From assembly GCA_003134785.1 (NCBI GenBank), contig PLCN01000021.1, positions 255,784 to 319,783 of the forward strand: a stretch of 64,000 nucleotides of DNA, in the 5' to 3' direction. This stretch comes from Spartobacteria bacterium. GTDB lineage: Bacteria > Verrucomicrobiota > Verrucomicrobiia > Chthoniobacterales > UBA10450. Shown here piece after piece: positions 1 to 64,000 of this stretch. The translations under genes and the position numbers were made by a program. The notes under the pieces are model-generated. The model had not been told where the DNA came from, made no database searches, and worked only from the letters and a program-made list of their open reading frames with translations. How positions within the stretch are numbered: the stretch's first letter is position 1; each line of letters opens with the position of its first letter.

Positions 1-83
1 CCATCCGGAAAATGAAGAGGTGAGCAGGGAAAGGTTTGGCAGCGGAAATTGGACGCCGCGCAGAGCGCAATTTATCTTTGATG

Positions 84-602
84 TCAGGTAGGCGATGAAG
101 ACGGAAGGACATCTTTCCTTGACTGGTGGCTCATCGGCAGGGCGTGGGCCACGGTTCGATCTTTCATTCGCGTGATCAGCCAGCCGCCCATACCGAAAAA
201 AATGGCGCTGCCGAAGGCGACCGCCGGCCAAAACGGGGCATGCGGCAAGCGCACCGCCGCTTCGGAGACGGCCGTGGCAAGCAGGCCGACGTAGGACCAG
301 GAGGTGTATTTATAGTGAAGATAAAAGCCAGGAATTTTTCGGACGTCGAGTGATGACAGGGATGAGCGCGGCGACCAAGGTAGCGAAGCTGACAATGGCC
401 GCGATGTGGAACATGCCGAAATGTCCCGTGAGATGGTAGAGGCCGAACGCCGTCACGTTCGTAGCGAGTAAGGCGGCGGCATAGAGATAGCCGAGCACTT
501 TGTGCGCCGCGTGCCTTTCAACATCGGAAAGACGAATGCGCCAAAGAGCGAAGCAGCCATAGCGGAGGATGTATGGACGTAACCAAGCCAGCTGTGAATC
601 AT
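84..602 (-). pseudogene. DUF2306-like membrane protein, broken by two frameshifts
   Basis: Three reading frames read in succession on the minus strand give one recognisable small membrane protein. The first (from ATG 602) carries a helix with SSAMAASLFGAFVFPMLKGT, the second (about 515 to 335) reads HKVLGYLYAAALLATNVTAF and LTGHFGMFH, and the third (about 330 to 84) reads YLHYKYTSWSYVGLLATA followed by a last helix. These are the successive blocks of DUF2306 proteins, whose function is unknown. The frame changes fall near 520 and near 325-335. The ATG overlaps the TGA of the upstream CPBP gene as ATGA, so the intact ancestor was translationally coupled to it. Two lesions in about 500 bases argue for a pseudogene, although assembly errors cannot be excluded. 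Confidence 0.7.
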
Positions 603-1231
603 TGGTTAGGTACAGGAGTTGGAAGAGTAGGTCTAACGCGGGACGATCCCATCTCGCCGCGTGTCGCTGCCAACACCAAACCTGGCTCTATCAGAAGGTT
701 GATTAAAAAGTGGGCGACAATGCAGGGTGCAAGACTTCGGCCGGCGAGAAGGAAGACGATGCCCAGCATCATCCCAAGAAACCCGGTGGCGATGGTAGCG
801 CCGAGGGCAGCTCGGAAGCTCTTCCCCATCAAGCCCCAAATTCCATGAATGACACCGAAGAGCAGCCCGGCGCCAAGCACTTGAACAACCGCGCCGTAAC
901 CGTGCGCCATCAACCAGTTCATCGGCCAGCGCCGGAACATGACCTCTTCCAGAATGCCGGACCCGATGGCCAGGGCGATCGCGAGTAACTTTAGAAGGGT
1001 TGGTCGAAACAAATTCTCGCGCACCGAAGGCAGGCGAAGAGCAAAGGCGACAAAGATAGCTGTCGCGACGACTGCAGCGATCCAGCCCGCGAGGTTGCCT
1101 GACATTCCCCGCGCAAAGCCGAGGTAGCGGATGAAGCGCCAGCCGCTGATCTGCAGGTTCATTAGAACCCAGCCAACCTCGAGCGCGGCGATGATGGCGA
1201 GGATGACCCCGCTTTTGCGCTCAGCTGTCAT
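599..1231 (-). CDS. CPBP-family intramembrane glutamic endopeptidase
   Basis: About 210 residues with several hydrophobic segments and the three conserved blocks of the CPBP/Abi (Rce1-like) family: EEVMFRR (EExxxR), then GVIHGIWG, then HFLINLL. The glutamates and the histidines form the membrane-embedded active site in this family; the substrate here is unknown, and such proteins process membrane or prenylated peptides or protect against bacteriocins. The ATG at 1231 was chosen because it overlaps the stop of the upstream VOC gene by a few bases; an in-frame ATG at 1270 would add 13 residues of overlap. Its own TGA overlaps the start of the broken DUF2306 gene, so the three genes formed one operon. 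Confidence 0.8.
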   Translation of the reverse strand: MTAERKSGVILAIIAALEVGWVLMNLQISGWRFIRYLGFARGMSGNLAGWIAAVVATAIFVAFALRLPSVRENLFRPTLLKLLAIALAIGSGILEEVMFRRWPMNWLMAHGYGAVVQVLGAGLLFGVIHGIWGLMGKSFRAALGATIATGFLGMMLGIVFLLAGRSLAPCIVAHFLINLLIEPGLVLAATRGEMGSSRVRPTLPTPVPNQ

Positions 1232-1754
1232 GTGTCGTCCCGTCTGCGGTGTCACGATTCTTAGCGCCACCCATCATGGCCGTGAAGCGCCGATCAATCT
1301 CTTCATCGGAGATATCTTCGATGTGAGTCATAAGTGTCCAACGGTGGCCGAAAGGATCGCGAATAGTTCTGGAGCGATCTCCGAAAGGTTGATCCGTCAT
1401 CGGGCGAAGCGAGATCGCACCGGCCTCGAGGGCCTGGGCGTAAAGCGTATCCGCATTTTCCACGTAAAGGACAACAGAGATGGGAGAACCACCGAAGTGT
1501 TCCGGGCCAAAGGCTTCGTGCGTGGGAAACTCGTCCGCCAACATCACGATGGAGTCGCCGATCTTCAGCTCAGCGTGCATGATCTTGCCGTCCGGCATAG
1601 CCAGGCGCCGTTTCACGGTCGCCCCGAAAGCGGTGCGGTAAAAGTCCAGCGCGGCGGTTGCATTCGCCGCAATCAGATAAGGCGAAGCGGTGTGATAACC
1701 TTCGGGAACCGGCATGGTGCTGCGTGGTTCGCCGGCGCGATCAATCATACTCAT
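1221..1754 (-). CDS. VOC-family (PhnB-like glyoxalase fold) protein
   Basis: A 177-residue single-polypeptide protein with the paired beta-alpha-beta modules of the vicinal oxygen chelate superfamily. Recognisable blocks are SPYLIAANATAALDFYRTAF near the N terminus, KIMHAELKIGDSIVMLAD in the middle and IRDPFGHRWTL at the end, which is the usual pattern of PhnB-like or YdcJ-like glyoxalase/dioxygenase relatives. The substrate cannot be read from the sequence. It is the first gene of a minus-strand group with the CPBP protease and the damaged DUF2306 gene. The AraC-type regulator starts divergently of nothing here: it lies upstream in the same direction, 50 bases away, and may control the group. 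Confidence 0.8.
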   Translation of the reverse strand: MSMIDRAGEPRSTMPVPEGYHTASPYLIAANATAALDFYRTAFGATVKRRLAMPDGKIMHAELKIGDSIVMLADEFPTHEAFGPEHFGGSPISVVLYVENADTLYAQALEAGAISLRPMTDQPFGDRSRTIRDPFGHRWTLMTHIEDISDEEIDRRFTAMMGGAKNRDTADGTTHDS

Positions 1755-1804
1755 ACCGCCAACTGTGACCTACTCGAAGGCAGGCGTATTGGAAAAATGT
1801 GAAC

Positions 1805-2623
1805 TCAGCTGCGCAACGGGAGATGATTGCGCTGCACAACGCGGCTGGCGAAAAAATCGGAAGGCGTGACGGAGCTAAATGAGCGGAACTCATTAATGAG
1901 ATGCGCCTGGTCGTAGTAACCGTTAGCCCTGGCCGTGCCCGCCCAATCGACTGCGCCATGCGAGGGCAGGGACGCCATCGTTCTCTGAAAACGACGAACG
2001 CGTTGAAAAAGTTTCGGCGTCAAACCAACTTGTTCGCTGAAAATCCGACTGAAGCGTCGCTCACTTAATCCTATCTTCTCCAGCACGGTGGAAACGGAGA
2101 GAAACGAATTTTGTTCAAAGGCATTGACGGCATATCGAACCGCGCGATGGAGGGACAAAGATCGCTGTAACTGACGCAGAAGAAATTTCTCCAGGAGAAA
2201 AAACGTGGCCGCGGGCGTGGCGGCCGCGATCAACTGTTCGCGCAACTCGTCACCGTTCATCACAAGTTCTAAAGGAACCTGCGCGTTCCTGAACTCCTCC
2301 GTTGGCGCAGAGAGCAACCTGAAGACACCACCCGGCCGGAAGAGCACGCCGATTACAGCCGCCGCGGCGGGCAAGATGGCGTAGGCAGAAGACCTCGGGC
2401 CACAAAAGAGACTTCCCGCAAGTGTAGTTAGCCTGTTGCTCTCGATCTGTTCGTAAAGGCCGATTCGGTTCTCGGACAAATTGATGACGAGATGACCACA
2501 GCCATCCGGCAGAATCGCTTCTCGGGACGCGCCATGTGGCGCCGCGGTCTCATGCGCACGATACCAGAATAGCTCAACTACCTCACTCAAAGGTGGGGAA
2601 GGAAAGTGCTTGAGAATTATCAT
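1805..2623 (-). CDS. AraC-family transcriptional regulator with DUF6597-type N domain
   Basis: A 272-residue regulator. The N-terminal half begins MIILKHFPSPPLSEVVELFW and contains LPDGCGHLVINL and GVLFRPGG, the layout of the DUF6597 sensor-like domain found before AraC helix-turn-helix domains. The C-terminal hundred residues hold two helix-turn-helix motifs, including IGLSERRFSRIFSEQVGLTP and NGYYDQAHLINEFRSFSSVT, typical of HTH_18. It probably binds DNA upstream of the VOC/CPBP group, which lies directly downstream on the same strand. The inducer is unknown. Length and both domains look complete. Confidence 0.85.
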   Translation of the reverse strand: MIILKHFPSPPLSEVVELFWYRAHETAAPHGASREAILPDGCGHLVINLSENRIGLYEQIESNRLTTLAGSLFCGPRSSAYAILPAAAAVIGVLFRPGGVFRLLSAPTEEFRNAQVPLELVMNGDELREQLIAAATPAATFFLLEKFLLRQLQRSLSLHRAVRYAVNAFEQNSFLSVSTVLEKIGLSERRFSRIFSEQVGLTPKLFQRVRRFQRTMASLPSHGAVDWAGTARANGYYDQAHLINEFRSFSSVTPSDFFASRVVQRNHLPLRS

Positions 2624-3045
2624 CGTGAGGTCGGTGTGAGAATCTTGCGACGCTCTCGGGAAGTCTCGGTCATTTCATGATTCAAAGCCAGGTTAGAAAA
2701 GCATTCGCGAGCGAACGGCGGATTCGGTTTGGCCACGGCCGAGCGGCTTCGCACTCCCTGAAACGGACATTCGGTCGGGCTCACGTCACGTAGCTAGCGA
2801 CAGCGCGTGTCCGTTTGTAGCAGGGTGCTGCGCAAATGGGAGACAAGCACGAGACGATAACTACGGGCGAAGCGACGTTGACGCGCGCCGGCGACGTGAC
2901 CTTCCTTGGTTACCCCAAGGGCCTTTTCTACCTCGCCTTCACCGAGGCATGGGAACGTTTTCCTACTAGGGAATGACAGCGCTAGTCGTCCTTTGCATGG
3001 TGAATCTTCGTCAGGTCTTCCAGTCCACGTCTTACTATCAATTCT
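2624..3045. other. Gene-free stretch with a short inverted repeat
   Basis: No convincing coding region is visible. A 9-base inverted repeat, AAACGGACA at 2761-2769 and TGTCCGTTT at 2808-2816, could form a stem with a 38-base loop. The last part (about 2975-3045) continues the frame shifted from the toxin remnant and may be decayed coding sequence. The region presumably also holds the promoter of the AraC gene. Confidence 0.4.
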
Positions 3046-3147
3046 TCAACAATCGGCGGACGCGTATTTCTCGTGCGCGAGTTTTTGAATGATGGCGGGC
3101 AGTGCGTCGAAGTGCTTCCAGAACCGCCCGTGCGTTCTGCCAATCAC
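3046..3147 (-). pseudogene. Remnant of a RelE/HigB-like toxin gene (N-terminal part only)
   Basis: Immediately after the antitoxin, a GTG at 3147 that overlaps its stop opens a frame reading IGRTHGRFWKHFDALP, IIQKLAHEKYA and then a stop after 33 residues. The pattern xFWxxxxALPxxxQxLAxxxY is the start of a family of RelE/ParE-superfamily toxins that usually run to 85-100 residues, continuing with an HPSLHFK-like block. That block is absent here. The overlap with the antitoxin stop fits the usual coupled antitoxin-toxin arrangement. The remaining fragment is unlikely to be active. Confidence 0.5.
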
Positions 3148-3347
3148 GGGAGGTCCTGCAGACGACCGGCGCGAATGTCTGCCCGAACGTTCTCGGCAAC
3201 CGAATGCAGCCGGCCGTCCTCCGTGAAGTCGCTGTCGATCTGGCGATCCCAGGCGGCGTTATCACGATCTCGGATAAAGGTGGCGAGCTCCGTCAGTTCA
3301 TCGGCGGAGAGAGTATCTACCGCAGTCTTTATTTCGGCGAGACTCAC
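3144..3347 (-). CDS. Small antitoxin-like protein of a type II toxin-antitoxin pair
   Basis: A 67-residue acidic protein beginning MSLAEIKTAVDTLSADELTE and ending VRADIRAGRLQDLP. The helix-rich N terminus with a leucine/alanine pattern (LSxDELxELxxFI) followed by WDRQIDxDFxxDGRL is typical of small antitoxins encoded just ahead of RelE/ParE-superfamily toxins in environmental bacteria. It should bind and neutralise its toxin. The partner downstream is reduced to a 33-residue fragment, so this looks like an orphaned or decaying antitoxin. There is no obvious DNA-binding domain. Confidence 0.6.
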   Translation of the reverse strand: MSLAEIKTAVDTLSADELTELATFIRDRDNAAWDRQIDSDFTEDGRLHSVAENVRADIRAGRLQDLP

Positions 3348-3462
3348 AGTGGAAGTGTATCGAGAACGTGACGAGAACGCAATTCTCCGGGAGATATTTC
3401 AGCGTATCAAAAAGAGATCGCACTCGTCACAGGGCAGCAGCAAATCGAAATTGGATGCAACG

Positions 3463-5046
3463 TCACGTTGCTCGCCTCTGAAGCCGGGCCTCGGCCAGAT
3501 CAATATCGCGCTGGATGCGGCGCAGGACTTCGTCGTTGATGGTCTCCTCGTTGCGCAGGGCGATGACGGTGTCGCGCTCCGTTTCCAAGGCTTCCCGCGC
3601 TAATTCCTCAAAGTCCCGTGAGTACAAACGGTGGACGCTTTCTTCATGTGAGGTGTCCTTGCTCAATTGCCGGATACGGTCGGCGTATTCTAAGCGCAGG
3701 CGTTCGATGCTCTCGGGCCGGGCCTGACTCGACGATCCCATCTCCTCAATGCGAGCCAGGGCCGCTTCGTTCGCCTTCAAGCGCGCCAGTCTCTCTTCTT
3801 TTTCCGGAACGTGATCGTCCACAATTTTCAGCCAGCCAACCAGAGGCATAAGTGTGAGTCCTTGCACGACGAGCGTTCCGAAAATGACGCAGAACGTCAG
3901 TAATAGGATAAGGTCGCGCCCGGGGAATGGTTCGCCATTGCCCAGGACAAATGGAATCGCGAGCGCGCCGGCCAGCGAATCCGCCCCGCGCATCCCGGTC
4001 CAGGCGATGAGTGCCGTCTGTTGCCAGGGCGCGGGGTTTTTACGACGGAACGTGCGGCTAAAGAGTCGTGGCAAGTAAGTGGCGCCAAACAGCCAGACAA
4101 AGCGAACCAGCACGATCGCCAACAAGACGAGGATCGCCAGCTTCGCGATGGCCATCGCCGAACCTGGAGCGAGCGCGTGGATCACCTGCGGCAGTTGAAG
4201 GCCGATGAGCATGAAAAGGATTCCATTGAGAACGAAGGTGACCATTTGCCAAACCGGCACAGCTTGGAGTCGCATCCGTCCGCTCAAGACACGGGGCGCG
4301 CGCCACCCGTAATACATGCCGGCAATGACTACCGCCAGGATGCCGGAGACGTGAAGCTTCTCCCCGCTGAAGTAGGCCACGTACGGAGTAAGCAGGGAGA
4401 ACATGGTTTGCACAGGCGGATCGTCCAAGCGCTTCTGCACTTGCGTCGCCAACCAGCCGGTGGCGAGTCCCACAGCGATGCCGCCCGCGGCGACGAGAAG
4501 AAACTTCACGCTCGCCTGTCCCAGCGAGAAGCTCCCGGTCAGCACGGCGGCCACGGCGAAACGAAAAGAGATGAAGGAGGTAGCATCGTTCACCAGGCTC
4601 TCGCCTTCGAGGATGACGATGATCTTGCGGGGCACCTTCAGATGTTGAGTCACCGCCAAAGCGGCCACGGCGTCCGGTGGCGAGATGAGGGCGCCGAAGA
4701 CAAACCCGACTGCCAGGGGTAATCCCGTCAGTGCATGCAACAGGTAAGCGGTCGCTGCCATCGTCAACAGGACTAAAAAGATGGCCAGGGGGAGAATCGA
4801 CCGAAGGTTCGCGCGGAAATCTCTCCAGGAAGTGTAAACAGCCGCGGGATAGAGCAGCGGCGGAAGAAACAAATTAAAGACCAGTTGCGGATCGAGCTGG
4901 ATCGCAGGAAGGCCGGGAACCAGCGCGAGGACGACACCACCGACGGTGAGTAGGATGGGATAGGGGATCCGGATTTTCCGGGCCACGATCGCCAACAGCG
5001 CGACGGCCACGAGACAAATCAGGATTAATTCGGTTTTACCGACCAT
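3463..5046 (-). CDS. CPA1-family Na+/H+ antiporter
   Basis: A 527-residue inner-membrane antiporter that exchanges protons for Na+ (or K+). About twelve hydrophobic helices occupy the first 400 residues. The transport core shows GALISPPDAVAALAV and LEGESLVNDATSF, where the ND pair marks electroneutral CPA1 exchangers such as NhaP/YjcE. The last 110 residues are a charged, coiled-coil-like cytoplasmic tail (RLARLKANEAALARIEEM and after). Length fits the TIGR00831-type bacterial CPA1 family. It is transcribed alone: the antitoxin gene is 115 bases downstream and a large palindromic repeat lies upstream. Confidence 0.9.
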   Translation of the reverse strand: MVGKTELILICLVAVALLAIVARKIRIPYPILLTVGGVVLALVPGLPAIQLDPQLVFNLFLPPLLYPAAVYTSWRDFRANLRSILPLAIFLVLLTMAATAYLLHALTGLPLAVGFVFGALISPPDAVAALAVTQHLKVPRKIIVILEGESLVNDATSFISFRFAVAAVLTGSFSLGQASVKFLLVAAGGIAVGLATGWLATQVQKRLDDPPVQTMFSLLTPYVAYFSGEKLHVSGILAVVIAGMYYGWRAPRVLSGRMRLQAVPVWQMVTFVLNGILFMLIGLQLPQVIHALAPGSAMAIAKLAILVLLAIVLVRFVWLFGATYLPRLFSRTFRRKNPAPWQQTALIAWTGMRGADSLAGALAIPFVLGNGEPFPGRDLILLLTFCVIFGTLVVQGLTLMPLVGWLKIVDDHVPEKEERLARLKANEAALARIEEMGSSSQARPESIERLRLEYADRIRQLSKDTSHEESVHRLYSRDFEELAREALETERDTVIALRNEETINDEVLRRIQRDIDLAEARLQRRAT

Positions 5047-5077
5047 AGGTCCGATTGCGCCCGAGCTTCGCCGGACG

Positions 5078-5249
5078 ATAGCCCAGCGTTTTAACGCTGG
5101 GATTTCGATGACAAGAAAAGACCCAGTCCCGCCAGGGACGGAAGAAACGCGTTTTATTCGCGAAGGTCAATTGCGGTGGTCCTTTCGTCCCTGCGCGGGA
5201 CTTTGTCTGGCGCGGATGCCATAGTCCCAGCGTTGAAACGCTGGGCTAT
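5078..5249. repeat. Nested palindromic intergenic element (REPIN/MITE-like)
   Basis: The 25-base outer arms at 5078-5102 and 5225-5249 are inverted copies with one mismatch, and each arm is itself a hairpin (CCCAGCGTTTTAACGCTGGG in the first). Inner arms GTCCCGCCAGGGACG (5126-5140) and CGTCCCTGCGCGGGAC (5186-5201) are also inverted. No coding sequence lies inside the 172 bases. This fills most of the 313-base gap between the antiporter and the RND permease; elements with this core are dispersed in several Verrucomicrobiota and Planctomycetota genomes, as far as I recall. Confidence 0.75.
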
Positions 5250-5359
5250 TGTCACCTGACTCAATTCCATGAGCTGACCGTTTACAAAAGGTTACGCGCT
5301 GACAACCACGTAAACACTGAACATGTGGTGCGTTAGGCAGATTCGCATCCACGCTCTAG

Positions 5360-8300
5360 TTAGACCGCTGGTTCCGCCGTTAATGGGGGCTCGGATTGAG
5401 TTGGCGCGGAGGTGGAACCTTTCCTCTCGCGGCGCTCTTTGAACCACATGATGACAACGTAGAACACGGGGGTGAGAAAGAGACCGAAGCCGGTTACTCC
5501 CAGCATGCCGAAGAAGACTGCTGTGCCAAGCGCCTGGCGCATCTCGGCGCCAGCGCCTTTGCTGAGAACGAGCGGAAGGACACCGAAGATGAAGGCAAAG
5601 GAAGTCATCAGGATCGGACGCAATCGGAGGCGGCACGCTTCGATCGCGGCGGTGAAACGATCCTTCCCGTCGCGGTCCTGGATCTGTTTCGCGAACTCGA
5701 CGATGAGGATGGCGTTTTTGCAGGCAAGCCCGACGAGCACCACAAATCCGATCTGGGTGAAGATGTTGTTCTCCATCGAGCGCAACCAAACCCCGCTGAT
5801 CGAGCTGAACAAACACATCGGCACGATGAGAATGATCGCGAGCGGCAACGACCAGCTTTCGTAAAGCGCCGACAGGAGGAGGAAGACAAACAGAACGCAG
5901 AGCGGGAAAATGTACAACGCGCTGTTGCCGGCGAGTTGTTGCTGCAACGCAATTTCCGTCCATTCCGTCGTGAAACTGGTGGGCAGAACTTCTTTCGCGA
6001 GACGTTCAACGGCGGCCAGCGCGTCACCAGTGCTCGCGCCCGGCGCGGGTTGGCCGCTGAGGTCGGCAGCCGTGAACATGTTGTAGCGCGTAATCTTGTC
6101 GGCGCCGTTGACTTCCTGCACCGTGGAGACGGAACCGAGCGGGACAATCCCACCCTCAACATTGCGCGTCTTAAGCAAGCGGATGTCCTCGGGCTTGAGG
6201 CGGAACTCTGAGTCGGCTTGCGCCGTTACGCGATAGGTGCGGCCGAAGAGCGTGAGGTCGTTCACGTAGGTGGAACCGAGGTAGGTCTGGAGCGTGCCGA
6301 AGATGTTGCTGAGCGGCACGTTCATGCTCTTCGCTTTGACGCGATCCACGTCGAGCCAGAGCTGCGGCACGTTGGCGCGAAAAGTCGTTAGGTTATTCGT
6401 CAGGCCAGGCGTTTGATTCGCTTTCATCGTCAAGGCGAAAGCTTGCGTTTGCAGTTCTTCGAGGCCGGCGTTGCCACGATCCTGAATGAAAACACGATAG
6501 CCACCGGCGTTGCCAATCCCAGCCACGGGCGGCGGAGGAAATACCGCTACCAATGCCTCAGGAATTTCGGCGCGAACACGCGCGTTCATCTTTGCCACGA
6601 TCGCCGGCATCCCCTGCTCGGCTGTGGTTCGCTCCGAGAATTCCTTGAAGGGCAAAAAGACGGCGGCCGTGTTCGTTTGATTGCCGCCGAACAGATTGAA
6701 GCCGGCGAATTCCACGGTGTTGAGGACACCGGGCGTTTCGCGCCCGATCTTCGTAATCTTGTCCACGACAGCCTGCGTGCGATCAAGCGACGACGCATCG
6801 GGCAACTGTGCATAGACAATGGCGTAGCCGCGATCCTGCGTTGGAAGAAAACCGCCGGGCACAACTTTGAAACCGAGCGCGGTCAGGCCAAGCAAACCGG
6901 CGTAGATGAACAGAACGACGGCGGGGAGTCGGATAAGCCGCGCGATGGTGTTGCCGTAGGCGTTCGAACTCCACGCAAATACTTTGTTGAATCCCTTGAA
7001 GAACCAGCCGAGCACGCCATCGAGCAAGCGCTGAAACAAATCCTTCTCCGCGCCGCGCGGGCGAAGGAGGAGCGAGGCGAGGGCAGGTGAAAGGGTAAGC
7101 GAGTTGAGAGCGGAGATTGCGGTCGAGACCGCGATGGTAAGCGCGAACTGCCGAAAGAATATGCCAGTAATGCCGCTGATGAACGCGGTTGGGATAAAGA
7201 CCGAGCAAAGCACGAGCGCAATCGCGACCAACGCGCCGCCGACCTCTGTCATGGCCTTTCGCGCGGCATCTCTCGGGCTCAGACCATCTTCAATGTGATG
7301 CTCGATCGCTTCCACTACCACGATGGCATCATCGACGACAATGCCGATCGCGAGGACGATGCCGAAAAGCGAGACGTTGTTGATCGAAAATCCGAAGGCG
7401 GACATGGCCGCGAAAGTGCCGATCAACGAAACCGGAATCGCGATGAGGGGAATGATCGCCGCGCGCCAGGTTTGGAGGAAAATAAGCACGACGAGAACAA
7501 CCAGCGCGATCGCTTCGAAGAGCGTCTTCTGCACTTCGTGGATCGACTCGCGGACCGACACGGTCGGGTCGTAGACAATGGTGTAGTCGAGCCCGGCGGG
7601 GAAGCGCTGTTTCAGCTCAGCCATCTTCTTCCGCACCGCGTCGGAGGTGGCGAGTGCGTTCGAACCCGGGAGTTGATAAACGGCAATCGCGGTCGCCGGT
7701 TTTCCACCGAGCTGGCTGTTGACCGTGTAATCTCGAGCGGCGAGCTCGACCCGCGCGATATCGCGCACGCGAGTGACTTGCCCGTTGGCTCCGGTCTTCA
7801 CGACAATTTCGCCGAACTCCTTTTCGTCCGTGAGCCGGCCTTGCGTGCTGACCGTGTATTGAAAGGCGGTTGCGCCTTTCGGCACCGGCGGCGCGCCGAT
7901 GATTCCCGCCGCGACCTGCACATTTTGTTCCTGGATCGCGGTCACGACGTCCTGCGCGGTTAGATTGCGGGACGCGATCTTGTTTGGATCAAGCCAGAGG
8001 CGCATTGAATATTCTCGCGCGCCAAAGACATTGATATCGCCCACGCCATCGACGCGCGCGAGTTCGTCGCGAATCTGGAGCAGCGCATAGTTGCTGGTGA
8101 AAAGCTGATCGAGCGATCCGTCCGGCGAAACGAGATGCACGACCATGGTGATGTCGGGCGACTGTTTTTTCGTTGTCACCCCGATGCGCTGCACATCGGG
8201 CGGGAGGATGGGAATCGCGATGGCGACGCGATTTTGCACCAACACCTGGGCCGTATCGAGATTTGTGCCAAGCTTGAAAGTGATGCTCAGCGTCATGTTG

Positions 8301-8563
8301 CCGTCGCTCGTGCTTTGCGAAGACATGTAGAGCATGTTCTCCACGCCATTGACCTGCTGCTCGATTGGCGTCGCCACCGTTTCCGAAACGACCTTCGCGT
8401 TTGCGCCGGGATAATTGGTCGTGACCTGGATCGTTGGTGGCGCGATCTCCGGATATTGCGCAATGGGAAGCGTCGAAAGCGCGATCACGCCGATGAGCGT
8501 GATAACGATACTGATCACCCCGGCGAAGATGGGCCGATCAATGAAGAAGTGCGGGAAGTTCAT
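5360..8563 (-). CDS. RND multidrug efflux permease (HAE1/AcrB type)
   Basis: A 1067-residue inner-membrane proton-driven drug exporter that works as a trimer with a periplasmic adaptor and a TolC-type outer-membrane channel. It begins MNFPHFFIDRPIFAGVISIV, the standard first helix of the HAE1 family, and contains the porter region, the TM4 proton-relay pair in GIVVDDAIVVVEAIEH (around residue 405) and the TM10 lysine in GLACKNAILIVEFAK. Length is normal for AcrB/MexB. The ATG overlaps the stop of the four-helix-bundle gene as ATGA, and the adaptor gene is one gene upstream. No TolC-like gene is present, so the channel must be encoded elsewhere. Confidence 0.95.
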   Translation of the reverse strand: MNFPHFFIDRPIFAGVISIVITLIGVIALSTLPIAQYPEIAPPTIQVTTNYPGANAKVVSETVATPIEQQVNGVENMLYMSSQSTSDGNMTLSITFKLGTNLDTAQVLVQNRVAIAIPILPPDVQRIGVTTKKQSPDITMVVHLVSPDGSLDQLFTSNYALLQIRDELARVDGVGDINVFGAREYSMRLWLDPNKIASRNLTAQDVVTAIQEQNVQVAAGIIGAPPVPKGATAFQYTVSTQGRLTDEKEFGEIVVKTGANGQVTRVRDIARVELAARDYTVNSQLGGKPATAIAVYQLPGSNALATSDAVRKKMAELKQRFPAGLDYTIVYDPTVSVRESIHEVQKTLFEAIALVVLVVLIFLQTWRAAIIPLIAIPVSLIGTFAAMSAFGFSINNVSLFGIVLAIGIVVDDAIVVVEAIEHHIEDGLSPRDAARKAMTEVGGALVAIALVLCSVFIPTAFISGITGIFFRQFALTIAVSTAISALNSLTLSPALASLLLRPRGAEKDLFQRLLDGVLGWFFKGFNKVFAWSSNAYGNTIARLIRLPAVVLFIYAGLLGLTALGFKVVPGGFLPTQDRGYAIVYAQLPDASSLDRTQAVVDKITKIGRETPGVLNTVEFAGFNLFGGNQTNTAAVFLPFKEFSERTTAEQGMPAIVAKMNARVRAEIPEALVAVFPPPPVAGIGNAGGYRVFIQDRGNAGLEELQTQAFALTMKANQTPGLTNNLTTFRANVPQLWLDVDRVKAKSMNVPLSNIFGTLQTYLGSTYVNDLTLFGRTYRVTAQADSEFRLKPEDIRLLKTRNVEGGIVPLGSVSTVQEVNGADKITRYNMFTAADLSGQPAPGASTGDALAAVERLAKEVLPTSFTTEWTEIALQQQLAGNSALYIFPLCVLFVFLLLSALYESWSLPLAIILIVPMCLFSSISGVWLRSMENNIFTQIGFVVLVGLACKNAILIVEFAKQIQDRDGKDRFTAAIEACRLRLRPILMTSFAFIFGVLPLVLSKGAGAEMRQALGTAVFFGMLGVTGFGLFLTPVFYVVIMWFKERRERKGSTSAPTQSEPPLTAEPAV

Positions 8564-8955
8564 GCGAATTCTGAATGCGGAATTCGGAATGCAGAATTGG
8601 GAGCGCGGTTACGTCGCGCGGTTTTGATCGAGGCGACGGTGATCGCGATCAGTTCGTTGGCTTCTTGTTTGATCGCCATGAGCTTCGCGGGAGAAACGAG
8701 ATCGGATTCTTCGAGTAACTCGAGCCAGAACAACGTTTCATCGGCTTCTTCTTCGACGATGCCCATCTTGGCGGTGAAGTCTGCGGGCGATTTCGCGCGG
8801 CAAGCAGCGCGATAGTTAGCCGCGACCGATGTGCCGGAACGCACGATCTGCGACGCAAGCGCGCGACCTGCCGTCGTCTTAGGCAACGCGTCAACCAGTT
8901 TCAAAACCCGAAGTGCAAACGCTTTCGTCCGCTTCTTCAGATCAGGTTCACTCAT
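8560..8955 (-). CDS. Four-helix-bundle protein (23S rRNA IVS-protein family)
   Basis: A 131-residue helical protein. SEPDLKKRTKAFALRVLKLV, then TAGRALASQIVRSGTSVAANYRAA (split over helices 2 and 3) and EEADETLFWLELLEES are the conserved blocks of the S23/IVS four-helix-bundle family. These proteins form pentamers and are encoded within 23S rRNA intervening sequences or scattered in genomes; their role is unclear. The last residues, NSAFRIPHSEFA, are encoded by an inverted repeat, not by the family core. The gene sits between the adaptor and permease of an RND operon, where it does not belong functionally, and its TGA overlaps the permease ATG. Confidence 0.85.
   Translation of the reverse strand: MSEPDLKKRTKAFALRVLKLVDALPKTTAGRALASQIVRSGTSVAANYRAACRAKSPADFTAKMGIVEEEADETLFWLELLEESDLVSPAKLMAIKQEANELIAITVASIKTARRNRAPNSAFRIPHSEFA
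8568..8598. repeat. Left arm of inverted repeat flanking the four-helix-bundle gene
   Basis: This 31-base arm, with core AATGCGGAATTCGGA, is repeated inverted at 8965-8995 with about 25 of 31 positions identical. The pair brackets the four-helix-bundle gene almost exactly. The arm also encodes the last residues of that protein. Confidence 0.65.
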
Positions 8956-8964
8956 AGGCTTCGG

Positions 8965-8995
8965 TCATTCCGCACTCCGAATTCCGCATTGCGCA
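8965..8995. repeat. Right arm of inverted repeat flanking the four-helix-bundle gene
   Basis: Inverted counterpart of the arm at 8568-8598, with the core TCCGAATTCCGCATT. It lies between the adaptor stop codon and the four-helix-bundle start codon, in the place where a simple short operon spacer would be expected. Confidence 0.65.
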
Positions 8996-8996
8996 T

Positions 8997-10124
8997 TTAT
9001 TTCTCCGGCACGGGCGTGACGTGCATCCCGGATTGCACCAATTGCAGACGCGTGGATACGACTTTCTCGCCGTCCTTGAGCCCGCTCTTCACAATGCGTT
9101 TGCCTTCGAAAATGGTGCCGGTTTCAAGAGTGCGGCGCTCGAGGGTGTTATCGGGTTTCACCACGAACGCGTATTTCAGGCCCTGCTGTGAGCTGATCAC
9201 TTTGTCGTCAATGAGCGCGGCGCGATACGGCGTCGCGCCGGCAATGCGCACACGAGCGAAGAAACCCGGAGTGATGAGAGCAGGGTTCCAGTTTTTTAGC
9301 ACCACGCGCGCACGCACCGTGCCGGTCCCGGGATCAAGACGATTGTCCACGAAGTCGATGTAACCTTCGTGTGGGAAGTCAGTCTCGTTACCAAGCTCGA
9401 CGAAAGCCGCGATCTTATCCGTGCGCGCGCTGACGCGTTTTCCTTCTTCGCTGAGCTTTACATATTTTAGCACCGCGTTTTCGTCCGCATCGACCTTTGC
9501 ATAAATCGGATCGACCGAGACCACGGTGGTCAGCACGCTCTCCGGGCCCGCGCCGGGCTGAACGAGATTGCCCAACGTGATGCGCGCATCGCTCACACGG
9601 CCGTCGATCGGCGATTTGATTTGCGTGAATTCCAGATTCAGCGCGGCGGAATTCTTGGCCGCCTCAGCCGACCGGGACGCCGCGGAAGAACCTTGGTAAG
9701 TTGCAGCCTTTTGATCAAACTCGCTGGCTGAGATCGTGTTCTTCGCTCGCAGATCTTTCGCCCGGTCCAACTCGATCTCTGCTAGCTTGAGCTGCGACTG
9801 CGTTCGCTCGAACTCGGCCGCGGCCCGGTCGAAGTCCGCCTGGTAAGGCCGCGGATCGATGACATAGAGCAGATCGCCCTTCTTGATGATGGCGCCCGCT
9901 TCAAAGTGGATCTCGGTAATGTAACCGGACACGCGTGGCCGGATCTCGACCGACTCGACCGCCTCCAAACGTCCGGTAAATTCGTCCCACTCGTTTACCT
10001 CTTTCTCGACCACGGTCACGACGTTGACCGGCAACGGACCTTGCTGAGGTGCGGACGCTTTCTTGCATCCAGTTGCTGTTAACAGAAGAAGCCAGAGACC
10101 TAGACAGACAAAAAGAGATTTCAT
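8997..10124 (-). CDS. RND efflux periplasmic adaptor (membrane-fusion lipoprotein)
   Basis: A 375-residue membrane-fusion protein that links the RND permease to an outer-membrane channel. It begins with a lipoprotein signal peptide ending in LTATGCKKA, so the mature protein should be lipid-anchored at that cysteine. Then come the barrel/lipoyl half (VEIRPRVSGYITEIHFEAGA), an alpha-hairpin around residues 95-165 with FERTQSQLKLAEIELDRAKD, the second lipoyl half (IKSPIDGRVSDA) and the beta-barrel. Length is normal for AcrA/MexA proteins. It is the first gene of the operon with the permease at 5360-8563; the four-helix-bundle gene has come to lie between them. Confidence 0.93.
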   Translation of the reverse strand: MKSLFVCLGLWLLLLTATGCKKASAPQQGPLPVNVVTVVEKEVNEWDEFTGRLEAVESVEIRPRVSGYITEIHFEAGAIIKKGDLLYVIDPRPYQADFDRAAAEFERTQSQLKLAEIELDRAKDLRAKNTISASEFDQKAATYQGSSAASRSAEAAKNSAALNLEFTQIKSPIDGRVSDARITLGNLVQPGAGPESVLTTVVSVDPIYAKVDADENAVLKYVKLSEEGKRVSARTDKIAAFVELGNETDFPHEGYIDFVDNRLDPGTGTVRARVVLKNWNPALITPGFFARVRIAGATPYRAALIDDKVISSQQGLKYAFVVKPDNTLERRTLETGTIFEGKRIVKSGLKDGEKVVSTRLQLVQSGMHVTPVPEK

Positions 10125-10134
10125 GATCGCAACG

Positions 10135-10187
10135 CGGGTATTAATGCCGCGCGGTATTGCTGATGGAACAGACTAATACCACGCCTC
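10135..10187. promoter_or_regulatory. Possible operator in the divergent adaptor/DUF486 intergenic region
   Basis: The region upstream of the RND adaptor contains GGTATT near 10137, a second GGTATT near 10153 and the inverse AATACC near 10176. The last two form an imperfect inverted repeat with GC-rich flanks (GCGCGGTATT and AATACCACGC). RND pump operons are often controlled by a TetR or MarR repressor at such a site, but no regulator gene is adjacent. This is a weak suggestion. Confidence 0.25.
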
Positions 10188-10306
10188 TTTGCGGCATTTG
10201 TCACGTAACGTTTTCATGAACTTTGAAGCGGCCGGCGAATCGCAATCCTTACACGAACTTCGAGTGATCGTTTGCGGCGCTTGGCCACTTTGGCAATGGT
10301 GGCGAT

Positions 10307-10654
10307 GTGAAATCGGCCATCCTCTTCCGCACGGCGCTCCTGCTCATCCTCTCCAACACGTTCATGACTTTCGCCTGGTATTCGCACCTGCGAAATTGGA
10401 ACGACAAGAAATGGTACATCGCGGCGCTCCTGAGCTGGGGCATCGCGCTCTTCGAGTATCTGTTTCAGGTGCCGGCCAACCGGCTCGGTTACACCACGCT
10501 GAGTCTGGCGCAGCTAAAGGTCTTGCAGGAAATTATCACGCTCTCGGTCTTCGCTCCGTTCGCCGTTATCTACATGCATCAACCCATCAAGCTCGACTAC
10601 CTTTGGTCCGGCCTCTGCCTGGCTGGCGCCGCTTATTTCATGTTCCGCTCCTGA
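10307..10654 (+). CDS. DMT-superfamily small membrane protein (DUF486)
   Basis: A 115-residue protein with four hydrophobic helices. The sequence SNTFMTFAWYSHLR, then WYIAALLSWGIALFEYLFQV, VPANRLGY and LKVLQEIITLSVFAPFAVIY are hallmarks of DUF486, a very conserved drug/metabolite-transporter-like family of unknown substrate. It probably works as a homodimer, like other four-helix DMT proteins. It is transcribed away from the RND adaptor and is followed 17 bases later by a short perfect inverted repeat that may be its terminator stem or an operator for the next gene. Confidence 0.9.
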   Translation: MKSAILFRTALLLILSNTFMTFAWYSHLRNWNDKKWYIAALLSWGIALFEYLFQVPANRLGYTTLSLAQLKVLQEIITLSVFAPFAVIYMHQPIKLDYLWSGLCLAGAAYFMFRS

Positions 10655-10672
10655 GTTGCAGAAAAAGTAGCG

Positions 10673-10689
10673 GCAAGAAAAGTTCTTGC
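10673..10689. promoter_or_regulatory. Perfect 7-bp inverted repeat upstream of a small metal-island gene
   Basis: GCAAGAAAAGTTCTTGC is a perfect 7-base inverted repeat with a 3-base centre, 33 bases before the ATG at 10722. It could be a repressor operator for the first gene of the metal island or a weak terminator stem for the DUF486 gene. There is no following T-run, which favours an operator slightly. Confidence 0.35.
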
Positions 10690-10721
10690 GTTAAGCAAAC
10701 GTCCAGAGAATCTAGGAGCCG

Positions 10722-11054
10722 ATGCAACGCGCGTTGATGCGGCCTTTGGCAATCCCGGTCCTTCGCGGCATGATCGCGAGCTGGGTATGCGTGGCGTTTC
10801 TCTCGGCGCTTGCCCTCAGCGTCTCTCCGCGCTGGCACGAATTGCTCCACCCCGACGCAAAATCCGCTCAGCATGAGTGCGCGGTCACGCTCATCGGGTC
10901 CGGCAGTTATCAGCAATCGACGACCGTGCCATTGGTCGTAGCTCCGGTTCCGGCCCTCCAAATTTGTTTCATCCCGGCGCTGCACCCAGTCTGGGTGGCC
11001 TCGCCTTTCATTGGCGCGCGAGTCTTCGAACACGCGCCGCCAGCCGACGCCTAG
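10722..11054 (+). CDS. Small membrane-anchored His/Cys protein, paralogue A (unknown function)
   Basis: A 110-residue protein with one N-terminal hydrophobic segment (IASWVCVAFLSALALSV), then WHELLHPDA, QHECAVT and a C-terminal block that ends VFEHAPPADA. A second protein at 13936-14256 has the same order of motifs (HQLFHHDA, DHECAVT, VLEHAPP). The conserved His, Glu, Asp and Cys residues would suit metal binding on the periplasmic side; this is inference. It resembles small DUF2946-like proteins found beside metal transporter genes. It lies 160 bases ahead of a TonB receptor and behind a perfect inverted repeat that may be an operator. Confidence 0.7.
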   Translation: MQRALMRPLAIPVLRGMIASWVCVAFLSALALSVSPRWHELLHPDAKSAQHECAVTLIGSGSYQQSTTVPLVVAPVPALQICFIPALHPVWVASPFIGARVFEHAPPADA

Positions 11055-11214
11055 GCACGGACTCTAGCCGCGTTCTCGCGCGGAGTATCGACGTTTTCGA
11101 TTCGTCGCGCGTCTTGCGGCACGGATTTCGTGCACGCCTATCCACCATTGCGGTCTCGTCTCACGAGCCCCGCATCAACCCGCATTCACAAAATGATTCT
11201 TAAAAACTTTATCC

Positions 11215-13332
11215 ATGAAAAAATTTCTTACCACAGCAGCAGCGCTGCTCGCCGTTGCCAGCCTTGCGACTGCCCAGGATGCCGTTCAACCGGCATCTTC
11301 TCCCAATCCGGCCGTTACGGCTGAGACTGAACGCATCGTCGTCCAAAGCGAGGCGCTCGACATTTCACGCGAGCAAATTGTGCCGAGTCTCGGCGCCACT
11401 CGTTATACCGTCGGCCCCGACCGGCTCGATTCGCAGGCCCAGGGGGAAAACGCATCGTTCAACCAGACCATTCTCCGCTTCCCCGGCGTGGCGCAGGATT
11501 CCTTTGGTCAACTGCACGTCCGCGGCGAGCACGCTAACCTGCAATACCGCATCGACGACGTGCTCTTGCCCGAAAGCATTCCTGGTTTTGGCCAGGAACT
11601 TGAGACGCGTTTCGCCGACAATATCTCGCTCATAACGGGCGCGCTGCCGGCGCAGTTCGGTTTTCGCAACACCGGCGTAATCGACATCCACACCAAAAGC
11701 GGAGCCGCTTTTCAACAAAGCGAAGCGTCCGTTTACGTCGGAAGTTTCGACACGATCAAGCCGAGCTTCGAGTTCGGGAACGTGACCGGGAAACTCAGCT
11801 CCTACGTCTCCGCTAGTTATTTGCACAGCGGCATCGGCATCGAAAATCCGACCGGCAGCAGCAATCCGATCCACGACAACACCGATCAATACAAATTGTT
11901 CGGCTACTTCTCCTACATCTTTGACGACACGAGCCGCGTCACGCTTCTCCTGAGCGGCAATCACAGTGACTTCCAAATTCCCAACAACCCCGGACAAGCG
12001 GGCGCATTCACCGATATGGGAAGATCGGATTTCGATTCGTCGAAACTGAACGAGAACCAGACCGAGCAATCCTCCTACGCGATCCTCACCTTTCAAAAGA
12101 AAGTGGACGATTTCAGCATGCAGGCGTCCGTTTTCACGCGCTACAGTTCCGTCTTGTTCCGGCCGGATGAGGTTGGCGATTTGATTTTTAACGGCGTCGC
12201 TTCACGCGTCGATCGCGACATTGTCTCGAACGGGATCGAGTTCGATTCGAGTTATAAGCTCGACGATCAGCACACCCTTCGCGGCGGGTTTCTCTTCAGC
12301 GAGCAACACGCCACCGTCGGGACGGCCACGCTCGTGTTTCCCGTCGATGCCAACGGCACTCAGACGAGCGACGTTCCACTCAACATCGTCGATAACCGCG
12401 ACAAATATGGCTACTTTTACGGCTTCTATTTGCAGGACGAATGGAAACCGTTCGAGCAGCTCACCATTAATTTCGGCGGGCGGCTCGATTTTGTGAATGC
12501 GTTCGTCAACGAGAACCAACTCAGCCCGCGACTTAACATCGTTTACGAACCGGTCAAAGGCACCATCATACACGGCGGCTATGCACGCTACTTCACCCCG
12601 CCTCCTTTGGAGAATGTCGATCAAAGCACGATAGCTAAATTCGCTGGCACGACGAACGGATCGGCCATTACCAGCGATTCGCCGGTTACGTCCGAGCGGG
12701 CGCACTATTTCGATGTCGGCGTGACGCAAAAAGTCGCCGAAGGATTCAACGTCGGACTGGACGGTTTCTACAAGAGTTCGCACTCGACGCTCGACGAAGG
12801 CCAGTTCGGCCAGGCGCTCATCCTTTCGTCCTTTAACTACAAGCGCGGCGAAATCTACGGCGGCGAAATTACTTCCAGTTACGATCACGGCCCGTTCTCC
12901 GCCTACCTGAACGCCGGCTACGAATGGGCGCGGGGAACAGAAGTCAGCTCCGCGCAGTTTCTCTTCGATCCCGATGAACTCGCCTACATCAGCAACCACT
13001 GGGTTTTCCTCGACCACGATCAACGTTTCACCGCGTCATCCGGCGTTTCTTACACCTGGAACGATTGGAAGGCGGCGGTGGACGGCCTTTACGGCAACGG
13101 GCTTCGGCGTGGTTTCGCCAATACTCAGAAGAATCCTCCCTATGAGACGTTCAATCTCAGCCTGCAACGCCGGTTCAAGATCACCGAAAAAACTTCTGTC
13201 GTCGTGCGATTCGATGTCGTGAATTTGTTGGATAAAATTTACGAGTTGCGTGACGGCAGTGGCATCGGCGTCGGCGCGCCGCAGTTCGGCCAGCGCCGCG
13301 GGTTCTACGGCTCGATCGCCTTCGACTTCTAG
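11215..13332 (+). CDS. TonB-dependent outer-membrane receptor
   Basis: A 705-residue outer-membrane transporter energised by TonB. MKKFLTTAAALLAVASLATA is a clear Sec signal peptide. The plug domain covers roughly residues 35-150 (RIVVQSEALDIS, FPGVAQDSFGQLHVRG, RIDDVLLPE, GVIDIHTKSG) and the rest forms the beta-barrel, ending in SIAFDF with the terminal phenylalanine used for barrel assembly. The ligand cannot be read directly. Its place between two His/Cys small proteins and upstream of a ZnuABC-like transporter suggests a metal or metallophore, possibly zinc. No canonical Zur box was found in the 160 bases upstream. Confidence 0.88.
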   Translation: MKKFLTTAAALLAVASLATAQDAVQPASSPNPAVTAETERIVVQSEALDISREQIVPSLGATRYTVGPDRLDSQAQGENASFNQTILRFPGVAQDSFGQLHVRGEHANLQYRIDDVLLPESIPGFGQELETRFADNISLITGALPAQFGFRNTGVIDIHTKSGAAFQQSEASVYVGSFDTIKPSFEFGNVTGKLSSYVSASYLHSGIGIENPTGSSNPIHDNTDQYKLFGYFSYIFDDTSRVTLLLSGNHSDFQIPNNPGQAGAFTDMGRSDFDSSKLNENQTEQSSYAILTFQKKVDDFSMQASVFTRYSSVLFRPDEVGDLIFNGVASRVDRDIVSNGIEFDSSYKLDDQHTLRGGFLFSEQHATVGTATLVFPVDANGTQTSDVPLNIVDNRDKYGYFYGFYLQDEWKPFEQLTINFGGRLDFVNAFVNENQLSPRLNIVYEPVKGTIIHGGYARYFTPPPLENVDQSTIAKFAGTTNGSAITSDSPVTSERAHYFDVGVTQKVAEGFNVGLDGFYKSSHSTLDEGQFGQALILSSFNYKRGEIYGGEITSSYDHGPFSAYLNAGYEWARGTEVSSAQFLFDPDELAYISNHWVFLDHDQRFTASSGVSYTWNDWKAAVDGLYGNGLRRGFANTQKNPPYETFNLSLQRRFKITEKTSVVVRFDVVNLLDKIYELRDGSGIGVGAPQFGQRRGFYGSIAFDF

Positions 13333-13420
13333 GACTTCACTCGGCCTTTTTTCGTCAGCCGCTGGAGCCAGGGTCCAATCCCCTTCTCTAGTTCTCTTCG
13401 GCGGCGACGGATGAGCCACC

Positions 13421-13852
13421 ATGAAAACGCCAGCGAAAATCGCCGATCATCCCAAGGCGCGCCTGTACCGGGAGCTTGTCGAGACACTTCGCGCATCCGG
13501 AAGCATGAAAGGAGCAGAGCAGACCTGGATTCGTCTCCGGCTCAACCCGCGGCTTTGGAAGCGGATTGTGACCTACGGGCTTGGTCTAGGTGAGCGGCAA
13601 TGGCAGCTAAACAGAATCGCATTCCCAGAGGCCAACGCGGCGGAGGTAGATGCGGCGTTGCGAGCCGGAAATAATTTGAACCGGCTGTATGAGCTATCCT
13701 GCGGCCATGCCTCCATCGCGAAGGATTCAGCCGGCCATTACAAGATAGGTAATAGTGGACTGAAGATCATCCAGCACGCAACCGTCTCAAGAGCGCCTAG
13801 CCGAGCGCAGGAGACGATTCGTGGTCGCGGCGCCGCTGAGTTTCGATCGTGA
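13421..13852 (+). CDS. Hypothetical protein with a C-terminal block repeated at 26.1 kb
   Basis: A 143-residue basic protein that I do not recognise. It begins MKTPAKIADHPKARLYRELV and its C-terminal part contains AAEVDAALRAGNN, LYELSCGHASIAKDSAG and HYKIGNSGLKIIQHATV. That part is also encoded at 26108-26305 with about 79 percent DNA identity over 141 bases and mostly silent differences, so the segment has been under protein-level selection. There is no signal peptide or membrane helix. It lies 88 bases after the TonB receptor and could belong to the same transcript. The ATG has no strong ribosome-binding site. Confidence 0.55.
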   Translation: MKTPAKIADHPKARLYRELVETLRASGSMKGAEQTWIRLRLNPRLWKRIVTYGLGLGERQWQLNRIAFPEANAAEVDAALRAGNNLNRLYELSCGHASIAKDSAGHYKIGNSGLKIIQHATVSRAPSRAQETIRGRGAAEFRS

Positions 13853-13935
13853 CTGCAATTTCACATCAGCGGTTCTGCCGTTCGTTTACTAATCATTCTT
13901 TGCCAAGGTCTCTAAATTACTCTATATGGCGAGGG

Positions 13936-14256
13936 ATGATGCGAAATCACGAGGCGGCACGTGGGCGGAAAGCCCTCGTTTGTTTGCTCATCAGCCAGTT
14001 CCTGATTATCGCCGGGCTCGCCGCCTCCCCGCACCTGCATCAGTTATTCCATCATGATGCGGATCGCGGCGATCATGAGTGCGCTGTCACAGTAATGGTT
14101 TCCGGCGGGAGCGATGGTTCTCCCGTGCCTCAAATTCTCGATGCTGGGACGCGTTTCCCCACCGCTTTTGATTTTTCGCCGGAGATACTGTCTCACGATG
14201 TAGCTCCTCTTTTTCTTAGTGCTCACGTCTTGGAGCACGCTCCGCCACTCAGCTAA
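13936..14256 (+). CDS. Small membrane-anchored His/Cys protein, paralogue B (unknown function)
   Basis: About 106 residues. GAGGG just before the ATG at 13936 supports this start; an earlier ATG at 13849 would overlap the previous gene. An N-terminal hydrophobic segment (LVCLLISQFLIIAGLAAS) is followed by HLHQLFHHDADRGDHECAVT and a C-terminal VLEHAPPLS. The motif order matches paralogue A at 10722-11054, and the two share HxLxHxDA, HECAVT and EHAPP. The clustered His/Asp/Glu/Cys residues would suit periplasmic metal binding, by inference. It directly precedes the YraQ-type permease, 130 bases upstream of its start. Confidence 0.7.
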   Translation: MMRNHEAARGRKALVCLLISQFLIIAGLAASPHLHQLFHHDADRGDHECAVTVMVSGGSDGSPVPQILDAGTRFPTAFDFSPEILSHDVAPLFLSAHVLEHAPPLS

Positions 14257-14388
14257 CAAAGCGCTGGATGGCGATAAGACCCGAGCGCGATTAGCAGGCG
14301 TCTCGGGAACCTAGCATCGCCGTTGTTACGTGCGGTCGCGCCTTCAACTGGCGCCCGCGGCCGCTTCTCAAGTTTAGCATGATTGGTT

Positions 14389-15417
14389 ATGAGTTGGTTT
14401 ACATTTAATCTACAAGACTTCTCGATCTCTTTTCTGAGCATCCTTTTCGAAGGAGTGCCTTTTATGTTCATCGGCACACTCCTTTCGGGGATCATCGATG
14501 CATTCGTTCCGTCGGAGACGGTCGAAAAAATTCTACCGCGAAATAAGATCGCGGCAATCGCACTGAGCGGAGTTCTTGGCGTGGTCTTTCCGATGTGCGA
14601 GTGCGGCGTCGTGCCCGTGATCCGGCGGCTGATTCGCAAAGGATTGCCGGTTTCGTGCGCGCTGACCTATCTGCTGGCAGCGCCCATCGTCAATCCCATC
14701 GTCGCGCTGAGCACCTTTGCCGCCTTTCGCGGCCAGCATCCCGGGATGGTGACATCGATGCGGCTGCTGATGGGATTTGGCGTGGCCTGTGTCTGCGGAA
14801 TGATAATGCAACGGATTCCAACTCGCGCATTGCTTAATCGGCCGATGCTCGCCTCGCTGCGAAAACGATCGGCACCTTCTCGTGCGCGCGCTCAGCATGT
14901 CCACGAGCTGGCTTATGCTGGAGTCTCGAGCGAAACAAACGTCGTCTTTCCGATTGTTCCCGCGGAAGAGATCGTTCATCTGCACGACGAAGTGCACGCG
15001 GAAAAGCGCTTCGGGCAGAAAATCATCGGCGCGATCCGGTGTGCCGCCTTTGATTTCCTCGACGTCGGATTCTACCTGATCATCGGCGCGGCCATCGCGA
15101 GCGTGTTCAACACCGCGATCAACAAGGAAGTTCTGCTGCCGTTTGCGAGCAATCAACTGCTGGCCACGACCGGAATGATGGTGCTGGCGGGGTTGCTTTC
15201 ACTTTGCAGCACCTCGGACGCATTCATTGCCGCGAATTTTCTGACTTTTCCTGTCACCGCGAAACTCGCGTTCATGGTCTTCGGGCCAATGATGGATATG
15301 AAATTGCTTTTCATGTACGGGCTCGTTTTCAAGAAGCGTTTCACCTTCATCTTCGCGCTCAGCTTGTTTGTCTTCATCGGATTGCTTTGCCTGGCGCTCG
15401 CCCCTCTCCTGCGATGA
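14389..15417 (+). CDS. YraQ/SO_0444-type metal permease (DUF318)
   Basis: A polytopic inner-membrane protein of about 342 residues. The signature FPMCECGVVPVIRRLIRKG (around residue 70) and LAAPIVNPIVALSTFAAF, repeated in diverged form in the second half (LCSTSDAFIAANF), define the DUF318 family, which includes proteins named Cu/Zn efflux transporters. The conserved Cys pair probably touches the metal. An in-frame TTG at 14383 is possible, but the ATG at 14389 is preferred. Its stop overlaps the start of the TIGR03943 gene as ATGA; the two families are regular partners. It opens a ten-gene operon that runs to 26093. Confidence 0.88.
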   Translation: MSWFTFNLQDFSISFLSILFEGVPFMFIGTLLSGIIDAFVPSETVEKILPRNKIAAIALSGVLGVVFPMCECGVVPVIRRLIRKGLPVSCALTYLLAAPIVNPIVALSTFAAFRGQHPGMVTSMRLLMGFGVACVCGMIMQRIPTRALLNRPMLASLRKRSAPSRARAQHVHELAYAGVSSETNVVFPIVPAEEIVHLHDEVHAEKRFGQKIIGAIRCAAFDFLDVGFYLIIGAAIASVFNTAINKEVLLPFASNQLLATTGMMVLAGLLSLCSTSDAFIAANFLTFPVTAKLAFMVFGPMMDMKLLFMYGLVFKKRFTFIFALSLFVFIGLLCLALAPLLR

Positions 15418-16478
15418 AAATCTTCGCACGCATTCTCGCTCCGCTCACTCTTCTCGAATGGGGAGGTATCCTGACGTATTTTTATTTCAGCGGCCGCATC
15501 GCAGCGTTCCTGCATCCGATGTTTCGACCGCTTGTCCTCGTCACGGGCATCCTGCTTCTTATCACTGCGGCGTGCGTTGCGATTTTCCACGAGGAAGAAT
15601 GCGATCACGAGCATGAGCACGAGGAAGAAGGCGGGGAAGATTTACAGCAGCACAGCCATTCGCACGGCAGACTGAGCTTTGGCGGTTTCCTCGCGTCCCT
15701 CATCTTGCTTCTACCGCTCGCATTGGCAGCGAAAATTTCGCCGGACAGTTACGGCGCGAACCTGATCAAGAATCGCGGTTTAGTGGAAGATATCCGTAGC
15801 ATTCCAGGCGCGGCGAGTTCGTTCGCGAATCGGACGAAGCCCGTTGACTCGACCGCTGCCCCGGCAACATCCGAACAAAAGCCGTCTCTCACCGTTATCC
15901 CTTCCTCGGCGCCGCCGGAATACATCGGCGTGGAAGAAACGCCAATATCGAAACGGAATCCGAATTCGGAGCCAGCATTGCCCTCAAATGACTCTGAGCA
16001 GGTGACTCCGCCATCGTCCACTGATTCTTCGCCTAACGAGGTCGTTAACGATTTTCTCAAGCCAGACAAGGCCGGTCACATCAAGTGCGAGATTGTCGAT
16101 CTTCTCTATGCCGCCCAGGAACCGTTCACGCGCAAAGATTTTGAAGGAAAAGAAGTCGAGCTGATCGGGCAGTTAGTTCCGGCCAAGTCAAAGGCCGCGA
16201 CGAAAGCGGCCGCGCCGGCCGGATCATTCAAACTCCTCCGCCTCGTCATGGTTTGTTGCGCCGCCGACGCGATGCCGATTGCGGTGAAGATTGAAACGAA
16301 GCTGCCGCCAATGGAGATCCGCGATATGCAGTGGTTGAAGGTAACTGGTCGCGTGCATTACCGGCCGCGGGTGAAAGACAATTCAGATAATACTGATTAC
16401 GGCGATCAGCCAGAGCCGGTCATCGTGGCGGACTCGATCAAGAAGGTCGCCGCGCCCGCGGAAAAGTACCTCTACTAA
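15414..16478 (+). CDS. TIGR03943/YcgQ-family permease subunit
   Basis: About 354 residues starting at the ATG that overlaps the permease stop. Two N-terminal helices (LTLLEWGGILTYFYF; LVLVTGILLLITAACVAIF) are followed by an acidic/His-rich loop (EECDHEHEHEEE, HSHSHG), a further helix near 90-110 and a long soluble domain. That domain contains LRLVMVCCAADAMPIAV and WLKVTGRVHY, the CCAAD motif and OB-like end of TIGR03943. Family members are encoded next to DUF318 permeases and are thought to form one metal transporter with them. The His-rich loop suggests Zn or a similar ion. A Ser/Pro/Thr-rich linker around residues 125-210 is longer than usual. Confidence 0.85.
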   Translation: MKIFARILAPLTLLEWGGILTYFYFSGRIAAFLHPMFRPLVLVTGILLLITAACVAIFHEEECDHEHEHEEEGGEDLQQHSHSHGRLSFGGFLASLILLLPLALAAKISPDSYGANLIKNRGLVEDIRSIPGAASSFANRTKPVDSTAAPATSEQKPSLTVIPSSAPPEYIGVEETPISKRNPNSEPALPSNDSEQVTPPSSTDSSPNEVVNDFLKPDKAGHIKCEIVDLLYAAQEPFTRKDFEGKEVELIGQLVPAKSKAATKAAAPAGSFKLLRLVMVCCAADAMPIAVKIETKLPPMEIRDMQWLKVTGRVHYRPRVKDNSDNTDYGDQPEPVIVADSIKKVAAPAEKYLY

Positions 16479-16488
16479 AGCGCGCCAA

Positions 16489-17232
16489 ATGTTCTTCGTT
16501 ATTCGATCCACTTCATTCGCAGCGATAACCATCGCTTTGGCAGCGGCTGGAGTGGCCCAAGCCGGAAATTCGTTTTCGACGGTCGTCATCGATCCAGGAC
16601 ACGGCGGCTTTGATCGAGGCGGCATACCCGGCCAGCAAGTCCCGGAAAAAATGGTGGCACTCGATACGGCCTTGCGTCTGGAGAAAATTTTGCAACGAGC
16701 GGGAGTGCGCACCGTGATGACACGCTCCACGGATATTTTCGTTCCGCTGTCAGTCCGAAGCGCGATCGCCAATGCGCAGCACGACGCGATCTTCGTGAGC
16801 ATTCATTACAATGCCTCGCCCCGCCACGGCGCGCATGGGATCGAGACCTATTCCGAAAACAATCGCGGCGCAGTGCTCGCGGCACGCGTCCAAAGGCAGA
16901 TCATCAGTCGCGTCAGCACGGAAAACCGTGGGATGCGCTCAGCCGAATACTATGTGCTTCGCAATTGCCGGTTGCCCGCCGTCCTTGTCGAATGCGGTTT
17001 TCTCACCAATCCAAGCGAAGCTCAATTGGCCCTTAGACCTGCTTATCGACAGGAGGTCGCGGAACAGATCGCCGCAGGTATCATGGAGCAGCGGCAATTC
17101 GCATTTCCGCCGCTCATTCGGACTCATCGGCCTGGGCGTTTGGTGCACAGAAACAGGAAACACCGAAAAGTCGCGGATTCGGGGCCGCTTGGTTGCCCTT
17201 CGCTCACTTTTCCAACCGCCAAAGAAAGCTGA
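16489..17232 (+). CDS. N-acetylmuramoyl-L-alanine amidase (Amidase_3 family)
   Basis: A 247-residue secreted zinc hydrolase that cuts the amide bond between MurNAc and the stem peptide of peptidoglycan. A signal peptide (about residues 1-23) precedes the catalytic domain. Zinc ligands and catalytic residues are visible: the His in VIDPGHGGFDRGG, the Glu in GQQVPEKMVALD, the His in VSIHYNASP and the Glu in VLVECGFLTNPSE. The C-terminal 35 residues are an unusual basic tail (RTHRPGRLVHRNRKHRK). It lies 10 bases after the TIGR03943 gene and 3 bases before the first SPFH gene, so it is embedded in the metal operon. There is no SPOR or AMIN domain. Confidence 0.9.
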   Translation: MFFVIRSTSFAAITIALAAAGVAQAGNSFSTVVIDPGHGGFDRGGIPGQQVPEKMVALDTALRLEKILQRAGVRTVMTRSTDIFVPLSVRSAIANAQHDAIFVSIHYNASPRHGAHGIETYSENNRGAVLAARVQRQIISRVSTENRGMRSAEYYVLRNCRLPAVLVECGFLTNPSEAQLALRPAYRQEVAEQIAAGIMEQRQFAFPPLIRTHRPGRLVHRNRKHRKVADSGPLGCPSLTFPTAKES

Positions 17233-17235
17233 CCG

Positions 17236-19077
17236 ATGCTTCGCATGACAAATCCCAAGCCACCCGCAGAAGTTAACGATGGGGAGATCGGTCTGACCGC
17301 ATCCGACTTTGCGCATCTCCACCGGGCGCTGTTGTGGCTCCTAATCCTGTTTGCCGGCTCTGCCGCGACAAGTCTGGCCATCAATTTGCCGACGCCGCTG
17401 TTTGCGGGGATGCAGTGTTATCTCGCCTGGTGTGCGATCGCCGCGCTGATTCAATATTTTTTCCTGCGCATTGAAAGCTCGGCTTTACGCGCTGACGATG
17501 CTGATCGCAGCATGACAGCGCCCCGCGGCCACAAGCCGAACCGCGCCGAGCACAGGGATCGTTCGATCATTTCTGGTCCGAGCCTTTCGAACTTCGCGAG
17601 CACCTGGCAATGGGTGATTTTCTTCGCCGGAGTAATCGGGACGGCCTTGTGTATCCGCGAAACTTTTGGCATGGCCGGGTTGGCGGGAGACGCGACCACT
17701 TCGCTGCGCGTGGCGACGGTCGTGTTCCTTGCCGCCGCCTGCGCATTTTATTTCTTCGGAAATTTTGCAAAAGCCGTGGCGACCCGGATCGGAAGCGATG
17801 CGCTGTCGCCGATCTTGACGCTGACACGGATCGCTTCGCTGGCTTCGTTTGCCGCCGCGGGATCAATTTTCCTGTTCCTTTCGACCACGCGCGATTACAG
17901 CGCCTGGCTCGGTTGGTTCTTGATTGGCTTCACGACATTCTTGATCACGGAAGCGCTCCTTCGTTTCGCTGTGCGATTTTACCAGCCGAAGAGTCTCCGC
18001 AAGCCGCCGGGCCCGGCTGGGAGCAGTCTGGTCCTTGATGCTCTCTTCGGCCATGGCCATGGCCTTGGCTCCGCCGTCAAGGGTTTCGAGGACTTGTTAG
18101 GTGTAAGACTGCGTGAGGTCTGGATCGTTCGCTATCTGCGTCAGACCGTTGAGCTGATCGTCATCGTGACGGTCGTGCTGGGATGGCTGTCCACCTGCCT
18201 CACCTCCGTTCCAGCCGGGAGCCGGGCGGTGCGGATGCTCTTTGGGCGTTACCAACCGGTCCCGCTTTCACCCGGCCTTCACGTCACCTGGCCCTGGCCG
18301 ATCGAGCAACTGGAGATCGTCGAGACGGAAACCATTCGCCAAATTTCGCTCGGCTTCGACAAGGATATGTCCGGGCCGGTGCTCTGGAACGAACCGCATT
18401 TTGAAGGTGAAAAAAATCTGCTGGTCGGCGATGGCGAATCGCTTCTGACCATCGACGTCCCGATCTTCTATCGCATCTCCGATCCGGTGCGTTATCTGGA
18501 AACGACCACGGACGCCGAACAGGCCCTGCTCGCTTTGGCGGAGCGCAAACTGATTCAAGTGGCCGCTTCGCGCGACAGTTTCCAGATCATGACAGAGCAG
18601 CGCGCGGAAATTGCGCGGCAACTGGGAGAATCATTGCAGCAGGAAGTGGATCAGCTCGGGCTCGGTCTGCAGATCGTGTTTGTCGGGCTGAAGGACGTCC
18701 ATCCGCCGGTCGATGTCGCACCGGCCTATCAGGCAGTCGTCAGTGCCCAGGAAGAAAAAGAGAAAACGATCGATCTCGCACGCGCCTCACGCGTTAAGGT
18801 ATTGCCCGAGGCCCAAGCCGAGGCTACTCGCATCCGAATCGAGCAAGACGCGCTCTACAAGCAGCGCGTTGCCGCTGCGCAAGGTGAGGCCGCGCGCTTT
18901 TCCGCGATTGTTCAGGCTGATCGCGAGAACAGCGCAGTCTTTCGTTTCCGATTGAAGCTCGACGTGATCGAGCAAGTCCTGGGCAAAGCCAACAAGACCA
19001 TCCTGGCTGTGCCCGCGCAGACGAAACAGGAGCTCTACCTCGATTTGCGCGACACCAACAACCTGCCTCCACCGTAA
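17236..19077 (+). CDS. HflK-like SPFH protein with extra N-terminal membrane domain
   Basis: A 613-residue membrane protein. The first 240 residues hold about six hydrophobic helices (e.g. WVIFFAGVIGTALCI and ASFAAAGSIFLFLS), a domain that normal HflK (about 420 residues, one helix) lacks. A further helix near 300 (VELIVIVTVVLGWLST) leads into an SPFH/band-7 domain: VPAGSRAVRMLFGRY, LSPGLHVTWPWPIEQLEIV, LTIDVPIFYRISDPVRYLE. A coiled-coil follows (AQEEKEKTIDLARASRVKVL). SPFH proteins form large membrane cages, and HflK/C enclose the FtsH protease. It is one of three consecutive SPFH genes in the metal operon. No FtsH gene is in the window. Confidence 0.85.
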   Translation: MLRMTNPKPPAEVNDGEIGLTASDFAHLHRALLWLLILFAGSAATSLAINLPTPLFAGMQCYLAWCAIAALIQYFFLRIESSALRADDADRSMTAPRGHKPNRAEHRDRSIISGPSLSNFASTWQWVIFFAGVIGTALCIRETFGMAGLAGDATTSLRVATVVFLAAACAFYFFGNFAKAVATRIGSDALSPILTLTRIASLASFAAAGSIFLFLSTTRDYSAWLGWFLIGFTTFLITEALLRFAVRFYQPKSLRKPPGPAGSSLVLDALFGHGHGLGSAVKGFEDLLGVRLREVWIVRYLRQTVELIVIVTVVLGWLSTCLTSVPAGSRAVRMLFGRYQPVPLSPGLHVTWPWPIEQLEIVETETIRQISLGFDKDMSGPVLWNEPHFEGEKNLLVGDGESLLTIDVPIFYRISDPVRYLETTTDAEQALLALAERKLIQVAASRDSFQIMTEQRAEIARQLGESLQQEVDQLGLGLQIVFVGLKDVHPPVDVAPAYQAVVSAQEEKEKTIDLARASRVKVLPEAQAEATRIRIEQDALYKQRVAAAQGEAARFSAIVQADRENSAVFRFRLKLDVIEQVLGKANKTILAVPAQTKQELYLDLRDTNNLPPP

Positions 19078-19089
19078 GCCGCCTTTTTT

Positions 19090-19992
19090 ATGAAACCGCA
19101 AATGCTCATCCGCTTCATCGTTTCGCTGCTCGTGCTTCTCGTTCTGTTCTCGTTCATGCTTGGCTTTCAGGTCCGCCAAAACGAACAGGTCGTGCTGACT
19201 CGTTTCGGCAGTCCATCGCGCGTCATTCAAAAACCGGGACTTTACCTGAAATGGCCGTGGCCCATCGAAAAAGTGAATCGCTTCGATGCCCGCCTGAACT
19301 TCCATGAAATCCGCCTTTCCGAAGCGCTGACGAAAGACAAGCGCAACGTCATTGTCCCGGTTTTCATTGCCTGGCGAATTGTTAATCCGCAACGATTTCT
19401 CGAAGCGATCGGAAGCACGGAGAATGCGCGGGCGAAACTCGACAGCCTGGTTAGCAGCGCGAAAAACACTGTGCTCGGCAGTTACGATTTCGGCCAGCTC
19501 GTGTCGGTCAAGCCGGAAGACGTAAAATTGCCTGAGATCGAGCAAAAGATCACAGGGTTAAGTTCTGGTCAGGCCAGAGATTCGTTCGGCATCGCGATTG
19601 AACAAGTGGGGATCGAGCGAGTCACGCTGCCTGAAGTGAACACGCGTTTTGTTTTCGAGCGGATGCAGGCCGAACGCGCGCAATTCGCCGAGCGCTACCG
19701 CGCGGAAGGCAAACAGGAAGCGGACGCGATCAATGCCAAGACGGACGCAGAGCGAACCGTTCTTCTTGCTGAAGCACGCAAATCGGCCGAGGAAACGCGC
19801 GGCAAAGCGGAAGCAGAAGTGGCGCGCATTTATTCCGCGGCGCATCAGGAGCAGCCTGATCTCTATCGTTTTCTGCGCGAATTGGAGGCGCTCAAGAAGG
19901 TCGTCAATCAAAACACCACGCTGGTGCTCGATGCCAACGCGCCGCCCTTCGACCTTTTGAAAGCAGCTCCGTCACCTCCATCAAAACCATGA
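19090..19992 (+). CDS. hflC: HflC-like SPFH protein
   Basis: A 300-residue single-pass membrane protein. The N-terminal helix IRFIVSLLVLLVLFSFMLGF is followed by the SPFH domain (VRQNEQVVLTRFG, GLYLKWPWPIEKVNRFDARL, VPVFIAWRIVNPQRFLEAI) and by a charged Ala/Glu-rich coiled coil from about residue 200. Length and order match HflC, the partner of HflK in the periplasm-facing cage that controls FtsH. It follows the 613-residue SPFH gene by 12 bases and overlaps the next one by ATGA, so the three products are probably made in fixed ratio and form one complex. The target of the complex is unknown; the operon suggests metal transport proteins. Confidence 0.88.
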   Translation: MKPQMLIRFIVSLLVLLVLFSFMLGFQVRQNEQVVLTRFGSPSRVIQKPGLYLKWPWPIEKVNRFDARLNFHEIRLSEALTKDKRNVIVPVFIAWRIVNPQRFLEAIGSTENARAKLDSLVSSAKNTVLGSYDFGQLVSVKPEDVKLPEIEQKITGLSSGQARDSFGIAIEQVGIERVTLPEVNTRFVFERMQAERAQFAERYRAEGKQEADAINAKTDAERTVLLAEARKSAEETRGKAEAEVARIYSAAHQEQPDLYRFLRELEALKKVVNQNTTLVLDANAPPFDLLKAAPSPPSKP

Positions 19993-21062
19993 GCCGCCGA
20001 CGAGAAGATGCCCTTTTTTTCGCGCACGCGATTCTGGCGGCGTTGCGCTCCAGCATCCGTATTTTGCGGTGGGGGATGCTCGTCCTGATGCTGATCTATC
20101 TTTGTTCGGGCATCACCACCGTCGGCCCCAACCAACGCGGATTGGTGCTGCGTTTTGGCCGCGCTCTGCCGAAAAGCGCGCCGCCCGGTCTTCTCCTTGC
20201 CTTCCCAGCACCGATTGATGAGGTGGTAATGCTTCCAGCAAAGAGCGTGCAGGAAGTCGTGCTCGACGCCTGGAAGCCTAACGACGATTCGTGGCGGGAT
20301 TCGCTCCATCCGGCGCGCGATCCTTACACCATCACCGGCGATGTGAACATCATCCGCGCCCGTTTTTCCGTGCGCTTTCAAGTGGCGGACCCCATCGCGT
20401 ATGAGTTCGGGACCAGTGCGCGTGAAGATCTGCGCAATATGATTTGTTATCAAAGCGCCTGCCGTGTTCTCGCGGGCATGAGCGTCGATGATGTGCTCAC
20501 GACCCGCCGTGATTTCATCGGTCAGGAATCAATGCGATTGGCGCAGGAAGAACTCGATCGACTCGGGCTCGGCGTCCAACTCCTGGCGTTTGAAACGCGC
20601 GAGATCAATCCGCCCGCTTCGGTATTGCAAGCCTTTCAGGATGTAATCAGCGCCAAAGTTGAAGCCAGGACCCTGGTGGAACCGGCGCGAAGCCGGCATG
20701 CCTCCGTCATTCCGGAAGCAAACGCAGAGGCCTATCGGGTTCAGCAGGAAGCGCAATCTTATGCGCAAGGATTGATCGCAAAGGCGCAAGGCGAAGTGTC
20801 GGCGTTTCTTGCGTTGCTGAAGGAATACCGCGCCAATCCGGGAACCGTGCACACACGGCTTTACGCCGAGATGATTGAAAAAGTGTTGCCGAAGCTGCGG
20901 GTCACGAGCGTTCTGCCGACCGACCGCGGCGAGGTGCGCATCCTTGTGTCTCCGCAGAAGGCAGACGCGATAGAAACGCCGCCTAACGAATCGCAACCGC
21001 TGCTTTCCCCTCCGAACACGCAATATCCACAGAACATCCAGCCGATGGAAGATCATCCCTGA
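19989..21062 (+). CDS. hflK: HflK-like SPFH protein
   Basis: A 357-residue protein whose ATG overlaps the hflC stop. One N-terminal helix (WGMLVLMLIYLCSGITTV) precedes VGPNQRGLVLRFGRAL, GLLLAFPAPIDEVVMLP and RFSVRFQVADPIAYEF of an SPFH domain, and then a helical Ala/Gln-rich region (AYRVQQEAQSYAQGLIAKAQ). The C terminus is Pro/Asn-rich. It is closest to HflK, with the typical signature in which FxTREINPP follows the domain. It is the third member of the SPFH trio and lies 18 bases before the P-type ATPase gene. Regulation and target are not known. Confidence 0.85.
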   Translation: MSRRREDALFFAHAILAALRSSIRILRWGMLVLMLIYLCSGITTVGPNQRGLVLRFGRALPKSAPPGLLLAFPAPIDEVVMLPAKSVQEVVLDAWKPNDDSWRDSLHPARDPYTITGDVNIIRARFSVRFQVADPIAYEFGTSAREDLRNMICYQSACRVLAGMSVDDVLTTRRDFIGQESMRLAQEELDRLGLGVQLLAFETREINPPASVLQAFQDVISAKVEARTLVEPARSRHASVIPEANAEAYRVQQEAQSYAQGLIAKAQGEVSAFLALLKEYRANPGTVHTRLYAEMIEKVLPKLRVTSVLPTDRGEVRILVSPQKADAIETPPNESQPLLSPPNTQYPQNIQPMEDHP

Positions 21063-21080
21063 GGATCCCAATTCGAAACT

Positions 21081-23096
21081 ATGAATTCCACAAGCGCTCC
21101 GCTGCTAGATCCGCATGTCCATGCCCACGATCACTCCGATCATGAACATCATCACCACGATCACGATCACGATCATGATCATGATCACGAAGGCGAACAT
21201 CTGCGCGGCGGCCTTGGCAAATGCGGGCATGATCATTCCGAAAGCGGAATGAAATGGCGGCTCACCCTCGTTCTTCTCGGCGGAGTCTGCCTGATTCTTA
21301 GTGGGATTCTTCGCTGGCTCCGTCCCGGACAGAACGATCTGGCGGTCACGTGGTCAATGATCGGCGCGATCGTCACCGCGCTTCCGATCTTTCGCGATGC
21401 GCTCCTTGGTTTTCGCTCGAAGGCTTTTGCGAACACCGAGTTTTACATGAACCAGTTCATCACGCTCGCGGTGATCGCCTGTTTCGTGACTCAGCAATAT
21501 GTGGTCGGCGGCGTGGTCGCGATCATTCTGCTTGTCGGCCACATCCTGGAAGACCGCAGCATGCTTGGGACGAATGAGGCGATCAACAGCCTCCTGCATT
21601 TGTCGCGGGTGACCGCGCGGCGGGTGCGCGACGGAGTCGAAGAAGAAGTCGATGCCGAATCGCTCGGTGAGGATGAAATCGTGCGCGTGCGCCCAGGCGA
21701 CACGATGCCGGCAGACGGTTTGGTCGTGAGCGGATTCTCGACGGTGAATCAGGCGACGATCACGGGCGAATCGCTTCCGGTAGAAGTGGAAGCCGGAGCG
21801 ACTGTTTTCGCCGGCACGTCAAATCTCACCGGCTCGATCGAAGTCAAAGTAACCAAGACCGGGACGCAAACTGTCCTCGGCCGCGTGAAAGAGATTGTCG
21901 AGGAAGCACAGCAAACTCGAGCGCCGATCGTGCGGCTGACCGAAGAGTACGCGCGCTATTACATGCCGTTGATCCTGCTCATCGCGGGATTCGTTCTCTT
22001 CTTCACTCAGGATGTGCAGCGCGCCATCTCGGTGATCGTCGTGAGCATTCCGTGCACGTTCGTGCTCGCGGGACCTTCAGCGATGGTGGCGGCGCTCGCG
22101 GCCGCTTCGCGCATGGGAATTCTCGTGAAGAGTGTGCGCTTCTTCGAGGTCGCCAACGAAATCGACACGGTCGTCTTCGACAAGACGGGCACGCTGACGA
22201 CTGGCGAATTGAGAGTCGCAGCGATCGCGCCCCACGACGGCATGGCGGAAAACGAATTGCTCGCGCTCGTCGCCGCGGTGGAGCAACACTCCACTCATCC
22301 AATCGCCCGCGCGGTTGTGACCGCGGCGCAAGATCGGCAATTGAGAATCGCGGACGCGGAAGACGTGCAGGAAAAACACGGGCACGGTTTGGTCGCGCGC
22401 GTCGGCCCGCTCGACGTCGTGGTCGGTCGCGGCGCCTGGCTGATGGAACAGGCGATCGAGATTCCTCAAAAGGAAAAAAACTTCGACGACCTGAGCGCGC
22501 TCCACATCGGCGTGAACCGCAAACTCGCCGGGATCATTTATCTGAGCGACACGGTTCGAGCCGAAGCCAAAGGCGTCAGTGCCGATCTGCGCGAAGCCGG
22601 CGTCGATCATTTGATGATGTTGACCGGCGACCGCCGGAGCGTCGCGGAATCGATCGCCGAGCATGTGGGGATGACGGAATTCGAGGCCGATTGCCTGCCC
22701 GAGCAAAAACAGGAGGCGGTGCACAAGCTCAAGGCTGGCGGCCGCAAAGTCATGGTCGTCGGCGACGGCGTGAACGATGCGCCCGCGCTGGCGGCGGGCG
22801 ATTTGAGCGTCGCCATGGGCGCGCTCGGCAGCGACGTGGCGATTCAAACCGCCGACATCGCTTTGATGGCGAGCGATCTTCGCCGCGTCCCGCATTTCCT
22901 CGCGCTCTCGGACAAAACGTTGCGGATCATCAATCAAAACATGCTGTGCGGTTTCGTTTTCATCGCCGCCGCGATTGTTCTTGCCGGCGTGGGGCTGATT
23001 CCGCCGATCGCAGCGGCCTTCATCCACGAATTCGGGGCGTTCTTTGTCATCTTCAATAGCGCGCGGTTGCTGCGCTTCGAGGGGAAAGTTGCATGA
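21081..23096 (+). CDS. P1B-type metal-transporting ATPase with His-rich N terminus
   Basis: A 671-residue ATP-driven metal pump. About 15 His residues lie between residues 9 and 38 (HDHDHDHDHDHEGEH), a probable metal-sensing or donor tail in place of a folded HMA domain. Hallmarks in order are TGES in the actuator domain, DKTGT with the phosphorylated Asp367, HP in the nucleotide domain (STHPIARAV) and GDGVNDAPAL. The transmembrane metal site reads SIPC (residues 322-325) where family members carry CPC, SPC or TPC, and the last helix holds HEFGAFFVIFNSARLL. That resembles the P1B-4 group (Co/Zn/Fe) more than the Cu group. The direction is presumably export. It is followed 22 bases later by a metal-binding protein gene. 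Confidence 0.9.
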   Translation: MNSTSAPLLDPHVHAHDHSDHEHHHHDHDHDHDHDHEGEHLRGGLGKCGHDHSESGMKWRLTLVLLGGVCLILSGILRWLRPGQNDLAVTWSMIGAIVTALPIFRDALLGFRSKAFANTEFYMNQFITLAVIACFVTQQYVVGGVVAIILLVGHILEDRSMLGTNEAINSLLHLSRVTARRVRDGVEEEVDAESLGEDEIVRVRPGDTMPADGLVVSGFSTVNQATITGESLPVEVEAGATVFAGTSNLTGSIEVKVTKTGTQTVLGRVKEIVEEAQQTRAPIVRLTEEYARYYMPLILLIAGFVLFFTQDVQRAISVIVVSIPCTFVLAGPSAMVAALAAASRMGILVKSVRFFEVANEIDTVVFDKTGTLTTGELRVAAIAPHDGMAENELLALVAAVEQHSTHPIARAVVTAAQDRQLRIADAEDVQEKHGHGLVARVGPLDVVVGRGAWLMEQAIEIPQKEKNFDDLSALHIGVNRKLAGIIYLSDTVRAEAKGVSADLREAGVDHLMMLTGDRRSVAESIAEHVGMTEFEADCLPEQKQEAVHKLKAGGRKVMVVGDGVNDAPALAAGDLSVAMGALGSDVAIQTADIALMASDLRRVPHFLALSDKTLRIINQNMLCGFVFIAAAIVLAGVGLIPPIAAAFIHEFGAFFVIFNSARLLRFEGKVA

Positions 23097-23118
23097 ACCA
23101 CGTCGCCGGTTGTCGCTC

Positions 23119-24003
23119 TTGAAAAAAATCCTGCTCACATTTTGCATCCTTGCGGCCTCGATCTTCGCAACGCAGGCGGCGGACCAAATCAAAGTCGCGT
23201 CTTTTTCCACCATCGACTCAGAGATCGTGCAGCAAGTCGGCGGTGATCATGTCGAGGTTGTAGCCCTCGTTAAACCAGGCGTCGATCCCCACGAGTATGA
23301 GCCGACGCCGGCCGACCTCAGCGAAGTGAGCAAAGCACAGCTGATCCTCACCTCCGGCAAGCACATGGAAAATTACTTGAACAAATTGCAGGAAGCGACC
23401 GGTGGGAAAGCGGACCTGCTTAAGGTGGGCGATCATTTTTCCTCGCTGAAAATGAAACCACGCGAGGGCGAAAAGAGCAGCGTCATCGAAGATCCGCATT
23501 GGTGGCACAGCGTGGGGAACGTCAAGCAAGCGACGAAAATCATTCGCGATGAATTGATCAAACTCGATCCGGCGGACAAGGCCGACTTCGAGAAGAACTC
23601 GAACGCGTATCTCGCGAAACTCGACGCTCTCGATGACTGGCTGAAGCGCAAAGTTGCCGAACTGCCGCGCGACCAGCGGAAGCTGGTCACTTCGCACGAT
23701 GCATTTCAATATCTCGCGCGCGATTATGGATTCAAAATCGAAGCGATCGAGGGCGTGAGCGCGGAGACGGAAGCTTCGAATAAGCACGTCTCGGATTTGA
23801 TCGACGACATCAAGAAGCAAGGCGTGAAAGCGATCTTCCTCGAAAACACGCTCAACCCGAAAGTGACTACTGAGATCACGCGCGAGACCAGCGCGAAGAT
23901 CGGCGGCACACTTTACCCCGATGGCCTCGGCACGGGTGACGCGAGCACTTACGAGGGAATGATGAAGCACAATGTCGCCACGATCGTGGACGCGTTGAAG
24001 TAG
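23119..24003 (+). CDS. Zinc/manganese ABC transporter substrate-binding protein (ZnuA-like)
   Basis: About 294 residues starting at a TTG that gives the signal peptide MKKILLTFCILAASIFATQA; an earlier start would put a long charged tail before it and overlap the ATPase gene. It is a cluster A-I binding protein: metal ligands are expected at the His in GVDPHEYEPTPAD, the His in EDPHWWHSVGN, SHDAFQYLARDYG and the Asp in TLYPDGLGTGD. A ZnuA-type His-rich loop is absent, so Zn and Mn both remain possible. With the ATPase (24440) and permease (25197) it forms an uptake system. The gene is co-transcribed with export-type genes upstream. Confidence 0.9.
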   Translation: MKKILLTFCILAASIFATQAADQIKVASFSTIDSEIVQQVGGDHVEVVALVKPGVDPHEYEPTPADLSEVSKAQLILTSGKHMENYLNKLQEATGGKADLLKVGDHFSSLKMKPREGEKSSVIEDPHWWHSVGNVKQATKIIRDELIKLDPADKADFEKNSNAYLAKLDALDDWLKRKVAELPRDQRKLVTSHDAFQYLARDYGFKIEAIEGVSAETEASNKHVSDLIDDIKKQGVKAIFLENTLNPKVTTEITRETSAKIGGTLYPDGLGTGDASTYEGMMKHNVATIVDALK

Positions 24004-24006
24004 CGC

Positions 24007-24426
24007 ATGAAAGGGTCGCCACTTCTGCGCGCTTTGCTGGTCGTGATTGCGCTGCTCGCTTTGCTTTGGCCGTTGCGCAGCCTAACGACTCATCGCGCGA
24101 AGGAGCCGCCCACCTCACCGCAGATACCAACGACCCAATCGAGCGTGCACCTTGTTCTCACCTCGACGACTTTTCCTTTCACGTTTGAAGTTTCGCATCT
24201 CGGCAAGACGATTTGGAAAGGCGAAGCCGTCGAGAGCAGCGTCGCGCGAGACGTGCAGATGATATTTCCGTCCGAAGGGATCGATCTCTTGCTCGACGCC
24301 AAATGGCAGGGGCAGAAACAAACCGCGGTTAAGATCGACCTGACACCGGAAGGCGGCGATACGATCACCAGGACGCTCTGGGGCACGACGGGAGTTAACG
24401 ACGTCCTTACCTTCGCCAACCCATAG
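24007..24426 (+). CDS. Unknown membrane-anchored protein between metal ABC genes
   Basis: A 139-residue protein with one N-terminal helix (LLRALLVVIALLALLWPL), a Pro/Thr/Ser-rich linker and a soluble domain of about 85 residues rich in beta strands (VHLVLTSTTFPFTFEVSHLG, VQMIFPSEGIDLLLDAKWQG, TRTLWGTTGVNDVLTF). I do not recognise the family. There is no His- or Cys-rich patch. It starts 3 bases after the substrate-binding protein and ends 13 bases before the ATPase, so it is certainly co-expressed with the ABC transporter. It may be an accessory subunit that faces the periplasm. Confidence 0.7.
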   Translation: MKGSPLLRALLVVIALLALLWPLRSLTTHRAKEPPTSPQIPTTQSSVHLVLTSTTFPFTFEVSHLGKTIWKGEAVESSVARDVQMIFPSEGIDLLLDAKWQGQKQTAVKIDLTPEGGDTITRTLWGTTGVNDVLTFANP

Positions 24427-24439
24427 GAACGATCGCCCG

Positions 24440-25195
24440 ATGCCGACTCATCATCTGGAAATAAAAGATCTGACGGTGGCCTATCACCGCGTTCCGGCGG
24501 TGCATCACGTCAGCCTCGATTTGCGTTGCGGTCATTGCATCGCGCTCCTCGGGCCGAACGGTGCGGGCAAGACCACATTTTTCAAAGCGCTGGTCGGGCT
24601 CGTGCCGAAGGAAACCGGCGAGATCGTTTTCGGCGGTCACGGGAAAGTGGGCGCGGATACCGACATCGCCTATTTGCCGCAACGCAGTGTGATCGACTGG
24701 GATTTTCCCATCGCCGTGCGCGGCATGGTCGAGATGGGCCGTTACATGCGCATCGGCAAGTGGGGACGCTTCGGCAAAGCCGACGCCGACGCGGTCGATC
24801 TTGCCTTGCGCACCATGGACCTGCCCGAGCTGGCCACGCGGCAAATCAGCGCGCTTTCCGGCGGGCAACAACAGCGCGCCTTTCTCGCGCGGTCGCTTGC
24901 ACAAGAGGCCCACGTTTTTCTGCTCGACGAACCGTTTACCGGCCTCGACAAACCCGCGCAGGATTTGCTCGCCCAGGCGATTCGCAAACTTGTCGCGGTC
25001 GGAAATCTCGTCATCGCGTCCCACCACGATTTGAGGTCGGTGCCGGAACTTTTCGATCAGGTGATTTTCCTCAACGGAGAGCTGATCGCGTTTGGCGACA
25101 CCGGCGAAGCTTTCAACGAAGAAAACATCGCGCGCACTTATCGGACCCAGATCTTCTCTGACGCGCACGCGCATCGCCACGCGGCCTGCCACTGA
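24440..25195 (+). CDS. Metal ABC transporter ATP-binding protein (ZnuC-like)
   Basis: A 251-residue cytoplasmic ATPase. Walker A is GPNGAGKTT (residues 38-46), the Q-loop is in IAYLPQRSVIDWDFP, the signature is [17 protein letters not shown], Walker B is VFLLDEPFTGLD and the switch His is in VIASHHDLRSV. PQRSVIDWDFP is characteristic of Zn/Mn family 5 ATPases. The C terminus carries extra His (DAHAHRHAACH), which may bind the imported metal. The next gene, the permease, begins one base after its stop. Confidence 0.92.
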   Translation: MPTHHLEIKDLTVAYHRVPAVHHVSLDLRCGHCIALLGPNGAGKTTFFKALVGLVPKETGEIVFGGHGKVGADTDIAYLPQRSVIDWDFPIAVRGMVEMGRYMRIGKWGRFGKADADAVDLALRTMDLPELATRQISALSGGQQQRAFLARSLAQEAHVFLLDEPFTGLDKPAQDLLAQAIRKLVAVGNLVIASHHDLRSVPELFDQVIFLNGELIAFGDTGEAFNEENIARTYRTQIFSDAHAHRHAACH

Positions 25196-25196
25196 C

Positions 25197-26093
25197 ATGC
25201 GCTGGCTGACCGAACCTTTCCGCCACGAGTTCATGCTCCGTGCGCTCTTCGGCTGTGCGCTGATTGGATTCACCAACGGCGCATTGAGCGCGTTCATCGT
25301 CCTGCGCCGGCTCGCGTTGATGGCCGATGCGATGGCGCACTCGCTTCTGCCGGGGGTGGCGGTCGCGATCATTCTATTTGGTCTCGCGCCGGCCAACTTG
25401 TTTTTCGGCGCGCTTGTTGCCGCCCTGCTCGTTGGGCTTGGCGTCCAAGTCATTTCCGGCAGCTCGCGCATCAAAGAGGACACTGCACTCGGTTTGCTCT
25501 TTGCCTGCGCGTTCTCGCTCGGTCTTGTCCTGTTGAGCTTCTCGCCGTCGCAAGTGAACGTGACTCACTACCTGTTTGGGAACATCCTTGGTCTCTCCGG
25601 CGACGATCTTTGGATCGTCTATTTGATTAGCTTTATTGTGCTCCCGCTCCTGGTCGCGTTTCAGCGGCCATTGCTCCTGCTCATGTTCGAGCCATCTGTT
25701 GCCGCGAGCCAGGGCGTGCTCGTTAGACCGCTTAATTACATGCTGATGGGCTTGCTCGTGCTCTCCATGATCTCCTCGCTGCAAGCTGTCGGCGTGGTTC
25801 TCGCGCTCGGAATGTTGATCGGTCCCGCCGCCACGATTTACCTCTGCTCCGATTCATTCGCCGCCATGTTTTGGGGCGGCGGCATTCTCGGGATGCTCGG
25901 ATCGTGCGCGGGGTTGGTCGTTTCTTACTGGCTCAATCTTCCGTCCGGCGCCTGCATCGTCCTCGTGCTCGGCGGCATCTTTTTTGCAGCCTATCTTTTT
26001 AGCCCCAGATACGGCGTGCTCTCGAAATTTCTTCGCCGCCGTCATCTTCACGAGGAATCCCTCGCCCGTTGGGAAGAGCGTGCAGGCCATTAG
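25197..26093 (+). CDS. Metal ABC transporter permease (ZnuB-like)
   Basis: A 298-residue inner-membrane permease of the ABC-3 family with about eight helices. The coupling and translocation region shows LADAMAHSLLPGVAVAIILFG-like sequence (ALMADAMAHSLLPGVAVA), and QAVGVVLALGMLIGPAATIY is the conserved pore block. Start at ATG 25197, one base after the ATPase stop. It closes the long plus-strand metal operon. A truncated repeat of the 13.4-kb hypothetical gene and the convergent dmeF-like gene follow. Confidence 0.92.
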   Translation: MRWLTEPFRHEFMLRALFGCALIGFTNGALSAFIVLRRLALMADAMAHSLLPGVAVAIILFGLAPANLFFGALVAALLVGLGVQVISGSSRIKEDTALGLLFACAFSLGLVLLSFSPSQVNVTHYLFGNILGLSGDDLWIVYLISFIVLPLLVAFQRPLLLLMFEPSVAASQGVLVRPLNYMLMGLLVLSMISSLQAVGVVLALGMLIGPAATIYLCSDSFAAMFWGGGILGMLGSCAGLVVSYWLNLPSGACIVLVLGGIFFAAYLFSPRYGVLSKFLRRRHLHEESLARWEERAGH

Positions 26094-26107
26094 CCGTTCC
26101 CTTCTAA

Positions 26108-26305
26108 ACTAATCAGAAAAGGCACGTTCCTGGTTTCAACCTCCCGGAAGTAGACGCCGCGCTCAAAGCCGGAAATAACCTATATAGGCTGCATGAGCTA
26201 TCCTGCGGCCGCGCTTCAATTGCGAAGGATTCAGCCGGCCATTACAAGATAGGTAATAGCGGGCTTAAGATCGTAAGGCATGCGACGGCCATTAAGACTA
26301 ACTAG
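26108..26305 (+). pseudogene. Truncated copy of the 13.4-kb hypothetical gene (C-terminal part)
   Basis: An open frame without a good start reads PEVDAALKAGNN, LHELSCGRASIAKDSAG, HYKIGNSGLKIVRHAT and stops at 26303-26305. It matches residues about 75-125 of the protein encoded at 13421-13852. A 36-base tract starting GAAGGATTCAGCC is identical in both. Only the C-terminal half is present and the frame begins after a stop at 26105. It lies between the metal permease and the convergent CDF gene, which it overlaps by a few bases. Most differences are silent, so it decayed or was truncated recently relative to the divergence, or it still makes a short product. Confidence 0.6.
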
Positions 26306-27249
26306 CTCACAGCGTGAGACGACTCATGGTCGTGGCACTGCTGAGTCTCGATCGTGACGTGAACGAGCTCTTCGTGTTCGCGAAGAAGCGCGCGATAGCT
26401 CTCGCACGGCTTCGGCTCGTGCGCGACAATTGATACGATCGCGGCGAATTTGCCGCTGCCCACCTGCCAGACATGCAGATCGGTTACGATCGAATCGTTA
26501 TCGCTTTCGATGGCGCGACGAATTTCATCCGGCAAGTCTGAAGTTTGGGGTGTGACATCAAGCAGGATCACCCCGGTATCGCGCAAGAGCGTGTAGGCCC
26601 ACGAAAAGACCACGACGCTGCCGGCGATTCCAACGACAGGATCCAGCCACGACCAGCCAAAGAACTTGCCCGAAGTTAAGGCGGTGATTGCGAGGACACT
26701 GGTGAAGGCGTCCGCCAGCACGTGCACATAGGCGGCGCGCAGATTGAGATCGTGGTTGTGGGCCGGCCCATGCGCGTGGCCATGGTGATGGTGCGGATCG
26801 CCTTTGAGCAGGAAAGCGCAGCCAAGGTTTACGAAAAGGCCGAGGGAGGCGATCCCGATGGCTTCGTTAAAGTGAATCGATAACGGCGAAAAAAGCCGAT
26901 GAACCGATTCACCGGCCATGAGCAGGGCAATGACTGATAGGACGATGGCGCTGGCAAAGCCGCCGAGCACACCCACCTTGCCAGTGCCGAAGCTGAAGCG
27001 GATGTCGGCGGAATGCCGGCGCGTGAAGTGATACGCCACAGCGGCCATGATGAAGGCGATGGCATGCGTGCTCATGTGCCAGCCATCGGCCAGCAGCGCC
27101 ATCGAATGCGACATGACGCCAATCGTGATCTCCAGCACCATCATCGCGACGGTGATAGCAATCACCGCCCGAGTGCGCCGCTCCGCCTTTGAGAAATCGT
27201 GAGTGAAATCGTGGGAGTGCCGGAACTGGGACTGATTGGACCGATGCAT
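26302..27249 (-). CDS. dmeF: CDF-family metal exporter, DmeF type
   Basis: A 315-residue inner-membrane cation/proton antiporter with six helices. SHSMALLADGWHMSTHA (helix 2) and AAYVHVLADAFTSVLAI (helix 5) give the paired HxxxD/HxxxD metal site of CDF proteins. The N terminus SQFRHSHDFTHDFSKAERRT, SFGTGKVGVLGGF and the His-rich loop DPHHHHGHAHGPAHNHD are those of the DmeF (Co/Ni) subgroup; zinc cannot be excluded. The C-terminal cytoplasmic domain (IVTDLHVWQVGSGKFAAIV) is complete. The gene is convergent to the metal operon and not part of it, but extends the metal-handling theme of the region. Confidence 0.9.
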   Translation of the reverse strand: MHRSNQSQFRHSHDFTHDFSKAERRTRAVIAITVAMMVLEITIGVMSHSMALLADGWHMSTHAIAFIMAAVAYHFTRRHSADIRFSFGTGKVGVLGGFASAIVLSVIALLMAGESVHRLFSPLSIHFNEAIGIASLGLFVNLGCAFLLKGDPHHHHGHAHGPAHNHDLNLRAAYVHVLADAFTSVLAITALTSGKFFGWSWLDPVVGIAGSVVVFSWAYTLLRDTGVILLDVTPQTSDLPDEIRRAIESDNDSIVTDLHVWQVGSGKFAAIVSIVAHEPKPCESYRALLREHEELVHVTIETQQCHDHESSHAVS

Positions 27250-27396
27250 GCCTCAATTTACTACATGGCTCCCCTCGGCGAAAGCCGAGCCCGTTTAATT
27301 CATTATCTTTGCTTCGCGGCAGGTATCTGCGACGACCCCCCAAAGCTACCGGATACGATTTTTGAGCAACAAAGTGATTGAAGCACTCTAACCAAC

Positions 27397-28101
27397 ATGC
27401 AATCACTCGACGGCTCCAGCCGTAGAAAGTTCATCAAGGCCGGTGGCATCGTGATCGCCTCGTCCATAATCGCGAGCGCGCGCACTTTGCTCGCGAAGGA
27501 AGAAGAAAAGAAAAACGACGAAGTTTCACCGCCTGAGGATCTGATGCGCGAGCATGGTGTGCTTAAGCGCATCCTGCTGGTTTACGGCGAAGCGCTCCGT
27601 CGCATGGATGCGAAAGAAGATTTGCCGGCGGAGCCGATCCAGGAATCGGCGAAGATCATCCGCAGTTTCGTCGAGGATTATCACGAGAAACTTGAAGAGA
27701 ATTTCCTGTTTCCGCGCTTCAAGAAGGCGAACAAGCTGGTCGATCTGGTTGACGTGCTTTTGCAGCAACATCAGGGCGGGCGGCGCGTGACCGATATCAC
27801 GCTGCAATTCGCCACCAATCAGGCGCTGAAAAATGCCGACGATCGCCGTAAGCTCGCGGACTCGATGCGCCAGTTCATCCGCATGTATAACCCGCATGAG
27901 GCACGCGAGGACACGGTGTTGTTTCCGGCGTTTCGCGGCATCGTCAGCGCACACGAGTTCGATTCGTTAGGCGAAGATTTCGAGAAGAAAGAAGACGAAC
28001 TCTTCGGGGACGATGGCTTTGAAAAGATGGTCGATAAAGTCGCGGAGATCGAAAAGAAGCTCGGCATTTACGACCTCGCGCAGTTCACGCCGAAGATTTG
28101 A
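27397..28101 (+). CDS. Hemerythrin-domain protein with Tat-like signal
   Basis: A 234-residue protein. SRRKFIKAGGIVIASSIIAS is a twin-arginine signal-like N terminus, so the folded domain is probably exported with its metal. The four-helix HHE domain shows LMREHGVLKRILLVYGEAL, DYHEKLEENFLFPRF, LLQQHQGGRRVT and YNPHEAREDTVLFPAF, which supply the His and Glu ligands of a di-iron site. Such proteins bind O2 or NO or sense iron. It is monocistronic, with 150 bases of intergenic DNA between it and the divergent dmeF-like gene, from which both may be controlled. Confidence 0.88.
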   Translation: MQSLDGSSRRKFIKAGGIVIASSIIASARTLLAKEEEKKNDEVSPPEDLMREHGVLKRILLVYGEALRRMDAKEDLPAEPIQESAKIIRSFVEDYHEKLEENFLFPRFKKANKLVDLVDVLLQQHQGGRRVTDITLQFATNQALKNADDRRKLADSMRQFIRMYNPHEAREDTVLFPAFRGIVSAHEFDSLGEDFEKKEDELFGDDGFEKMVDKVAEIEKKLGIYDLAQFTPKI

Positions 28102-28174
28102 TCGAACGGATGGGAGAGAGGGATATGGCTAACCGGTCGACTCTTCCGCAATAATCTTTGTGACCTCCGCTCTT

Positions 28175-28966
28175 ATGTTGCTCCGTTTTATTCTCTCTCT
28201 TTGCTTCCTGGCTAGCGTCGCCTCTGGGCAGAGCGCGGATTCGCAATCGCCGCGTGACGCTTCACAGCGGCCGGGACCAGCCGCGACTCCATCGCCTTCC
28301 GCGACTGCCAAGGTCACTTACACTTCGGTTCACGTCGATGGACCCTATATCGCGATGACCTTTGACGATGGACCGCACGCGACCCTGACTCCGAAGCTCC
28401 TGGACCTGCTGGCGCAGAAGAAAATCAAAGCGACCTTCTTCGTTCTTGGCGAGAACGCGGAGCGGCATCCTGAAATTTTGAAACGCGCCGTCGCCGAGGG
28501 ACACGAGATCGGCAACCATTCGTGGTCGCATCCGAATCTCGCCAAGCTTTCGAACGAGGCCTTGCGCAGCCAGCTTCAACGCACCGACGATGTTATTGCG
28601 CAGGCAATCGGTTCGCATCCGAAGCTCATGCGTCCTCCTTATGGCGAGCTGACGCCGACACAGCGCCAATGGGTGAACAGTGAATTCGGTTACAAAGTGA
28701 TCTTGTGGGCCGTCGATCCGCTCGATTGGAAAGAACCTGGGCCGTCGATTGTCACGCAGCGGATCATCCACGAAACGAAGCCCGGATCGATCATTCTTTC
28801 GCACGACATCCACGCGCAGACCATCACTGCGATGCCCGCGACTTTCGATGCGCTCCTCGCGAAAGGGTTCAAATTCGTCACCGTCTCCGAGTTGCTCTCA
28901 CGGGCCGTGAGTTCACCGCCACCACCAATCAAGGCGGTTCCGGCATCAACGACACCGACACCATAG
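28175..28966 (+). CDS. Polysaccharide deacetylase (NodB domain, CE4)
   Basis: About 263 residues; the ATG at 28175 gives a clean signal peptide (LLRFILSLCFLASVASGQ), while a GTG at 28160 is an alternative. The CE4 motifs are complete: MTFDDGPHATLT (catalytic Asp and metal Asp), GNHSWSHPNL (two metal His), RPPYGELTP, WAVDPLDWKEPG and IILSHDIHAQ. It is a secreted metal-dependent enzyme that removes acetyl groups from GlcNAc residues, most likely in peptidoglycan or an exopolysaccharide. A Pro/Thr-rich C-terminal tail follows the domain. A terminator-like hairpin lies about 30 bases after its stop. Confidence 0.9.
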   Translation: MLLRFILSLCFLASVASGQSADSQSPRDASQRPGPAATPSPSATAKVTYTSVHVDGPYIAMTFDDGPHATLTPKLLDLLAQKKIKATFFVLGENAERHPEILKRAVAEGHEIGNHSWSHPNLAKLSNEALRSQLQRTDDVIAQAIGSHPKLMRPPYGELTPTQRQWVNSEFGYKVILWAVDPLDWKEPGPSIVTQRIIHETKPGSIILSHDIHAQTITAMPATFDALLAKGFKFVTVSELLSRAVSSPPPPIKAVPASTTPTP

Positions 28967-28998
28967 GTGTTACAGTCCTCGAAGGCTTCTGAAACAAG

Positions 28999-29027
28999 AG
29001 CCCCCGCCAGATTTCTCCGGCAGGGGC
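28999..29027. terminator. Hairpin terminator between convergent genes
   Basis: AGCCCCCGCC and GGCAGGGGCT pair as a nearly perfect GC-rich stem around ATTTCTCC. It lies between the deacetylase (plus) and the Cys-rich peptide gene (minus) and can serve both. A strong T-run is lacking, so efficiency is uncertain. Confidence 0.6.
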
Positions 29028-29049
29028 TCCGCTTAACTAGCAGCCGTGC

Positions 29050-29175
29050 TTACTTTGCGCAGCAGGGCAATTTGACCAGGCAGCAAGCACCGCCGCAGCA
29101 ATCGGCTGCGGTGGAAGTCGCGGTCGCAGTGCCGACCATTGCCAGCGCCACCATGATCATCAATAGGTATTTCAT
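29050..29175 (-). CDS. Secreted 41-residue Cys-rich peptide
   Basis: A short frame with a clear Sec-type signal (MKYLLMIMVALAMVGTATAT) and a mature part ADCCGGACCLVKLPCCAK with six cysteines in 15 residues arranged as three CC pairs. Such a cluster suits binding of a soft metal (Cu, Zn, Hg or Cd) or multiple disulfides; the function is not known. The gene lies 66 bases downstream of another small Cys/His-rich secreted protein on the same strand (29242-29577), so the two are probably co-transcribed. The size and the perfect signal-plus-cluster layout make chance unlikely. Confidence 0.65.
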   Translation of the reverse strand: MKYLLMIMVALAMVGTATATSTAADCCGGACCLVKLPCCAK

Positions 29176-29241
29176 AGAATCCTTTTGTTGAATTTCCTTT
29201 TTCCTCGTCCGAATCGGGACGAGCCAATGCCATGAAGCGCC

Positions 29242-29577
29242 CTAGGCGCGCGGCGGCGGAACAGGTGGCCGGTGCGAGCGGATGTGCGCGCGCGCCGACA
29301 AGGTCGCATAGGATTCTTCGCCGGCTGGCGGGTACAGGAACGGCGTCGCCCGTGTGAGGAAAAGAGCCAGGCAGATCGAGCAAGCCGCACAACACTGTTT
29401 ATCCTGCTCGGACTTTGGCGCATGATGGTCGCAACCCTTGGTCGGCGCGTCCATTTTCATCTTCGCGCAGCAGCTCGCCTTGACGGGCTGCGGGACGGCG
29501 CCCCGCGCGGGTAACATGGTGGCAGCGATTGACACAGAGACCGCCAAGCCCAGCAAAAGTCGGAACATCGCTCGCAT
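29242..29577 (-). CDS. Small secreted Cys/His-rich protein
   Basis: About 111 residues from ATG 29577; ATG 29568 and 29604 are alternatives. A hydrophobic signal (FRLLLGLAVSVSIAATMLPA) precedes KASCCAKMKMDAPTKGCDHH, then DKQCCAACSICLALFLTRA and a tail that ends SHRPPVPPPRA. The Cys and His clusters and the final Pro-rich block are reminiscent of the two His/Cys proteins at 10.7 and 13.9 kb and of DUF2946-like proteins, although the motifs differ. Binding of a transition metal in the periplasm is a reasonable inference. It is the first gene of a small unit with the Cys-rich peptide downstream. Confidence 0.65.
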   Translation of the reverse strand: MRAMFRLLLGLAVSVSIAATMLPARGAVPQPVKASCCAKMKMDAPTKGCDHHAPKSEQDKQCCAACSICLALFLTRATPFLYPPAGEESYATLSARAHIRSHRPPVPPPRA

Positions 29578-29863
29578 CCGGCGCCAGATTACAGCTTCGA
29601 CCATCCCCGGTCAAAGCCAGAAGAGCGCCGATGCGATCGCTGCTGGTCGCTCGTTCCGGCGCTTACTCTCGTATGCGCGTTCGCGGCGGCGTTGGGCGAT
29701 AACTTTTGGATTTCCCTCCGCGCTTCCAAATGGCTACGTTGGTGGTGAGTCAGCAAGCGAGTGTGCTACGCCCACCCAATGTAACTATGATTTTCCATGT
29801 GCCTGTCTCGGCTGGAGTTAATGTTTTGATGCGCCGCGAAGGTTCTATCTTGGAGGTTCTCTT

Positions 29864-31573
29864 GTGACTTGGACACAAGTTTATGATCCTTTGGGGTATT
29901 GGTGGCTTTCGACGCTGCTCGCAGCGTTGCCGATCATTGTTCTCTTAGGGCTGCTGGCGGGGTTCAAGGTGCAGCCTCATCTGTGTGCTATCGCCGGGGC
30001 AGCGACCGCCGTGCTCGTGGCCATCATCGCTTTCCAGATGCCGGCCTTGCTCGCAGTCAGCAGTTTCTTTTACGGCTCGGCCTTCGGTTTGCTGAAAATC
30101 GTCTGGATCGTGGTCGCCGCGGTTTTTCTCTACGATATTTCCGTCGAGACCGGCCAATTCGAAATCATGAAGCAGTCGGTCGCGGCCATCACGCCGGACC
30201 GGCGTTTGCAACTCTTGCTCGTGGCGTTCTGCTTCGGCGCGTTCATTGAAGGGTGTGCGGGGTTCGGCGCGCCAGTGGCCATCGCCGGCGCTTTCATGAT
30301 CGGACTAGGTTTCAAGCCGTTCCAGGCCGCGGTCCTGAATCTGATTGCCAATACTTCGCCGGTGGCCTGGGGCGCCATCGGCACGCCCGTTCACACCCTG
30401 GCGGCCGTGACCGCGCTGAATGAGAGCGATCTCAACGCGATGATCGGGCGCATCCTTCCGATCACGGCGCTGATCGTTCCCTTCTGGCTGGTGCGGACCA
30501 TGGTAAGTTGGAAAGAAACGTTCGAGGTCTTTCCCGCGATCCTCGTTGTCGGCGGTTCTTTCGCCGCGACAGAATGGTTCTGGGCCAATCATATGGACAG
30601 CAACCTGGTAAATATTTCCGCGGGTATCGCGTCGCTCGCCGCGACGATGCTCTTTCTACGCGTCTGGCGACCAAAAACAATCTGGCGATTCCCCGACGAA
30701 GCTGCCGTGAGTGCATCCTCCCCGAGTGCCTCCGTCAAACATTACTCCGCCGGACAAACCGCGAAGGCGTGGATGCCTTTCCTGATCCTGTCGATCTTCG
30801 TTTTGTGCTGGGGACTTCCCTCGATCAAGAACGCCCTTAACCAGGCGACCACTCCTGCGTTCAAAGTAGTAATGGCCGATGGTAAGCCGCGCCCCGGTCC
30901 AGCCGGGTGGGATTGGCCGTATCTCCACGGAAAAATTTCGCGAACGATCCCTGTCGTAACCAAGCCAACCACTGAAGCAGCCCGCTTCGATTTCAACTGG
31001 CTGACTGCCACGGGAACTGGTTGCTTCCTTGCCGCAATCCTGGCTGGACTTCTACTCCGGCTCGGCTTCGGCCGGATGTTTGGCATCTTCGGCAAGACTG
31101 TCATGCGATTGCGATTCGCCATCATCGCGATGACTTGCATGCTAGGTCTAGGTTATGTGACGCGTTACTCGGGCATGGACGCCGTGCTAGGGCTGGCCTT
31201 CACGCGGACTGGCTGGTTCTTTCCGTTCTTCGGCACCTACATCGGATGGCTGGGCGTTGCGCTCACCGGCAGCGACACTTCGTCGAACGCCCTTTTCGGA
31301 AGCTTGCAAAAAATGACGGCGCAGCAGCTCAATCTCAGTCCTATTCTCATGTGCGCCACCAATAGCGCCGGAGGCGTGATGGGCAAGATGGTTGACGCGC
31401 AATCAATTTGCATTGCCACGGCCGCCACCAATCAAGTAGGGAACGAAGGCTCCATTTTCCGCTTCCTGTTCTGGCACTCCGTGGCGCTTGCGGCCATCGT
31501 CGGGATCATCGTGATGATGTATGCCTACGTTTTCCCGCAATACATTCCCAATGGTTTGAACTTCATCCATTAA
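29864..31573 (+). CDS. lctP: L-lactate permease (LctP family)
   Basis: A 569-residue inner-membrane lactate/glycolate:proton symporter. The GTG start fits MTWTQVYDPLGYWWLSTLLA, the usual N terminus of the family. Twelve to fourteen helices are visible, with the conserved FGAFIEGCAGFGAPVAIAGA (around 125), NTSPVAWGAIGTPV and, near the end, LTGSDTSSNALFGSLQ and SAGGVMGKMVDAQSICIA. Length matches LctP/LldP. It is transcribed alone: no lactate dehydrogenase gene is adjacent. The 259 bases upstream contain no other gene that I can support and presumably carry its promoter. Confidence 0.92.
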   Translation: MTWTQVYDPLGYWWLSTLLAALPIIVLLGLLAGFKVQPHLCAIAGAATAVLVAIIAFQMPALLAVSSFFYGSAFGLLKIVWIVVAAVFLYDISVETGQFEIMKQSVAAITPDRRLQLLLVAFCFGAFIEGCAGFGAPVAIAGAFMIGLGFKPFQAAVLNLIANTSPVAWGAIGTPVHTLAAVTALNESDLNAMIGRILPITALIVPFWLVRTMVSWKETFEVFPAILVVGGSFAATEWFWANHMDSNLVNISAGIASLAATMLFLRVWRPKTIWRFPDEAAVSASSPSASVKHYSAGQTAKAWMPFLILSIFVLCWGLPSIKNALNQATTPAFKVVMADGKPRPGPAGWDWPYLHGKISRTIPVVTKPTTEAARFDFNWLTATGTGCFLAAILAGLLLRLGFGRMFGIFGKTVMRLRFAIIAMTCMLGLGYVTRYSGMDAVLGLAFTRTGWFFPFFGTYIGWLGVALTGSDTSSNALFGSLQKMTAQQLNLSPILMCATNSAGGVMGKMVDAQSICIATAATNQVGNEGSIFRFLFWHSVALAAIVGIIVMMYAYVFPQYIPNGLNFIH

Positions 31574-31732
31574 TGGCGCACCGCCGAGCCAATCCCCCGG
31601 CTTCCGGCACGGTGCCTTAACCCGAAGACACTGCTTCCGCAGAGGGGATCCAACTCCCCCTCCGTTTTCTATTGTTGGATTCGGTCCGATCCGATAGGAT
31701 CGCCGTTATGTCCGGTTCCCCCTCGCAAGAAC

Positions 31733-31778
31733 CCTTAACCGCCGAAATAGGCGAACATTCGTCTAATTCTCGTTAGGT
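31733..31778 (+). other. attC-like site 0 (degenerate, upstream of first cassette)
   Basis: CCTTAAC (31733-31739, one mismatch to RYYYAAC), a short CGCC/GGCG stem and then TTCTCGTTAGGT (GTTAGGT at 31772-31778 matches GTTRRRY). The 3' end resembles that of the four better sites in the array. It would be the boundary of the first cassette or the remnant of attI or of a lost cassette. Confidence 0.45.
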
Positions 31779-31801
31779 CTCAACGCCACCGCTCATAAAT
31801 T

Positions 31802-32317
31802 ATGGCCAAACCATTTGGAACCCCTATTACAAAATGTCCGAAGTGCGGCGCTGCTATCGGCGACGCTCATCCTTACACTTGGTGCGTCGAATGCGGGGAA
31901 CCTCTGCCACAGAACACGCTCGACGAGTTGTCGTCCAGACGAGAAAAAACGGAATCCGTCGCTCATCCAGCGAATCCGTCGGATCCGGTGCACCGCGTTC
32001 GCGATGCTGTCAGGCGTTACACTGACGGTTACACTGTCGCTAGAGCTGTGGACGGCAGCGGCGACATCGTAAAAGTTGTCGGCATTGTTTTTGGAGTTCT
32101 CGTTGCTCTTCTCGGATTTCTGGTCGCCGCAAACACGAGCGCCGCATTCGGGTTCGCCGGGCTTGCTTTCGGCGCAGGAGTCGCGATTCCGCTTTACGTG
32201 CTCGGCACGTTGCTCTCAGCGGTGGGCCAACTTCTCAAGGCGACGCTTGACACCGCTGTTCACACATCTCCTTTCCTTGATGACCAGCAAAAAGCTAGTG
32301 CTATGTCGCTCAAATGA
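31802..32317 (+). CDS. Cassette gene 1: zinc-ribbon membrane protein
   Basis: A 171-residue protein. An N-terminal zinc ribbon (KCPKCGAAIGDAHPYTWCVE then CGEPLP) is followed by a charged linker, and two hydrophobic segments lie around residues 90-110 (VVGIVFGVLVALLGFLVAA) and 115-140. I do not recognise a specific family; zinc-ribbon/transmembrane proteins of this build are common and uncharacterised. It is the first of six short same-strand genes spaced by attC-like sites, and its stop (32315-32317) is one base before the RYYYAAC box of site 1, as expected for a compact cassette. Confidence 0.75.
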   Translation: MAKPFGTPITKCPKCGAAIGDAHPYTWCVECGEPLPQNTLDELSSRREKTESVAHPANPSDPVHRVRDAVRRYTDGYTVARAVDGSGDIVKVVGIVFGVLVALLGFLVAANTSAAFGFAGLAFGAGVAIPLYVLGTLLSAVGQLLKATLDTAVHTSPFLDDQQKASAMSLK

Positions 32318-32318
32318 G

Positions 32319-32441
32319 ACTTAACCAATCGCTCCAGCGAACCGCTGGCCGTTCCGACATTTCGCACAAGATTATGAAAACACCTGCATTGCAATCCGCG
32401 CTCGGTCCCGCCAGCGGTCGCTGAGCTCTTTCTCGTTAGGC
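32319..32441 (+). other. attC-like site 1
   Basis: ACTTAAC (32319-32325) matches RYYYAAC and GTTAGGC (32435-32441) matches GTTRRRY. Between them CGCTCCAGCGAACCGCTGGC pairs with GCCAGCGGTCGCTGAGC (about 32409-32425) with the usual unpaired bases. The length of 123 bases is in the range of attC sites. Confidence 0.7.
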
Positions 32442-32458
32442 GGCACTACGCGCACTTT

Positions 32459-32869
32459 ATGAATTGGCAACTTCTCGGACCACTCCTCATCACCACCGTT
32501 GTTGCGGCTGGTGGTTGGTTCGTTGGTCATGCTCTCACTGCTCGACGCGACCGAGCGAACAAGAGGCGAGAGCAGCGCGTTGGTTATCTCATCGAGGCTT
32601 ACCGACGGTTGGAGTCATCCGCACATCGTCGAGACCAGTTGGACGCCTCCAAGTTCGAGTCAGCAGTTGCAGACATCCAGCTTTTTGGAACAGCCCGACA
32701 GGTTGAGTTGGTTCAGGCGTTGATTACCGAGATCGCCGCCGGAGGCGGCGCAATGATGGACGACCTGATTCAGGATTTGCGCCGTGACCTGAGAACCGAG
32801 TTACGATTACAGTCCGTGCCCGACCGAGTTCTACATTTACGCATACGCAATGACAACCGTGCCGCCTAA
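32459..32869 (+). CDS. Cassette gene 2: small membrane-anchored protein
   Basis: A 136-residue protein with one N-terminal helix (LLGPLLITTVVAAGGWFVGH) followed by a basic segment (ARRDRANKRREQR) and an amphipathic helical domain (VGYLIEAYRRLESSAHRRDQ). Proteins with this layout, a single helix plus RRDxANKRRExRxxYLIxAYRxLE, are familiar from integron cassettes of other bacteria; their function is unknown. The stop codon TAA lies inside the RYYYAAC box of site 2, as is often seen in cassettes. It starts 18 bases after site 1. Confidence 0.75.
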   Translation: MNWQLLGPLLITTVVAAGGWFVGHALTARRDRANKRREQRVGYLIEAYRRLESSAHRRDQLDASKFESAVADIQLFGTARQVELVQALITEIAAGGGAMMDDLIQDLRRDLRTELRLQSVPDRVLHLRIRNDNRAA

Positions 32870-32914
32870 CCGCGCTCGCTCCGGTAGCCGTCGCTGATCT
32901 TATTCTCGTTAGGC
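32864..32914 (+). other. attC-like site 2 (short)
   Basis: GCCTAAC (32864-32870) and GTTAGGC (32908-32914) are perfect inverse core boxes. TCGCTCCGG and CCGTCGCTGA form the internal stem. At 51 bases it is near the lower limit for attC sites. Confidence 0.7.
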
Positions 32915-32936
32915 TGCTGTCGCATTTCCGTAAACC

Positions 32937-33332
32937 ATGACAACCGAGCTTCGATTTCTAGCGGCCACGGTGATTCTGGGACTCTTGCACCTGATCGCGG
33001 ACTCCCATCTCATCAGCTCTCAGCTCGGCTATCGCTGGACAGCCAGTAGCCGGGAGCAGCCCGCTCCCCCATTGCGCGGGGTCGCAAACCGAGTGGATCA
33101 GGCGTACACCAACTTCATGGAAACTTTTCCTTTCTTCGCTGCCGTCGTTTTGGCAGCCCATCTCGCTGACCGCCACGGTGCGTTGACCTTGTGGGGAGTA
33201 CAGCTCTACTTCTGGGGACGAGTAGGCTACGTCTTGGCCGCCGCGGCCGGCTTCGGGCTAGTACGCTCAATCGTGTTCTTTAACACAGCTCTAAGCGGCA
33301 TCGCCCTTTTTCTCATCACCCTTCTATGCTAG
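32937..33332 (+). CDS. Cassette gene 3: MAPEG-family protein
   Basis: A 131-residue integral membrane protein with four helices. The blocks RVDQAYTNFMETFPFFAAVV and LYFWGRVGYVLAAAAGFGLV match the MAPEG family (membrane-associated proteins in eicosanoid and glutathione metabolism), which in bacteria are glutathione-transferase-like or of unknown role. The RxxxNxxE element (RVDQAYTNFMET, with Asn and Glu) is present. As a cassette-borne gene it may serve detoxification. It is flanked by attC-like sites 2 and 3. Confidence 0.8.
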   Translation: MTTELRFLAATVILGLLHLIADSHLISSQLGYRWTASSREQPAPPLRGVANRVDQAYTNFMETFPFFAAVVLAAHLADRHGALTLWGVQLYFWGRVGYVLAAAAGFGLVRSIVFFNTALSGIALFLITLLC

Positions 33333-33348
33333 TTCTGTTACATCCGCC

Positions 33349-33416
33349 TCCTAATCAATCGCGATACAGCGAACTCCGAAAGCAATCGGAGTCGCTGATC
33401 CTATTCTTCGTTAGGC
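33349..33416 (+). other. attC-like site 3
   Basis: GTTAGGC at 33410-33416 is perfect; the left box TCCTAAT (33349-33355) is degenerate. Inside, CAGCGAACTCCGA and TCGGAGTCGCTGA (33367-33398) form a strong stem with an extrahelical base and a six-base loop. Confidence 0.65.
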
Positions 33417-33455
33417 CTAGCCTCATGGACGGGCCATGGAAATTAATAGTGCGAA

Positions 33456-33875
33456 ATGAGAAGTATGATGTTCGCGATCAAAGCCGAGGTTAGCGATCCG
33501 TGCGCAGATACGTTCGCGTTCAGCACGCAGAAGACGATGTATGGTGGCAAGCAGATCGCCAGAGGCGATACGATCTTTGTCTTCGCGAGCGAGAACGAAG
33601 GTGGGCCAGGTCTCATCGCGAATGGGGTCGTCACCTCAGCCAAAGCGATCGCAAAAAAACCCGGAGTCGCCCGGCAAACGCCGCGCGTGAGCATCACCAT
33701 CAAACGCACCGCGCTCGCCCAGCGGCGCCTGGGGCGGAGCGAACTCAAACTTTTTTCCAACTGGAACGACGATCGGCGCGAGACCGAGCTCAATTTCAAA
33801 GTCTATCGTCAGGCAACGAACAAGATCGTCGGCATCTCGGATGAAGCGGCGGCCTTCCTCCGCGGATTCTTTTGA
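33456..33875 (+). CDS. Cassette gene 4: uncharacterised protein, possibly PUA-like
   Basis: A 139-residue soluble protein. IARGDTIFVFASENEGGPGL followed by IANGVVTSAKAI recalls the beta-strand core of PUA/ASCH/EVE-type nucleic-acid-binding folds, but I cannot assign a family. The C terminus reads NKIVGISDEAAAFLRGFF. It has neither signal peptide nor membrane helix. It lies between attC-like sites 3 and 4 in the same orientation as the other cassette genes. Confidence 0.6.
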   Translation: MRSMMFAIKAEVSDPCADTFAFSTQKTMYGGKQIARGDTIFVFASENEGGPGLIANGVVTSAKAIAKKPGVARQTPRVSITIKRTALAQRRLGRSELKLFSNWNDDRRETELNFKVYRQATNKIVGISDEAAAFLRGFF

Positions 33876-33910
33876 CCCGGCCGATTTTCGACATGAAAAC
33901 TCCCGGCCAG

Positions 33911-33979
33911 CACTAAGATGACGCAGCGAACTCCGAAGGCATTCGTGTGCAGACTCGCTGAGCCTGGATCTCGTTAGGC
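33911..33979 (+). other. attC-like site 4
   Basis: GTTAGGC at 33973-33979 is perfect, while the left box around 33911 is degenerate. CAGCGAACTCCGAAGGCATT and GACTCGCTGAG make the stem. The left half is nearly the same as that of sites 3 and 5, so these three sites are a related group. Confidence 0.55.
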
Positions 33980-34008
33980 GGCTTCTGCCGGAGAGAGCGA
34001 AACGACCG

Positions 34009-34471
34009 ATGACCAGGAAAACAAAGGCTATTCTCACTCTCTCGGGAGTCGGGCTTTTGCTGGCCGTGGGATTGGCTACCTATCTCCTGGTATTTAGCGA
34101 TTGGCCAGGCGGGATGCGCCCAACCTACGTTGCGGCCGACTACGATGCTCGCCTCACCCGAGAGGCAGCTACCGCGATGCCGCTTATTGCCGCACTCAAC
34201 CAACTACCACGATGAGCATGCCGGCTTTCCCGCGCATGCGGCGGACTTCATTGCCTATCTTGTCAGCGCATCTCCGCGGCCACTTACAGCTAGCACCGAT
34301 GAGATACTTGGCTGGCGCTACGCGCAAGGCGAGAAAGGCGTTAGTTATATTCTTTCTCGCAAGCTCGGTTGAGACGCGTCTTTGCGGTACCATTATGATG
34401 CATCTCGGACACGCTGGGTATTTGATCCCGGCGACGGAACGCCTGAGAAGACCGTTATCCTGAAGCCATGA
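34009..34471 (+). pseudogene. Cassette gene 5: unknown membrane-anchored protein, broken
   Basis: Two frames joined near 34200 and one read-through of a TGA (34370-34372) yield a single sensible protein. It has an N-terminal helix (AILTLSGVGLLLAVGLATYL), then YVAADYDARLTREAATAMP, YHDEHAGFPAHAADFIAYLV, ILGWRYAQGEKGVSYILSRK, and after the stop DASLRYHYDASRTRWVFDPG. In the family position of the TGA a Trp is expected (LGWDASLRY). The lesions are one frameshift and one nonsense change. I do not know the family; it has an extracellular or periplasmic domain of about 120 residues. Assembly error remains possible. Confidence 0.55.
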
Positions 34472-34481
34472 ATACGATTTC

Positions 34482-34605
34482 ACCAAACGGAGCGAACTCC
34501 GAAGGCATTCGCGCGCTAGCTCGCTGACGGCGTATTAATCCTGAAAGATGAAAGGAGACGAAAGCTCGTTCTCGGCGGCCGTCACTGACCTTGTTTTCGT
34601 TAGAC
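34482..34605 (+). other. attC-like site 5
   Basis: ACCAAAC (34482-34488, one mismatch to RYYYAAC) and GTTAGAC (34599-34605) are inverse boxes; AGCGAACTCCGAAGGCATT and AGCTCGCTGA form an inner stem. The 124-base length resembles site 1. Confidence 0.5.
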
Positions 34606-34630
34606 CTAGCTGGAAATATTCTTCGCATCT

Positions 34631-35038
34631 ATGACTGCGCAAGACGTGGCCGAGCAATTCGTTACCGCGATCAACGCACATGACGTGGAACGGCTTGTCT
34701 CGCTCATGACATCAGATCATCGCTTCATTGATTCGCTCGGCGCGGCGGTAGAAGGCCGCGACGCCATGCGCGAAGGCTGGAAGTTCTACTTCGACATGGT
34801 CCCTGATTATCATCTCGAGATTCGCAGCTTTTTTATCCCGGAGGATGGCAGAGCTGAGGCGATGCTCGCAGGCGTGGCGAGTGGCTCGTACTGGTCGAAT
34901 GGAATCAAGCGACCAGATTCCTCATGGAGCGCGCCGGCCGCTTTGCGGGCTCTCGTCCGCGACGGCCAGATTGCCGAGTGGCAGGTCTACGCAGATAACG
35001 AACCGATCCGCGAGCAAATGCGCGCTGCCTCGGTCTGA
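34631..35038 (+). CDS. Cassette gene 6: NTF2/SnoaL-like protein
   Basis: A 135-residue cone-fold protein. AQDVAEQFVTAINAHDVERL, then LMTSDHRFIDSLG, GRDAMREGWKFYFDMVPDYH and the last strand (GQIAEWQVYADNEPIREQM) follow the NTF2-like/SnoaL-like pattern. Members are isomerases, cyclases or binding proteins; substrate unknown. It is the last gene of the cassette array and is followed by a strong hairpin instead of an attC-like site, so the array ends here or the last site has been lost. Confidence 0.8.
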   Translation: MTAQDVAEQFVTAINAHDVERLVSLMTSDHRFIDSLGAAVEGRDAMREGWKFYFDMVPDYHLEIRSFFIPEDGRAEAMLAGVASGSYWSNGIKRPDSSWSAPAALRALVRDGQIAEWQVYADNEPIREQMRAASV

Positions 35039-35066
35039 CCAGGCGATGCAAGCGGTTCGGCAACGG

Positions 35067-35097
35067 AAAGCCCGCCGGGGAGAAGCCGGCGGGCTTT
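35067..35097. terminator. Bidirectional hairpin terminator
   Basis: A perfect 12-base stem (AAAGCCCGCCGG and CCGGCGGGCTTT) with a 7-base loop lies between the cassette array (plus) and pstS (minus). A/T flanks on both sides let it end transcripts from both directions. Confidence 0.85.
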
Positions 35098-35125
35098 CGC
35101 TTTAACCTAACCGCGTTGTCGCGTC

Positions 35126-35938
35126 TTACGGAATTGGAACGAAGCCGACTTGAGCCACGATCTTCTGGCCGGCGCCGCTGATGGTGAAATCGAGGAACTG
35201 TTTCGCGAGTCCGGTCGCATCGCCGTTGGTGTAATAGAAGGTAGGACGCGCGTAGGGATAGGTCTTTGCGTGCACGGTCTGCACGGAAGGCAGCACGCCA
35301 TCGATCGACATCACTTTGATGCCGCCCGCCTTGGTATAAGCGAGACCGACGTAGCCGATGCCGTTGGCGTTCTTGCCTACTTCGGCGGCGATCTGCTCGT
35401 TGCCGGCCATCTTCTGCGAGCCGCCCGCGTAGTCGCGCTTCTTCATCGCCAGCTCCTTGAAGTCGGAGTAGGTGCCGGAGGAAGTGTTACGGGTGTAGAG
35501 CGAAATCTTGCCACCCGAACCTCCCACCGCGCTCCAGTCGGTTACTTCGCCGGTGAAGATTTGTTCGACCTGCTTCTTGGTCAGGCTCTTGATCGGGTTC
35601 GCCGAATTCACGATCACAGCGATGCCGTCGTAGGCCACGATGGTCGGTTTCATGTGCACCCCTTTGGCGGAAGCCGCGCCGATCTCGGCGGGTTTCGCCC
35701 GGCGGCTGGCCATGCCGATTTGCGCGGTGCCATCGATGATCGCCGCGATGCCGGTGGTGGAACCTTCGGCCGCGATGTCGAAGGTAGTGCCGGGATGCTG
35801 CGCTTTGAATTGCTCCGCGAGCTGCGGCACCAGTTTCGCGCCGAGCGTATCGGAGCCTTTGATGACGAGCTTCTCGGCGCGCGCCTCCGCAGAAAGGAAG
35901 GCGAGGCCGAGTGCCAAGGCGAGGTGAGTGATTTTCAT
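35126..35938 (-). CDS. pstS: Phosphate ABC transporter substrate-binding protein PstS
   Basis: A 270-residue periplasmic phosphate-binding protein. A signal peptide of about 21 residues (ITHLALALGLAFLSAEARA) precedes KLVIKGSDTLGAKLVPQLAE. Phosphate-contacting loops are visible in GSDT, AEGSTTGIAAIIDG, ASRRAKPAE and NTSSGTYSDFKELAM. It is shorter than E. coli PstS but of the usual PstS_2/PBP-like size. It is the last gene of the minus-strand phosphate locus, 36 bases after the porin gene, so it is likely transcribed with that gene from the Pho-box promoter at 37.5 kb. PstS is separate from pstCAB. Confidence 0.93.
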   Translation of the reverse strand: MKITHLALALGLAFLSAEARAEKLVIKGSDTLGAKLVPQLAEQFKAQHPGTTFDIAAEGSTTGIAAIIDGTAQIGMASRRAKPAEIGAASAKGVHMKPTIVAYDGIAVIVNSANPIKSLTKKQVEQIFTGEVTDWSAVGGSGGKISLYTRNTSSGTYSDFKELAMKKRDYAGGSQKMAGNEQIAAEVGKNANGIGYVGLAYTKAGGIKVMSIDGVLPSVQTVHAKTYPYARPTFYYTNGDATGLAKQFLDFTISGAGQKIVAQVGFVPIP

Positions 35939-35974
35939 AGTTGTAAGTGCCGACTGATTAAGTTTTCGAAACGT

Positions 35975-37459
35975 TTAGAACTTCAGGTTCAGGTCGGCTT
36001 GGAAGACCTGATATTTGTCGATCGGGTTGACGCCTATGTCGCCCGCGCCTCCAGTGCCGAGACCAAAGGAACGGTCCGCGCGGCGGCCCCAGCCGTAGCT
36101 GAGGTTGAAGGTGACCGCGTCGCTGATCGCATAGCCGGCCTGAACGACGACGCCCTGGATGTTGACGCGGCTATCGAAGAAGTCGGAGTCAACCAGGTTT
36201 GGGTCGAGCGAGAACTGCTCGGTATGCTGCCAGAAAGCCTGAAGCTGCCAGTCGCCCTTGGCCTTCAACTGGCCAATGCCCGCGCCGACCTGATAGGCGT
36301 AACGTTGATCCTGGGCCTCGGGGTGGCCAGCGGCGATGGCGCGTTCGTCCCCGTCGAAGTTAACCGCGAAATCGCCGAAGATTCTAAAGGGCAGCTCGCC
36401 GATCTTGAATCCGAACTCCATCGGCACTTCCAGGATGAGGAGGCTGTTGATGCCGGTTTGATTCAGCGCCAGCGAAGCCGTGTTGGTGACAGCGGACGAG
36501 CCACCGACGTAGAAGGTGTTAAACGTGTCTCCGGTCCCCGTGTAGTTGTAGACCACGGGAGCAGCCTGGAAGTAGATGCTGTTCGGGAGAGTGAGTCTGG
36601 CGCCGAGCTGCCAGGCCAGCAGCCAGTTGTCGCTGTTCGGAACCAGCTTGTTGCCCGCGACGGAACGCGGCCCGAGCGGATTCTCCGGGTTGGCGTCGTC
36701 ATAGAGGAACTGGGCCACGTTAGCGAAGAGATCGAGCTTGACCTTGAACGGTTCCGCTTCGACCGCGGCCACCGTCTTCCCGTCCTTGCCATAAGACTCC
36801 GCGGCGGGCGTGCTTCCTCCACCGAAGTTGAAGTTATAGGAATGCTTCCATTGCTCGGACAATCCCTCGGGGTTGATGTCGGCATCCCAGACCATCAATG
36901 TCGTCACGAGTGGGTTGGGTATCTTGCCAACCTCGAAGGTGAAATCGCGAAGGCCGCGATACCCAATATAAGCCTGGCCGACTCCAATGGTATCGCTGGC
37001 TTTGCCGAACGGGCCGGCGTCATCGCCGAAAGTGACGTTAGTGGATCTGGGATTGGTGCTGGTCTCGAGGCGAACTCCGAAGAACCAGTCATCCGCCAGC
37101 GTTCCGCGCAAGCCGAGGCGGAGCCGATAGCGTTCTCTGCTTCTTTTCTGGGTGTCGTTAGGTCCCGGGGTTCCTGGGATGTTACTTGCGGTCTCGCCTT
37201 CACGTGTCTCGTAACGGACGCGAGTATCGCCGTATAACTCCAGCTCGGTGATAGGCGCCGAGAGCTTGAGTTTCCCTGATGAAGTGGCGGCTGCATCTTT
37301 TACTAGCTCGCCGCGCACTTCCTCCGCTTCCTGGTCGGTGATGAGGCGCTTCTTCACGAGCAGATCGAGCAACGCGCCTGCGTCTTGCGCGCGAGCGGTG
37401 ATGCTGCCGATGACCAGGCTGGCGGCCATCGCGATTAACACGAAATATTTCCGTAACAT
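35975..37459 (-). CDS. Outer-membrane porin of the phosphate locus
   Basis: A 494-residue beta-barrel protein. The signal peptide (LIAMAASLVIGSITARAQ) is followed by a short helical segment (GALLDLLVKKRLITDQEAEE), typical of the putative porin family found in Verrucomicrobiota and Bacteroidota-like genomes, and then by amphipathic strands such as LELYGDTRVRYETREGE. It ends DLNLKF, with the terminal Phe required for barrel insertion. Placed between phoU and pstS and preceded by a candidate Pho box, it is presumably the outer-membrane route for phosphate under starvation, analogous to PhoE or OprP. Ion selectivity cannot be read here. Confidence 0.85.
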   Translation of the reverse strand: MLRKYFVLIAMAASLVIGSITARAQDAGALLDLLVKKRLITDQEAEEVRGELVKDAAATSSGKLKLSAPITELELYGDTRVRYETREGETASNIPGTPGPNDTQKRSRERYRLRLGLRGTLADDWFFGVRLETSTNPRSTNVTFGDDAGPFGKASDTIGVGQAYIGYRGLRDFTFEVGKIPNPLVTTLMVWDADINPEGLSEQWKHSYNFNFGGGSTPAAESYGKDGKTVAAVEAEPFKVKLDLFANVAQFLYDDANPENPLGPRSVAGNKLVPNSDNWLLAWQLGARLTLPNSIYFQAAPVVYNYTGTGDTFNTFYVGGSSAVTNTASLALNQTGINSLLILEVPMEFGFKIGELPFRIFGDFAVNFDGDERAIAAGHPEAQDQRYAYQVGAGIGQLKAKGDWQLQAFWQHTEQFSLDPNLVDSDFFDSRVNIQGVVVQAGYAISDAVTFNLSYGWGRRADRSFGLGTGGAGDIGVNPIDKYQVFQADLNLKF

Positions 37460-37551
37460 TTTTTTCTCCTTGTTCCTGCGGTTGGGTTAAGGCCGGAGAG
37501 CTTTGCGCTCAGTGGCGTTTAGGTGCACGGCGCCGAAGCTAGAGAACGATT

Positions 37552-37580
37552 GTTACAGACGTATGGCGACGAAGTGACAG
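37552..37580 (-). promoter_or_regulatory. Candidate Pho box upstream of the porin-pstS unit
   Basis: On the minus strand CTGTCAC, TCGCCAT and CTGTAAC are spaced exactly 11 bases apart (7-base units with 4-base spacers). That is the geometry of PhoB-binding direct repeats (consensus CTGTCAT). The site is about 93 bases before the porin start codon. phoU lies upstream, so the porin and pstS genes have their own promoter. Confidence 0.55.
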
Positions 37581-37694
37581 TTGCGTAAATTCGAGCGCGG
37601 CAGAGCCCCGCACACTTCGAGTTTCGTTTCGTCGAACGCCGTCGGCGCGAAAAGACGGTTTCGCCCGCAGAGGGCTTTGATCCTGACGCTGTTC

Positions 37695-38387
37695 CTACTC
37701 GTCCGACGCGGGGACGAGATGCTGATGCCGAATGTCTTCGGCCGCGGCGGCGTAGACAGCGTCCTCCGCCATATTGGTGGCGTGATCGCCCACGCGTTCG
37801 AGACAGCGCGAAATAAAAATCAAATTCAGATAGCCGCGCAACTGCTCCGGATCTTCCGCCATCCGTTCGATCAAACGCCGGCCGGCCGTGGCATTCATTT
37901 CATCGAGGGCCTGGTCGCGCGGCACAACGGCGCGCGCGAGCTGAACATCTTCTCGCACATAGGCGTCGATCGCGTCTTTGAACATCGCCATCGCATGGGT
38001 GTACATCGGCGTGATCAGCTCCGTTTCGGGCAGGGCGGGATGTTGATTCAGTTTGCGCGCTCGTCGCGCGATGTTCGTTCCCTGGTCCGCCATCCGCTCG
38101 AGATTCGACGACAGCTTCATCGCCGAAACAACCCGGCGAAGATCGGAGGCGACCGGTTGAAAACGGAGCAGGAGATCGATGCCATCCTTGTCGACCTGTT
38201 TTTCGAGTTGATCGATTTCTTCGTCGTCGGCGATCGCGATCGCGCAAAGCTCGTCGTCCCGCTGAATCAGACCAGTAATCGCGCGGTCGAGGCTGCGTTC
38301 GGTCAGGCTCGACATCATGAGGACGTTGTTACGCAGCGAAGCGAGCGCTTCGTCGAAAGTGCCGAGGATGTGTCGGGGTGCGATCAT
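37695..38387 (-). CDS. phoU: Phosphate transport regulator PhoU
   Basis: A 230-residue cytoplasmic protein of two three-helix PhoU repeats. Conserved metal-site blocks are LIQRDDELCAIAIADDEEID (repeat 1), VSAMKLSSNLERMADQGTNI, and FISRCLERVGDHATNMAED (repeat 2). PhoU couples the Pst transporter to the PhoR kinase and represses PhoB-dependent transcription at high phosphate. The gene is 54 bases after pstB, and the operon order is the usual one. Complete at both ends. Confidence 0.95.
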   Translation of the reverse strand: MIAPRHILGTFDEALASLRNNVLMMSSLTERSLDRAITGLIQRDDELCAIAIADDEEIDQLEKQVDKDGIDLLLRFQPVASDLRRVVSAMKLSSNLERMADQGTNIARRARKLNQHPALPETELITPMYTHAMAMFKDAIDAYVREDVQLARAVVPRDQALDEMNATAGRRLIERMAEDPEQLRGYLNLIFISRCLERVGDHATNMAEDAVYAAAAEDIRHQHLVPASDE

Positions 38388-38441
38388 TGGCGACGTTACA
38401 AGAGTTAAAAAGGTTACAAGGGTTGAAGCGTTACAAAGGAA

Positions 38442-39290
38442 TTAACCGAAACGGCCGGTGATGTATTCCTCGGTTTGGCGCTGGCCAGGATTGGAAAAGA
38501 TTTTCGTGGTATCGTCGAACTCGATCAGACGGCCGAGATAAAAGAAGGCGGTATGATCGGAGCAGCGGCCGGCCTGCTGCATGTTGTGAGTGACGATGAC
38601 GATGGTGTATTGCTCTTTCAATTGACGAATCAGCTCTTCCACTTTCGCGGTCGCGATCGGATCGAGGGCGGAGCAAGGCTCGTCCATCAAGACGATCTCG
38701 GGCTCGACCGCCAGGGCGCGCGCGATGCAGAGACGTTGCTGCTGGCCGCCCGAGAGTCCGTAACCGCTCACGTGCAGCCGGTCTTTCACTTCGTCCCACA
38801 GCGCCGCGGAGCGCAGACTTTTCTCCACCGCTTCATCGATCAAGGTTCGCTTCGTCGTCCCCGCGATGCGCAAACCGTAGGCGACATTGTCGTAAATCGA
38901 TTTTGGGAATGGATTCGATTTCTGGAAGACCATGCCGACGCGGCGCCGGAGATCGACCACGTCCACGCTGGACGCATTGATGTCGACGCCTTCGATCCGG
39001 ATGGAGCCTTGCGTGATGCGCGCGCTGTCGATGAGGTCGTTCATCCGGTTGAGGCAACGCAGCAGCGTGGTCTTGCCGCAGCCTGAGGGTCCGATGAACG
39101 CGGTGACTGCTCGCGCGGGGATGCTCAGGTTGATGTCGTGCAAAACCTTGTTGGTCCCATAAGCGAAATCGAGCTGCTCGATCTCGATCATGCCGCGCTC
39201 GACTTTTGGGTTCGCCGGATTAGGCATCGGTGCTGTTTGGTTGACCACGGTGGGTGAAGTTATTTCCGACATTTCGGCAACGCTTACCAT
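38442..39290 (-). CDS. pstB: Phosphate ABC transporter ATP-binding protein PstB
   Basis: A 282-residue ATPase. Walker A is [19 protein letters not shown], the signature is [20 protein letters not shown], Walker B is [13 protein letters not shown] and the switch His lies in [16 protein letters not shown]. The linker [17 protein letters not shown] is typical of PstB. The N terminus has about 33 extra residues before [12 protein letters not shown], so translation may start later (ATG near 39191). It overlaps the pstA end by 7 bases, consistent with translational coupling. Confidence 0.96.
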
Positions 39291-40309
39291 GATAGACGGC
39301 TCCTGCTTCGTTCTCGCAAAATTATGGACGTGAGCGCGATCAGCATCACGAGGAAAAGGAAGACGAACGCGCTACCGTATTGGACGCGCTCCGTGTATTC
39401 GTTCTGCGGAATCTTCGAACTGACTACGTAAATGTGATAGGGCAATGCCATTACGCCCTGGAAAAAGAAATCGGTCATGCGTGTCACTTGCCAGGGCAGT
39501 TCATCTTTCATGGCGTAAGCGGCTGTGAACATGATCGGCGCCGTTTCGCCGGCGACTCGCGCGATGCCGAGGATGGACGAAGTCAGAATTCCGGGCATTG
39601 CATACGGCAAAACGTTTTTGCGAATCGTTTGCCACTTGCTGGCGCCGAGCGCGAGTGAGCCTTCGCGCAAACCTTGCGGCACGGCGCGGAGCGATTCTTC
39701 ACTCGCGGTGATGATCGCGGGCAGAACCATTAGGCCGAGAGTGAACCAGCCGGCGATGAGCGAAACATTCCAGCCGAAGAAGATCACGAACAGTCCGAAA
39801 CCGAAAAGGCCGAACACTATCGAGGGTACGCCTGCGAGATTCAGGATAGCGATGCGCACGAGACGAATGAGCGGGCCATTCCGGCTGTATTCGCTCAAAT
39901 AAATTGCGCTGCTGATTCCGATGCCGAGCGCAAGGATCATCGATCCGATCACGAGCAGCGCGGTCCCGACAATGCAGGGCCAGATTCCACCGGCGGAATA
40001 GGCGATGCTGGATGCTTCCACTTCGGTTCCCGGATGTTCGACTTTCCACTGGCGGAATTGCCGATCGCTCAGCGCCATCTTTTTTCCTTCGTAGTCGAAA
40101 ACGTAAAGCGTTTGCGGCGGCTCGGTCAGGAACGGCACATTGATGAATGGCGGCGTGCTGGTGAAAACGGTGCGGCTCCCTTTGATGCCGATGTCGAGAA
40201 AGATGTAGGTCGCGCACGCGAGCACGAAATAAGTCGCGAGACGGAAGATCCAGAAGAGAATCCCCTGGACCAGATGAACCCGGCGTGAATTGGAAGCGGT
40301 CGCAGTCAT
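39284..40309 (-). CDS. pstA: Phosphate ABC transporter permease PstA
   Basis: A 341-residue inner-membrane permease. Six helices are predicted, and [17 protein letters not shown] and [20 protein letters not shown] give the conserved core and EAA loop. Between helices 1 and 2 it has an extra periplasmic segment of about 80 residues ([20 protein letters not shown] and after) compared with E. coli PstA (296 residues). The stop overlaps the start of pstB by 7 bases. pstC lies upstream, separated by a palindromic repeat of about 80 bases. Confidence 0.93.
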
Positions 40310-40336
40310 TCGATCAATCCCGGACGTAAAGGTTGA

Positions 40337-40417
40337 ACCACGGAGAGCGCAGAGATCGCGGAGGGATTCCTGGATTTTTTTGCCTTCATTCTCTGCGGCC
40401 TCTGTGTCCTCTGCGGT
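40337..40417. repeat. Imperfect inverted repeat between pstC and pstA
   Basis: An 81-base imperfect palindrome: ACCACGGAGAGCGCAGAGAT near the left end is mirrored by CTCTGTGTCCTCTGCGGT at the right (about 19 of 27 arm positions pair). Repeats with a (C)CTCTG(C/T)G core of this kind occur in several related genomes, as I recall. It falls between two operon genes and could alter mRNA stability or PstA levels. Confidence 0.55.
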
Positions 40418-40421
40418 GAAA

Positions 40422-42014
40422 TCATCCGATGCTCATCCGATATCGCGCGACGAATTTTTGCGCGAGATAGTTGATCGCTAGCGTGATCGTGAAAAGCACG
40501 AGGCCCACCATGAAGAGCGCGCGATAATGCGTGCTGCCGCGCACCACTTCGCCCATCTCCTGCGCGATGATTCCGGTCATGGTGTGCACGGGCTGGAAAA
40601 TGGCGCCGAGACCCTGCGTGAAATCCGGAATCGCGATGCGATTACCGGCGCAAAGCAAAACGACCATCGTTTCGCCAATAACGCGGCCAAGCCCGAGGAG
40701 GATCGCGGAGACGATGCCCGAGAGCGACGCGGGCACGAGAACGCGCGCGATGGTTTGGAGCCGGTTGGCGCCGAGTGCGTACGAGGCCTCCTTGAAACCG
40801 CGCGGGACATTGCGCAACGCGTCTTCCGAGAGCGTGAAAATCGTGGGCACCGCCATGAGCGCGAGCAGGCATCCCGCGGTGAAAATATTCAACCGCTCGC
40901 TGATCGGGAAAAACGAGACCCATTTGAAAAAGTGGGATTGCGACGCCGCGCGCACCGCTTGTCCGACCACGGCGATGCCAAAAAATCCGAGCACGACCGA
41001 TGGGATCGCGGAGATGAATTCGATGTAGGGCTTGATCAGCCTTTTCTCGTGGCGCGAGGCGATCTCACTCACGTAAATCGCTGAAGCGACGCCAAGCGGC
41101 ACCGCGATCACGAGAGCGACGATCGAAACCAGGACCGAGCCGACCAGCAACGGAATAATTCCATACCAATCCTGCCAGAAACTTGCCGTGACCCAGTCGC
41201 GGCCGAAGAGAAACGAACTGATCGAGCGATACCATGGGATCGGCGTATCCGGCGACCAGGTCCGCAGTTTCTCCGAAGCCGCGGGCAATCCGGCGAGGTA
41301 TTTGCGCGCGCGGGTTTTCCATTGTTCGAAATGTTTTTGCCCGGCGGGATCGGGCATCGCTGGCGCCTGCGCGAGAAGGTTGTAAAGCTTCGCGGTGATC
41401 TCCGCGCTGACCGATTCAAAACGCGCGGAGCCTTCGCGCAAACGCGCGAGCGCCGCCGCGCGATCGACTTCCGGGACAACGATTTTTTCCGCCTCGGTCT
41501 GGGCGCCGCTGCGCTCCAGTTGATTGCGCTGCGCCAATAATTCGGCGCGCGCGAAGAGTTGCTCTTTCAAGGCGCTGGCCTGGTCTGTCAGATCGGAAAC
41601 GAGGCCGTGCAAATTCTCCGCGGTATCGCTGAACGCGGAAGCGAATTGATCGAAGGGCGCGAGTGCGGCGTTGATCTCTTCGAGCGGCACGTTGCGTTTC
41701 TCCATCACCCGCACCTCGCGCAGCCGGATCTCGCTCAACTTGCGCGAAAGCGATTCATGCTGCGCGGCATTGCCGCGGATGATGTCGACGTATTCGAGAC
41801 CGGCCTGCCGATAAAGCCGAAGATTCGCGAGATTTTGCCCAAAGAACCCGAAGCCTTCGCGGAAGAGAAAAATCGTGATCAAGGCGAGCACGATCACCGC
41901 GACGAGCGCGTTCCCGCCAAAGAACGCCTTGATGGCTTGTTCGATTACAACTTGCGCGCGGCGCGATTTGGTTCGCTCCGGGATGAGTGTGCGGGGATCA
42001 GCGACGCCTTCCAT
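40422..42014 (-). CDS. pstC: Phosphate ABC transporter permease PstC with long insertion
   Basis: A 530-residue permease. Helix 1 is at about 40-55 ([20 protein letters not shown]) and the other helices are in the C-terminal half, where [37 protein letters not shown] and [20 protein letters not shown] show the PstC core and EAA loop. Residues about 60-270 form a charged, helical, coiled-coil-like periplasmic insertion absent from E. coli PstC (319 residues). A Pho-box-like repeat lies about 50 bases upstream. It heads the pstCAB-phoU group and follows phoR and a large palindrome. Confidence 0.9.
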
Positions 42015-42061
42015 GCGGAACGAACATTCGGGGAAGCGTCAGCCTTCCGGCAATTTGTTTA

Positions 42062-42080
42062 GTGTAACGTTTGTGTGACG
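42062..42080 (-). promoter_or_regulatory. Candidate Pho box upstream of pstC
   Basis: On the minus strand GTCACA and GTTACA lie 11 bases apart, the repeat distance of PhoB sites, about 50 bases before the pstC ATG. The half-sites resemble those before phoB and the porin gene. Confidence 0.5.
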
Positions 42081-42103
42081 ACGCGTGGAGAAACGATTTT
42101 TTC

Positions 42104-42248
42104 TGGGGAGCGCAGGCTGCCAGCCTGCAGTAGCCGGCAGCTTGCCGGCTACACTTGCCGGCGCACACATTGTTTTCAGCGTCGACCGTCGTGCGATGCG
42201 TCTCGGCAAGCTGCCGAGACGTGCAGGCTGGCAGCCTGCGCTCCCCAG
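42104..42248. repeat. 145-bp perfect inverted repeat element
   Basis: The 26-base arms at 42104-42129 and 42223-42248 are exact reverse complements, each starting CTGGGGAGCGCAGGCTG on its own strand. Inside are further palindromes (AGCCGGCAGCTTGCCGGCT at 42132-42150 and TCTCGGCAAGCTGCCGAGA at 42201-42219). No coding sequence lies inside. Between phoR and pstC it may act as an attenuator, and it has the form of a MITE. Confidence 0.8.
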
Positions 42249-42259
42249 AGCAGAATTGT

Positions 42260-43531
42260 TCAACGCGAGACCGGCAACAGAACGCTGATCGTCGTCCCTT
42301 TGCCAACCTCGCTCTCGGCTTCAACGGTACCGCCATGCAGTTGCGCGATATGTTTGGCGATGGACAATCCGAGACCCGTGCCCGCGTGCTCGCCGCTGCG
42401 GGACTTATCGGCGCGATAGAACCGCTCGAAAATGCGCGGCAAATCCTCCTCCTTAATTCCGACACCTTGATCGGACACACTGATGCGCACGCGATCGCCG
42501 TTGACCTCGGCTCGCAGCGAAACCGTCCCGCCGGGCTGAGAATATTTCACCGCGTTATCGAGGAGGTTATAAATCACTTCCTGGAGACGGCGCTCGTCTG
42601 CCTCCAGCAGCGGCAAATTCCCCGGAAAATTGAGATGGCTCTTGAGCTGGCTCGCGGCGAATCGTTTCTCCCAGTCGCGCATGATCGAGTGCAGCAATTC
42701 GGCGAGATCGACTTCCGACAAATCGAGTTCCGCTCCCGGCGATTCGAGTCGCGCCAGACTCAGCACATCTTCCACGAGCGCGTTCAGGCGATCCGAATGC
42801 CGTTCCATGATGCCGAGGATGCGAAGCAATTCGCCGGGCGGCTGTTGCGGATCATCGAGCAACGTCTCGAGATATCCGCGGAAAATGGAGAGCGGCGTGC
42901 GCAGCTCGTGCGAAACATTCGCGACAAACTCCCGCCGCATCTCCTCCATCTGCCGCAACTGCGTGACGTCACGAAACAAAACCACGGCGCCTTCCATCTG
43001 CGCCGAATTTTCCCCGAGCGGCACCGCGCTTACTTCCATTTCGCGGCCTTCGCTCGGTCCGCGCGATAGCTGGATCGATTCCCGTTGCGGTTGCCGGCTG
43101 CGAATCGCTTCCATCACCAGGCGGTCCACCGAAGCGTGGTGAATCACCTCCAACAGCGTTCCGTCGGCGACATTCTCGTCGAGGCCAAAGACACGCCGAA
43201 ATTCGCGGTTCATGAGTCGGACCCGGCGCAGCTCATCCACGACGACGAGCCCATCCAGCATCGCGCCGAAAACGGCTTGCACGCTCAAGTCACTTTCGCG
43301 CACCCGTTCGTCCAGTTCCCGCCGGCGATCGGTCAGGTTTTCAAACGCGAGTCCGATGCGGCGCGCGTGCGGATTTCCACTGATCAAAAATTTTCGCGGC
43401 GCACGGTGTTCGACCACGGCATCCGCCAACTCTTCCACATCTTTCCAAGGCGCGATCCATTTACGCCAGACAGCGAGCGCTATCGTTGCCAGCACCACGG
43501 CGATAAGCCCGCAAAAGGCAAGCCAGCCCAT
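42260..43531 (-). CDS. phoR: Phosphate-sensing histidine kinase PhoR
   Basis: A 423-residue sensor kinase. One N-terminal helix (LAFCGLIAVVLATIALAVW), a short linker, a PAS domain (about 90-190, with VFGAMLDGLVVVDELRRVRL), the HisKA phosphoacceptor box FVANVSHELRTPLSIFRGYL, and HATPase_c with N (LLDNAVKYS), G1 (SDQGVGIKEEDL) and G2 (GTGLGLSIAKHIAQLHGG) motifs. This order and the position before pstCAB-phoU identify PhoR. The stop of phoB is 7 bases upstream of its start, so phoB and phoR are one unit. It signals to PhoB in response to the Pst/PhoU state. Confidence 0.92.
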   Translation of the reverse strand: MGWLAFCGLIAVVLATIALAVWRKWIAPWKDVEELADAVVEHRAPRKFLISGNPHARRIGLAFENLTDRRRELDERVRESDLSVQAVFGAMLDGLVVVDELRRVRLMNREFRRVFGLDENVADGTLLEVIHHASVDRLVMEAIRSRQPQRESIQLSRGPSEGREMEVSAVPLGENSAQMEGAVVLFRDVTQLRQMEEMRREFVANVSHELRTPLSIFRGYLETLLDDPQQPPGELLRILGIMERHSDRLNALVEDVLSLARLESPGAELDLSEVDLAELLHSIMRDWEKRFAASQLKSHLNFPGNLPLLEADERRLQEVIYNLLDNAVKYSQPGGTVSLRAEVNGDRVRISVSDQGVGIKEEDLPRIFERFYRADKSRSGEHAGTGLGLSIAKHIAQLHGGTVEAESEVGKGTTISVLLPVSR

Positions 43532-43537
43532 CCGCGC

Positions 43538-44224
43538 TTAGCTTTCCCTAATGCGATAGCCGAAACCGCGCACGGTCTCGATCGCAGCCGACGCTTTCCC
43601 GAGTTTCTTGCGGAGCCGCCGGACGTGGGTGTCAACGGTGCGAGTGTCGATCGCGCTCTCATAACCCCAGACTTCATTGAGCAACCGATCTCGCGCCTGC
43701 ACGCGGCCCTGCCGGTGCATCAGCATGCTGAGCAATTTGAATTCGACGCTGGTCAGCCGCACCGATTTGCCGGCCACGCTGACGTGATGCCGCGCCGGAT
43801 CGAGCGTGATTGTGCCGATCGATAACTTTTTTTCTTCCGCGATTTCACCTTTGCCACGCCGCAGAATCGCGTGGACGCGCAAGACCAGCTCGCGCGGGCT
43901 GAAAGGCTTCGTGACGTAATCATCCGCGCCGAACTCGAGGCCAACGATGCGATCGATTTCCTCCGCCTTCGCGGTGAGCATGATAATGGGAATCTGCCGC
44001 GTGTTAGTGTCGGTCTTCAGGACCTTGCAGATTTCGAGCCCGGGCATCCGCGGCAGCATTAAATCCAGGATGATGAGCGCGGGTAATTCTTCGCGCGCTT
44101 TGCGGAGTCCGGCCGCGCCATCTGTGGCGGTGCTCAAGGTGAAGCCGGCTTTCCGCAGATTGAGCGTGAGCAAATCGATCACGTCTTGTTCGTCCTCGAT
44201 GATCAGGATTTTGGTGCTCGACAT
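43538..44224 (-). CDS. phoB: Phosphate response regulator PhoB
   Basis: About 228 residues from ATG 44224, which begins MSSTKILIIEDEQDVIDLL; an upstream in-frame ATG at 44275 would add a non-family tail. The receiver domain has the Asp pair in IIEDE, the phosphoacceptor in IILDLMLPRMPG and KPF near 105. The C-terminal OmpR-type winged helix contains VRLTSVEFKLLSMLMHRQGR and VDTHVRRLRKKLGKA. It activates genes through Pho boxes; a candidate autoregulatory site lies about 57 bases upstream. phoR follows after 6 bases. Confidence 0.93.
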   Translation of the reverse strand: MSSTKILIIEDEQDVIDLLTLNLRKAGFTLSTATDGAAGLRKAREELPALIILDLMLPRMPGLEICKVLKTDTNTRQIPIIMLTAKAEEIDRIVGLEFGADDYVTKPFSPRELVLRVHAILRRGKGEIAEEKKLSIGTITLDPARHHVSVAGKSVRLTSVEFKLLSMLMHRQGRVQARDRLLNEVWGYESAIDTRTVDTHVRRLRKKLGKASAAIETVRGFGYRIRES

Positions 44225-44280
44225 GGCGACGCGTGCGCTTTCGCCGAGCTTGCAGACCGGCGCGCTCGTTGTCAAAGAAC

Positions 44281-44296
44281 GTCACATGATTGTGAC
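44281..44296. promoter_or_regulatory. Inverted repeat / candidate Pho box upstream of phoB
   Basis: GTCACATGATTGTGAC is a perfect 6-base inverted repeat with a 4-base centre, 57 bases before the phoB ATG. Read on the minus strand, TTGTCAC and ATGTGAC are 11 bases apart, as in the pstC and porin boxes. It probably serves PhoB autoregulation, but a CRP-like site cannot be excluded. Confidence 0.45.
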
Positions 44297-44336
44297 AATA
44301 ATCCCCTTGGGGTGGGGAATGATCACGATCCAGGCG

Positions 44337-44506
44337 TGTCATCCCGAGCCGCGCAGACGGCGAGGAACCTCACAGTCGCCCTAAAATCACACAAACGGAA
44401 AGGTGGCAAGCTCGACTGTTTGCGCTTCGTGGGTCGCGAAAGCGATTCTGCGTGCGTGTTCCTGCGCATGCGAGGTCCCTCGCCGTCTGCGCGACTCGGG
44501 ATGACA
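44337..44506. repeat. 170-bp MITE-like inverted repeat element
   Basis: The 35-base arms at 44337-44371 and 44472-44506 pair at 33 of 35 positions; each outer end reads TGTCATCCCGAG. The inner 100 bases carry no coding sequence. The TGTCATCCCGAG terminus is a known kind of end of short palindromic elements in many bacteria. It accounts for most of the 375 bases between phoB and the TSUP gene. Confidence 0.75.
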
Positions 44507-44599
44507 GCGGCTACGTAACGCGTTTCGTTTTATCACACGCGATCTGCCCGTTCTAGACTTTCAGCGCGCGCGAGAGAAGTCTTGTGCCGCCAATCTGCC

Positions 44600-45361
44600 A
44601 TGACTCTGATTCTGTTGCTTTCCACGTCTTCGCTCCTCGCCGGCTTCATCGACGCAGTGGTCGGTGGCGGCGGTTTGATCCAGATTCCCGCGATGCTCAT
44701 CTTACTGCCGGGCGCACCGGTCGCGACAATTCTCGGCACGAACAAATTCGCCTCCTGCGCGGGAACGACAATGGCGGCGCAGCGCTATGCCCGCCATGTC
44801 GCGATCGATTGGGCGACCGTTCTGCCAGCGGCGATCACCGCGTTCGTTTTTTCCTTCCTCGGATCGCGCACGGTCACGCTTCTCAACACCGCCTCCATGC
44901 GCCCGATCGTTCTGGTGCTGCTCGTCCTTGTCGCGATCTACGTTTTCTTCGTCAAAGACCTTGGCCTTATTCATCAGCCCAAACACGCGCCGAAAAAAGC
45001 GACGTGGCTCGGCATCTTGATCGGCGCCGGGCTCGGTTTCTACGATGGATTTTTCGGCCCGGGCACTGGCAGTTTTCTCATCTTTCTTTTCGTTGGAGTT
45101 TTCGGCTTCGATTTCCTCTCTGCTTCGGCTTCCGCAAAAGTAATCAACTGGGCAACGAACATCGCCTCGGTCATTTACTTCGGTTGGAGCGGAAACATCA
45201 TTTACAAGTACGCCGTGCCGATGGCGCTCTGCAGCGTGGTCGGCGCGACTATCGGGACCCGGCTTGCGATTGCGAAAGGGAGCCGGTTCGTGCGGATTTT
45301 TTTCCTCGTGATCGTGAGCGCGCTCATTGCCAAGCTCGCGCAATCCATCATCGCGCCTTAG
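44600..45361 (+). CDS. TSUP-family (TauE/SafE) membrane transporter
   Basis: About 253 residues, with eight predicted helices. The duplicated TSUP signature appears as LAGFIDAVVGGGGLIQIPAM near the N terminus and GAGLGFYDGFFGPGTGSFL in the middle. Family members export sulfite, sulfoacetate or other organosulfonates; the substrate is not readable. ATG 44600 was preferred to an upstream TTG that would add six residues. The DUF1223 gene follows 9 bases after the stop, so the two are co-transcribed. Confidence 0.88.
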   Translation: MTLILLLSTSSLLAGFIDAVVGGGGLIQIPAMLILLPGAPVATILGTNKFASCAGTTMAAQRYARHVAIDWATVLPAAITAFVFSFLGSRTVTLLNTASMRPIVLVLLVLVAIYVFFVKDLGLIHQPKHAPKKATWLGILIGAGLGFYDGFFGPGTGSFLIFLFVGVFGFDFLSASASAKVINWATNIASVIYFGWSGNIIYKYAVPMALCSVVGATIGTRLAIAKGSRFVRIFFLVIVSALIAKLAQSIIAP

Positions 45362-45370
45362 CATTCCGAT

Positions 45371-46093
45371 ATGATCAGGCTCGCGCTGCTTCTCGTTTTC
45401 GTTCTCGCGGCCATGACCACTCGAGGCGGGGATGTCGTTTTCGAAAGCAAACCAGCGCAGACGCATCTCATCGAGCTTTTCACCTCGGAAGGTTGCAGCA
45501 GTTGCCTGCCCGCAGAGGCGTGGGTGAGCAATCTGAAAAACGAGCCGCGGCTCTGGCAGGATTTTGTGCCGGTCGCGTTTCACGTCGACTACTGGGACCA
45601 TCTCGGCTGGCGCGATCCGTTCGCGTCCGCCAAATGGACGGAGCGGCAAGCTGTTTACTCCGCGCACTGGAAAATCGAAAATGTTTACACGCCAGCCTTT
45701 GTTCTCGACGGAAAGGAATGGCGCAATGCGCCGATTCCGCCTGCGGGCGCGGAGACGCCAGGCGCACTAAAAATCGCGGTCAACGGAGAGCGCGTCATCG
45801 CGATGTTCAAGCCTGTCGCCAGCGCGGAACGGCATTATGAAATCCATCTGGCACGATTAGGTTTTGCGCTCAGCGAAGATGTGACCGCGGGAGAAAACAA
45901 CGGGCGAAAATTGGTGCATGATTTCGTCGTTCTTGGATTGACGAGCGAAGGAATGAAATCCGGCATGAAGGAACTGCGACTTCCCGCGGACTCGTCAAAG
46001 CCGGCCGCCGGTTCACGGAGCGCGGTCGCCGCGTGGGTCACGCAGTCCGGGCAGATGGAGCCGATTCAAGCGGTAGGCGGCTGGATCCAATGA
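45371..46093 (+). CDS. DUF1223 secreted thioredoxin-like protein
   Basis: A 240-residue protein with a signal peptide (LALLLVFVLAAMTTRG). HLIELFTSEGCSSCLPAEAW supplies the CxxC of DUF1223, a thioredoxin-fold family seen in many Gram-negative bacteria. Further family blocks are PVAFHVDYWDHLGWRDPFAS and YTPAFVLDGKEW. It presumably works as a periplasmic thiol-disulfide protein, but no function is known. It is co-transcribed with the TSUP transporter. Confidence 0.87.
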   Translation: MIRLALLLVFVLAAMTTRGGDVVFESKPAQTHLIELFTSEGCSSCLPAEAWVSNLKNEPRLWQDFVPVAFHVDYWDHLGWRDPFASAKWTERQAVYSAHWKIENVYTPAFVLDGKEWRNAPIPPAGAETPGALKIAVNGERVIAMFKPVASAERHYEIHLARLGFALSEDVTAGENNGRKLVHDFVVLGLTSEGMKSGMKELRLPADSSKPAAGSRSAVAAWVTQSGQMEPIQAVGGWIQ

Positions 46094-46156
46094 CGCCGCG
46101 AAATCGGCCGCTCGAAAGCCGGGACTGGGAGCGCGTCATCCCAGTCGCACGATACT

Positions 46157-48364
46157 TTAATGCGCCGTGGGCGCGGTAGTCGTCGTACTAGCGGTGGTCG
46201 GGCCGCGGCTCAGGTCTACCAAATCGCCCAGGATGTTCAGGGTCTCGTCGCGTTCGGGATCAATTGCCGGATCTTTCGTGCCGTCATCGGCGCCGGTCGA
46301 ATCCGAATCCGCATCTGTCGCCGCTTCGGGAGCGACCTTAGGATTCTTTTTGTTCGCCGCGGTTTTTCCCGGGAACATAATGAGCTGCAAGTTTGGCTTA
46401 TCGACGGTGTCCAGCGTGAGGCGGTAGATCTTCACGTCTTCCACCTGGCGAGCGAGACGTTCCTTCGAACGCGCCTCTTTGCGCGATTTGTCTTCGTTCA
46501 GCTCGGTGCGGCGAACGTCCTCGTTCAGCGAAATGCGGTTTTCATCCAGGCGTTGGCGAAGCCTTCCCATGTCTTCGATGACGTAGCGAAATTCCGGATC
46601 GGCTTGCACGCGAGTTTCGGAGCGGCGTTTCAGCTCGTCGACAAAGAGCTGGTGGCTGCTATCCGACCACTTGGTATATTTCGCTTTCGGAACTTCGTCG
46701 TAAGGCAGGCAATTTTTCAATGCGCCTTCGCCGAATTCAGGCAGATCGCTCAAGCTGGGCAGAACAATATCGGACGTGACACCGTGAAGCTGTGTCGATC
46801 CGCCCGCGATCCGATAGAATTTTTGGATGGTTAATTTGAGCGCGCCATCTTCCTGCGAACGATTGCCGAGGAGCGAAGTAAACCGGCCGATCTCAAGGAT
46901 CGTTTGCACCGTGCCCTTGCCGAAAGTGCTCTTGTCGCCCACGATCAACGCGCGCCCGTAATCCTGCAGCGCGGCTGCAAAAATCTCGCTGGCCGACGCG
47001 CTCTGCCGGCTGGTGAGCACCACGAGCGGACCGGCGTAAGCGATGCCGGGATCGGGATCGCTCGAGACCACGATGTTTCCGTTCGAGCCTTTCGTCTGCA
47101 CGATCGGCCCCGATTTCAAAAAGAGTCCGGTCAGTGCGATCGCTTCCTCGAGGGAGCCGCCGCCGTTCCTTCGCAGGTCGACCACGAGGCCGGTGATGTT
47201 TTCTTTCTTCAGCCGCTTGAGCAATGCCAGCACGTCCTTGGTCGTGCTCTTCTGGTGCTTGTCCATGTCGGCGTAAAACGATGGGAGCGTAATCCAGCCG
47301 AGCTTCACTGGGTCGCCGTTCGCGTCCTTCTTAATAATGATGTCGGCGCGCGCTTCCTGGTCTTTCAGCTTAATTTCATCGCGCACCAGCTCGACCGTTT
47401 TGCGTTTCGACGGATCGGCCGCGTCAGAAGGAATGACGAGCAGCCGGACGCGCGTGCCTTTCTTGCCGCGGATCTGCTCGACCACTTTGTCTAGACGCAT
47501 GTCGCGCACGTCGTTGAACTCCGAGTTGCCCTGCGCCACCGCAGTGATGCGGTCGCCGACTTTCAAACGGCCGTCCGTTTGCGCCGGTCCGCCGGGAACG
47601 AGACTCTCGATTTTCGCGTAACCGTCTTCACTCCGCAGCATGGCGCCGATCCCAACGAGCGAGAGACCCATGTTGATGCTGAAATTTTTTAAATCGGCCT
47701 TGCTCAAATACTCGGAATGCGGGTCGTAGGCCTGAGCGAGTGCGTCGAGGAAGAGTTTGACCTGCTCCTCCCGGTCTTGTTCGTGGACGGTCCGGGAGAG
47801 ACGGTCGTAACGGCGGGCGATCAATTGCGGCCCCGGCTCGATCGGGTGTTCGCTCAAATGTTCCTGAAGCAATTCACTCGCGATTCGTCCGCGCCAGACC
47901 GTATCGGCGTCCGCGTCATCTTTCGGCCAGGGCGATTTCTGGCGGCTTAATTCGATCGTGGCGTCGTTCTTGAAATCGACTGGCTCCTTGAGCACTTCTT
48001 TGATCTTCGCCACGCGAGCGTCAACGCGCTTCGTGTAAAGATCGTAGATTTCGTAGGCCGGTTTCAAATTTCCCAGCAAGACATCATCGTCCAGCGACGT
48101 GCCGTACTTGGCGGTCATGTTATCGATGTCCTGCTGCGTGAAGAAGAGATGGCTAAAATCGAGCAGCTCGACATACGTCCGCAGGAATTTCTTCGAGACT
48201 TCGTCGTCCAGCCGCTGATGGGTGTAATGACCCTCCTCGAGCAACCGGCCGACCGAGACCGCGACCTGTTCTGCGTCCGATTTTGCCTTGAGCGGCTGCG
48301 CCGCCACCGCGAAGGCGAGCAAAACTGCGGGAAGGGCGAGCGATGGGCGGAAGAGAGGTTTCAT
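46157..48364 (-). CDS. prc: Carboxy-terminal processing protease (Prc/Tsp, S41)
   Basis: A 735-residue periplasmic serine protease. The signal peptide is about residues 1-27. An N-terminal helical TSP_NTD region precedes a PDZ domain (about 230-320, GYAKIESLVPGGPAQTDGRL) and the S41 catalytic domain with VVLTSRQSASASEIFAAAL (nucleophile Ser) and DKSTFGKGTVQTILE (Lys base). A long C-terminal region (DUF3340-like) follows, and the Ala/Thr-rich end is low-complexity. Prc trims lipoproteins, murein hydrolases and penicillin-binding proteins. Its size and architecture match gamma-proteobacterial Tsp and not the short CtpA. It lies alone in the minus orientation. Confidence 0.93.
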   Translation of the reverse strand: MKPLFRPSLALPAVLLAFAVAAQPLKAKSDAEQVAVSVGRLLEEGHYTHQRLDDEVSKKFLRTYVELLDFSHLFFTQQDIDNMTAKYGTSLDDDVLLGNLKPAYEIYDLYTKRVDARVAKIKEVLKEPVDFKNDATIELSRQKSPWPKDDADADTVWRGRIASELLQEHLSEHPIEPGPQLIARRYDRLSRTVHEQDREEQVKLFLDALAQAYDPHSEYLSKADLKNFSINMGLSLVGIGAMLRSEDGYAKIESLVPGGPAQTDGRLKVGDRITAVAQGNSEFNDVRDMRLDKVVEQIRGKKGTRVRLLVIPSDAADPSKRKTVELVRDEIKLKDQEARADIIIKKDANGDPVKLGWITLPSFYADMDKHQKSTTKDVLALLKRLKKENITGLVVDLRRNGGGSLEEAIALTGLFLKSGPIVQTKGSNGNIVVSSDPDPGIAYAGPLVVLTSRQSASASEIFAAALQDYGRALIVGDKSTFGKGTVQTILEIGRFTSLLGNRSQEDGALKLTIQKFYRIAGGSTQLHGVTSDIVLPSLSDLPEFGEGALKNCLPYDEVPKAKYTKWSDSSHQLFVDELKRRSETRVQADPEFRYVIEDMGRLRQRLDENRISLNEDVRRTELNEDKSRKEARSKERLARQVEDVKIYRLTLDTVDKPNLQLIMFPGKTAANKKNPKVAPEAATDADSDSTGADDGTKDPAIDPERDETLNILGDLVDLSRGPTTASTTTTAPTAH

Positions 48365-48589
48365 TCGAGAAAAAGGTTTCGGAAAATCGCAGAATTCAGG
48401 CTGAACGCAAGGTGAGCGGGCGCAAGGACTTCATTTGTAGAGAGTGAGACAACGGGCGGACCGGAACATTCAAAGAATGGCTCCGGGCTGCGCGCTTTGA
48501 TGCAGCTTTCATTCCCTTGCGCGGGAGAAGTGCGGCGCTCTTTTTCAATGTTAACGTTCCCGTGCTCGATCAACGGACATTTGCGAACG

Positions 48590-49201
48590 ATGCGATACGA
48601 AACCTTCTGCGGCGGAATTTTTGAAACCAACTGCTATCTGCTCGAGGCGCCGGACGGATCGATCCTGTTCGACGCGCCAGACGGCGCTTGTGACTGGCTG
48701 GTCGCGCAAGGCGCCGCGCCGAAGCTGCTCCTCCTCACGCATGGGCATTTCGATCACGTCCCGGATATCGCGAAAATAAAACGGCGGTTCAATTGTCAGA
48801 TCGGTTGCCACGCGGAAACCGCGCCAATGATTTCGGATCGCGATTTCTTTCGCAGCTTCGGATTCGAACTCGAGATCGAGCCAGTCCAACCGGATTTCCT
48901 GATTGCCGAGACTTCGGCGCGTGATTTCCTCGGCCTCGAGATGGAGGTGCTCGAAGTGCCCGGACATTGCCCGGGAAGTTTGTGTTTCCTTTCGCGCAAG
49001 GATGAGCTGTTGGTTGGTGGTGATGTTTTATTTGCGGGTGGCGTCGGCCGCTGGGATTTGCCGCACGGCGACGGCGAGCTGCTCTTCCGCGGGATCAAGA
49101 CGAAACTGTTTCCGTTGGGCGATAACGTGACAGTGCTTCCCGGTCACGGTCCGCCGACGACGATTGGAGAAGAGCGTCTGTCGAATCCGTTCGTGCGGTA
49201 A
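48590..49201 (+). CDS. MBL-fold metallo-hydrolase (glyoxalase II-like)
   Basis: About 203 residues from ATG 48590, which starts MRYETFCGGIFETNCYLLEA as most relatives do; an upstream start would add 31 unrelated residues. Zinc ligands are seen in LTHGHFDHVPD (HxHxDH), the His in VPGHCPGSLCFL, the Asp in VGGDVLF and the final LPGHGPPT. That set is the binuclear zinc site of glyoxalase II/RNase Z-like hydrolases. The substrate is unknown. A repeat that includes the stop of the next (convergent) gene follows directly. Confidence 0.88.
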   Translation: MRYETFCGGIFETNCYLLEAPDGSILFDAPDGACDWLVAQGAAPKLLLLTHGHFDHVPDIAKIKRRFNCQIGCHAETAPMISDRDFFRSFGFELEIEPVQPDFLIAETSARDFLGLEMEVLEVPGHCPGSLCFLSRKDELLVGGDVLFAGGVGRWDLPHGDGELLFRGIKTKLFPLGDNVTVLPGHGPPTTIGEERLSNPFVR

Positions 49202-49204
49202 GTG

Positions 49205-49270
49205 CTGTAGCCGCGGCCCTGCGGGCCACGCGGGCGCGGCGCAACGCCTCGCATAGCGAGGAGGCTACAG
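49205..49270. repeat. CTGTAG-family palindromic repeat, copy 1
   Basis: Starts CTGTAGCCGCGGCCCTGCGG and ends GAGGAGGCTACAG; inner hairpins are GGCCCTGCGGGCC and CCTCGCATAGCGAGG. Three more copies are at 52012, 54036 and 58817. The inverse of CTGTAG provides the TAG stop of the monooxygenase gene (49265-49267). Confidence 0.7.
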
Positions 49271-50896
49271 GGCAAAACTTTTTTCCACGCTTTCTGACGC
49301 GCGAATCTTCTTCAAATATCTGGCGAGCTCCTTTGCTTCGGCGCCTCGCTGAAAGAGAGCGACATGGCCATCGGGACGAATCAAGTAGAGGAACGGACCT
49401 CTCGCGCCGTATAATCGCGCGAAATCGCCATGGATATCTTCGAGCGATTCCGTCGACTGCTTCTCCGCGCCTTCCGGAAAGACGATGAACGACCGGATGC
49501 ACAGCGCCCCGAGTGCGCCAGAAATCTCAGGGTTACTCTCGCGCCGTCCGAGCAGTGCGATCATTCCGCAGCCGCCGATCAACTGAAACAACGAAACTTT
49601 CTCGCCGTTCTTCCCGAAAACAACATCCGGAGTGCGATCGCCGGCCCGAACGCGAACGCGCGAGAACATGCCACCGAAATTCGTCGAGAGACTGCGGCCG
49701 CGATAATTCATCTCGAGCTGCGAGAGCTTCGCGAACACGCGCCGTTGCACGAAGGGCGTGCGCAAGATCGGCACGAGCACCTGCTCGCGGACGAAGCGCG
49801 CGACCGGGTTCATGGCGAAGAGAATGTTCGTGGCCGCGCTGGTGCGTTGGAGCACTTCGAGAGCAATCGGCTTGCGTTCCTCCTCGTAGGTATCGAGGAG
49901 GGACTCTGGCGCGCCGTCGTGCAAAAACGCCGCGAGCTTCCAGGAGAGGTTCGTCGCATCCTGAATGCCCGTCGCGATTCCCTGCCCGCCGGCCGGACTG
50001 TGAATGTGGGCCGCGTCACCGGCGACAAACAGCCGCCGCTCTCGAAACCGATCAACCATTCGGTCGTTGATGCGAAAATCGCTCAACCACAGTGGATCGC
50101 GGATCCGGACATTCTTCTTTCCCGTCCGTTCGACGATCAAGGCTTGGAACAGTTCGATCGTCACTTCCGTTTCCCCATTGTTTGGATCTTCGGCGCATTC
50201 CGCGATCAAGCGCCATTTCTGTCCGCCGAAGGGAAGTGCGGCGAACGCTCCGTCGCGGTGAAACCAGGCCTGCACTTCGTTGTTCGGCAGGTCCCAATCG
50301 ATCGTCACATCCGCGAGCAGAGAACGCAGCGGAAAGGTCGCGCCGGTAAAGCTGAGCCCCGCTTGCTTGCGCACGACGCTGTGCGCGCCTTCGCAGCTCA
50401 CCAAAAATTTCGCGTGAATCGTCTCCTCAGTGCCGTCCTCATGACGAATCGCGGCGCTCACGGCGTCTGGCGTTTGAGTGAAACCGATCAGTTCCCGCCG
50501 CCGCTCCACTACGTTGCCGCGTTCGGCCAGCGTCGTCTCGAGAATCTCCTCGGTCGCACTTTTTGGAATCATGATCATTCGCGGCTGGCAGGCGTCGCGT
50601 CCGGCCAGGTTCGGGGAAAATTGCATTTCGATCGTGAGCAGTTTTTTCGCGCTCGTGCGCAGATTGAGCGCCCGAACGCCGTCGAAGCCGCGCGCGAAAA
50701 ATTTGCCGGCGATTCCGAGGATCGCGAAGACTTCCGAAAGCCGCGGCTGCAATCCAAGCGCCTTGGAAGTGGTGGAACGGTCGGCTTTTTTCTCGACGAT
50801 CCCGAAGCGAATTCCGAACCGTTGTAGTTCGAGCGCCAGCGCCAGCCCGACCGGCCCCGCGCCGGCGATTAGCACTTCAGTCTCGGTATCATCCAC
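49265..50896 (-). CDS. FAD-dependent aromatic monooxygenase (PheA/TfdB-like)
   Basis: A 543-residue flavoprotein hydroxylase. VLIAGAGPVGLALALELQRF is the N-terminal FAD-binding GxGxxG block; RDPLWLSDFRIN and LFVAGDAAHIHSPAGGQGIA are the second FAD contact, and NLSWKLAAFLHDGAP is the usual sequel. The last 150 residues are a thioredoxin-like C-terminal domain, found in phenol/2-polyprenylphenol hydroxylases of this length. It adds an oxygen atom to an aromatic compound with NAD(P)H; the substrate is unknown. No ring-cleavage genes are adjacent. Confidence 0.87.
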   Translation of the reverse strand: MDDTETEVLIAGAGPVGLALALELQRFGIRFGIVEKKADRSTTSKALGLQPRLSEVFAILGIAGKFFARGFDGVRALNLRTSAKKLLTIEMQFSPNLAGRDACQPRMIMIPKSATEEILETTLAERGNVVERRRELIGFTQTPDAVSAAIRHEDGTEETIHAKFLVSCEGAHSVVRKQAGLSFTGATFPLRSLLADVTIDWDLPNNEVQAWFHRDGAFAALPFGGQKWRLIAECAEDPNNGETEVTIELFQALIVERTGKKNVRIRDPLWLSDFRINDRMVDRFRERRLFVAGDAAHIHSPAGGQGIATGIQDATNLSWKLAAFLHDGAPESLLDTYEEERKPIALEVLQRTSAATNILFAMNPVARFVREQVLVPILRTPFVQRRVFAKLSQLEMNYRGRSLSTNFGGMFSRVRVRAGDRTPDVVFGKNGEKVSLFQLIGGCGMIALLGRRESNPEISGALGALCIRSFIVFPEGAEKQSTESLEDIHGDFARLYGARGPFLYLIRPDGHVALFQRGAEAKELARYLKKIRASESVEKSFAL

Positions 50897-51088
50897 GTCG
50901 CGATCTCATCACGATTGCGGTCTGTCGACAACCAAGGATGGGCGTTGAATCTTCCTCTTCCGCTATCTCTCTTCTGACTCTCAAGCCGGGCGTAAGGGAG
51001 AAGATCAAGAGGAAGAGGTAGAGGTAGCGGAAGAGTATTGGAAGCAGGATGCGATGCCGTAATGGATCGCGTCTCGGCGGAGGCCAAA

Positions 51089-52000
51089 TCAATTCGCGCT
51101 TGCAGCCGCGAGAAAAGAAAAAATGACGATGTCCTGAATCATATGGATAAGAAACGCCCACGCGGATCCTCGCGTTTCGATCATGCTTCGGGCCCAGATC
51201 CATCCCGCGAATCCGGCCATCACCACTCCGATTGGTCCGGAGGGCTGGCCATAATAATGTCCCAGCCCGAACAGGACCGCGGTCAGCAGCACCGCCTCGG
51301 CGGGAGAAACCACGTTGCGCAGATGCGCGAGGAGAACGTTGCGAAATTGAAATTCTTCATTCGCGGCATTGACCGCGGCGCCCAATAGAATCCAGGGCAG
51401 AAAACGAACGATACGTCCGCCGGCGGTCATGTCCGGATGAATCGTAAAGTACAAGAAGAGCGGAAGCGCTACTCCAAACACGACGAGCAACGCCGGGCCA
51501 AAGACCGTCCACGGAATCGGCTTCCGCAATCCGAGGAAAGAGATCGGTTGCGCCGGCGCAGAAAGATTCCCGCGACATAAAAACACATCGCGGCGCGTCA
51601 TTCCGCTACCGATCAAGGTCAGACTCATGAGCAATGCTCCGGTCAGAGGTGCAGCGGTTTCGATGAACAAGCGGATGCGCCAATCTGCGCTTTCCGACCA
51701 CCGGCGGATGAGATCGGCGCCTCCGATCCAGGGAGCGACGAAATGCCAGCCGATCCGCATCGCGGCGAGCGCGAGCAGAAAACGCGACAGAACTCTGACG
51801 CGCGGAAACGGCAGAACCCCGATCGCGGCCACGACGAGAATGACGCACTGCGTGGTTATTAACCAGGACGCCCGGCCATGTCCCGCTTCGCGCCAGATGA
51901 CCGTAGGCAACGCGCTTGCCACGATGACCGCGCACCAGGCGATGACTCGCAGCAGCGGATCGGCGCGGGATGGCGCGCCGGTTCTCATTGGTGGCGGCAT
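51089..52000 (-). CDS. CPBP-family intramembrane glutamic endopeptidase
   Basis: A 303-residue protein with about eight hydrophobic segments. The CPBP blocks are NEEFQFRNVLLAHLR (ExxxR type), VLFGLGHYYGQPSG and WAFLIHMIQDIVIF. They come in the order of the Rce1-like family, although the first block reads NEEFQFR, so the conserved EE pair is kept. It is unrelated in sequence detail to the CPBP protein at 0.6-1.2 kb. The upstream 190 bases to the monooxygenase hold an imperfect CTCTTCCGCTA inverted repeat. Confidence 0.82.
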   Translation of the reverse strand: MPPPMRTGAPSRADPLLRVIAWCAVIVASALPTVIWREAGHGRASWLITTQCVILVVAAIGVLPFPRVRVLSRFLLALAAMRIGWHFVAPWIGGADLIRRWSESADWRIRLFIETAAPLTGALLMSLTLIGSGMTRRDVFLCRGNLSAPAQPISFLGLRKPIPWTVFGPALLVVFGVALPLFLYFTIHPDMTAGGRIVRFLPWILLGAAVNAANEEFQFRNVLLAHLRNVVSPAEAVLLTAVLFGLGHYYGQPSGPIGVVMAGFAGWIWARSMIETRGSAWAFLIHMIQDIVIFSFLAAASAN

Positions 52001-52011
52001 TGAGAAAACGC

Positions 52012-52097
52012 GCTGTAACCGGGGCCCTGCGGGCGGCGCAGTTCGGCGTCGCCTGGAACATCGGCGCCCTCGCTTCGCACAGCGAAGCGGCTACAGC
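52012..52097. repeat. CTGTAG-family palindromic repeat, copy 2
   Basis: Begins CTGTAACCGGGGCCCTGCGG and ends GCGAAGCGGCTACAGC; the inner hairpin is CGCTTCGCACAGCGAAGCG. It supplies the stop TAG (52091-52093) of the kinase gene. Confidence 0.7.
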
Positions 52098-53068
52098 GCC
52101 GCAGATAAGCTTTCGAGACCATCGATCTCGCTGACGAGCGAGCGCAACGAACTCATCCCAACGGGAACGTAATTGAGAAAGCTCTTGTTGCCTTTGACCA
52201 TCGCGGCAAAACCGTAGAAGCCGACCGCTTGCATCAGCCGTTGAATACCGCACAAGCGAAAGATTTCGCGGAACTGCGGTGAGACCGGCCGCAACGCAGC
52301 TTCCCGCTTTGCCTCATACGCCGCCAGTAACTCCTCACGTTCCGAGCGCGAGAAAGTGACGTAGGGATCGAAAAGCAGCGAGGCCAGATCGTACTCCGCC
52401 AATCCCGGCCGCATTCCCTGGAAGTCGATCAAGTGCGCCTGCGCGTGGCGGATGATGATATTTTGCGATTGGAAATCGCGGTGGACCAGAAGACGCGGGA
52501 GGTTCCCGAGACGTTCCGCGATCTCGTGCAAAGCGGGCAGCATTGTCAGCTCCGAAAGTTTTTTTTCCGCCACGCCGAGATAACGGCCGAGGCAATTCTC
52601 GAAAAAATAGTTTTGCTCCCAGCGATAGAGTGCCGCATCAAATACCGCCGGAAGACTCTTCTGAATCGCGCGCCCGGTCTCTTCGGACAGGCAATGCAGC
52701 TTCACGATTTCGTCGAGGGCCGAATCGTAAAACGCCCGGCGTACGAGCCAGCTTTCTTCGCGATGACTCCAGAGATCGGTCTTCCCGAGATCTTCGACCC
52801 AGATCAAGCCCTCCGCGGCGTCGTGAAAATAAATCCTCGGCGCGCGAATCTTGTGCTCGGCCAGAAACTCCGCTATCTCGACGTAGTGCCGATTCTCTTC
52901 CCGCTCGAAGTTATACTTCACCAGAATGATGGTCTGCTCCGGTGAACAGCGGACCCGATAAAATTTCCGGTCCGAGCCGCCATGCTCGATGGGCGTGATC
53001 TGGACCGAGGCTTCGTCCAGCCGCGGAAAATGAATCCGCGTCCGCTCGAGCAGCAGTTCGGTTTTCAC
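52091..53068 (-). CDS. Phosphotransferase-fold sugar kinase (AmgK-like)
   Basis: About 325 residues of the APH (aminoglycoside phosphotransferase) fold. The glycine-rich/lysine region (HGGSDRKFYRVR, IILVKYNFE), the catalytic loop LLVHRDFQSQNIIIR and the metal motif LIDFQGMRPGLAEYDLASLL are intact. Pairing with a nucleotidyltransferase gene directly upstream is the arrangement of AmgK/MurU, which recycle MurNAc in peptidoglycan metabolism; this role is inferred. The start is uncertain: GTG 53068 just after the upstream stop was chosen, while an ATG at 53125 would overlap that gene by 53 bases. Confidence 0.83.
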   Translation of the reverse strand: MKTELLLERTRIHFPRLDEASVQITPIEHGGSDRKFYRVRCSPEQTIILVKYNFEREENRHYVEIAEFLAEHKIRAPRIYFHDAAEGLIWVEDLGKTDLWSHREESWLVRRAFYDSALDEIVKLHCLSEETGRAIQKSLPAVFDAALYRWEQNYFFENCLGRYLGVAEKKLSELTMLPALHEIAERLGNLPRLLVHRDFQSQNIIIRHAQAHLIDFQGMRPGLAEYDLASLLFDPYVTFSRSEREELLAAYEAKREAALRPVSPQFREIFRLCGIQRLMQAVGFYGFAAMVKGNKSFLNYVPVGMSSLRSLVSEIDGLESLSAAL

Positions 53069-53072
53069 GGTG

Positions 53073-54014
53073 CTAGATGTCGGTGTCACTGAGTTCGCCT
53101 TCTGCTTTTCGACGGCTGCGGACAATACAATTGCGGAGGCGAGAACGGGAAGCGATTTGTGCGCCAGGCCAGAGAATTGTGTTTTCGAGGATCACGTCGG
53201 CGTCGATGCGGCTGCTTGAGCCGATGGAATAGAAACCGGTCAGGCGCGCGCTGGGATCGATCGTCGCGTCGGCAGCGACCGAGTTCGGCCAATCGGCATC
53301 CCTGACATAATCCGGTTTCCAGCCCTCCTCTTTGATGATGCGATGGACTTCGAGATATTCCCCGCGCGAGCCGATGTTGAACCACTTGCCATCATCGAGA
53401 ACAACACCTCCGATCCTGCCGCCCCCGCCGATCCAGTCGACGATGATTGGAATAAACGAAATGTTCCGCCCCGGCAGAATCCGCGGAAAGATTTGCGCGT
53501 TCCAGATGGAGACGTTGGCGAAGTCATACTCCCCCGAATGGCCATATTTGCCTTCGATGTCGACCACGCGGCAGTCTTCCAATGCGACATCCGCACCGAG
53601 CTTCGTTTTCCGCAATGCAAGCGTGACGTCGTTTCTCGCGCTAAAATGTTCTTCGATCAGCGGCGCCAAATCGAAATCCGTCAGCAGATCTCCGCTGTAA
53701 ACAATGAATGGCTCATCGCCCAGAAGCGCCTCGACATTCTTGATTCCGCCCCCAGTTCCCAAGATCTCCGGCTCGTGCACCAGAGATAACGGGCGGCCCG
53801 CATAGCTCTCATCGGGAAAAAGGCTTTCGAACTGTGCGGCAAGATGGTGCGTGTTGATGACGAACGACTCAACACCGAGGTCGCAAAGATGATCGAGCGC
53901 GAAAGTGATGAGCGGTTTTTGAAAAATCGGAATGAGCGGCTTCGGCAAATCGTTCGTCAACGGACGCAAACGCGTGCCCAATCCGGCGCCGAGAACAAAA
54001 GCTTGAGTGATCAT
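53073..54014 (-). CDS. NDP-sugar pyrophosphorylase (MurU-like nucleotidyltransferase)
   Basis: A 313-residue nucleotidyltransferase. QAFVLGAGLGTRLRPLTNDL carries the GxGxRxxPLT signature, KPLITFALDHLCDLG, GTGGGIKNVEAL and VYSGDLLTDFD the sugar and metal sites. The C-terminal 80 residues show hexapeptide-like repeats (ATIDPSARLTGFYSIGSSSR), so it is longer than MurU (about 223 residues) and could instead serve mannose-1-phosphate. The adjacent kinase suggests a joint salvage step. It precedes the kinase gene in the same transcript. Confidence 0.85.
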   Translation of the reverse strand: MITQAFVLGAGLGTRLRPLTNDLPKPLIPIFQKPLITFALDHLCDLGVESFVINTHHLAAQFESLFPDESYAGRPLSLVHEPEILGTGGGIKNVEALLGDEPFIVYSGDLLTDFDLAPLIEEHFSARNDVTLALRKTKLGADVALEDCRVVDIEGKYGHSGEYDFANVSIWNAQIFPRILPGRNISFIPIIVDWIGGGGRIGGVVLDDGKWFNIGSRGEYLEVHRIIKEEGWKPDYVRDADWPNSVAADATIDPSARLTGFYSIGSSSRIDADVILENTILWPGAQIASRSRLRNCIVRSRRKAEGELSDTDI

Positions 54015-54035
54015 CGGGTCGCGCTATCAACGCTC

Positions 54036-54137
54036 CTGTAGCCGCCGCCCTGTGGGCGGCGCAACGCAACGCGCCATCTCAGCGCTTCGAACAAGCTCCG
54101 AAAGCTTTCGCCAGTCAAACGACGAAGCGGCTACAGC
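54036..54137. repeat. CTGTAG-family palindromic repeat, copy 3
   Basis: Starts CTGTAGCCGCCGCCCTGTGG and ends ACGAAGCGGCTACAGC. Inner hairpins are GCCGCCCTGTGGGCGGC and a longer imperfect one. It lies between the divergent nucleotidyltransferase and PH-domain genes. Confidence 0.7.
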
Positions 54138-54180
54138 GCCTGTGCTTGTGCTATGCCGCGAGTCTGGTAAAACTGGAGCC

Positions 54181-54600
54181 ATGGCGGAAGAAACGATCTG
54201 GCGCGGCACGTCGTCGCAGATAAAAAATCTTGGCTGCTTCATTTTGTGCGGTCTCTTCTGCTGGCTCATCGTGCCGATCTTCATCGCGCTCAGCCGTTAT
54301 CTCCAAACGAAAAACCATGTGTTCGAGCTGACGAGCGAACGACTAAAAATTACCGAGGGCGTGTTCAACAAAGTGACCGAGACGCTCGAGCTTTATCGCG
54401 TCAAAGACATCGAAGTTCTCCAGCCGTTCTTCTCGCGAATGTTTGGCGTGGAAAACATCAAGGTCAATACCTCGGATCTTTCGTCCCCGGTCGTTCTGCT
54501 CGAAGCGATTCCGAAGACGGTCGCGCTCGCGGACAAAATGCGGAACCAGGTCGAGGCCGTGCGGATGCAGAAGAACGTACGCGAAATCGATCTCGAATAG
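54181..54600 (+). CDS. PH-domain (bPH_2, YdbT-like) membrane protein
   Basis: A 139-residue protein. IKNLGCFILCGLFCWLIVPI gives a hydrophobic hairpin followed by a bacterial PH-like domain: HVFELTSERLKITEGVFNKV, LELYRVKDIEVLQPFFSRMF and GVENIKVNTSDLSSPVVLLE. The LxxxxVKDIxVxQPxxxRxxG element is diagnostic of the YdbS/YdbT family (DUF304). The function is unknown. Its stop is immediately next to the stop of the convergent aspartic protease gene (54601). Confidence 0.87.
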   Translation: MAEETIWRGTSSQIKNLGCFILCGLFCWLIVPIFIALSRYLQTKNHVFELTSERLKITEGVFNKVTETLELYRVKDIEVLQPFFSRMFGVENIKVNTSDLSSPVVLLEAIPKTVALADKMRNQVEAVRMQKNVREIDLE

Positions 54601-55605
54601 TTACCGTTTCAAATAAAGCGAGCTGGTCCCGAAATCGATGATGGCGTGATAGCGCTGCAACATCTCGGACCCGAGCAAACCCGCGACAGGCGGCGACGCG
54701 TCTAGCAACCTGCCATGAATCAATCCTTCCAGATTGATCACGCCCACCATACTGCTGCGCATATCCATCGAGCCGATTGATAACCGCGTGATGTTCGCAA
54801 TTTTCACTCCGCGCTCCTTCAAATTCACACCGGAAGAACGGAAGGCCGTGTTTCGCAGCGGAATCTTCATGCTGTGGACAAAGGTCGAGTGCAGCAACGT
54901 GGCGAAGGCGCCTGTATCCACCATCAACTTCGCAGGCCGGCCGTTGACCGAACCATCCACGTAAAGGTTGTAGCCATCGCTTTCATGCATCGGCACACGG
55001 CGATAACCGCTAAAGCCGTAGCCGGGCACCGGCCCGGTCGCGAACGGGTCCATCTTGAGAATCAGCATTTGCCGCGCGCAATCGATGATCGCTTTGGTCG
55101 GAGACAAAATATCGGTGCCGATGATGCCATCCATCCCCTGTCCAGTGCCCGCCGCCGAATCCTCCCGAAGAGTTCCGAGATTGATGGTGACCATCGGTTC
55201 GTCGACCAGATTGAGCGCGCCGAGCCGCAAATTATGCGCGATGACGACGGCGTTGAACGCGCCATTGATGCTGAGCCGAGAAGGGATGCGCGACTTGCCG
55301 GTGATGGGTTTCATCCCAAAATAGGCGCGGCGATTCAACGCGATCGCGCTGACCGGAGCGCCCGTGTCCACGACCATGATCGCTGGCTTGCCGTTGATCT
55401 CCGCGCGTACGAGCAAATGATCTTGGGCCGAGCGACGCAACGGAAGCGCCTCGTATTGGGCAGAGCCTGCGGGTTTCGGCGGTCTCGCGCTGACGAGTGC
55501 GGGAAGGCCCAAGCCAAACGCAATCACCAGGGCAGTGAGGCTTTTTGGGGGAACTAATTTCGAGATACCGGTAAACACGCGCCGGATGATAGCACGTTGC
55601 GGCAC
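54601..55605 (-). CDS. Retropepsin-like aspartic protease (two DTG domains)
   Basis: A 334-residue secreted or periplasmic protein. A hydrophobic signal-like segment lies near 20-40 (LTALVIAFGLGLPALVSA). Two similar domains follow, with PAIMVVDTGAPVSAIAL (catalytic Asp at about 80) and PAKLMVDTGAFATLLH (about 235), each ending in an ILG/LLG-type strand (IIGTDILSP; GLLGSEMLQ). The two domains in one chain resemble pepsin-retropepsin-like clan AA enzymes (gag-asp type) in bacteria; their substrates are unknown. It is convergent with the PH-domain gene. Whether it is active needs both aspartates, which are present. Confidence 0.83.
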   Translation of the reverse strand: MPQRAIIRRVFTGISKLVPPKSLTALVIAFGLGLPALVSARPPKPAGSAQYEALPLRRSAQDHLLVRAEINGKPAIMVVDTGAPVSAIALNRRAYFGMKPITGKSRIPSRLSINGAFNAVVIAHNLRLGALNLVDEPMVTINLGTLREDSAAGTGQGMDGIIGTDILSPTKAIIDCARQMLILKMDPFATGPVPGYGFSGYRRVPMHESDGYNLYVDGSVNGRPAKLMVDTGAFATLLHSTFVHSMKIPLRNTAFRSSGVNLKERGVKIANITRLSIGSMDMRSSMVGVINLEGLIHGRLLDASPPVAGLLGSEMLQRYHAIIDFGTSSLYLKR

Positions 55606-55745
55606 GAGGGCGAACTCGCTTGATCACGCGACCTGCGGAGGCAGTGTCAACACTTTGAAGCGATGAAAGGCGAGCTCGCAGCGTTTTGGCGTTGCACGTT
55701 TGCGCAAGCTGGTGGTTAACTCTGCGCGGCCCACTCGGCACCGCC

Positions 55746-57257
55746 ATGTCACAACCGCCTGACTCCAGCAACGGCAAGTTCATTCGCGGACTCGGATTAC
55801 TCGACTCGACGATGCTGGTCGCCGGCTCGATGATCGGCTCGGGCATATTCATTGTCTCGGCAATCATTGCGCGCCAGGTGGGCTCGCCCGGTTGGTTGCT
55901 GGTGGTATGGGTGGTGACCGGTGCACTTACCCTCATGGCCGCTCTCAGCTACGGTGAGCTGGCTGCGATGATGCCGAAGGCTGGCGGCCAATACGTTTAC
56001 CTACGCGAAGCCTTCTCTCCACTCTGGGGTTTCCTTTATGGCTGGACGCTTTTTCTCGTGATCCAGACCGGAACGATCGCGGCGGTCGCCGTGGGCTTCG
56101 CGCGTTACATGGGCGTCCTTGTGCCCTGGGTGTCGGAGTCGAATTACCTGATCGCGCCCATCCGTTTTGGCAGTTACGCGCTGTCGCTCTCGACCGCCCA
56201 AGCCGTCGGTCTGGCGCTCATCGCGCTCCTGACGTTCATGAACACGCGAGGCCTGAAATTGGGCAAGCTCGTCCAGAATGTCTTTACGACGGCGAAGACC
56301 GGCGCGCTCATCGCGCTTATCCTACTCGGTATCGTCGTCGGGTTGAGGTCGGGCGCCGGCGCGGCGAACTTCAGCGACTTCTGGAGCCTGCGCGGAAACT
56401 TGCAGGACGTCGGGCAAGGCTTAACTGCAGTGACCGCCTTCGGGCTTTTTGTTGGCATCTGCGTAGCGCAAACAAATTCACTTTTCTCCGCGGACGCCTG
56501 GAACAACATTACCTTCACCGCCGGAGAGGTCATCAATCCGCGCCGCAACGTTCCGCTCTCGCTGGCGCTCGGGACAATCCTTGTCATCGGTCTCTATCTG
56601 CTCGCCAACGTCGCTTATCTGGCGGCGCTGCCTTTCAGCGCAATTCAGAATGCGCCCAGCGATCGCGTCGCTTCTGAAACCGCCAACGTGATTTTTCCTG
56701 GCACGGGCGCCACCATCATGGCGATTGCGATCATGGTCTCGACCTTCGGCTGCAATAACGGACTGATCCTGGCGGGCGCGCGCGCCTACTACGCGATGGC
56801 GCGAGACGGCCTTTTCTTCCGCGCGGTGGGTGACTTAAACAAGCAACACGTTCCGGCTTGGGGCCTCATCATTCAAGGCATCTGGGCCGGCGTTCTCGTC
56901 CTGCCGCGCACCGTCAAGACAGACGCTGCCGGCGCCATCACCGGTTACGGAAATCTTTATGGCAACCTGCTCGACTACGTTATTTCGGCCGCGCTCATCT
57001 TTTACATCCTGACGATCATCGGCATCTTCGTGCTGCGCCGGAAACGACCCGATGCGGAGCGCCCCTATAAAGCATTCGGTTATCCGATCGTCCCCGCTCT
57101 CTATATCATCGGCGCGTCGGTGATTCTGGTGGTTCTCTTCATCTACCAGACCGCGACGACGTGGCCCGGGCTCATCATCGTGTTGACCGGCGTGCCGGTT
57201 TATTTTCTCTGGCGAAAATCAAATACGGGTGCGCCGTCAGACAACCAACGCACTTAG
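55746..57257 (+). CDS. APC-superfamily amino acid permease
   Basis: A 503-residue permease with about twelve helices. GLLDSTMLVAGSMIGSGIF is the first APC signature helix with the Gly-rich unwound part, and PKAGGQYVYLREAFSPLWGF follows. Later VSTFGCNNGLILAGARAYYA and KRPDAERPYKAFGYPIVPAL are typical of the AGT/LAT subgroup. The ATG at 55746 was chosen over an upstream one because it fits the family length. The second APC gene (57304) follows 46 bases later on the same strand, so both may be co-expressed. Confidence 0.9.
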   Translation: MSQPPDSSNGKFIRGLGLLDSTMLVAGSMIGSGIFIVSAIIARQVGSPGWLLVVWVVTGALTLMAALSYGELAAMMPKAGGQYVYLREAFSPLWGFLYGWTLFLVIQTGTIAAVAVGFARYMGVLVPWVSESNYLIAPIRFGSYALSLSTAQAVGLALIALLTFMNTRGLKLGKLVQNVFTTAKTGALIALILLGIVVGLRSGAGAANFSDFWSLRGNLQDVGQGLTAVTAFGLFVGICVAQTNSLFSADAWNNITFTAGEVINPRRNVPLSLALGTILVIGLYLLANVAYLAALPFSAIQNAPSDRVASETANVIFPGTGATIMAIAIMVSTFGCNNGLILAGARAYYAMARDGLFFRAVGDLNKQHVPAWGLIIQGIWAGVLVLPRTVKTDAAGAITGYGNLYGNLLDYVISAALIFYILTIIGIFVLRRKRPDAERPYKAFGYPIVPALYIIGASVILVVLFIYQTATTWPGLIIVLTGVPVYFLWRKSNTGAPSDNQRT

Positions 57258-57303
57258 CGAAACCGAAACGACTTCAAAGTAACCAACAAAAGAAAGCGAC
57301 CGC

Positions 57304-58809
57304 ATGGGAAATCTATTCGCACGAAAGCCTATCGAGAAACTGATGGCAGAGGCGCAGGAAGTCGGCGAACACAGCTTGAAGCGCTCGCTCGGGCCGTGGA
57401 ACCTCATCGCACTCGGCATCGGCGGAATCATCGGCGCGGGTTTATTTGTGCGCACCGCGGCGGCGATTGCGGATCGCGCGGGTCCATCTGTTGTGCTGGC
57501 GTTTATCGTCGCGGGCGTTGGGTGCACGTTTGCCGGTCTCTGTTACGCGGAATTCGCTTCCATGATCCCCGTGGCGGGCAGTGCCTACACCTATTCGTAT
57601 GCGACGATGGGTGAGTTTGTTGCCTGGATCATTGGCTGGGATTTGATTCTCGAATATGCCGTCGCGGCGTCGACGGTCTCAATCGCGTGGAGCGAGTACG
57701 CAAATCGAGTTCTCGAATGGTTTGGCATGCGCATCCCTTACCAATGGTCGCATTCGCCGTTCGAACATGACGCCGCCGGGCTGCACGGGATGATAAATAT
57801 TCCGGCGGTGTTTATCCTGCTGGTGCTGACTCTTCTGCTGATCCGCGGCACGAAAGAATCCGCTTTCATCAACGGTCTCATCGTTATCCTGAAGGTAAGC
57901 ATCGTGCTGCTCTTCATCGGGATTGGTTGGCAGTTCATCAATCCGGTAAATCACACACCGATGATTCCCACCCCGACGACTTACACGACGCCCCAAGGCA
58001 TCACCCACGCCTATGGAGGGATTCTCGGAATTCTTGGCGCCGCAGGTGTCGTCTTCTTTGCCTACATCGGATTTGACGCCGTCTCGACTGCCGCCCAGGA
58101 AGCGAGAAATCCAAAACGCGACATGCCAATCGGCATCCTCGGATCGCTCGCTTTTTGCACGATTCTTTACGTGCTCTTTTCGTATGTGCTGAGCGGCGTC
58201 GCCACGGTGGAAGACTTTCGCTCCGCCGGCCGCGAAGCCTCAGTTGCCTACGCCATCACCAAGTACATGCCCGGTTACGAATGGCTATCGAAATTAGTCA
58301 CGGTCGCGATTCTCGCCGGCTTTTCGTCGGTCATTCTCGTGATGTTGCTCGGACAATCGCGCGTCTTCTTTTCCATGAGCCGCGACGGCCTTGTGCCCAG
58401 GATTTTTGCCGACGTGCATCCCCGATTCAGAACGCCCTACAAATCGAACATGCTCTTCTTTGTTTTCACCGGACTCTTTGCCGCATTCGTGCCGGCGGAT
58501 GTCTCTGGCGAAATGACCAGCATCGGGACACTTTTCGCTTTCATTCTGGTCTGCCTCGGCGTGTGGATCATGCGCGTGCGGCGCCCTGATCTGGAACGTG
58601 GATTCCGCGTCCCAGCAGCGCCGCTGGTCGCGACGCTCGGCATCATTGTGTGCGGCGCGATGATTTACGGTCTCGGTTGGACCAATTGGGTACGGCTGAT
58701 CGTTTGGCTCCTGATTGGATTCATCTTCTATTTCGGCTACGGCAAGAGCCACAGCAGGATCAACGAACCGCCGCCGGAAATGCCGGAGGGAATCAAACTG
58801 AGCAAGTAG
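57304..58809 (+). CDS. APC-superfamily cationic amino acid permease (CAT/YfnA type)
   Basis: A 501-residue permease. The N terminus carries HSLKRSLGPWNLIALGIGGI and GAGLFVRTA; VAGSAYTYSYATMGEFVAWI and FAYIGFDAVSTAAQEARNPK are the CAT-family signatures. LPRIFADVH-like sequence (VPRIFADVHPRFRTPYKSNM) is also typical. Twelve to fourteen helices are visible. It imports basic or broad-specificity amino acids. The gene is second in the APC pair; a CTGTAG-family repeat begins 8 bases after its stop. Confidence 0.92.
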   Translation: MGNLFARKPIEKLMAEAQEVGEHSLKRSLGPWNLIALGIGGIIGAGLFVRTAAAIADRAGPSVVLAFIVAGVGCTFAGLCYAEFASMIPVAGSAYTYSYATMGEFVAWIIGWDLILEYAVAASTVSIAWSEYANRVLEWFGMRIPYQWSHSPFEHDAAGLHGMINIPAVFILLVLTLLLIRGTKESAFINGLIVILKVSIVLLFIGIGWQFINPVNHTPMIPTPTTYTTPQGITHAYGGILGILGAAGVVFFAYIGFDAVSTAAQEARNPKRDMPIGILGSLAFCTILYVLFSYVLSGVATVEDFRSAGREASVAYAITKYMPGYEWLSKLVTVAILAGFSSVILVMLLGQSRVFFSMSRDGLVPRIFADVHPRFRTPYKSNMLFFVFTGLFAAFVPADVSGEMTSIGTLFAFILVCLGVWIMRVRRPDLERGFRVPAAPLVATLGIIVCGAMIYGLGWTNWVRLIVWLLIGFIFYFGYGKSHSRINEPPPEMPEGIKLSK

Positions 58810-58816
58810 GCACAGC

Positions 58817-58918
58817 CTGTAGCCGCTTCGCTGTGCGAAGCGCGAGGCTGGCGCTGAGACTTCGCGTGGTGGGCGTCGTTGGCCCGAACTCGCGCCGCCC
58901 ACAGGGCGGCGGCTACAG
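58817..58918. repeat. CTGTAG-family palindromic repeat, copy 4
   Basis: Begins CTGTAGCCGCTTCGCTGTGC and ends GCCCACAGGGCGGCGGCTAC followed by AG. Inner hairpins are CGCTTCGCTGTGCGAAGCG and CGCCGCCCACAGGGCGGCG. Together with copies 1-3 it defines a dispersed 65-100 base family. Confidence 0.7.
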
Positions 58919-58935
58919 GGCGCGTGGATGGTACA

Positions 58936-59733
58936 TTACATCCGGCTCGACGCGCCGAAGCCGAGGATCGATTCGATCCGCTGGCGCGTGGCGAAAATAT
59001 CCTTCGATTGGCGCAGACGCGAACGCTGGGCGGCGTGGGTCTCGGATAAGCTCCAATCGATCGCGCGCAATAGTTCGCGATCGGTCTCCGACACGGCGGC
59101 GTCTGCTGGATCATCAGCGCGCTCCTGCAAGCGCCCGACAATTTCCACCAGTGCATCGCCGTCGTATTTCGAGGCGCGAAACGAATCGACCATGCGCTGA
59201 AAGCTCAAGTGAAATGGCACTGTCGCGACGTCGATGGATCCGCTTTCTGAAACGTCATCGGGCGGTGTCTCTATGGCGTCAGAACTCGCCACGGAATTCC
59301 AAACGCCGGCGGGCTCGTGATAGCCAAGCTCGATCCGATAGGAACTGCGTGCCTGTGTCACCGCCACGCAATGACTTCCCGCCATCGGTTCCACAGCGAC
59401 CCGGGTTTCCTCGCTGCCATCTTCGGAAAAAACGAGGAGGTGTACTTTGCGATCAGCCGGCGGGTTGTTCCCGAAAACCTCCGGCCAATCTATTTCCCAA
59501 TATGCGAAGAGCGTGCGCGGATCTCGCGCGATTCCGAACAGAACCGGCTGCCCATACGAGCGCGGTAGCTCTCCCAAGTTTTCATAATCGCGATCGCGGA
59601 GGCCGGACTGCGCCTGTGATTCCAGCGGCACGAGCGGGCGATTGGAAAGAACGAACGAAGCGCCGCCGTTTTCTTCGTTGTTTTCCAGCGTCGCTTGATC
59701 GTCTGCGAGATTCACCAGGTCGTGAGCGTCCAT
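58936..59733 (-). CDS. DUF4912 domain protein
   Basis: About 265 residues from ATG 59733 (GGTGG 5 bases before); an in-frame start at 59817 would add 28 residues and overlap the promoter of the divergent kinase. An acidic N terminus leads into VLFGIARDPRTLFAYWEIDW, then LLVFSEDGSEETRVAVEPMA, RIELGYHEPAGVW, the DUF4912 sequence. The C-terminal region (VPFHLSFQRMVDSFRASKYD, then AQRSRLRQSKDIFATRQR) is helical and charged. DUF4912 proteins have unknown function; some relatives are fused to glycogen-branching enzymes. The gene is divergent from the YegS-like gene. Confidence 0.8.
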   Translation of the reverse strand: MDAHDLVNLADDQATLENNEENGGASFVLSNRPLVPLESQAQSGLRDRDYENLGELPRSYGQPVLFGIARDPRTLFAYWEIDWPEVFGNNPPADRKVHLLVFSEDGSEETRVAVEPMAGSHCVAVTQARSSYRIELGYHEPAGVWNSVASSDAIETPPDDVSESGSIDVATVPFHLSFQRMVDSFRASKYDGDALVEIVGRLQERADDPADAAVSETDRELLRAIDWSLSETHAAQRSRLRQSKDIFATRQRIESILGFGASSRM

Positions 59734-59836
59734 ATCGCCACCATACACAAATTTTGCGGAGGCGATAGAGTTGGGGAATCGGTAACGGCGGTCCATGATC
59801 GCCGAAGCCGGCCGCACGTTTCTCGTTCACGAAAAA

Positions 59837-60724
59837 ATGCCGAAATTCTGTGTAATTCTCAACCCCGCCGCGGGCTCGGTAAAAGAGATCGATTCTTTGA
59901 TCGAACGCCTGCGCTCGTTGCCGTCAGCCACTGTGAAAGTGACGGGCCGGCGGGGTTCTGCCGGTCGCTTCGCGCGCACTGCCATCAAGAATGGTTGCGA
60001 TCTTATTGTCGCCGCGGGTGGGGACGGTACCTTGAACGAAATCGTCAACGGAATTGGCGCGCAAGCGAGGAAGGTCCGAGTGGGGTTGATTCCTCTCGGC
60101 ACCGGAAATGATTTCGCTCGGACGCTGGAGTTGCCGAACGACGTCGATCAAAGCATCGAATTGATTTTGGCGGGCCGCACGCGCGCGATTGATCTCGTGC
60201 GGGTGAAGAGCGATCGCACGCGTTATTTCGTGAATGTTTCCGCCGGCGGGTTTAGCGGTCTCGTGAATGAAAAACTCACTCCCAAAATGAAGAGCACCTG
60301 GGGTCCGCTTGCCTACATTCGCAGCGCCGCGGCGGCCCTGCCCGAATTGCGCGCTTATGTCACCAAGATCACGCTGGACGGCAAAGAGACATTGTCGGAA
60401 CGCCTCTACAACGTCGTCGTCGGAAATGGCCGTTACGTCGCTGGCGGAATCCCAATCGCACCCAAAGCTGTGCCGGACGATGGTCTGCTCGACCTCGTTC
60501 TCATTCCCGAACGCTCATTCGCGGATCTCGCTTTGCTGGCGCCGCAAATTCTTATGGGCAATCATCTTTCCAGCTCCTCGATCATTTATCGGCGGGCGGC
60601 GCGAATCAGTGTGAACTCAAAACCCGGGATGTGGTTCAACGTCGATGGCGAACTAGTCGGCAACGAACCGGCAGAGTTTGAAGTGCTGCCCCGCGCGCTT
60701 CAGTTTGTTGTGGGCAAAGCATGA
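59837..60724 (+). CDS. Diacylglycerol/lipid kinase family protein (YegS/DgkB-like)
   Basis: A 295-residue kinase. The DAGK catalytic domain contains CVILNPAAGSVKEIDS, DLIVAAGGDGTLNEIVNGIG and VGLIPLGTGNDFARTLELP, which supply the GGDGT nucleotide-binding and the GTGNDFAR phosphate motifs. The C-terminal beta-rich half (FVNVSAGGFSGLVNEKLTP and KAVPDDGLLDLVLIPE) is complete. It phosphorylates diacylglycerol or another lipid at the membrane surface. Its stop overlaps the rfaE2 start as ATGA, so the three genes here are coupled. Confidence 0.9.
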   Translation: MPKFCVILNPAAGSVKEIDSLIERLRSLPSATVKVTGRRGSAGRFARTAIKNGCDLIVAAGGDGTLNEIVNGIGAQARKVRVGLIPLGTGNDFARTLELPNDVDQSIELILAGRTRAIDLVRVKSDRTRYFVNVSAGGFSGLVNEKLTPKMKSTWGPLAYIRSAAAALPELRAYVTKITLDGKETLSERLYNVVVGNGRYVAGGIPIAPKAVPDDGLLDLVLIPERSFADLALLAPQILMGNHLSSSSIIYRRAARISVNSKPGMWFNVDGELVGNEPAEFEVLPRALQFVVGKA

Positions 60725-61212
60725 ACGACAAAATTCTCAGCGTGGATGAGCTGGCGCTCGTCTCGGAAAAGTATCGTGCGCAAAAACGGAAGCTCGTCCT
60801 CACGAATGGCTGTTTCGATCTCCTGCATGTTGGACACTTGCGTTATCTCCAGGCGGCGCGCGCGCTTGGCGACATTCTCGTGGTCGCGATTAATGGCGAC
60901 GATTCGGTGCGCGCGCTCAAAGGTGAGGGTCGACCGCTCAACCGCGAAACCGATCGAGCAGAAATTATCGCCGCGCTCGAATGCGTGGATCATGCCGTTA
61001 TTTTTCCGGAGGTCCGCGCGACTCACCTGCTCGAAAAGGTGCGCCCGTCGATTTATGTGAAAGGCGGCGATTACACTACCGAGACATTGAATCCGGAAGA
61101 GCGCGCCGCGCTGGAAAAGATCGGCGCCGAGATTCGGATCCTGCCGTTCCAGCCAGGATATTCGACCTCGGAGTTAATCGGAAGAATGAAGGAGCTTCGC
61201 TCGGATGAGTAA
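60721..61212 (+). CDS. rfaE2: D-glycero-beta-D-manno-heptose 1-phosphate adenylyltransferase
   Basis: A 163-residue cytidylyltransferase-fold enzyme that makes ADP-heptose from heptose 1-phosphate for lipopolysaccharide core. VLTNGCFDLLHVGHLRYLQA carries the HxGH nucleotide motif, INGDDSVRALKGEGRP the phosphate loop and YVKGGDYTTETLNPEERAAL and STSELIGRM the end. It corresponds to the C-terminal half of bifunctional HldE, present here as a separate gene. Its presence supports a Gram-negative LPS-bearing cell. Its start and stop overlap the neighbours. Confidence 0.93.
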   Translation: MNDKILSVDELALVSEKYRAQKRKLVLTNGCFDLLHVGHLRYLQAARALGDILVVAINGDDSVRALKGEGRPLNRETDRAEIIAALECVDHAVIFPEVRATHLLEKVRPSIYVKGGDYTTETLNPEERAALEKIGAEIRILPFQPGYSTSELIGRMKELRSDE

Positions 61213-61786
61213 GCTCGCGCTCGGGATTCTTGGCTCGGGCAAGGGAAGCAATTGCCGGGCGATCCTCGAGCAAATCCGCGCGGGAAAATTGGCCGCGGAA
61301 CCGTGCCTGATTGTTTCCGATGCTCTGGACGCGGGAATTCTCGATATCGCGCGCGAGTTTGACGTCGCGAATGCCTACCTTCCGCCGGGGAAATTCCGAA
61401 CGCGACTCGAGCCGGCGGTGGAGATGGAACTCGTTAAAATGCTGGAAGAGGCCGGCGTTGAGCTGGTAGTGCTCGCGGGTTTTATGCGCGTGCTCAAGGA
61501 GCCGATGCTCGAGGCTTTTCCAAGCCGCATCATCAATCTTCATCCTTCGCTCCTGCCAAAATATCCGGGAGTGGAAGCGTGGACGCAGGCGCTCGCCGCG
61601 GGCGAGAAAGTGACGGGGTGCACCGTTCACTACGTCGATGCCGGAATCGACAGCGGGGAAATCATTGCGCAACGGACAGTGCCGATCTGGCCTAACGACA
61701 CGCCGCAATCGTTGCACGCGCGAATCCAAATCGCGGAGCGCGAGCTTTATCCTGAAGTGATCCGCAGTTTTTCCTCAACTCGTTAG
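61205..61786 (+). CDS. purN: Phosphoribosylglycinamide formyltransferase
   Basis: A 193-residue enzyme that transfers a formyl group from 10-formyl-THF to GAR in purine synthesis. LGILGSGKGSNCRAILEQIR is the N-terminal P-site, IINLHPSLLPKYPG carries catalytic Asn and His, and GCTVHYVDAGIDSGEIIAQ the catalytic Asp. Length is normal for GART. It starts 8 bases before the rfaE2 stop, so the two are coupled. It is convergent with gpsA. Confidence 0.94.
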   Translation: MSKLALGILGSGKGSNCRAILEQIRAGKLAAEPCLIVSDALDAGILDIAREFDVANAYLPPGKFRTRLEPAVEMELVKMLEEAGVELVVLAGFMRVLKEPMLEAFPSRIINLHPSLLPKYPGVEAWTQALAAGEKVTGCTVHYVDAGIDSGEIIAQRTVPIWPNDTPQSLHARIQIAERELYPEVIRSFSSTR

Positions 61787-61790
61787 GCCG

Positions 61791-62792
61791 TCAGGCGCGC
61801 TCCGCCTTTTGGTCTCGACCGAGAAGCTCCTGCATCGCTTGATCGGGCCGCTTCCCTTCATATAGGACCGAATAAATTTGATCAATGATAGGGGTCTCGA
61901 TCTGGAGCCTGCGCGCGCATTCATAGGCGCTTTTCGAAGTGGGAATGCCTTCCGCCACCATGTGTGTGCCCGCGAGGATTTGCTCCAATGTCTCCCCTCG
62001 CCCCAGTTTTTCGCCGACCCGTCGGTTGCGGCTATGCTGGCTGAAGCAGGTGGCAATCAAATCGCCCGCGCCGCTCAAACCATAAAACGTTCTCGCGTTT
62101 CCCCCCATCGCTGTGCCGAGCCGCAGCAGTTCTGCCAACGATCGGGTAACCAGCGCGGACTTCGAATTGTCGCCGAGCCCAAAGCCGTCGCTGACGCCGG
62201 CCGGAATCGCGAAAACATTTTTTAGCGCACCGCCCAACTCAATGCCGATCATCTCATCACTTGAGTAAATGCGGAATCGTTCGCTGCCCAAATGCCGTTG
62301 AAGTTCCTCGGCGCATTCCGGCACCGGGCAACCCAGCACCGTGGCTGTCGGCAGATCGCGCGAAACTTCCGCCGCCAGGTTTGGGCCGGAAAGAACAGCG
62401 ATCGTGTTCTGTGGAAAAATTTCGCCCAGGATTTCGCTCATCCGCATTCCAGTGCCGTGTTCGATCCCTTTCGTGCAACTGAGAAACACGGACTCGGAAT
62501 TTGAGTGCGAAGGTCGAAGTCGATTGGCGACGCAACGCAAGGCAATCGACGGCGTGACGAAAACGATGAGATCGGCCTCCGCACAGTCCGCGATATTGCT
62601 CGTGACCTGAATCGAATCCGGAAGTTTCACTCCGGGTAAATAATCGGGATTTTCGCGCGTCGTCCGCAGCTTCTCCGCTCGTGCGACATCATTTCCCCAG
62701 AGCGTGATTTCGTTTTCTTGTCGAGACCACAGCACCGCCAGCGCAATGCCCCATCCTCCAGCTCCCACGATTGCAATGCGCCGAATGTTCAT
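61791..62792 (-). CDS. gpsA: NAD(P)H-dependent glycerol-3-phosphate dehydrogenase
   Basis: A 333-residue cytoplasmic enzyme that reduces dihydroxyacetone phosphate to sn-glycerol 3-phosphate for phospholipids. IAIVGAGGWGIALAVLWSRQ is the dinucleotide-binding site, and ALKNVFAIPAGVSDGFGLGD carries the catalytic Lys; VLSGPNLAAEVSRDLPTATV is typical. It overlaps the stop of plsY by ATGA, an apt pairing because PlsY uses its product. Complete. Confidence 0.95.
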   Translation of the reverse strand: MNIRRIAIVGAGGWGIALAVLWSRQENEITLWGNDVARAEKLRTTRENPDYLPGVKLPDSIQVTSNIADCAEADLIVFVTPSIALRCVANRLRPSHSNSESVFLSCTKGIEHGTGMRMSEILGEIFPQNTIAVLSGPNLAAEVSRDLPTATVLGCPVPECAEELQRHLGSERFRIYSSDEMIGIELGGALKNVFAIPAGVSDGFGLGDNSKSALVTRSLAELLRLGTAMGGNARTFYGLSGAGDLIATCFSQHSRNRRVGEKLGRGETLEQILAGTHMVAEGIPTSKSAYECARRLQIETPIIDQIYSVLYEGKRPDQAMQELLGRDQKAERA

Positions 62793-63430
62793 TTGCGGGT
62801 GAAGCGTTGTTCCGTTCCGCTGCGAAGACGAGAAAAATTCGAGCGGTGTCTCCAGATCACCAGGATTGTCATCACGATGGATAAATAGAGCAGACCAATC
62901 CCTTCAACGAGTTTCCACCGCATGAACAAGGCGACCACAATCGGCAAGGATGATGCGGCGACAATCGAGGCCACCGAAACATAACGCGTCGTTTCAAAAA
63001 TGATCAGCCAGACGAGAAAAACCGTTACTACGGCCAATGGCATCAATCCGAAAAGCGCCCCCGCCGAAGTCGCAACTCCCTTCCCGCCTTTAAAGCGAAG
63101 CCAGATCGGAAAGGAATGTCCGGCAACACATGACACCGCGGCAAGTATCCCGAAATATTCCGCGGACGCGTGCGGGAAGGTCAGTCGTTCAGTTACGAAC
63201 AAAATGATGCGGACGACCGCGAAACCCTTAAATGCGTCCGCGAAGAATACCGCGTAGCCCCAGCGTTTTCCCAAAACGCGCAAGACATTTGTCGCCCCGA
63301 TATTTCCGCTGCCTTCCTCCCGGATATCAACACCCGTGATCCGTCCAGCTAAATAGCCGGCGGGAAAGGACCCGAATAAGTAACCTAGAAGAGCGACGGC
63401 CGACGCCAATAGCCACACAGTGCTGATCAT
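62789..63430 (-). CDS. plsY: Acyl-phosphate glycerol-3-phosphate acyltransferase
   Basis: A 213-residue inner-membrane enzyme that acylates glycerol 3-phosphate at position 1. The PlsY motifs are present: GSFPAGYLAGRITGVDIREE (motif 1 region), GSGNIGATNVLRVLGKRWG (motif 1) and GHSFPIWLRFKGGKGVATSA (motif 2). Seven hydrophobic segments are visible. It lies 19 bases after mnmG and is coupled to gpsA. Complete. Confidence 0.95.
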   Translation of the reverse strand: MISTVWLLASAVALLGYLFGSFPAGYLAGRITGVDIREEGSGNIGATNVLRVLGKRWGYAVFFADAFKGFAVVRIILFVTERLTFPHASAEYFGILAAVSCVAGHSFPIWLRFKGGKGVATSAGALFGLMPLAVVTVFLVWLIIFETTRYVSVASIVAASSLPIVVALFMRWKLVEGIGLLYLSIVMTILVIWRHRSNFSRLRSGTEQRFTRK

Positions 63431-63449
63431 CTTCTCGCTCTAAGGTAAA

Positions 63450-64000
63450 CTACGCTCCTATTGAAGACGCTGTATATGAGCGCGGTGTGTTCTTCTCCAA
63501 CCATATCGAGATAATCGACAGATCAGCGGGAGTGATCCCGCTGATGCGGCGAGCCTGATCGATCGTACCGGGCCGAAGTGCGGCTAATTTTTGCCGCGTC
63601 TCCCGCCGCAGGCCTCCAATTTCTTCGTAATCTAAATTCTGGGGAATGGGCCGCGCCCCGCCGCGAAATAGTTTTTCATTCTGGCCGGTCTGCCGCTGAA
63701 CATATCCTTCGTATTTTAGTTCAGTTTCGACCAATTCCCATAACTCTGTGGAACCCAACCTGCGGATTTCCGGCGATAACGCTTCGAACCCGAATTCGGG
63801 CATTTTCAAGAGTGCACTTACGCTCTTACCGCCGACCTTGGTTTCACTGATTGCTCGTCGCAACGTTTTGAGCTGCTCCATTTTGTGATTAAGAGCGGAG
63901 TATCTTTCTTGCGGTACGAGCCTGACGTCAAATCCTTTTTGCGTAAGTCTTTGATCGGCATTATCTTGCCTTAAGGACAGTCGATCCTCGGCACGGCTGG
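63450..64000 (-). CDS. mnmG: tRNA uridine-5-carboxymethylaminomethyl modification enzyme MnmG (3' part)
   Basis: The frame is open from the right edge and reads SRAEDRLSLRQDNADQRLTQ, then KGFDVRLVPQERY and the C-terminal helical part with EGYVQRQTGQNEKLFRGGAR and GLRRETRQKLAALRPGTIDQ and ARRISGITPADLSIISIWLE. This is the tRNA-binding C-terminal domain of MnmG (GidA), which together with MnmE modifies U34 of certain tRNAs. The N-terminal FAD-binding part lies beyond base 64000. About 183 residues are visible, and the end is intact. One family residue differs (SRAEDR where SRAEYR is usual). Confidence 0.93.
   Translation of the reverse strand, partial: SRAEDRLSLRQDNADQRLTQKGFDVRLVPQERYSALNHKMEQLKTLRRAISETKVGGKSVSALLKMPEFGFEALSPEIRRLGSTELWELVETELKYEGYVQRQTGQNEKLFRGGARPIPQNLDYEEIGGLRRETRQKLAALRPGTIDQARRISGITPADLSIISIWLEKNTPRSYTASSIGA

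Follow-up and report, generated by a model that had tools for sequence, protein, structure and literature searches.

Putative metal-sensing arrest leaders at the heads of metal-uptake genes in Verrucomicrobiota

Two paralogous small proteins and their surroundings

The analyzed window, a stretch of 64,000 nucleotides from a Spartobacteria bacterium, carries two small open reading frames (ORFs) on the plus strand, called leaders 1 and 2 here after the role proposed for them below. Leader 1 (10722..11054, 110 aa; ORF, tblastn, and alignment) lies upstream of a TonB receptor gene, and leader 2 (13936..14256, 106 aa; ORF and alignment) lies upstream of an ArsP/TIGR03943 metal cluster. A preliminary description of the locus had reported both ORFs and taken them for paralogues with a common order of blocks, and this holds: both are present at these lengths, they are 38% identical, and in each a hydrophobic N-terminal helix is followed by H-x-L-x-H-x-D-A, HECAVT, and EHAPP. 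Their likeness exceeds chance, with a tblastn search of the whole genome with leader 1 recovering leader 2 at an E-value of 4.5e-11. The putative metal site, P-x2-H-x3-H-x7-H-E-C-A-V-T, spans 10827..10889 (+) in leader 1 (alignment, conservation) and 14029..14091 (+) in leader 2 (alignment, spacing). The arrest-like motif HAPP, located by translation and motif counting, lies three codons ahead of the stop in leader 1 (11031..11042, +) and two codons ahead of it in leader 2 (14236..14247, +). The same search of the genome found a third paralogue on another contig (L003:1492-1815, minus strand; E 5.4e-10), which in the alignment retains H-x3-H, HECAVT, and EHAPP without the DA, and which heads an operon of outer-membrane protein, ZnuA, and ABC-permease genes. 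A further match in the host genome, on L004, was weak (E 0.575). Neither window protein matched an entry of Pfam or NCBIfam at E-values up to 1, and a comparison with Pfam PF11162 (DUF2946) gave 0 matches.

The two copies enclose the TonB-dependent receptor (11215..13332, +; Pfam, NCBIfam), which is the presumed regulated gene, and a small hypothetical ORF (13421-13852). This receptor is not ZnuD-like, and its best NCBIfam matches are haem/haemoglobin receptors. Leader 2 stands ahead of metal genes, as the preliminary description had also noted: an ArsP_1 family permease (DUF318; 14389..15417, +) is followed by a TIGR03943/DUF1980 putative permease subunit (15405..16478, +), both assigned with Pfam and NCBIfam. 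Further along the same co-directional cluster lies a P-type (E1-E2) ATPase (21081..23096, +); a ZnuA-type metal-binding protein (23044..24003, +; the longest frame, with the true start probably further in) and an ABC ATPase and ABC-3 permease (24440-25195 and 25092-26093, together 24440..26093, +) are also present in the window. The host genome has two ZnuA genes, each downstream of a leader.

The gap between leader 1 and the receptor (11055..11214, +) is conserved and strongly foldable as RNA, with a fold z-score of -4.4 against shuffled sequences; in the comparison of this RNA, a double change was seen at one pair only. The gap between leader 2 and ArsP_1 (14257..14388, +) folds no better than shuffles (z -0.5), and an RNA structure common to both gaps was therefore rejected. 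Among 9 terminator-like sites found in a search for intrinsic terminators, 0 lay within a leader gap. A C-rich bias is seen in the leader mRNA.

Conservation and genomic context of the family

A profile search of Verrucomicrobiota genomes gave members at 79 distinct places, 77 of which were used; one place was left out for lying at a contig edge (G408:C242) and one for lying within a 1368-aa frame (G075:C26). The 77th member, a truncated leader (G387, L098), does not enter the counts of 76. A ribosome-arrest-like tetrapeptide was found at the end of 76 of the 77 members, usually 2-3 residues ahead of the stop: HAPP in 50, RGPP in 10, CGPP in 7, RAPP in 6, HGPP in 2, and HAPL in 1. For 24 matches the profile alignment ended short of the motif (no further than model position 101 of 115), and 23 of these still carried a terminal x-[AG]-P-[PL]; the background rate, counted in other frames of 80+ codons at the same loci, was 17/5252. 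The motif is written in 44 codon spellings among the 76 genes, so that the constraint acts on the peptide.

An N-terminal export/TM helix is present in 75/76 members. What stays fixed across the 76 is H, H, H-x-C, and x-[AG]-P-P at the end; few columns are better conserved than the His/Cys site, H-x3-H...H-x-C occurs in 70/76, and the DA of HxLxHxDA is not general. When the Cys of H-x-C was chosen within 44-56 residues of the motif, its distance to the motif was 47-51 residues in 75 members and 53 in the remaining one. The linker between them, of about 45 residues, has a length with a standard deviation of 1.1 and is about 30% identical, versus 47% for the metal motif. AlphaFold (21-row alignment; mean pLDDT 63.9) was confident only at the N-terminal helix and at short helices over the His motif. 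Comparison of the 76 members with NCBIfam revealed no recurring family likely to be relevant, the most frequent being LptF_YjgP (3 members, best E 0.049), and a search of viral contigs with the family profile gave four stretches that fitted a pattern, none of which was confirmed.

The preliminary description had made its reading depend on homologues being found near metal genes, and metal-uptake genes lie immediately downstream of 73 of the 76 members: TonB receptors in 42 cases, 18 of them ZnuD-like by tblastn grouping, OMP-ZnuA-ABC-3 operons in 26, and ArsP-TIGR03943 in 5. ZnuD was the best NCBIfam match, below its cut-off, for 7 of 8 receptors scanned (E 5.5e-90 to 6e-136). The other three leaders are followed directly by an ABC transporter pair, an unassigned protein, and a hydrolase. 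Gene content on the upstream side lacks conservation, with shared genes in 33 of 507 same-class pairs versus 507/507 on the downstream side, the latter partly by class definition. Each operon has its own leader copy at its head rather than a single copy serving all, with up to three paralogous HAPP copies per genome; in 18 of the 64 genomes of the host's family, many of them fragmented, a leader was not found. In a tentative tree of the leaders, built without the motif from short sequences and given no weight here, the motif appears to change 17 times and the downstream class 23 times.

The locus had been read as encoding small periplasmic carriers, exported peptides that bind metal through three His and one Cys and pass it from the receptor to an inner-membrane transporter. 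The metal link in this proposal stands firmly, with the metal neighbors, the export helix, and the conserved His/Cys residues all in keeping with it. The carrier role itself is unsupported and seems unlikely, because it leaves unexplained the terminal x-[AG]-P-P and its fixed distance from the Cys, because the stretch between Cys and motif is poorly conserved and has no confident fold (AlphaFold, 21 rows), and because each operon has a separate paralogue rather than one shared carrier. In addition, CruR, the sole characterized family with this layout in the available text, acts in cis, as do the closest characterized relatives. A carrier function may exist in addition to a leader role.

Relation to known nascent-chain regulators

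CruR (Bp2923, DUF2946) of Bordetella pertussis is a copper-responsive upstream regulator, described in the text available to us as a cis-acting nascent-chain copper sensor that heads its operon and has a CXXC, 45 residues, and RAPP in conserved spacing, followed by a 162-nt gap (PMC9426467). Its function requires both the arrest motif and the CXXC; the stalled ribosome shields the mRNA from Rho, and relief of arrest leads to metal-dependent Rho termination (PMC9426467). With CruR as described there, the leaders share the N-terminal export signal, the metal motif, a spacer of about 45 residues of conserved length, the arrest tetrapeptide 3 residues from the end, the first place in a TonB-receptor operon, a gap of about 130-160 nt, and C-rich mRNA. 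They too are the first gene of a metal-homeostasis operon, ahead of a long gap, and their Cys-to-motif spacing agrees with that of the CruR type, 48 residues from the first Cys and 45 from the second; the same 48/45 spacing was found in the DUF2946-type proteins L129, L163, L165, L169, L172, and L177. Unlike CruR, the leaders have a His-rich H-x-C site, with a Cys at C+3 (CXXC) in 0/76, most of those in the host's family have HAPP rather than RAPP, and leaders also head ZnuA/ABC-3, ZnuD-like, and ArsP-TIGR03943 genes. None of the 76 exceeded the PF11162 cut-off (8 weak matches, best E 0.056, at a maximum E of 10), and hhalign of the 76 against six verrucomicrobial DUF2946-type proteins gave a probability of 95.7% over only 20 columns around CAVTL/CAIC. 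A tblastn search of plasmids with the DUF2946 protein L129 gave no match.

CutF of Rhodobacter capsulatus and its CutF-like/DUF2946-like relatives are, in the text available, likewise exported nascent metal sensors with a proline-rich C terminus ahead of metal genes, and groups with His only exist among them (PMC9973294). CutF differs in that copper turns its gene on, in that it depends on a stem-loop covering the downstream start, and in that its His-only relatives were linked to HupE/UreJ; the word 'zinc' does not occur in the text available. The proline-rich end of CutF, related to that of the leaders, gave no stalling in the tests reported there (PMC9973294).

RAPP-like arrest peptides (ApdA, ApdP, the RQH families, and SecM) are also small exported proteins whose C terminus carries an [RH][AG]PP-type motif and whose genes precede a regulated gene, and an EMBO J survey finds ORFs with RAPP or RGPP ahead of TonB receptors in Gram-negatives (PMC10987492, PMC12992588). 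The leaders likewise are small exported proteins, with a motif of the [RHQ][AG]PP type close to the C terminus. In the accessible text these surveys are limited to sec/yidC leaders or to RAPP and RGPP, and metal leaders with HAPP or CGPP are absent; CGPP (7 members) falls outside the published list of arrest motifs (PMC10987492, PMC12992588). As far as that text goes, the record for HAPP is thinner than that for RAPP/RGPP: it has caused arrest in vitro in another leader, and in the one natural case described, its dependence on His was seen in B. subtilis and not in E. coli extracts (PMC10987492). RAPP-like arrest peptides sense secretion, whereas the proposed input of the leaders is metal. That the leaders monitor secretion in the manner of SecM or ApdP, their neighbors mattering only as secreted receptors or binding proteins, would suit their export signals and a motif best known, in the text available, from Sec/YidC leaders; we consider this very improbable, given that 73/76 precede metal-uptake genes, that the remaining three do not precede sec/yidC genes, and that the His/Cys site is so well conserved.

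We propose, with a probability of roughly 0.78 and on the strength of sequence comparisons, that the small proteins are cis-acting metal-sensing arrest leaders of the CruR type, both the arrest and the metal response being inferred. When metal is scarce, the ribosome would stall at HAPP and hold the downstream genes on, either by protecting the mRNA against Rho, as the stalled ribosome does on CruR, or by keeping open the structured gap that precedes the downstream start. When metal is present, the nascent His/Cys site would bind it just outside the tunnel or translocon, and the metal-induced folding of the nascent chain would relieve the stall, such that the leader is completed and the downstream genes go off. 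The finished peptide is probably a by-product.

The metal probably sensed and an apparently missing repressor

The genes znuABC and those for znuD-like receptors are targets of Zur, and the Zur regulon thus comprises genes of the same kind as those behind the leaders. It differs in its regulator: among 64 genomes from the bacterial family of the host, 0 yielded a Fur/Zur-family protein, whereas a Fur-family protein was present in 21/21 other genomes of its order and the search was positive in 13 of 14 control genomes. The host's soil-bacterial family thus seems to be without the usual zinc repressor. Zinc is the most likely metal on these grounds, together with the ZnuD-like receptors, the ZnuA/ABC-3 operons, the position of both host ZnuA genes behind leaders, the absence of CXXC from all 76 members, and the H-x3-H...H-x-C in 70 of them; a His/Cys site in place of CXXC would suit zinc.

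The same leader mechanism could serve another metal (copper, manganese, iron, or nickel/cobalt), which we regard as less likely and still a serious candidate. PF01297 includes manganese proteins too and a DtxR/MntR-like regulator is present, both of which leave room for a metal other than zinc. The window receptor resembles haem receptors; in the text available, copper is sensed by CruR and CutF (PMC9426467, PMC9973294), and His-only CutF-like clusters adjoin HupE/UreJ (PMC9973294). Against another metal stand the ZnuD-like receptors behind 18 leaders, the ZnuA operons behind 26, and the missing CXXC. Manganese sites that contain Cys are unusual.

Returning to zinc, we put forward at somewhat less than even odds that these are the first zinc-sensing arrest leaders, and that they replace the absent Zur throughout the family, operon by operon and without a zinc-responsive DNA-binding protein. 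The units switched in this way would be, with the same reserve, the outer-membrane receptor, the ZnuA-ABC importers, and the ArsP-TIGR03943 cluster. Searches of the open-licence PMC literature turned up no zinc-responsive arrest leader, which falls short of proof that none has been described.

Very few nascent-chain metal sensors are known from the text available, and those tested sense copper. If the zinc version is true, the CruR principle has been retuned through a swap of metal ligands, while the spacing of 48 residues to the arrest motif was kept. HAPP, RAPP, RGPP, and CGPP would then form a natural series for asking which tetrapeptides stall ribosomes. Annotators would be warned that such "hypothetical" proteins are regulatory elements, and the proposed leaders would explain how metal uptake is controlled in bacteria without any Fur-family protein.

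Three copies, each ahead of metal-uptake genes

The preliminary description had proposed a pair of paralogous His/Cys proteins enclosing a TonB receptor, and both open reading frames exist as it described them: copy 1 (10722-11054, + strand) and copy 2 (13936-14256, + strand) are 38% identical in a MAFFT alignment, with HxxxH, HECAVT and EHAPP in register. A whole-genome tblastn search with copy 1 recovered copy 2 (E 4.5e-11) and, on contig C25, a third copy (E 5.4e-10). This genome thus has three, each directly heading a different metal-uptake unit: a TonB receptor behind copy 1, an ArsP_1-TIGR03943 cluster behind copy 2 and, 3' of copy 3, genes for an outer-membrane-type protein (labelled from appearance, without a firm Pfam match), a ZnuA protein (PF01297, 1.3e-55) and an ABC-3 permease (8.9e-38). 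Leaders, as we call these small proteins, stand 5' of both of its ZnuA-family genes: one ZnuA gene belongs directly to the copy 3 operon, and the second lies within the long co-directional cluster that follows copy 2. This cluster runs from ArsP and TIGR03943 through an amidase, three SPFH/band-7 proteins (HflK-like first) and a P-type ATPase (16489-23096, one strand) to ZnuA, an ABC ATPase and ABC-3; in the fetched loci L064, L073 and L086, ArsP is likewise followed by the amidase and HflK-like genes.

Two small ORFs nearby were also noted. Between receptor and leader 2, part of the hypothetical ORF 13421-13852 recurs past the ABC-3 permease, at 26145-26358 (78% over 214 nt), and the ORF may be an interspersed repeat instead of a gene. 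At 8560-8955 (- strand), a 131-aa ORF lies between apparent RND pump and fusion-protein genes, overlapping the pump start by 4 nt; we take it to resemble four-helix-bundle/23S rRNA intervening-sequence proteins.

Distribution and gene neighbourhoods of the leader family

With a profile built from the three copies, relatives were found across the phylum in 24 of 387 genomes, and in 38 of 58 near-relative genomes (32/37 from the same taxonomic family and 6/21 from elsewhere in the order Chthoniobacterales), while a 76-member profile found leaders in 46 of 64 family genomes at least 80% complete, and in 26 of the 30 better ones. All 33 leader-family loci with named records came from soil and palsa MAGs of Spartobacteria, Chthoniobacterales or Verrucomicrobia. 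We fetched 67 regions and examined 77 members, one of which (L098, genome G387) is a truncated frame.

The expected vicinity to metal genes was borne out, with same-strand metal-uptake genes following 73 of 76 leaders (tblastn, fixed queries): 23 window-type receptors, 18 ZnuD-like receptors, 1 other receptor, 26 OMP-ZnuA-ABC-3 operons and 5 ArsP-TIGR03943 clusters, with none found for 3. ZnuD (NF038289) was the top NCBIfam match in seven of eight receptors scanned (E 5.5e-90 to 6e-136), all seven below the strict cut-off. Among 507 same-class pairs from different genomes, upstream genes were common to 33 and downstream genes to all 507, the latter figure being partly built in, as classes were defined by downstream genes; the upstream genes being mostly unshared and the downstream ones shared, the conserved unit starts at the small ORF.

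The three leader-like members outside these classes precede an ABC ATPase/permease-like pair (L124 4178-4483), an unassigned 312-aa protein (L107 9443-9775) and an alpha/beta hydrolase (L099 3033-3359). In G387 (L098, around 9160-9359), what is left of leader 1 is joined to a vestige of the 13.4-kb hypothetical region, and the fetched stretch shows no receptor; the two genes, for leader and receptor, look to have been lost together.

A C-terminal motif, a putative metal site and the likeness to CruR

Nearly all members end in an arrest-like tetrapeptide (n = 77: HAPP 50, RGPP 10, CGPP 7, RAPP 6, HGPP 2, HAPL 1, and none in the truncated frame alone), and in 66 of 76 two or three further residues follow it. 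Such a motif stands within the last 20 residues of 17 of 5252 background frames from the same loci. It was not selected for by the search in the 24 members whose profile match stopped before it, 23 of which still carry it. Its 44 codon spellings in 76 genes indicate selection on the peptide. Upstream, the pattern H-x3-H...H-x-C fits 70 of 76 leaders, and a hydrophobic 19-mer lies N-terminal to this putative metal site in 75. Two His, the Cys and the first Pro are invariant (n = 76); a Pro, the third His, a Gly and the second Pro are conserved in at least 90%. The distance from this Cys to the motif was 47 (5 leaders), 48 (22), 49 (22), 50 (21), 51 (5) or 53 (1) residues when the Cys was picked within 44-56, and a looser rule, which mis-picked or missed four, peaked in the same place. 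The linker averages about 30% identity, against 47% for the metal motif, with a length standard deviation of 1.1. The seven CGPP endings (L113, L114, L118, L119, L123 and two in L124), outside the arrest-motif list as available from PMC10987492, could be a further stalling sequence.

This layout resembles CruR of Bordetella pertussis, described as an exported DUF2946 protein with a CXXC, 45 residues and a RAPP three residues from its end, in which downstream expression without copper needs RAPP, copper repression needs CXXC, and the spacing tolerates changes of 1-2 residues but not 5 (PMC9426467). Reckoned from positions 90 and 139, its first CXXC Cys lies 48 residues before RAPP, inside the 47-51 range of our leaders, whereas their His/Cys site lacks the second Cys (Cys at C+3 in 0/76). 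The six verrucomicrobial proteins retrieved with the DUF2946 model (L129, L163 and L165 over its cut-off) have the 48/45 register, CXXC and RAPP or RGPP, and L172 (H-x3-H...H-x-C-x-x-C...GRAPP) looks like an intermediate between the two types. A profile comparison of the leader family with the DUF2946-type set gave a probability of 95.7 over 20 columns only. Membership of DUF2946 was rejected because the leaders neither pass the model's cut-off nor carry CXXC; they are best read, by analogy, as a variant of the CruR kind.

The logic would then be CruR's, with the His/Cys site in place of CXXC: under metal shortage, arrest at HAPP would keep the uptake genes on, and metal binding to the emerging chain would relieve arrest and turn them off. 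Given the length of the exit tunnel, the putative site, some 50-65 residues away from the peptidyl-transferase centre at arrest, would be just past the tunnel or at the translocon. The metal sensed could be cytoplasmic or periplasmic: CruR works without its signal peptide (PMC9426467), while CutF requires one (PMC9973294). Least certain is the downstream switch. In CruR, a 162-nt gap follows the leader and termination is Rho-dependent (PMC9426467); the mRNA around our leaders is likewise C-rich, resembling rut sites (maximal C-minus-G excess in 78 nt of 0.205 versus 0.158 in random downstream stretches, the test regions not being independent). For leader 1, the gap that follows shows conservation across five congeners and a folding z of -4.4, with one compensatory pair in 42 (RNAalifold), and the fold of the gap behind leader 2 is nothing special against shuffles; hence our caution.

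In uDF_RQH_Lachnospirales, a leader related to Sec/YidC, HAPP has been tested for arrest (PMC10987492). A proteome survey of RAPP-like sequences covers RAPP and RGPP, with HAPP and zinc absent from its text; because of that coverage, RGPP and RAPP relatives before TonB receptors may sit unnamed in its dataset.

The metal probably sensed and the apparent absence of Fur

If these are metal leaders, zinc is favoured (probability about 0.6), because of the ZnuA/ABC-3 and ZnuD-like targets, the ligand set and the absence of Zur. Another metal is less likely. Three points speak against zinc: manganese may be the cargo of ZnuA-family proteins, the receptor in the window is closest to haem receptors, and the genome has a single DtxR/MntR-like regulator (L182 1477-1935). 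For His-only relatives near HupE/UreJ, the CutF paper proposed nickel or cobalt (PMC9973294). Our literature search, covering open-licence PMC papers, showed no zinc-responsive arrest leader among the papers listed.

No Fur-family protein (Fur/Zur/PerR) was found in the window's genome, nor in family genomes in two surveys (0/37 and 0/64), with a search positive in 13 of 14 control genomes; every one of the 21 genomes from elsewhere in the order carries such a protein. By eye, leader and Fur were seen together in ten genomes (G010, G060, G075, G080, G088, G091, G143, G169, G181 and G271). Because members in other taxonomic families coexist with Fur, the leaders are probably older than the loss of Fur in this family.

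Follow-up and report, generated by a model that had tools for sequence, protein, structure and literature searches.

Clusters of attC sites lacking a nearby integrase (CALINs, as defined in IntegronFinder) occur about as often as complete integrons (PMC9024848). The literature proposes three ways in which they may arise: off-target insertion of cassettes, loss of the integrase gene intI, and rearrangement (PMC8618304). A short array of cassettes in the draft genome of a Spartobacteria bacterium (4.39 Mb in 25 contigs) raises the question of which of these origins applies to it. The array lies on contig C4, between the lactate permease gene lctP, which ends at position 31573, and pstS (minus strand, 35126–35938); positions are those of the window, the 64 kb stretch of DNA that was analysed (C4:255784–319783). 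The closest named relatives of the permease (91% protein identity) come from Spartobacteria metagenome-assembled genomes (MAGs) of palsa soil, within the Verrucomicrobiota. The 64 kb hold no match to the integron integrase profile TIGR02249, in agreement with the preliminary description of this DNA, and the locus therefore lacks the pairing of intI with attI that characterizes a complete integron. Formally, with three attC sites at E < 1e-3 and no intI in the window, it is a CALIN (at least two attC sites, no integrase nearby), and it resembles the CALINs of PMC9024848 in its tandem attC-bounded cassettes. However, unlike a stray attC cluster, it starts with an attI site and a promoter-like sequence, and seems to be the remnant of a whole platform.

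The preliminary description had called attention to short boxes at six positions, and all of them are exactly where it placed them: GTTAGGT at 31772, GTTAGGC at 32435, 32908, 33410 and 33973, and GTTAGAC at 34599. The distance from the R' box to the next start codon is 24–46 nt, a slightly wider range than the 20–40 bases given before. By themselves, such boxes exceed chance only mildly (77 occurrences of TTCTCGTTAGGC in the 64 kb, three mismatches or fewer being allowed, against 52.5 expected), and whole sites were therefore tested with R1, a covariance model of 43 attC sites from related arrays, the window excluded. Most of these training sites adjoin integron integrases; a few share a contig with intI without being directly beside it, and the array of locus L158 has a partial intI match. 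In the training alignment 96% of the cells are paired, and 113 cells are changed on both sides versus 39 in shuffles, with slid controls far lower. In the window, R1 finds three sites at E < 1e-3, all on the plus strand and within 1.1 kb. Of the five gap sites described as attC, the covariance model thus accepts three, the last two being weak and decayed. An Rfam scan of the window gave no match above the curated thresholds, and no match to the array was found in plasmids.

The five sites, all on the plus strand, are unequally preserved. Site 1 (32319–32441) has the intact 123-nt form (111.8 bits, E 6.6e-28) and shares 89.8% identity over 127 bp with an attC of an integrase-linked array in the same genome (C22:1996–2118). 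Site 2 (32864–32914; 25.0 bits, E 1.7e-4) takes in the stop codon of the cassette 2 gene, as had been noticed, yet an internal deletion has removed its L'' arm; a relative (G004) has, in an intI-linked array, an attC whose 3' half matches it at 97.6% over 42 bp. Site 3 (33349–33416; 38.2 bits, E 4.8e-8) exhibits a short 66/68-nt form with R'' TCCTAAT, which is also present on an intI-bearing contig of another relative (G016, L160:9918–9983). Site 4 (33910–33979), a decayed short form with CAGCGAACTCCGAAGGCATTCG-like letters in common with sites 3 and 5, reaches 8.8 bits with filters off, and site 5 (34477–34605), which is decayed and resembles two merged half sites, 13.5 bits under the same setting. 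The folding of the bottom strands, put forward earlier as a check, separates them similarly: for sites 1 and 3 the fold is more stable than in their shuffles (z −2.4 and −3.2), whereas for sites 2, 4 and 5 it is not (z −0.4, −0.2 and 0.1), with no stable hairpin for site 2. The architecture of attC, with inverse boxes, two stems, an unpaired spacer and extrahelical bases, is found in sites 1 and 3, partly in site 2 because of its deletion, and not in sites 4 and 5.

One short open reading frame per site ends just before the attC, and the region comprises five open reading frames and one pseudogene, all on the plus strand. Of the six plus-strand genes previously listed, one is not intact. The cassette 1 gene (31802–32317) encodes 171 residues, with a zinc-ribbon-like N-terminus followed by hydrophobic segments; the zinc-ribbon assignment made before has Pfam matches below the cut-off only. 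The products of cassettes 2 (32459–32869, 136 residues, with one N-terminal hydrophobic helix) and 4 (33456–33875, 139 residues) have no match in Pfam or NCBIfam. On the other hand, the MAPEG family assignment of the membrane protein of cassette 3 (32937–33332, 131 residues) holds (Pfam E 2.6e-18; 66.8 bits, cut-off 23.4). Cassette 5 (34009–34470) appears to be a pseudogene, as judged from a frameshift near 34212 and an in-frame TGA at 34370–34372: reading frames of 68 and 80 residues continue each other across frames, and coding goes on past the TGA. No intact homologue of it was found among the related loci compared. Decay is thus apparent in three of the five attC sites (2, 4 and 5) and in cassette 5. 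Behind site 5 lies a SnoaL/NTF2-like gene (34631–35038, plus strand; Pfam SnoaL_2, E 4e-14, in line with the fold proposed earlier) that has no attC behind it, and would be either the last cassette or the first flanking gene. It may be a cassette, since five congeners lack it in the corresponding flank, where homology begins at about 35062, and since a 45% identical gene is located in an attI-headed locus of G004 (L294).

The left end of the array is more informative about its origin. The site at 31733–31778 had been regarded as a degenerate attC-like site, but it is rejected as such by the attC model (10.6 bits, E 1.3); it is an attI. Its sequence matches DNA of relatives that adjoins intI, on the side where attI lies. 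R2, a sequence-only attI model made from 20 intI-adjacent sites (window excluded), which will miss divergent attI sites, recognizes attI at 31739–31779 (plus strand; 27.9 bits, E 1.5e-7) as its sole match in the 64 kb. Over 28 bp, this site is 96% identical to the attI beside the intI of G004. The part of the head that precedes it (31631–31738, plus strand) is shared with a second intI-less head of the same genome, at C4:229k (L199:5501–5374). The two heads are 87.9% identical over 132 bp (E 1.4e-39), and a whole-genome DNA search gives 91% over 99 bp. Inside, the attI of the window lacks about 22 bp relative to that of C4:229k, and it is perhaps decayed too. T-arm-like letters before the head were also considered as a possible tRNA relic, which was rejected as no tRNA is found by ARAGORN or Rfam. 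By the established integron mechanism, an incoming cassette is joined on the right-hand side of the G/TT crossover. Consequently, the left arm of attI, together with the 108 bp that precede it, is platform DNA and not cassette DNA.

This platform DNA contains a promoter-like sequence, TTGTTG-17-TAGGAT (31672–31700, plus strand), which is a candidate for the cassette promoter Pc. In 37 of 64 heads the best promoter-like site falls 50–90 bp before the attI edge, versus 12.4 (maximum 20) in shuffles, the heads being related and not 64 independent cases; the test used DNA upstream of attI because A+T-rich letters inside attI confound it otherwise. The candidate in the window, read from the sequence, occupies this favoured position. 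A layout TTGnnn-(16 to 18)-TAnnnT, about 95–140 bp before the crossover, is observed in five intI-less heads from two genomes, and in divergent intI-linked heads the corresponding promoter-like position falls within the first codons of intI. The window head has retained its docking site, and probably its promoter.

As for the integrase, a search elsewhere in the genome, which had been recommended, reveals two damaged intI copies on contigs C10 and C22, each adjoining an attC array. The C10 copy (C10:4543–5484; TIGR02249, 465 bits) is interrupted in frame by a TGA at a codon that reads TGG on C22, although this TGA could be a draft-genome error; the copy on C22 has a frameshift and is truncated. 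Among the relatives, 28 of 58 genomes have integron integrase matches above the family cut-off, with many fragments, and both orientations of intI relative to attI occur. All genomes compared are drafts, mostly MAGs, in which intI copies may be missing or erroneous, and since arrays break assemblies the counts are approximate. At the window head there is no significant intI relic. In the clade, however, a DNA profile of the 5' end of divergent intI detects relics at 18 of 65 intI-less heads versus 0 of 660 random stretches, and C-terminal relics of the other orientation also occur, for instance at G007:C4. These two kinds of relics indicate that the integrase was lost in place, and because sister heads keep them, we infer the same origin for the window.

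Arrays headed by attI without intI are common in Spartobacteria. In the genome under study, R2 recognizes seven distinct attI sites, two of them beside the damaged intI copies and five, including that of the window, without recognizable intI; all but one of the seven stand at the head of an attC cluster found by R1. Across 35 relatives R2 finds attI sites in large numbers, including in genomes that have no integron integrase above the family cut-off. A same-strand attC lies within 1.5 kb of the head in 38 of the 59 heads examined. Over a set of six genomes, 47 of 59 attI sites are followed by an attC cluster that they head (chance below 1% each), and of the 84 attC clusters 45 start with an attI head, in most cases without intI. 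With about half of the attC clusters headed in this way, in-place loss of intI would explain many of them, and the heads argue that this loss, rather than off-target insertion, is a main origin of CALINs in the clade.

Taken together, we consider it probable (roughly 0.8) that the region is a decayed chromosomal integron platform, consisting of Pc, attI and cassettes, from which the integrase has gone. According to this model, an integrase gene would once have lain on the other side of attI, and would later have been removed by deletion or erosion. As long as integrase was supplied, in cis or in trans, recombination between attC and attI would have added cassettes at attI, resulting in five cassettes, perhaps six, read from the plus strand behind Pc and attI. 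Loss of the integrase would then have frozen the array, presumably ending recombination, with the cassettes still transcribable from the candidate Pc. After that, attC sites 2, 4 and 5 would have decayed, cassette 5 would have become a pseudogene, and attI would have come to be about 22 bp shorter than its sister copy. An empty site for comparison was not found in the relatives, where lctP and the pst genes are not adjacent and homology around lctP ends at gene borders.

The most serious competitor of this model is that heads with Pc and attI but no intI are lasting elements, duplicated as such and served in trans by IntI from intact integrons of the cell or the population. In its favour, heads outnumber integrases: four relatives without intI above the family cut-off have 7 (G003), 6 (G005), 18 (G006) and at least 7 (G019) attI sites, G006 together with at least 38 attC sites. 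Moreover, the window and C4:229k have copies of one head, in both cases without intI, and the first attC of such arrays is often intact (median 101 bits). Nevertheless, the first attC is not significantly better than the later ones (p 0.19), the intI relics at many heads indicate decay, and the window array itself is mostly decayed, which makes this explanation rather unlikely here. For the clade, a broader version, in which these heads are maintained, duplicating, non-autonomous integrons, present in dozens per genome and filled in trans by IntI from few intact integrons or from other cells, is a tentative idea that we would hold slightly less doubtful. A polarity of attC decay away from attI was not significant in 41 arrays.

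Compared to this, it is quite improbable that the array split off from the integron of C10 or C22 by rearrangement. The attC sites belong to the same family, site 1 is 90% identical to a C22 site, and contigs C9, C10 and C22 break inside attC arrays, all of which would suit such an event. However, the attI sites of C10 and C22 and the DNA preceding them are almost identical to one another, while those of the window differ from both, which argues against a recent split. Hardly better placed, and if anything a little worse, is off-target activity, in which an integrase elsewhere would have put cassettes at a secondary site (attC x attG), with further growth by attC x attC. The damaged integron with near-identical attC in the same genome would have been a suitable source, and for 5 of the 11 attC clusters in this genome no attI head was detected (one of these, on C9, starts at a contig end). 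Off-target insertions of this kind, described in PMC12444791, which cites work in E. coli, would likewise give cassettes away from the main integron, but they bring neither an attI-type left arm nor 108 bp of shared platform DNA, so that the window attI by itself largely refutes them. As the left arm and the preceding DNA must belong to the platform, the region is better read as an integron remnant without integrase than as off-target cassettes. Finally, despite the mildly raised frequency of the short GTTAGGC boxes, ordinary terminators or dispersed palindromic repeats can be dismissed in view of the covarying two-arm attC structure, the homology to intI-adjacent arrays, the attI at the head, and the position of a terminator-like inverted repeat (35066–35098) outside the array.

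A decayed platform has parallels in other bacteria. Decay or loss of the integrase is known from Xanthomonas (PMC12444791), Treponema phagedenis (PMC3607928) and a survey of pseudogenes (PMC2426708), and in these, as here, the integrase was inactivated or lost while cassettes were kept. The Spartobacteria differ in holding many dispersed intI-less platforms per genome whose attI heads remain, to the point that genomes can have no intI yet 6–18 attI sites. The inverted integrons of Treponema, in which intI is transcribed toward attI (PMC3607928), have counterparts in G004 (contig C24), G008, G009 and G020; here, however, both orientations occur within one genus, and the window head resembles the divergent type. 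A literature search covering only a minority of the subscription journals gave no report of Verrucomicrobiota arrays that have an attI head but no integrase. Outside class 1, attI is poorly described and IntegronFinder does not seek it (PMC9024848), so attI-headed and headless CALINs are not distinguished.

Since attI is rarely sought, being poorly described for all but a few classes, a model of attI specific to one clade allows the question of CALIN origin to be answered site by site. Genomes that lack an integrase and yet have numerous attI sites represent a natural test of cassette exchange in trans, and the many enzyme-less integron copies in related soil bacteria help to show how the common 'headless' gene arrays arise.

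All three of the contigs C9, C10 and C22 of this draft genome start in or at an attC, and the first 23 bases are identical between C10 and C22, so a longer array was probably broken up by the assembly at these contig starts. In the C10 array (positions 532–3031 of the extracted locus L017), one attC is apparently interrupted by about 2.3 kb, with half sites left on either side, and the intervening stretch holds a putative transposase-like gene (ORF at approximately 680–1660 of L017), which is IS1595-like by eye only. The integron integrase gene (intI) of the same contig (L017:4462–5490) contains one in-frame TGA, a codon that reads TGG in the near-identical copy on C22, itself truncated and frameshifted.

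The lactate permease gene beside the array (window 29864–31573) exhibits about 91% protein identity to congeners, but homology at the DNA level stops no more than a few bases from the gene ends; the gene's next best relatives are mostly from Acidobacteria. In the related genomes G006 and G007, this gene lies downstream of an attI-headed array.

Contig C4 also holds an attI-like site on the minus strand (C4:183550–183590; L211:7551–7591), followed by a single 127-aa ORF, with no attC detectable there. This site is perhaps an attI platform whose cassette has lost its attC.

Finally, the comparison of loci L110, L114, L126 and L109 with L100–L108 revealed both intI orientations, toward and away from attI, among integrons of one bacterial genus and family, and the attI sites are related between integrons of opposite orientation.
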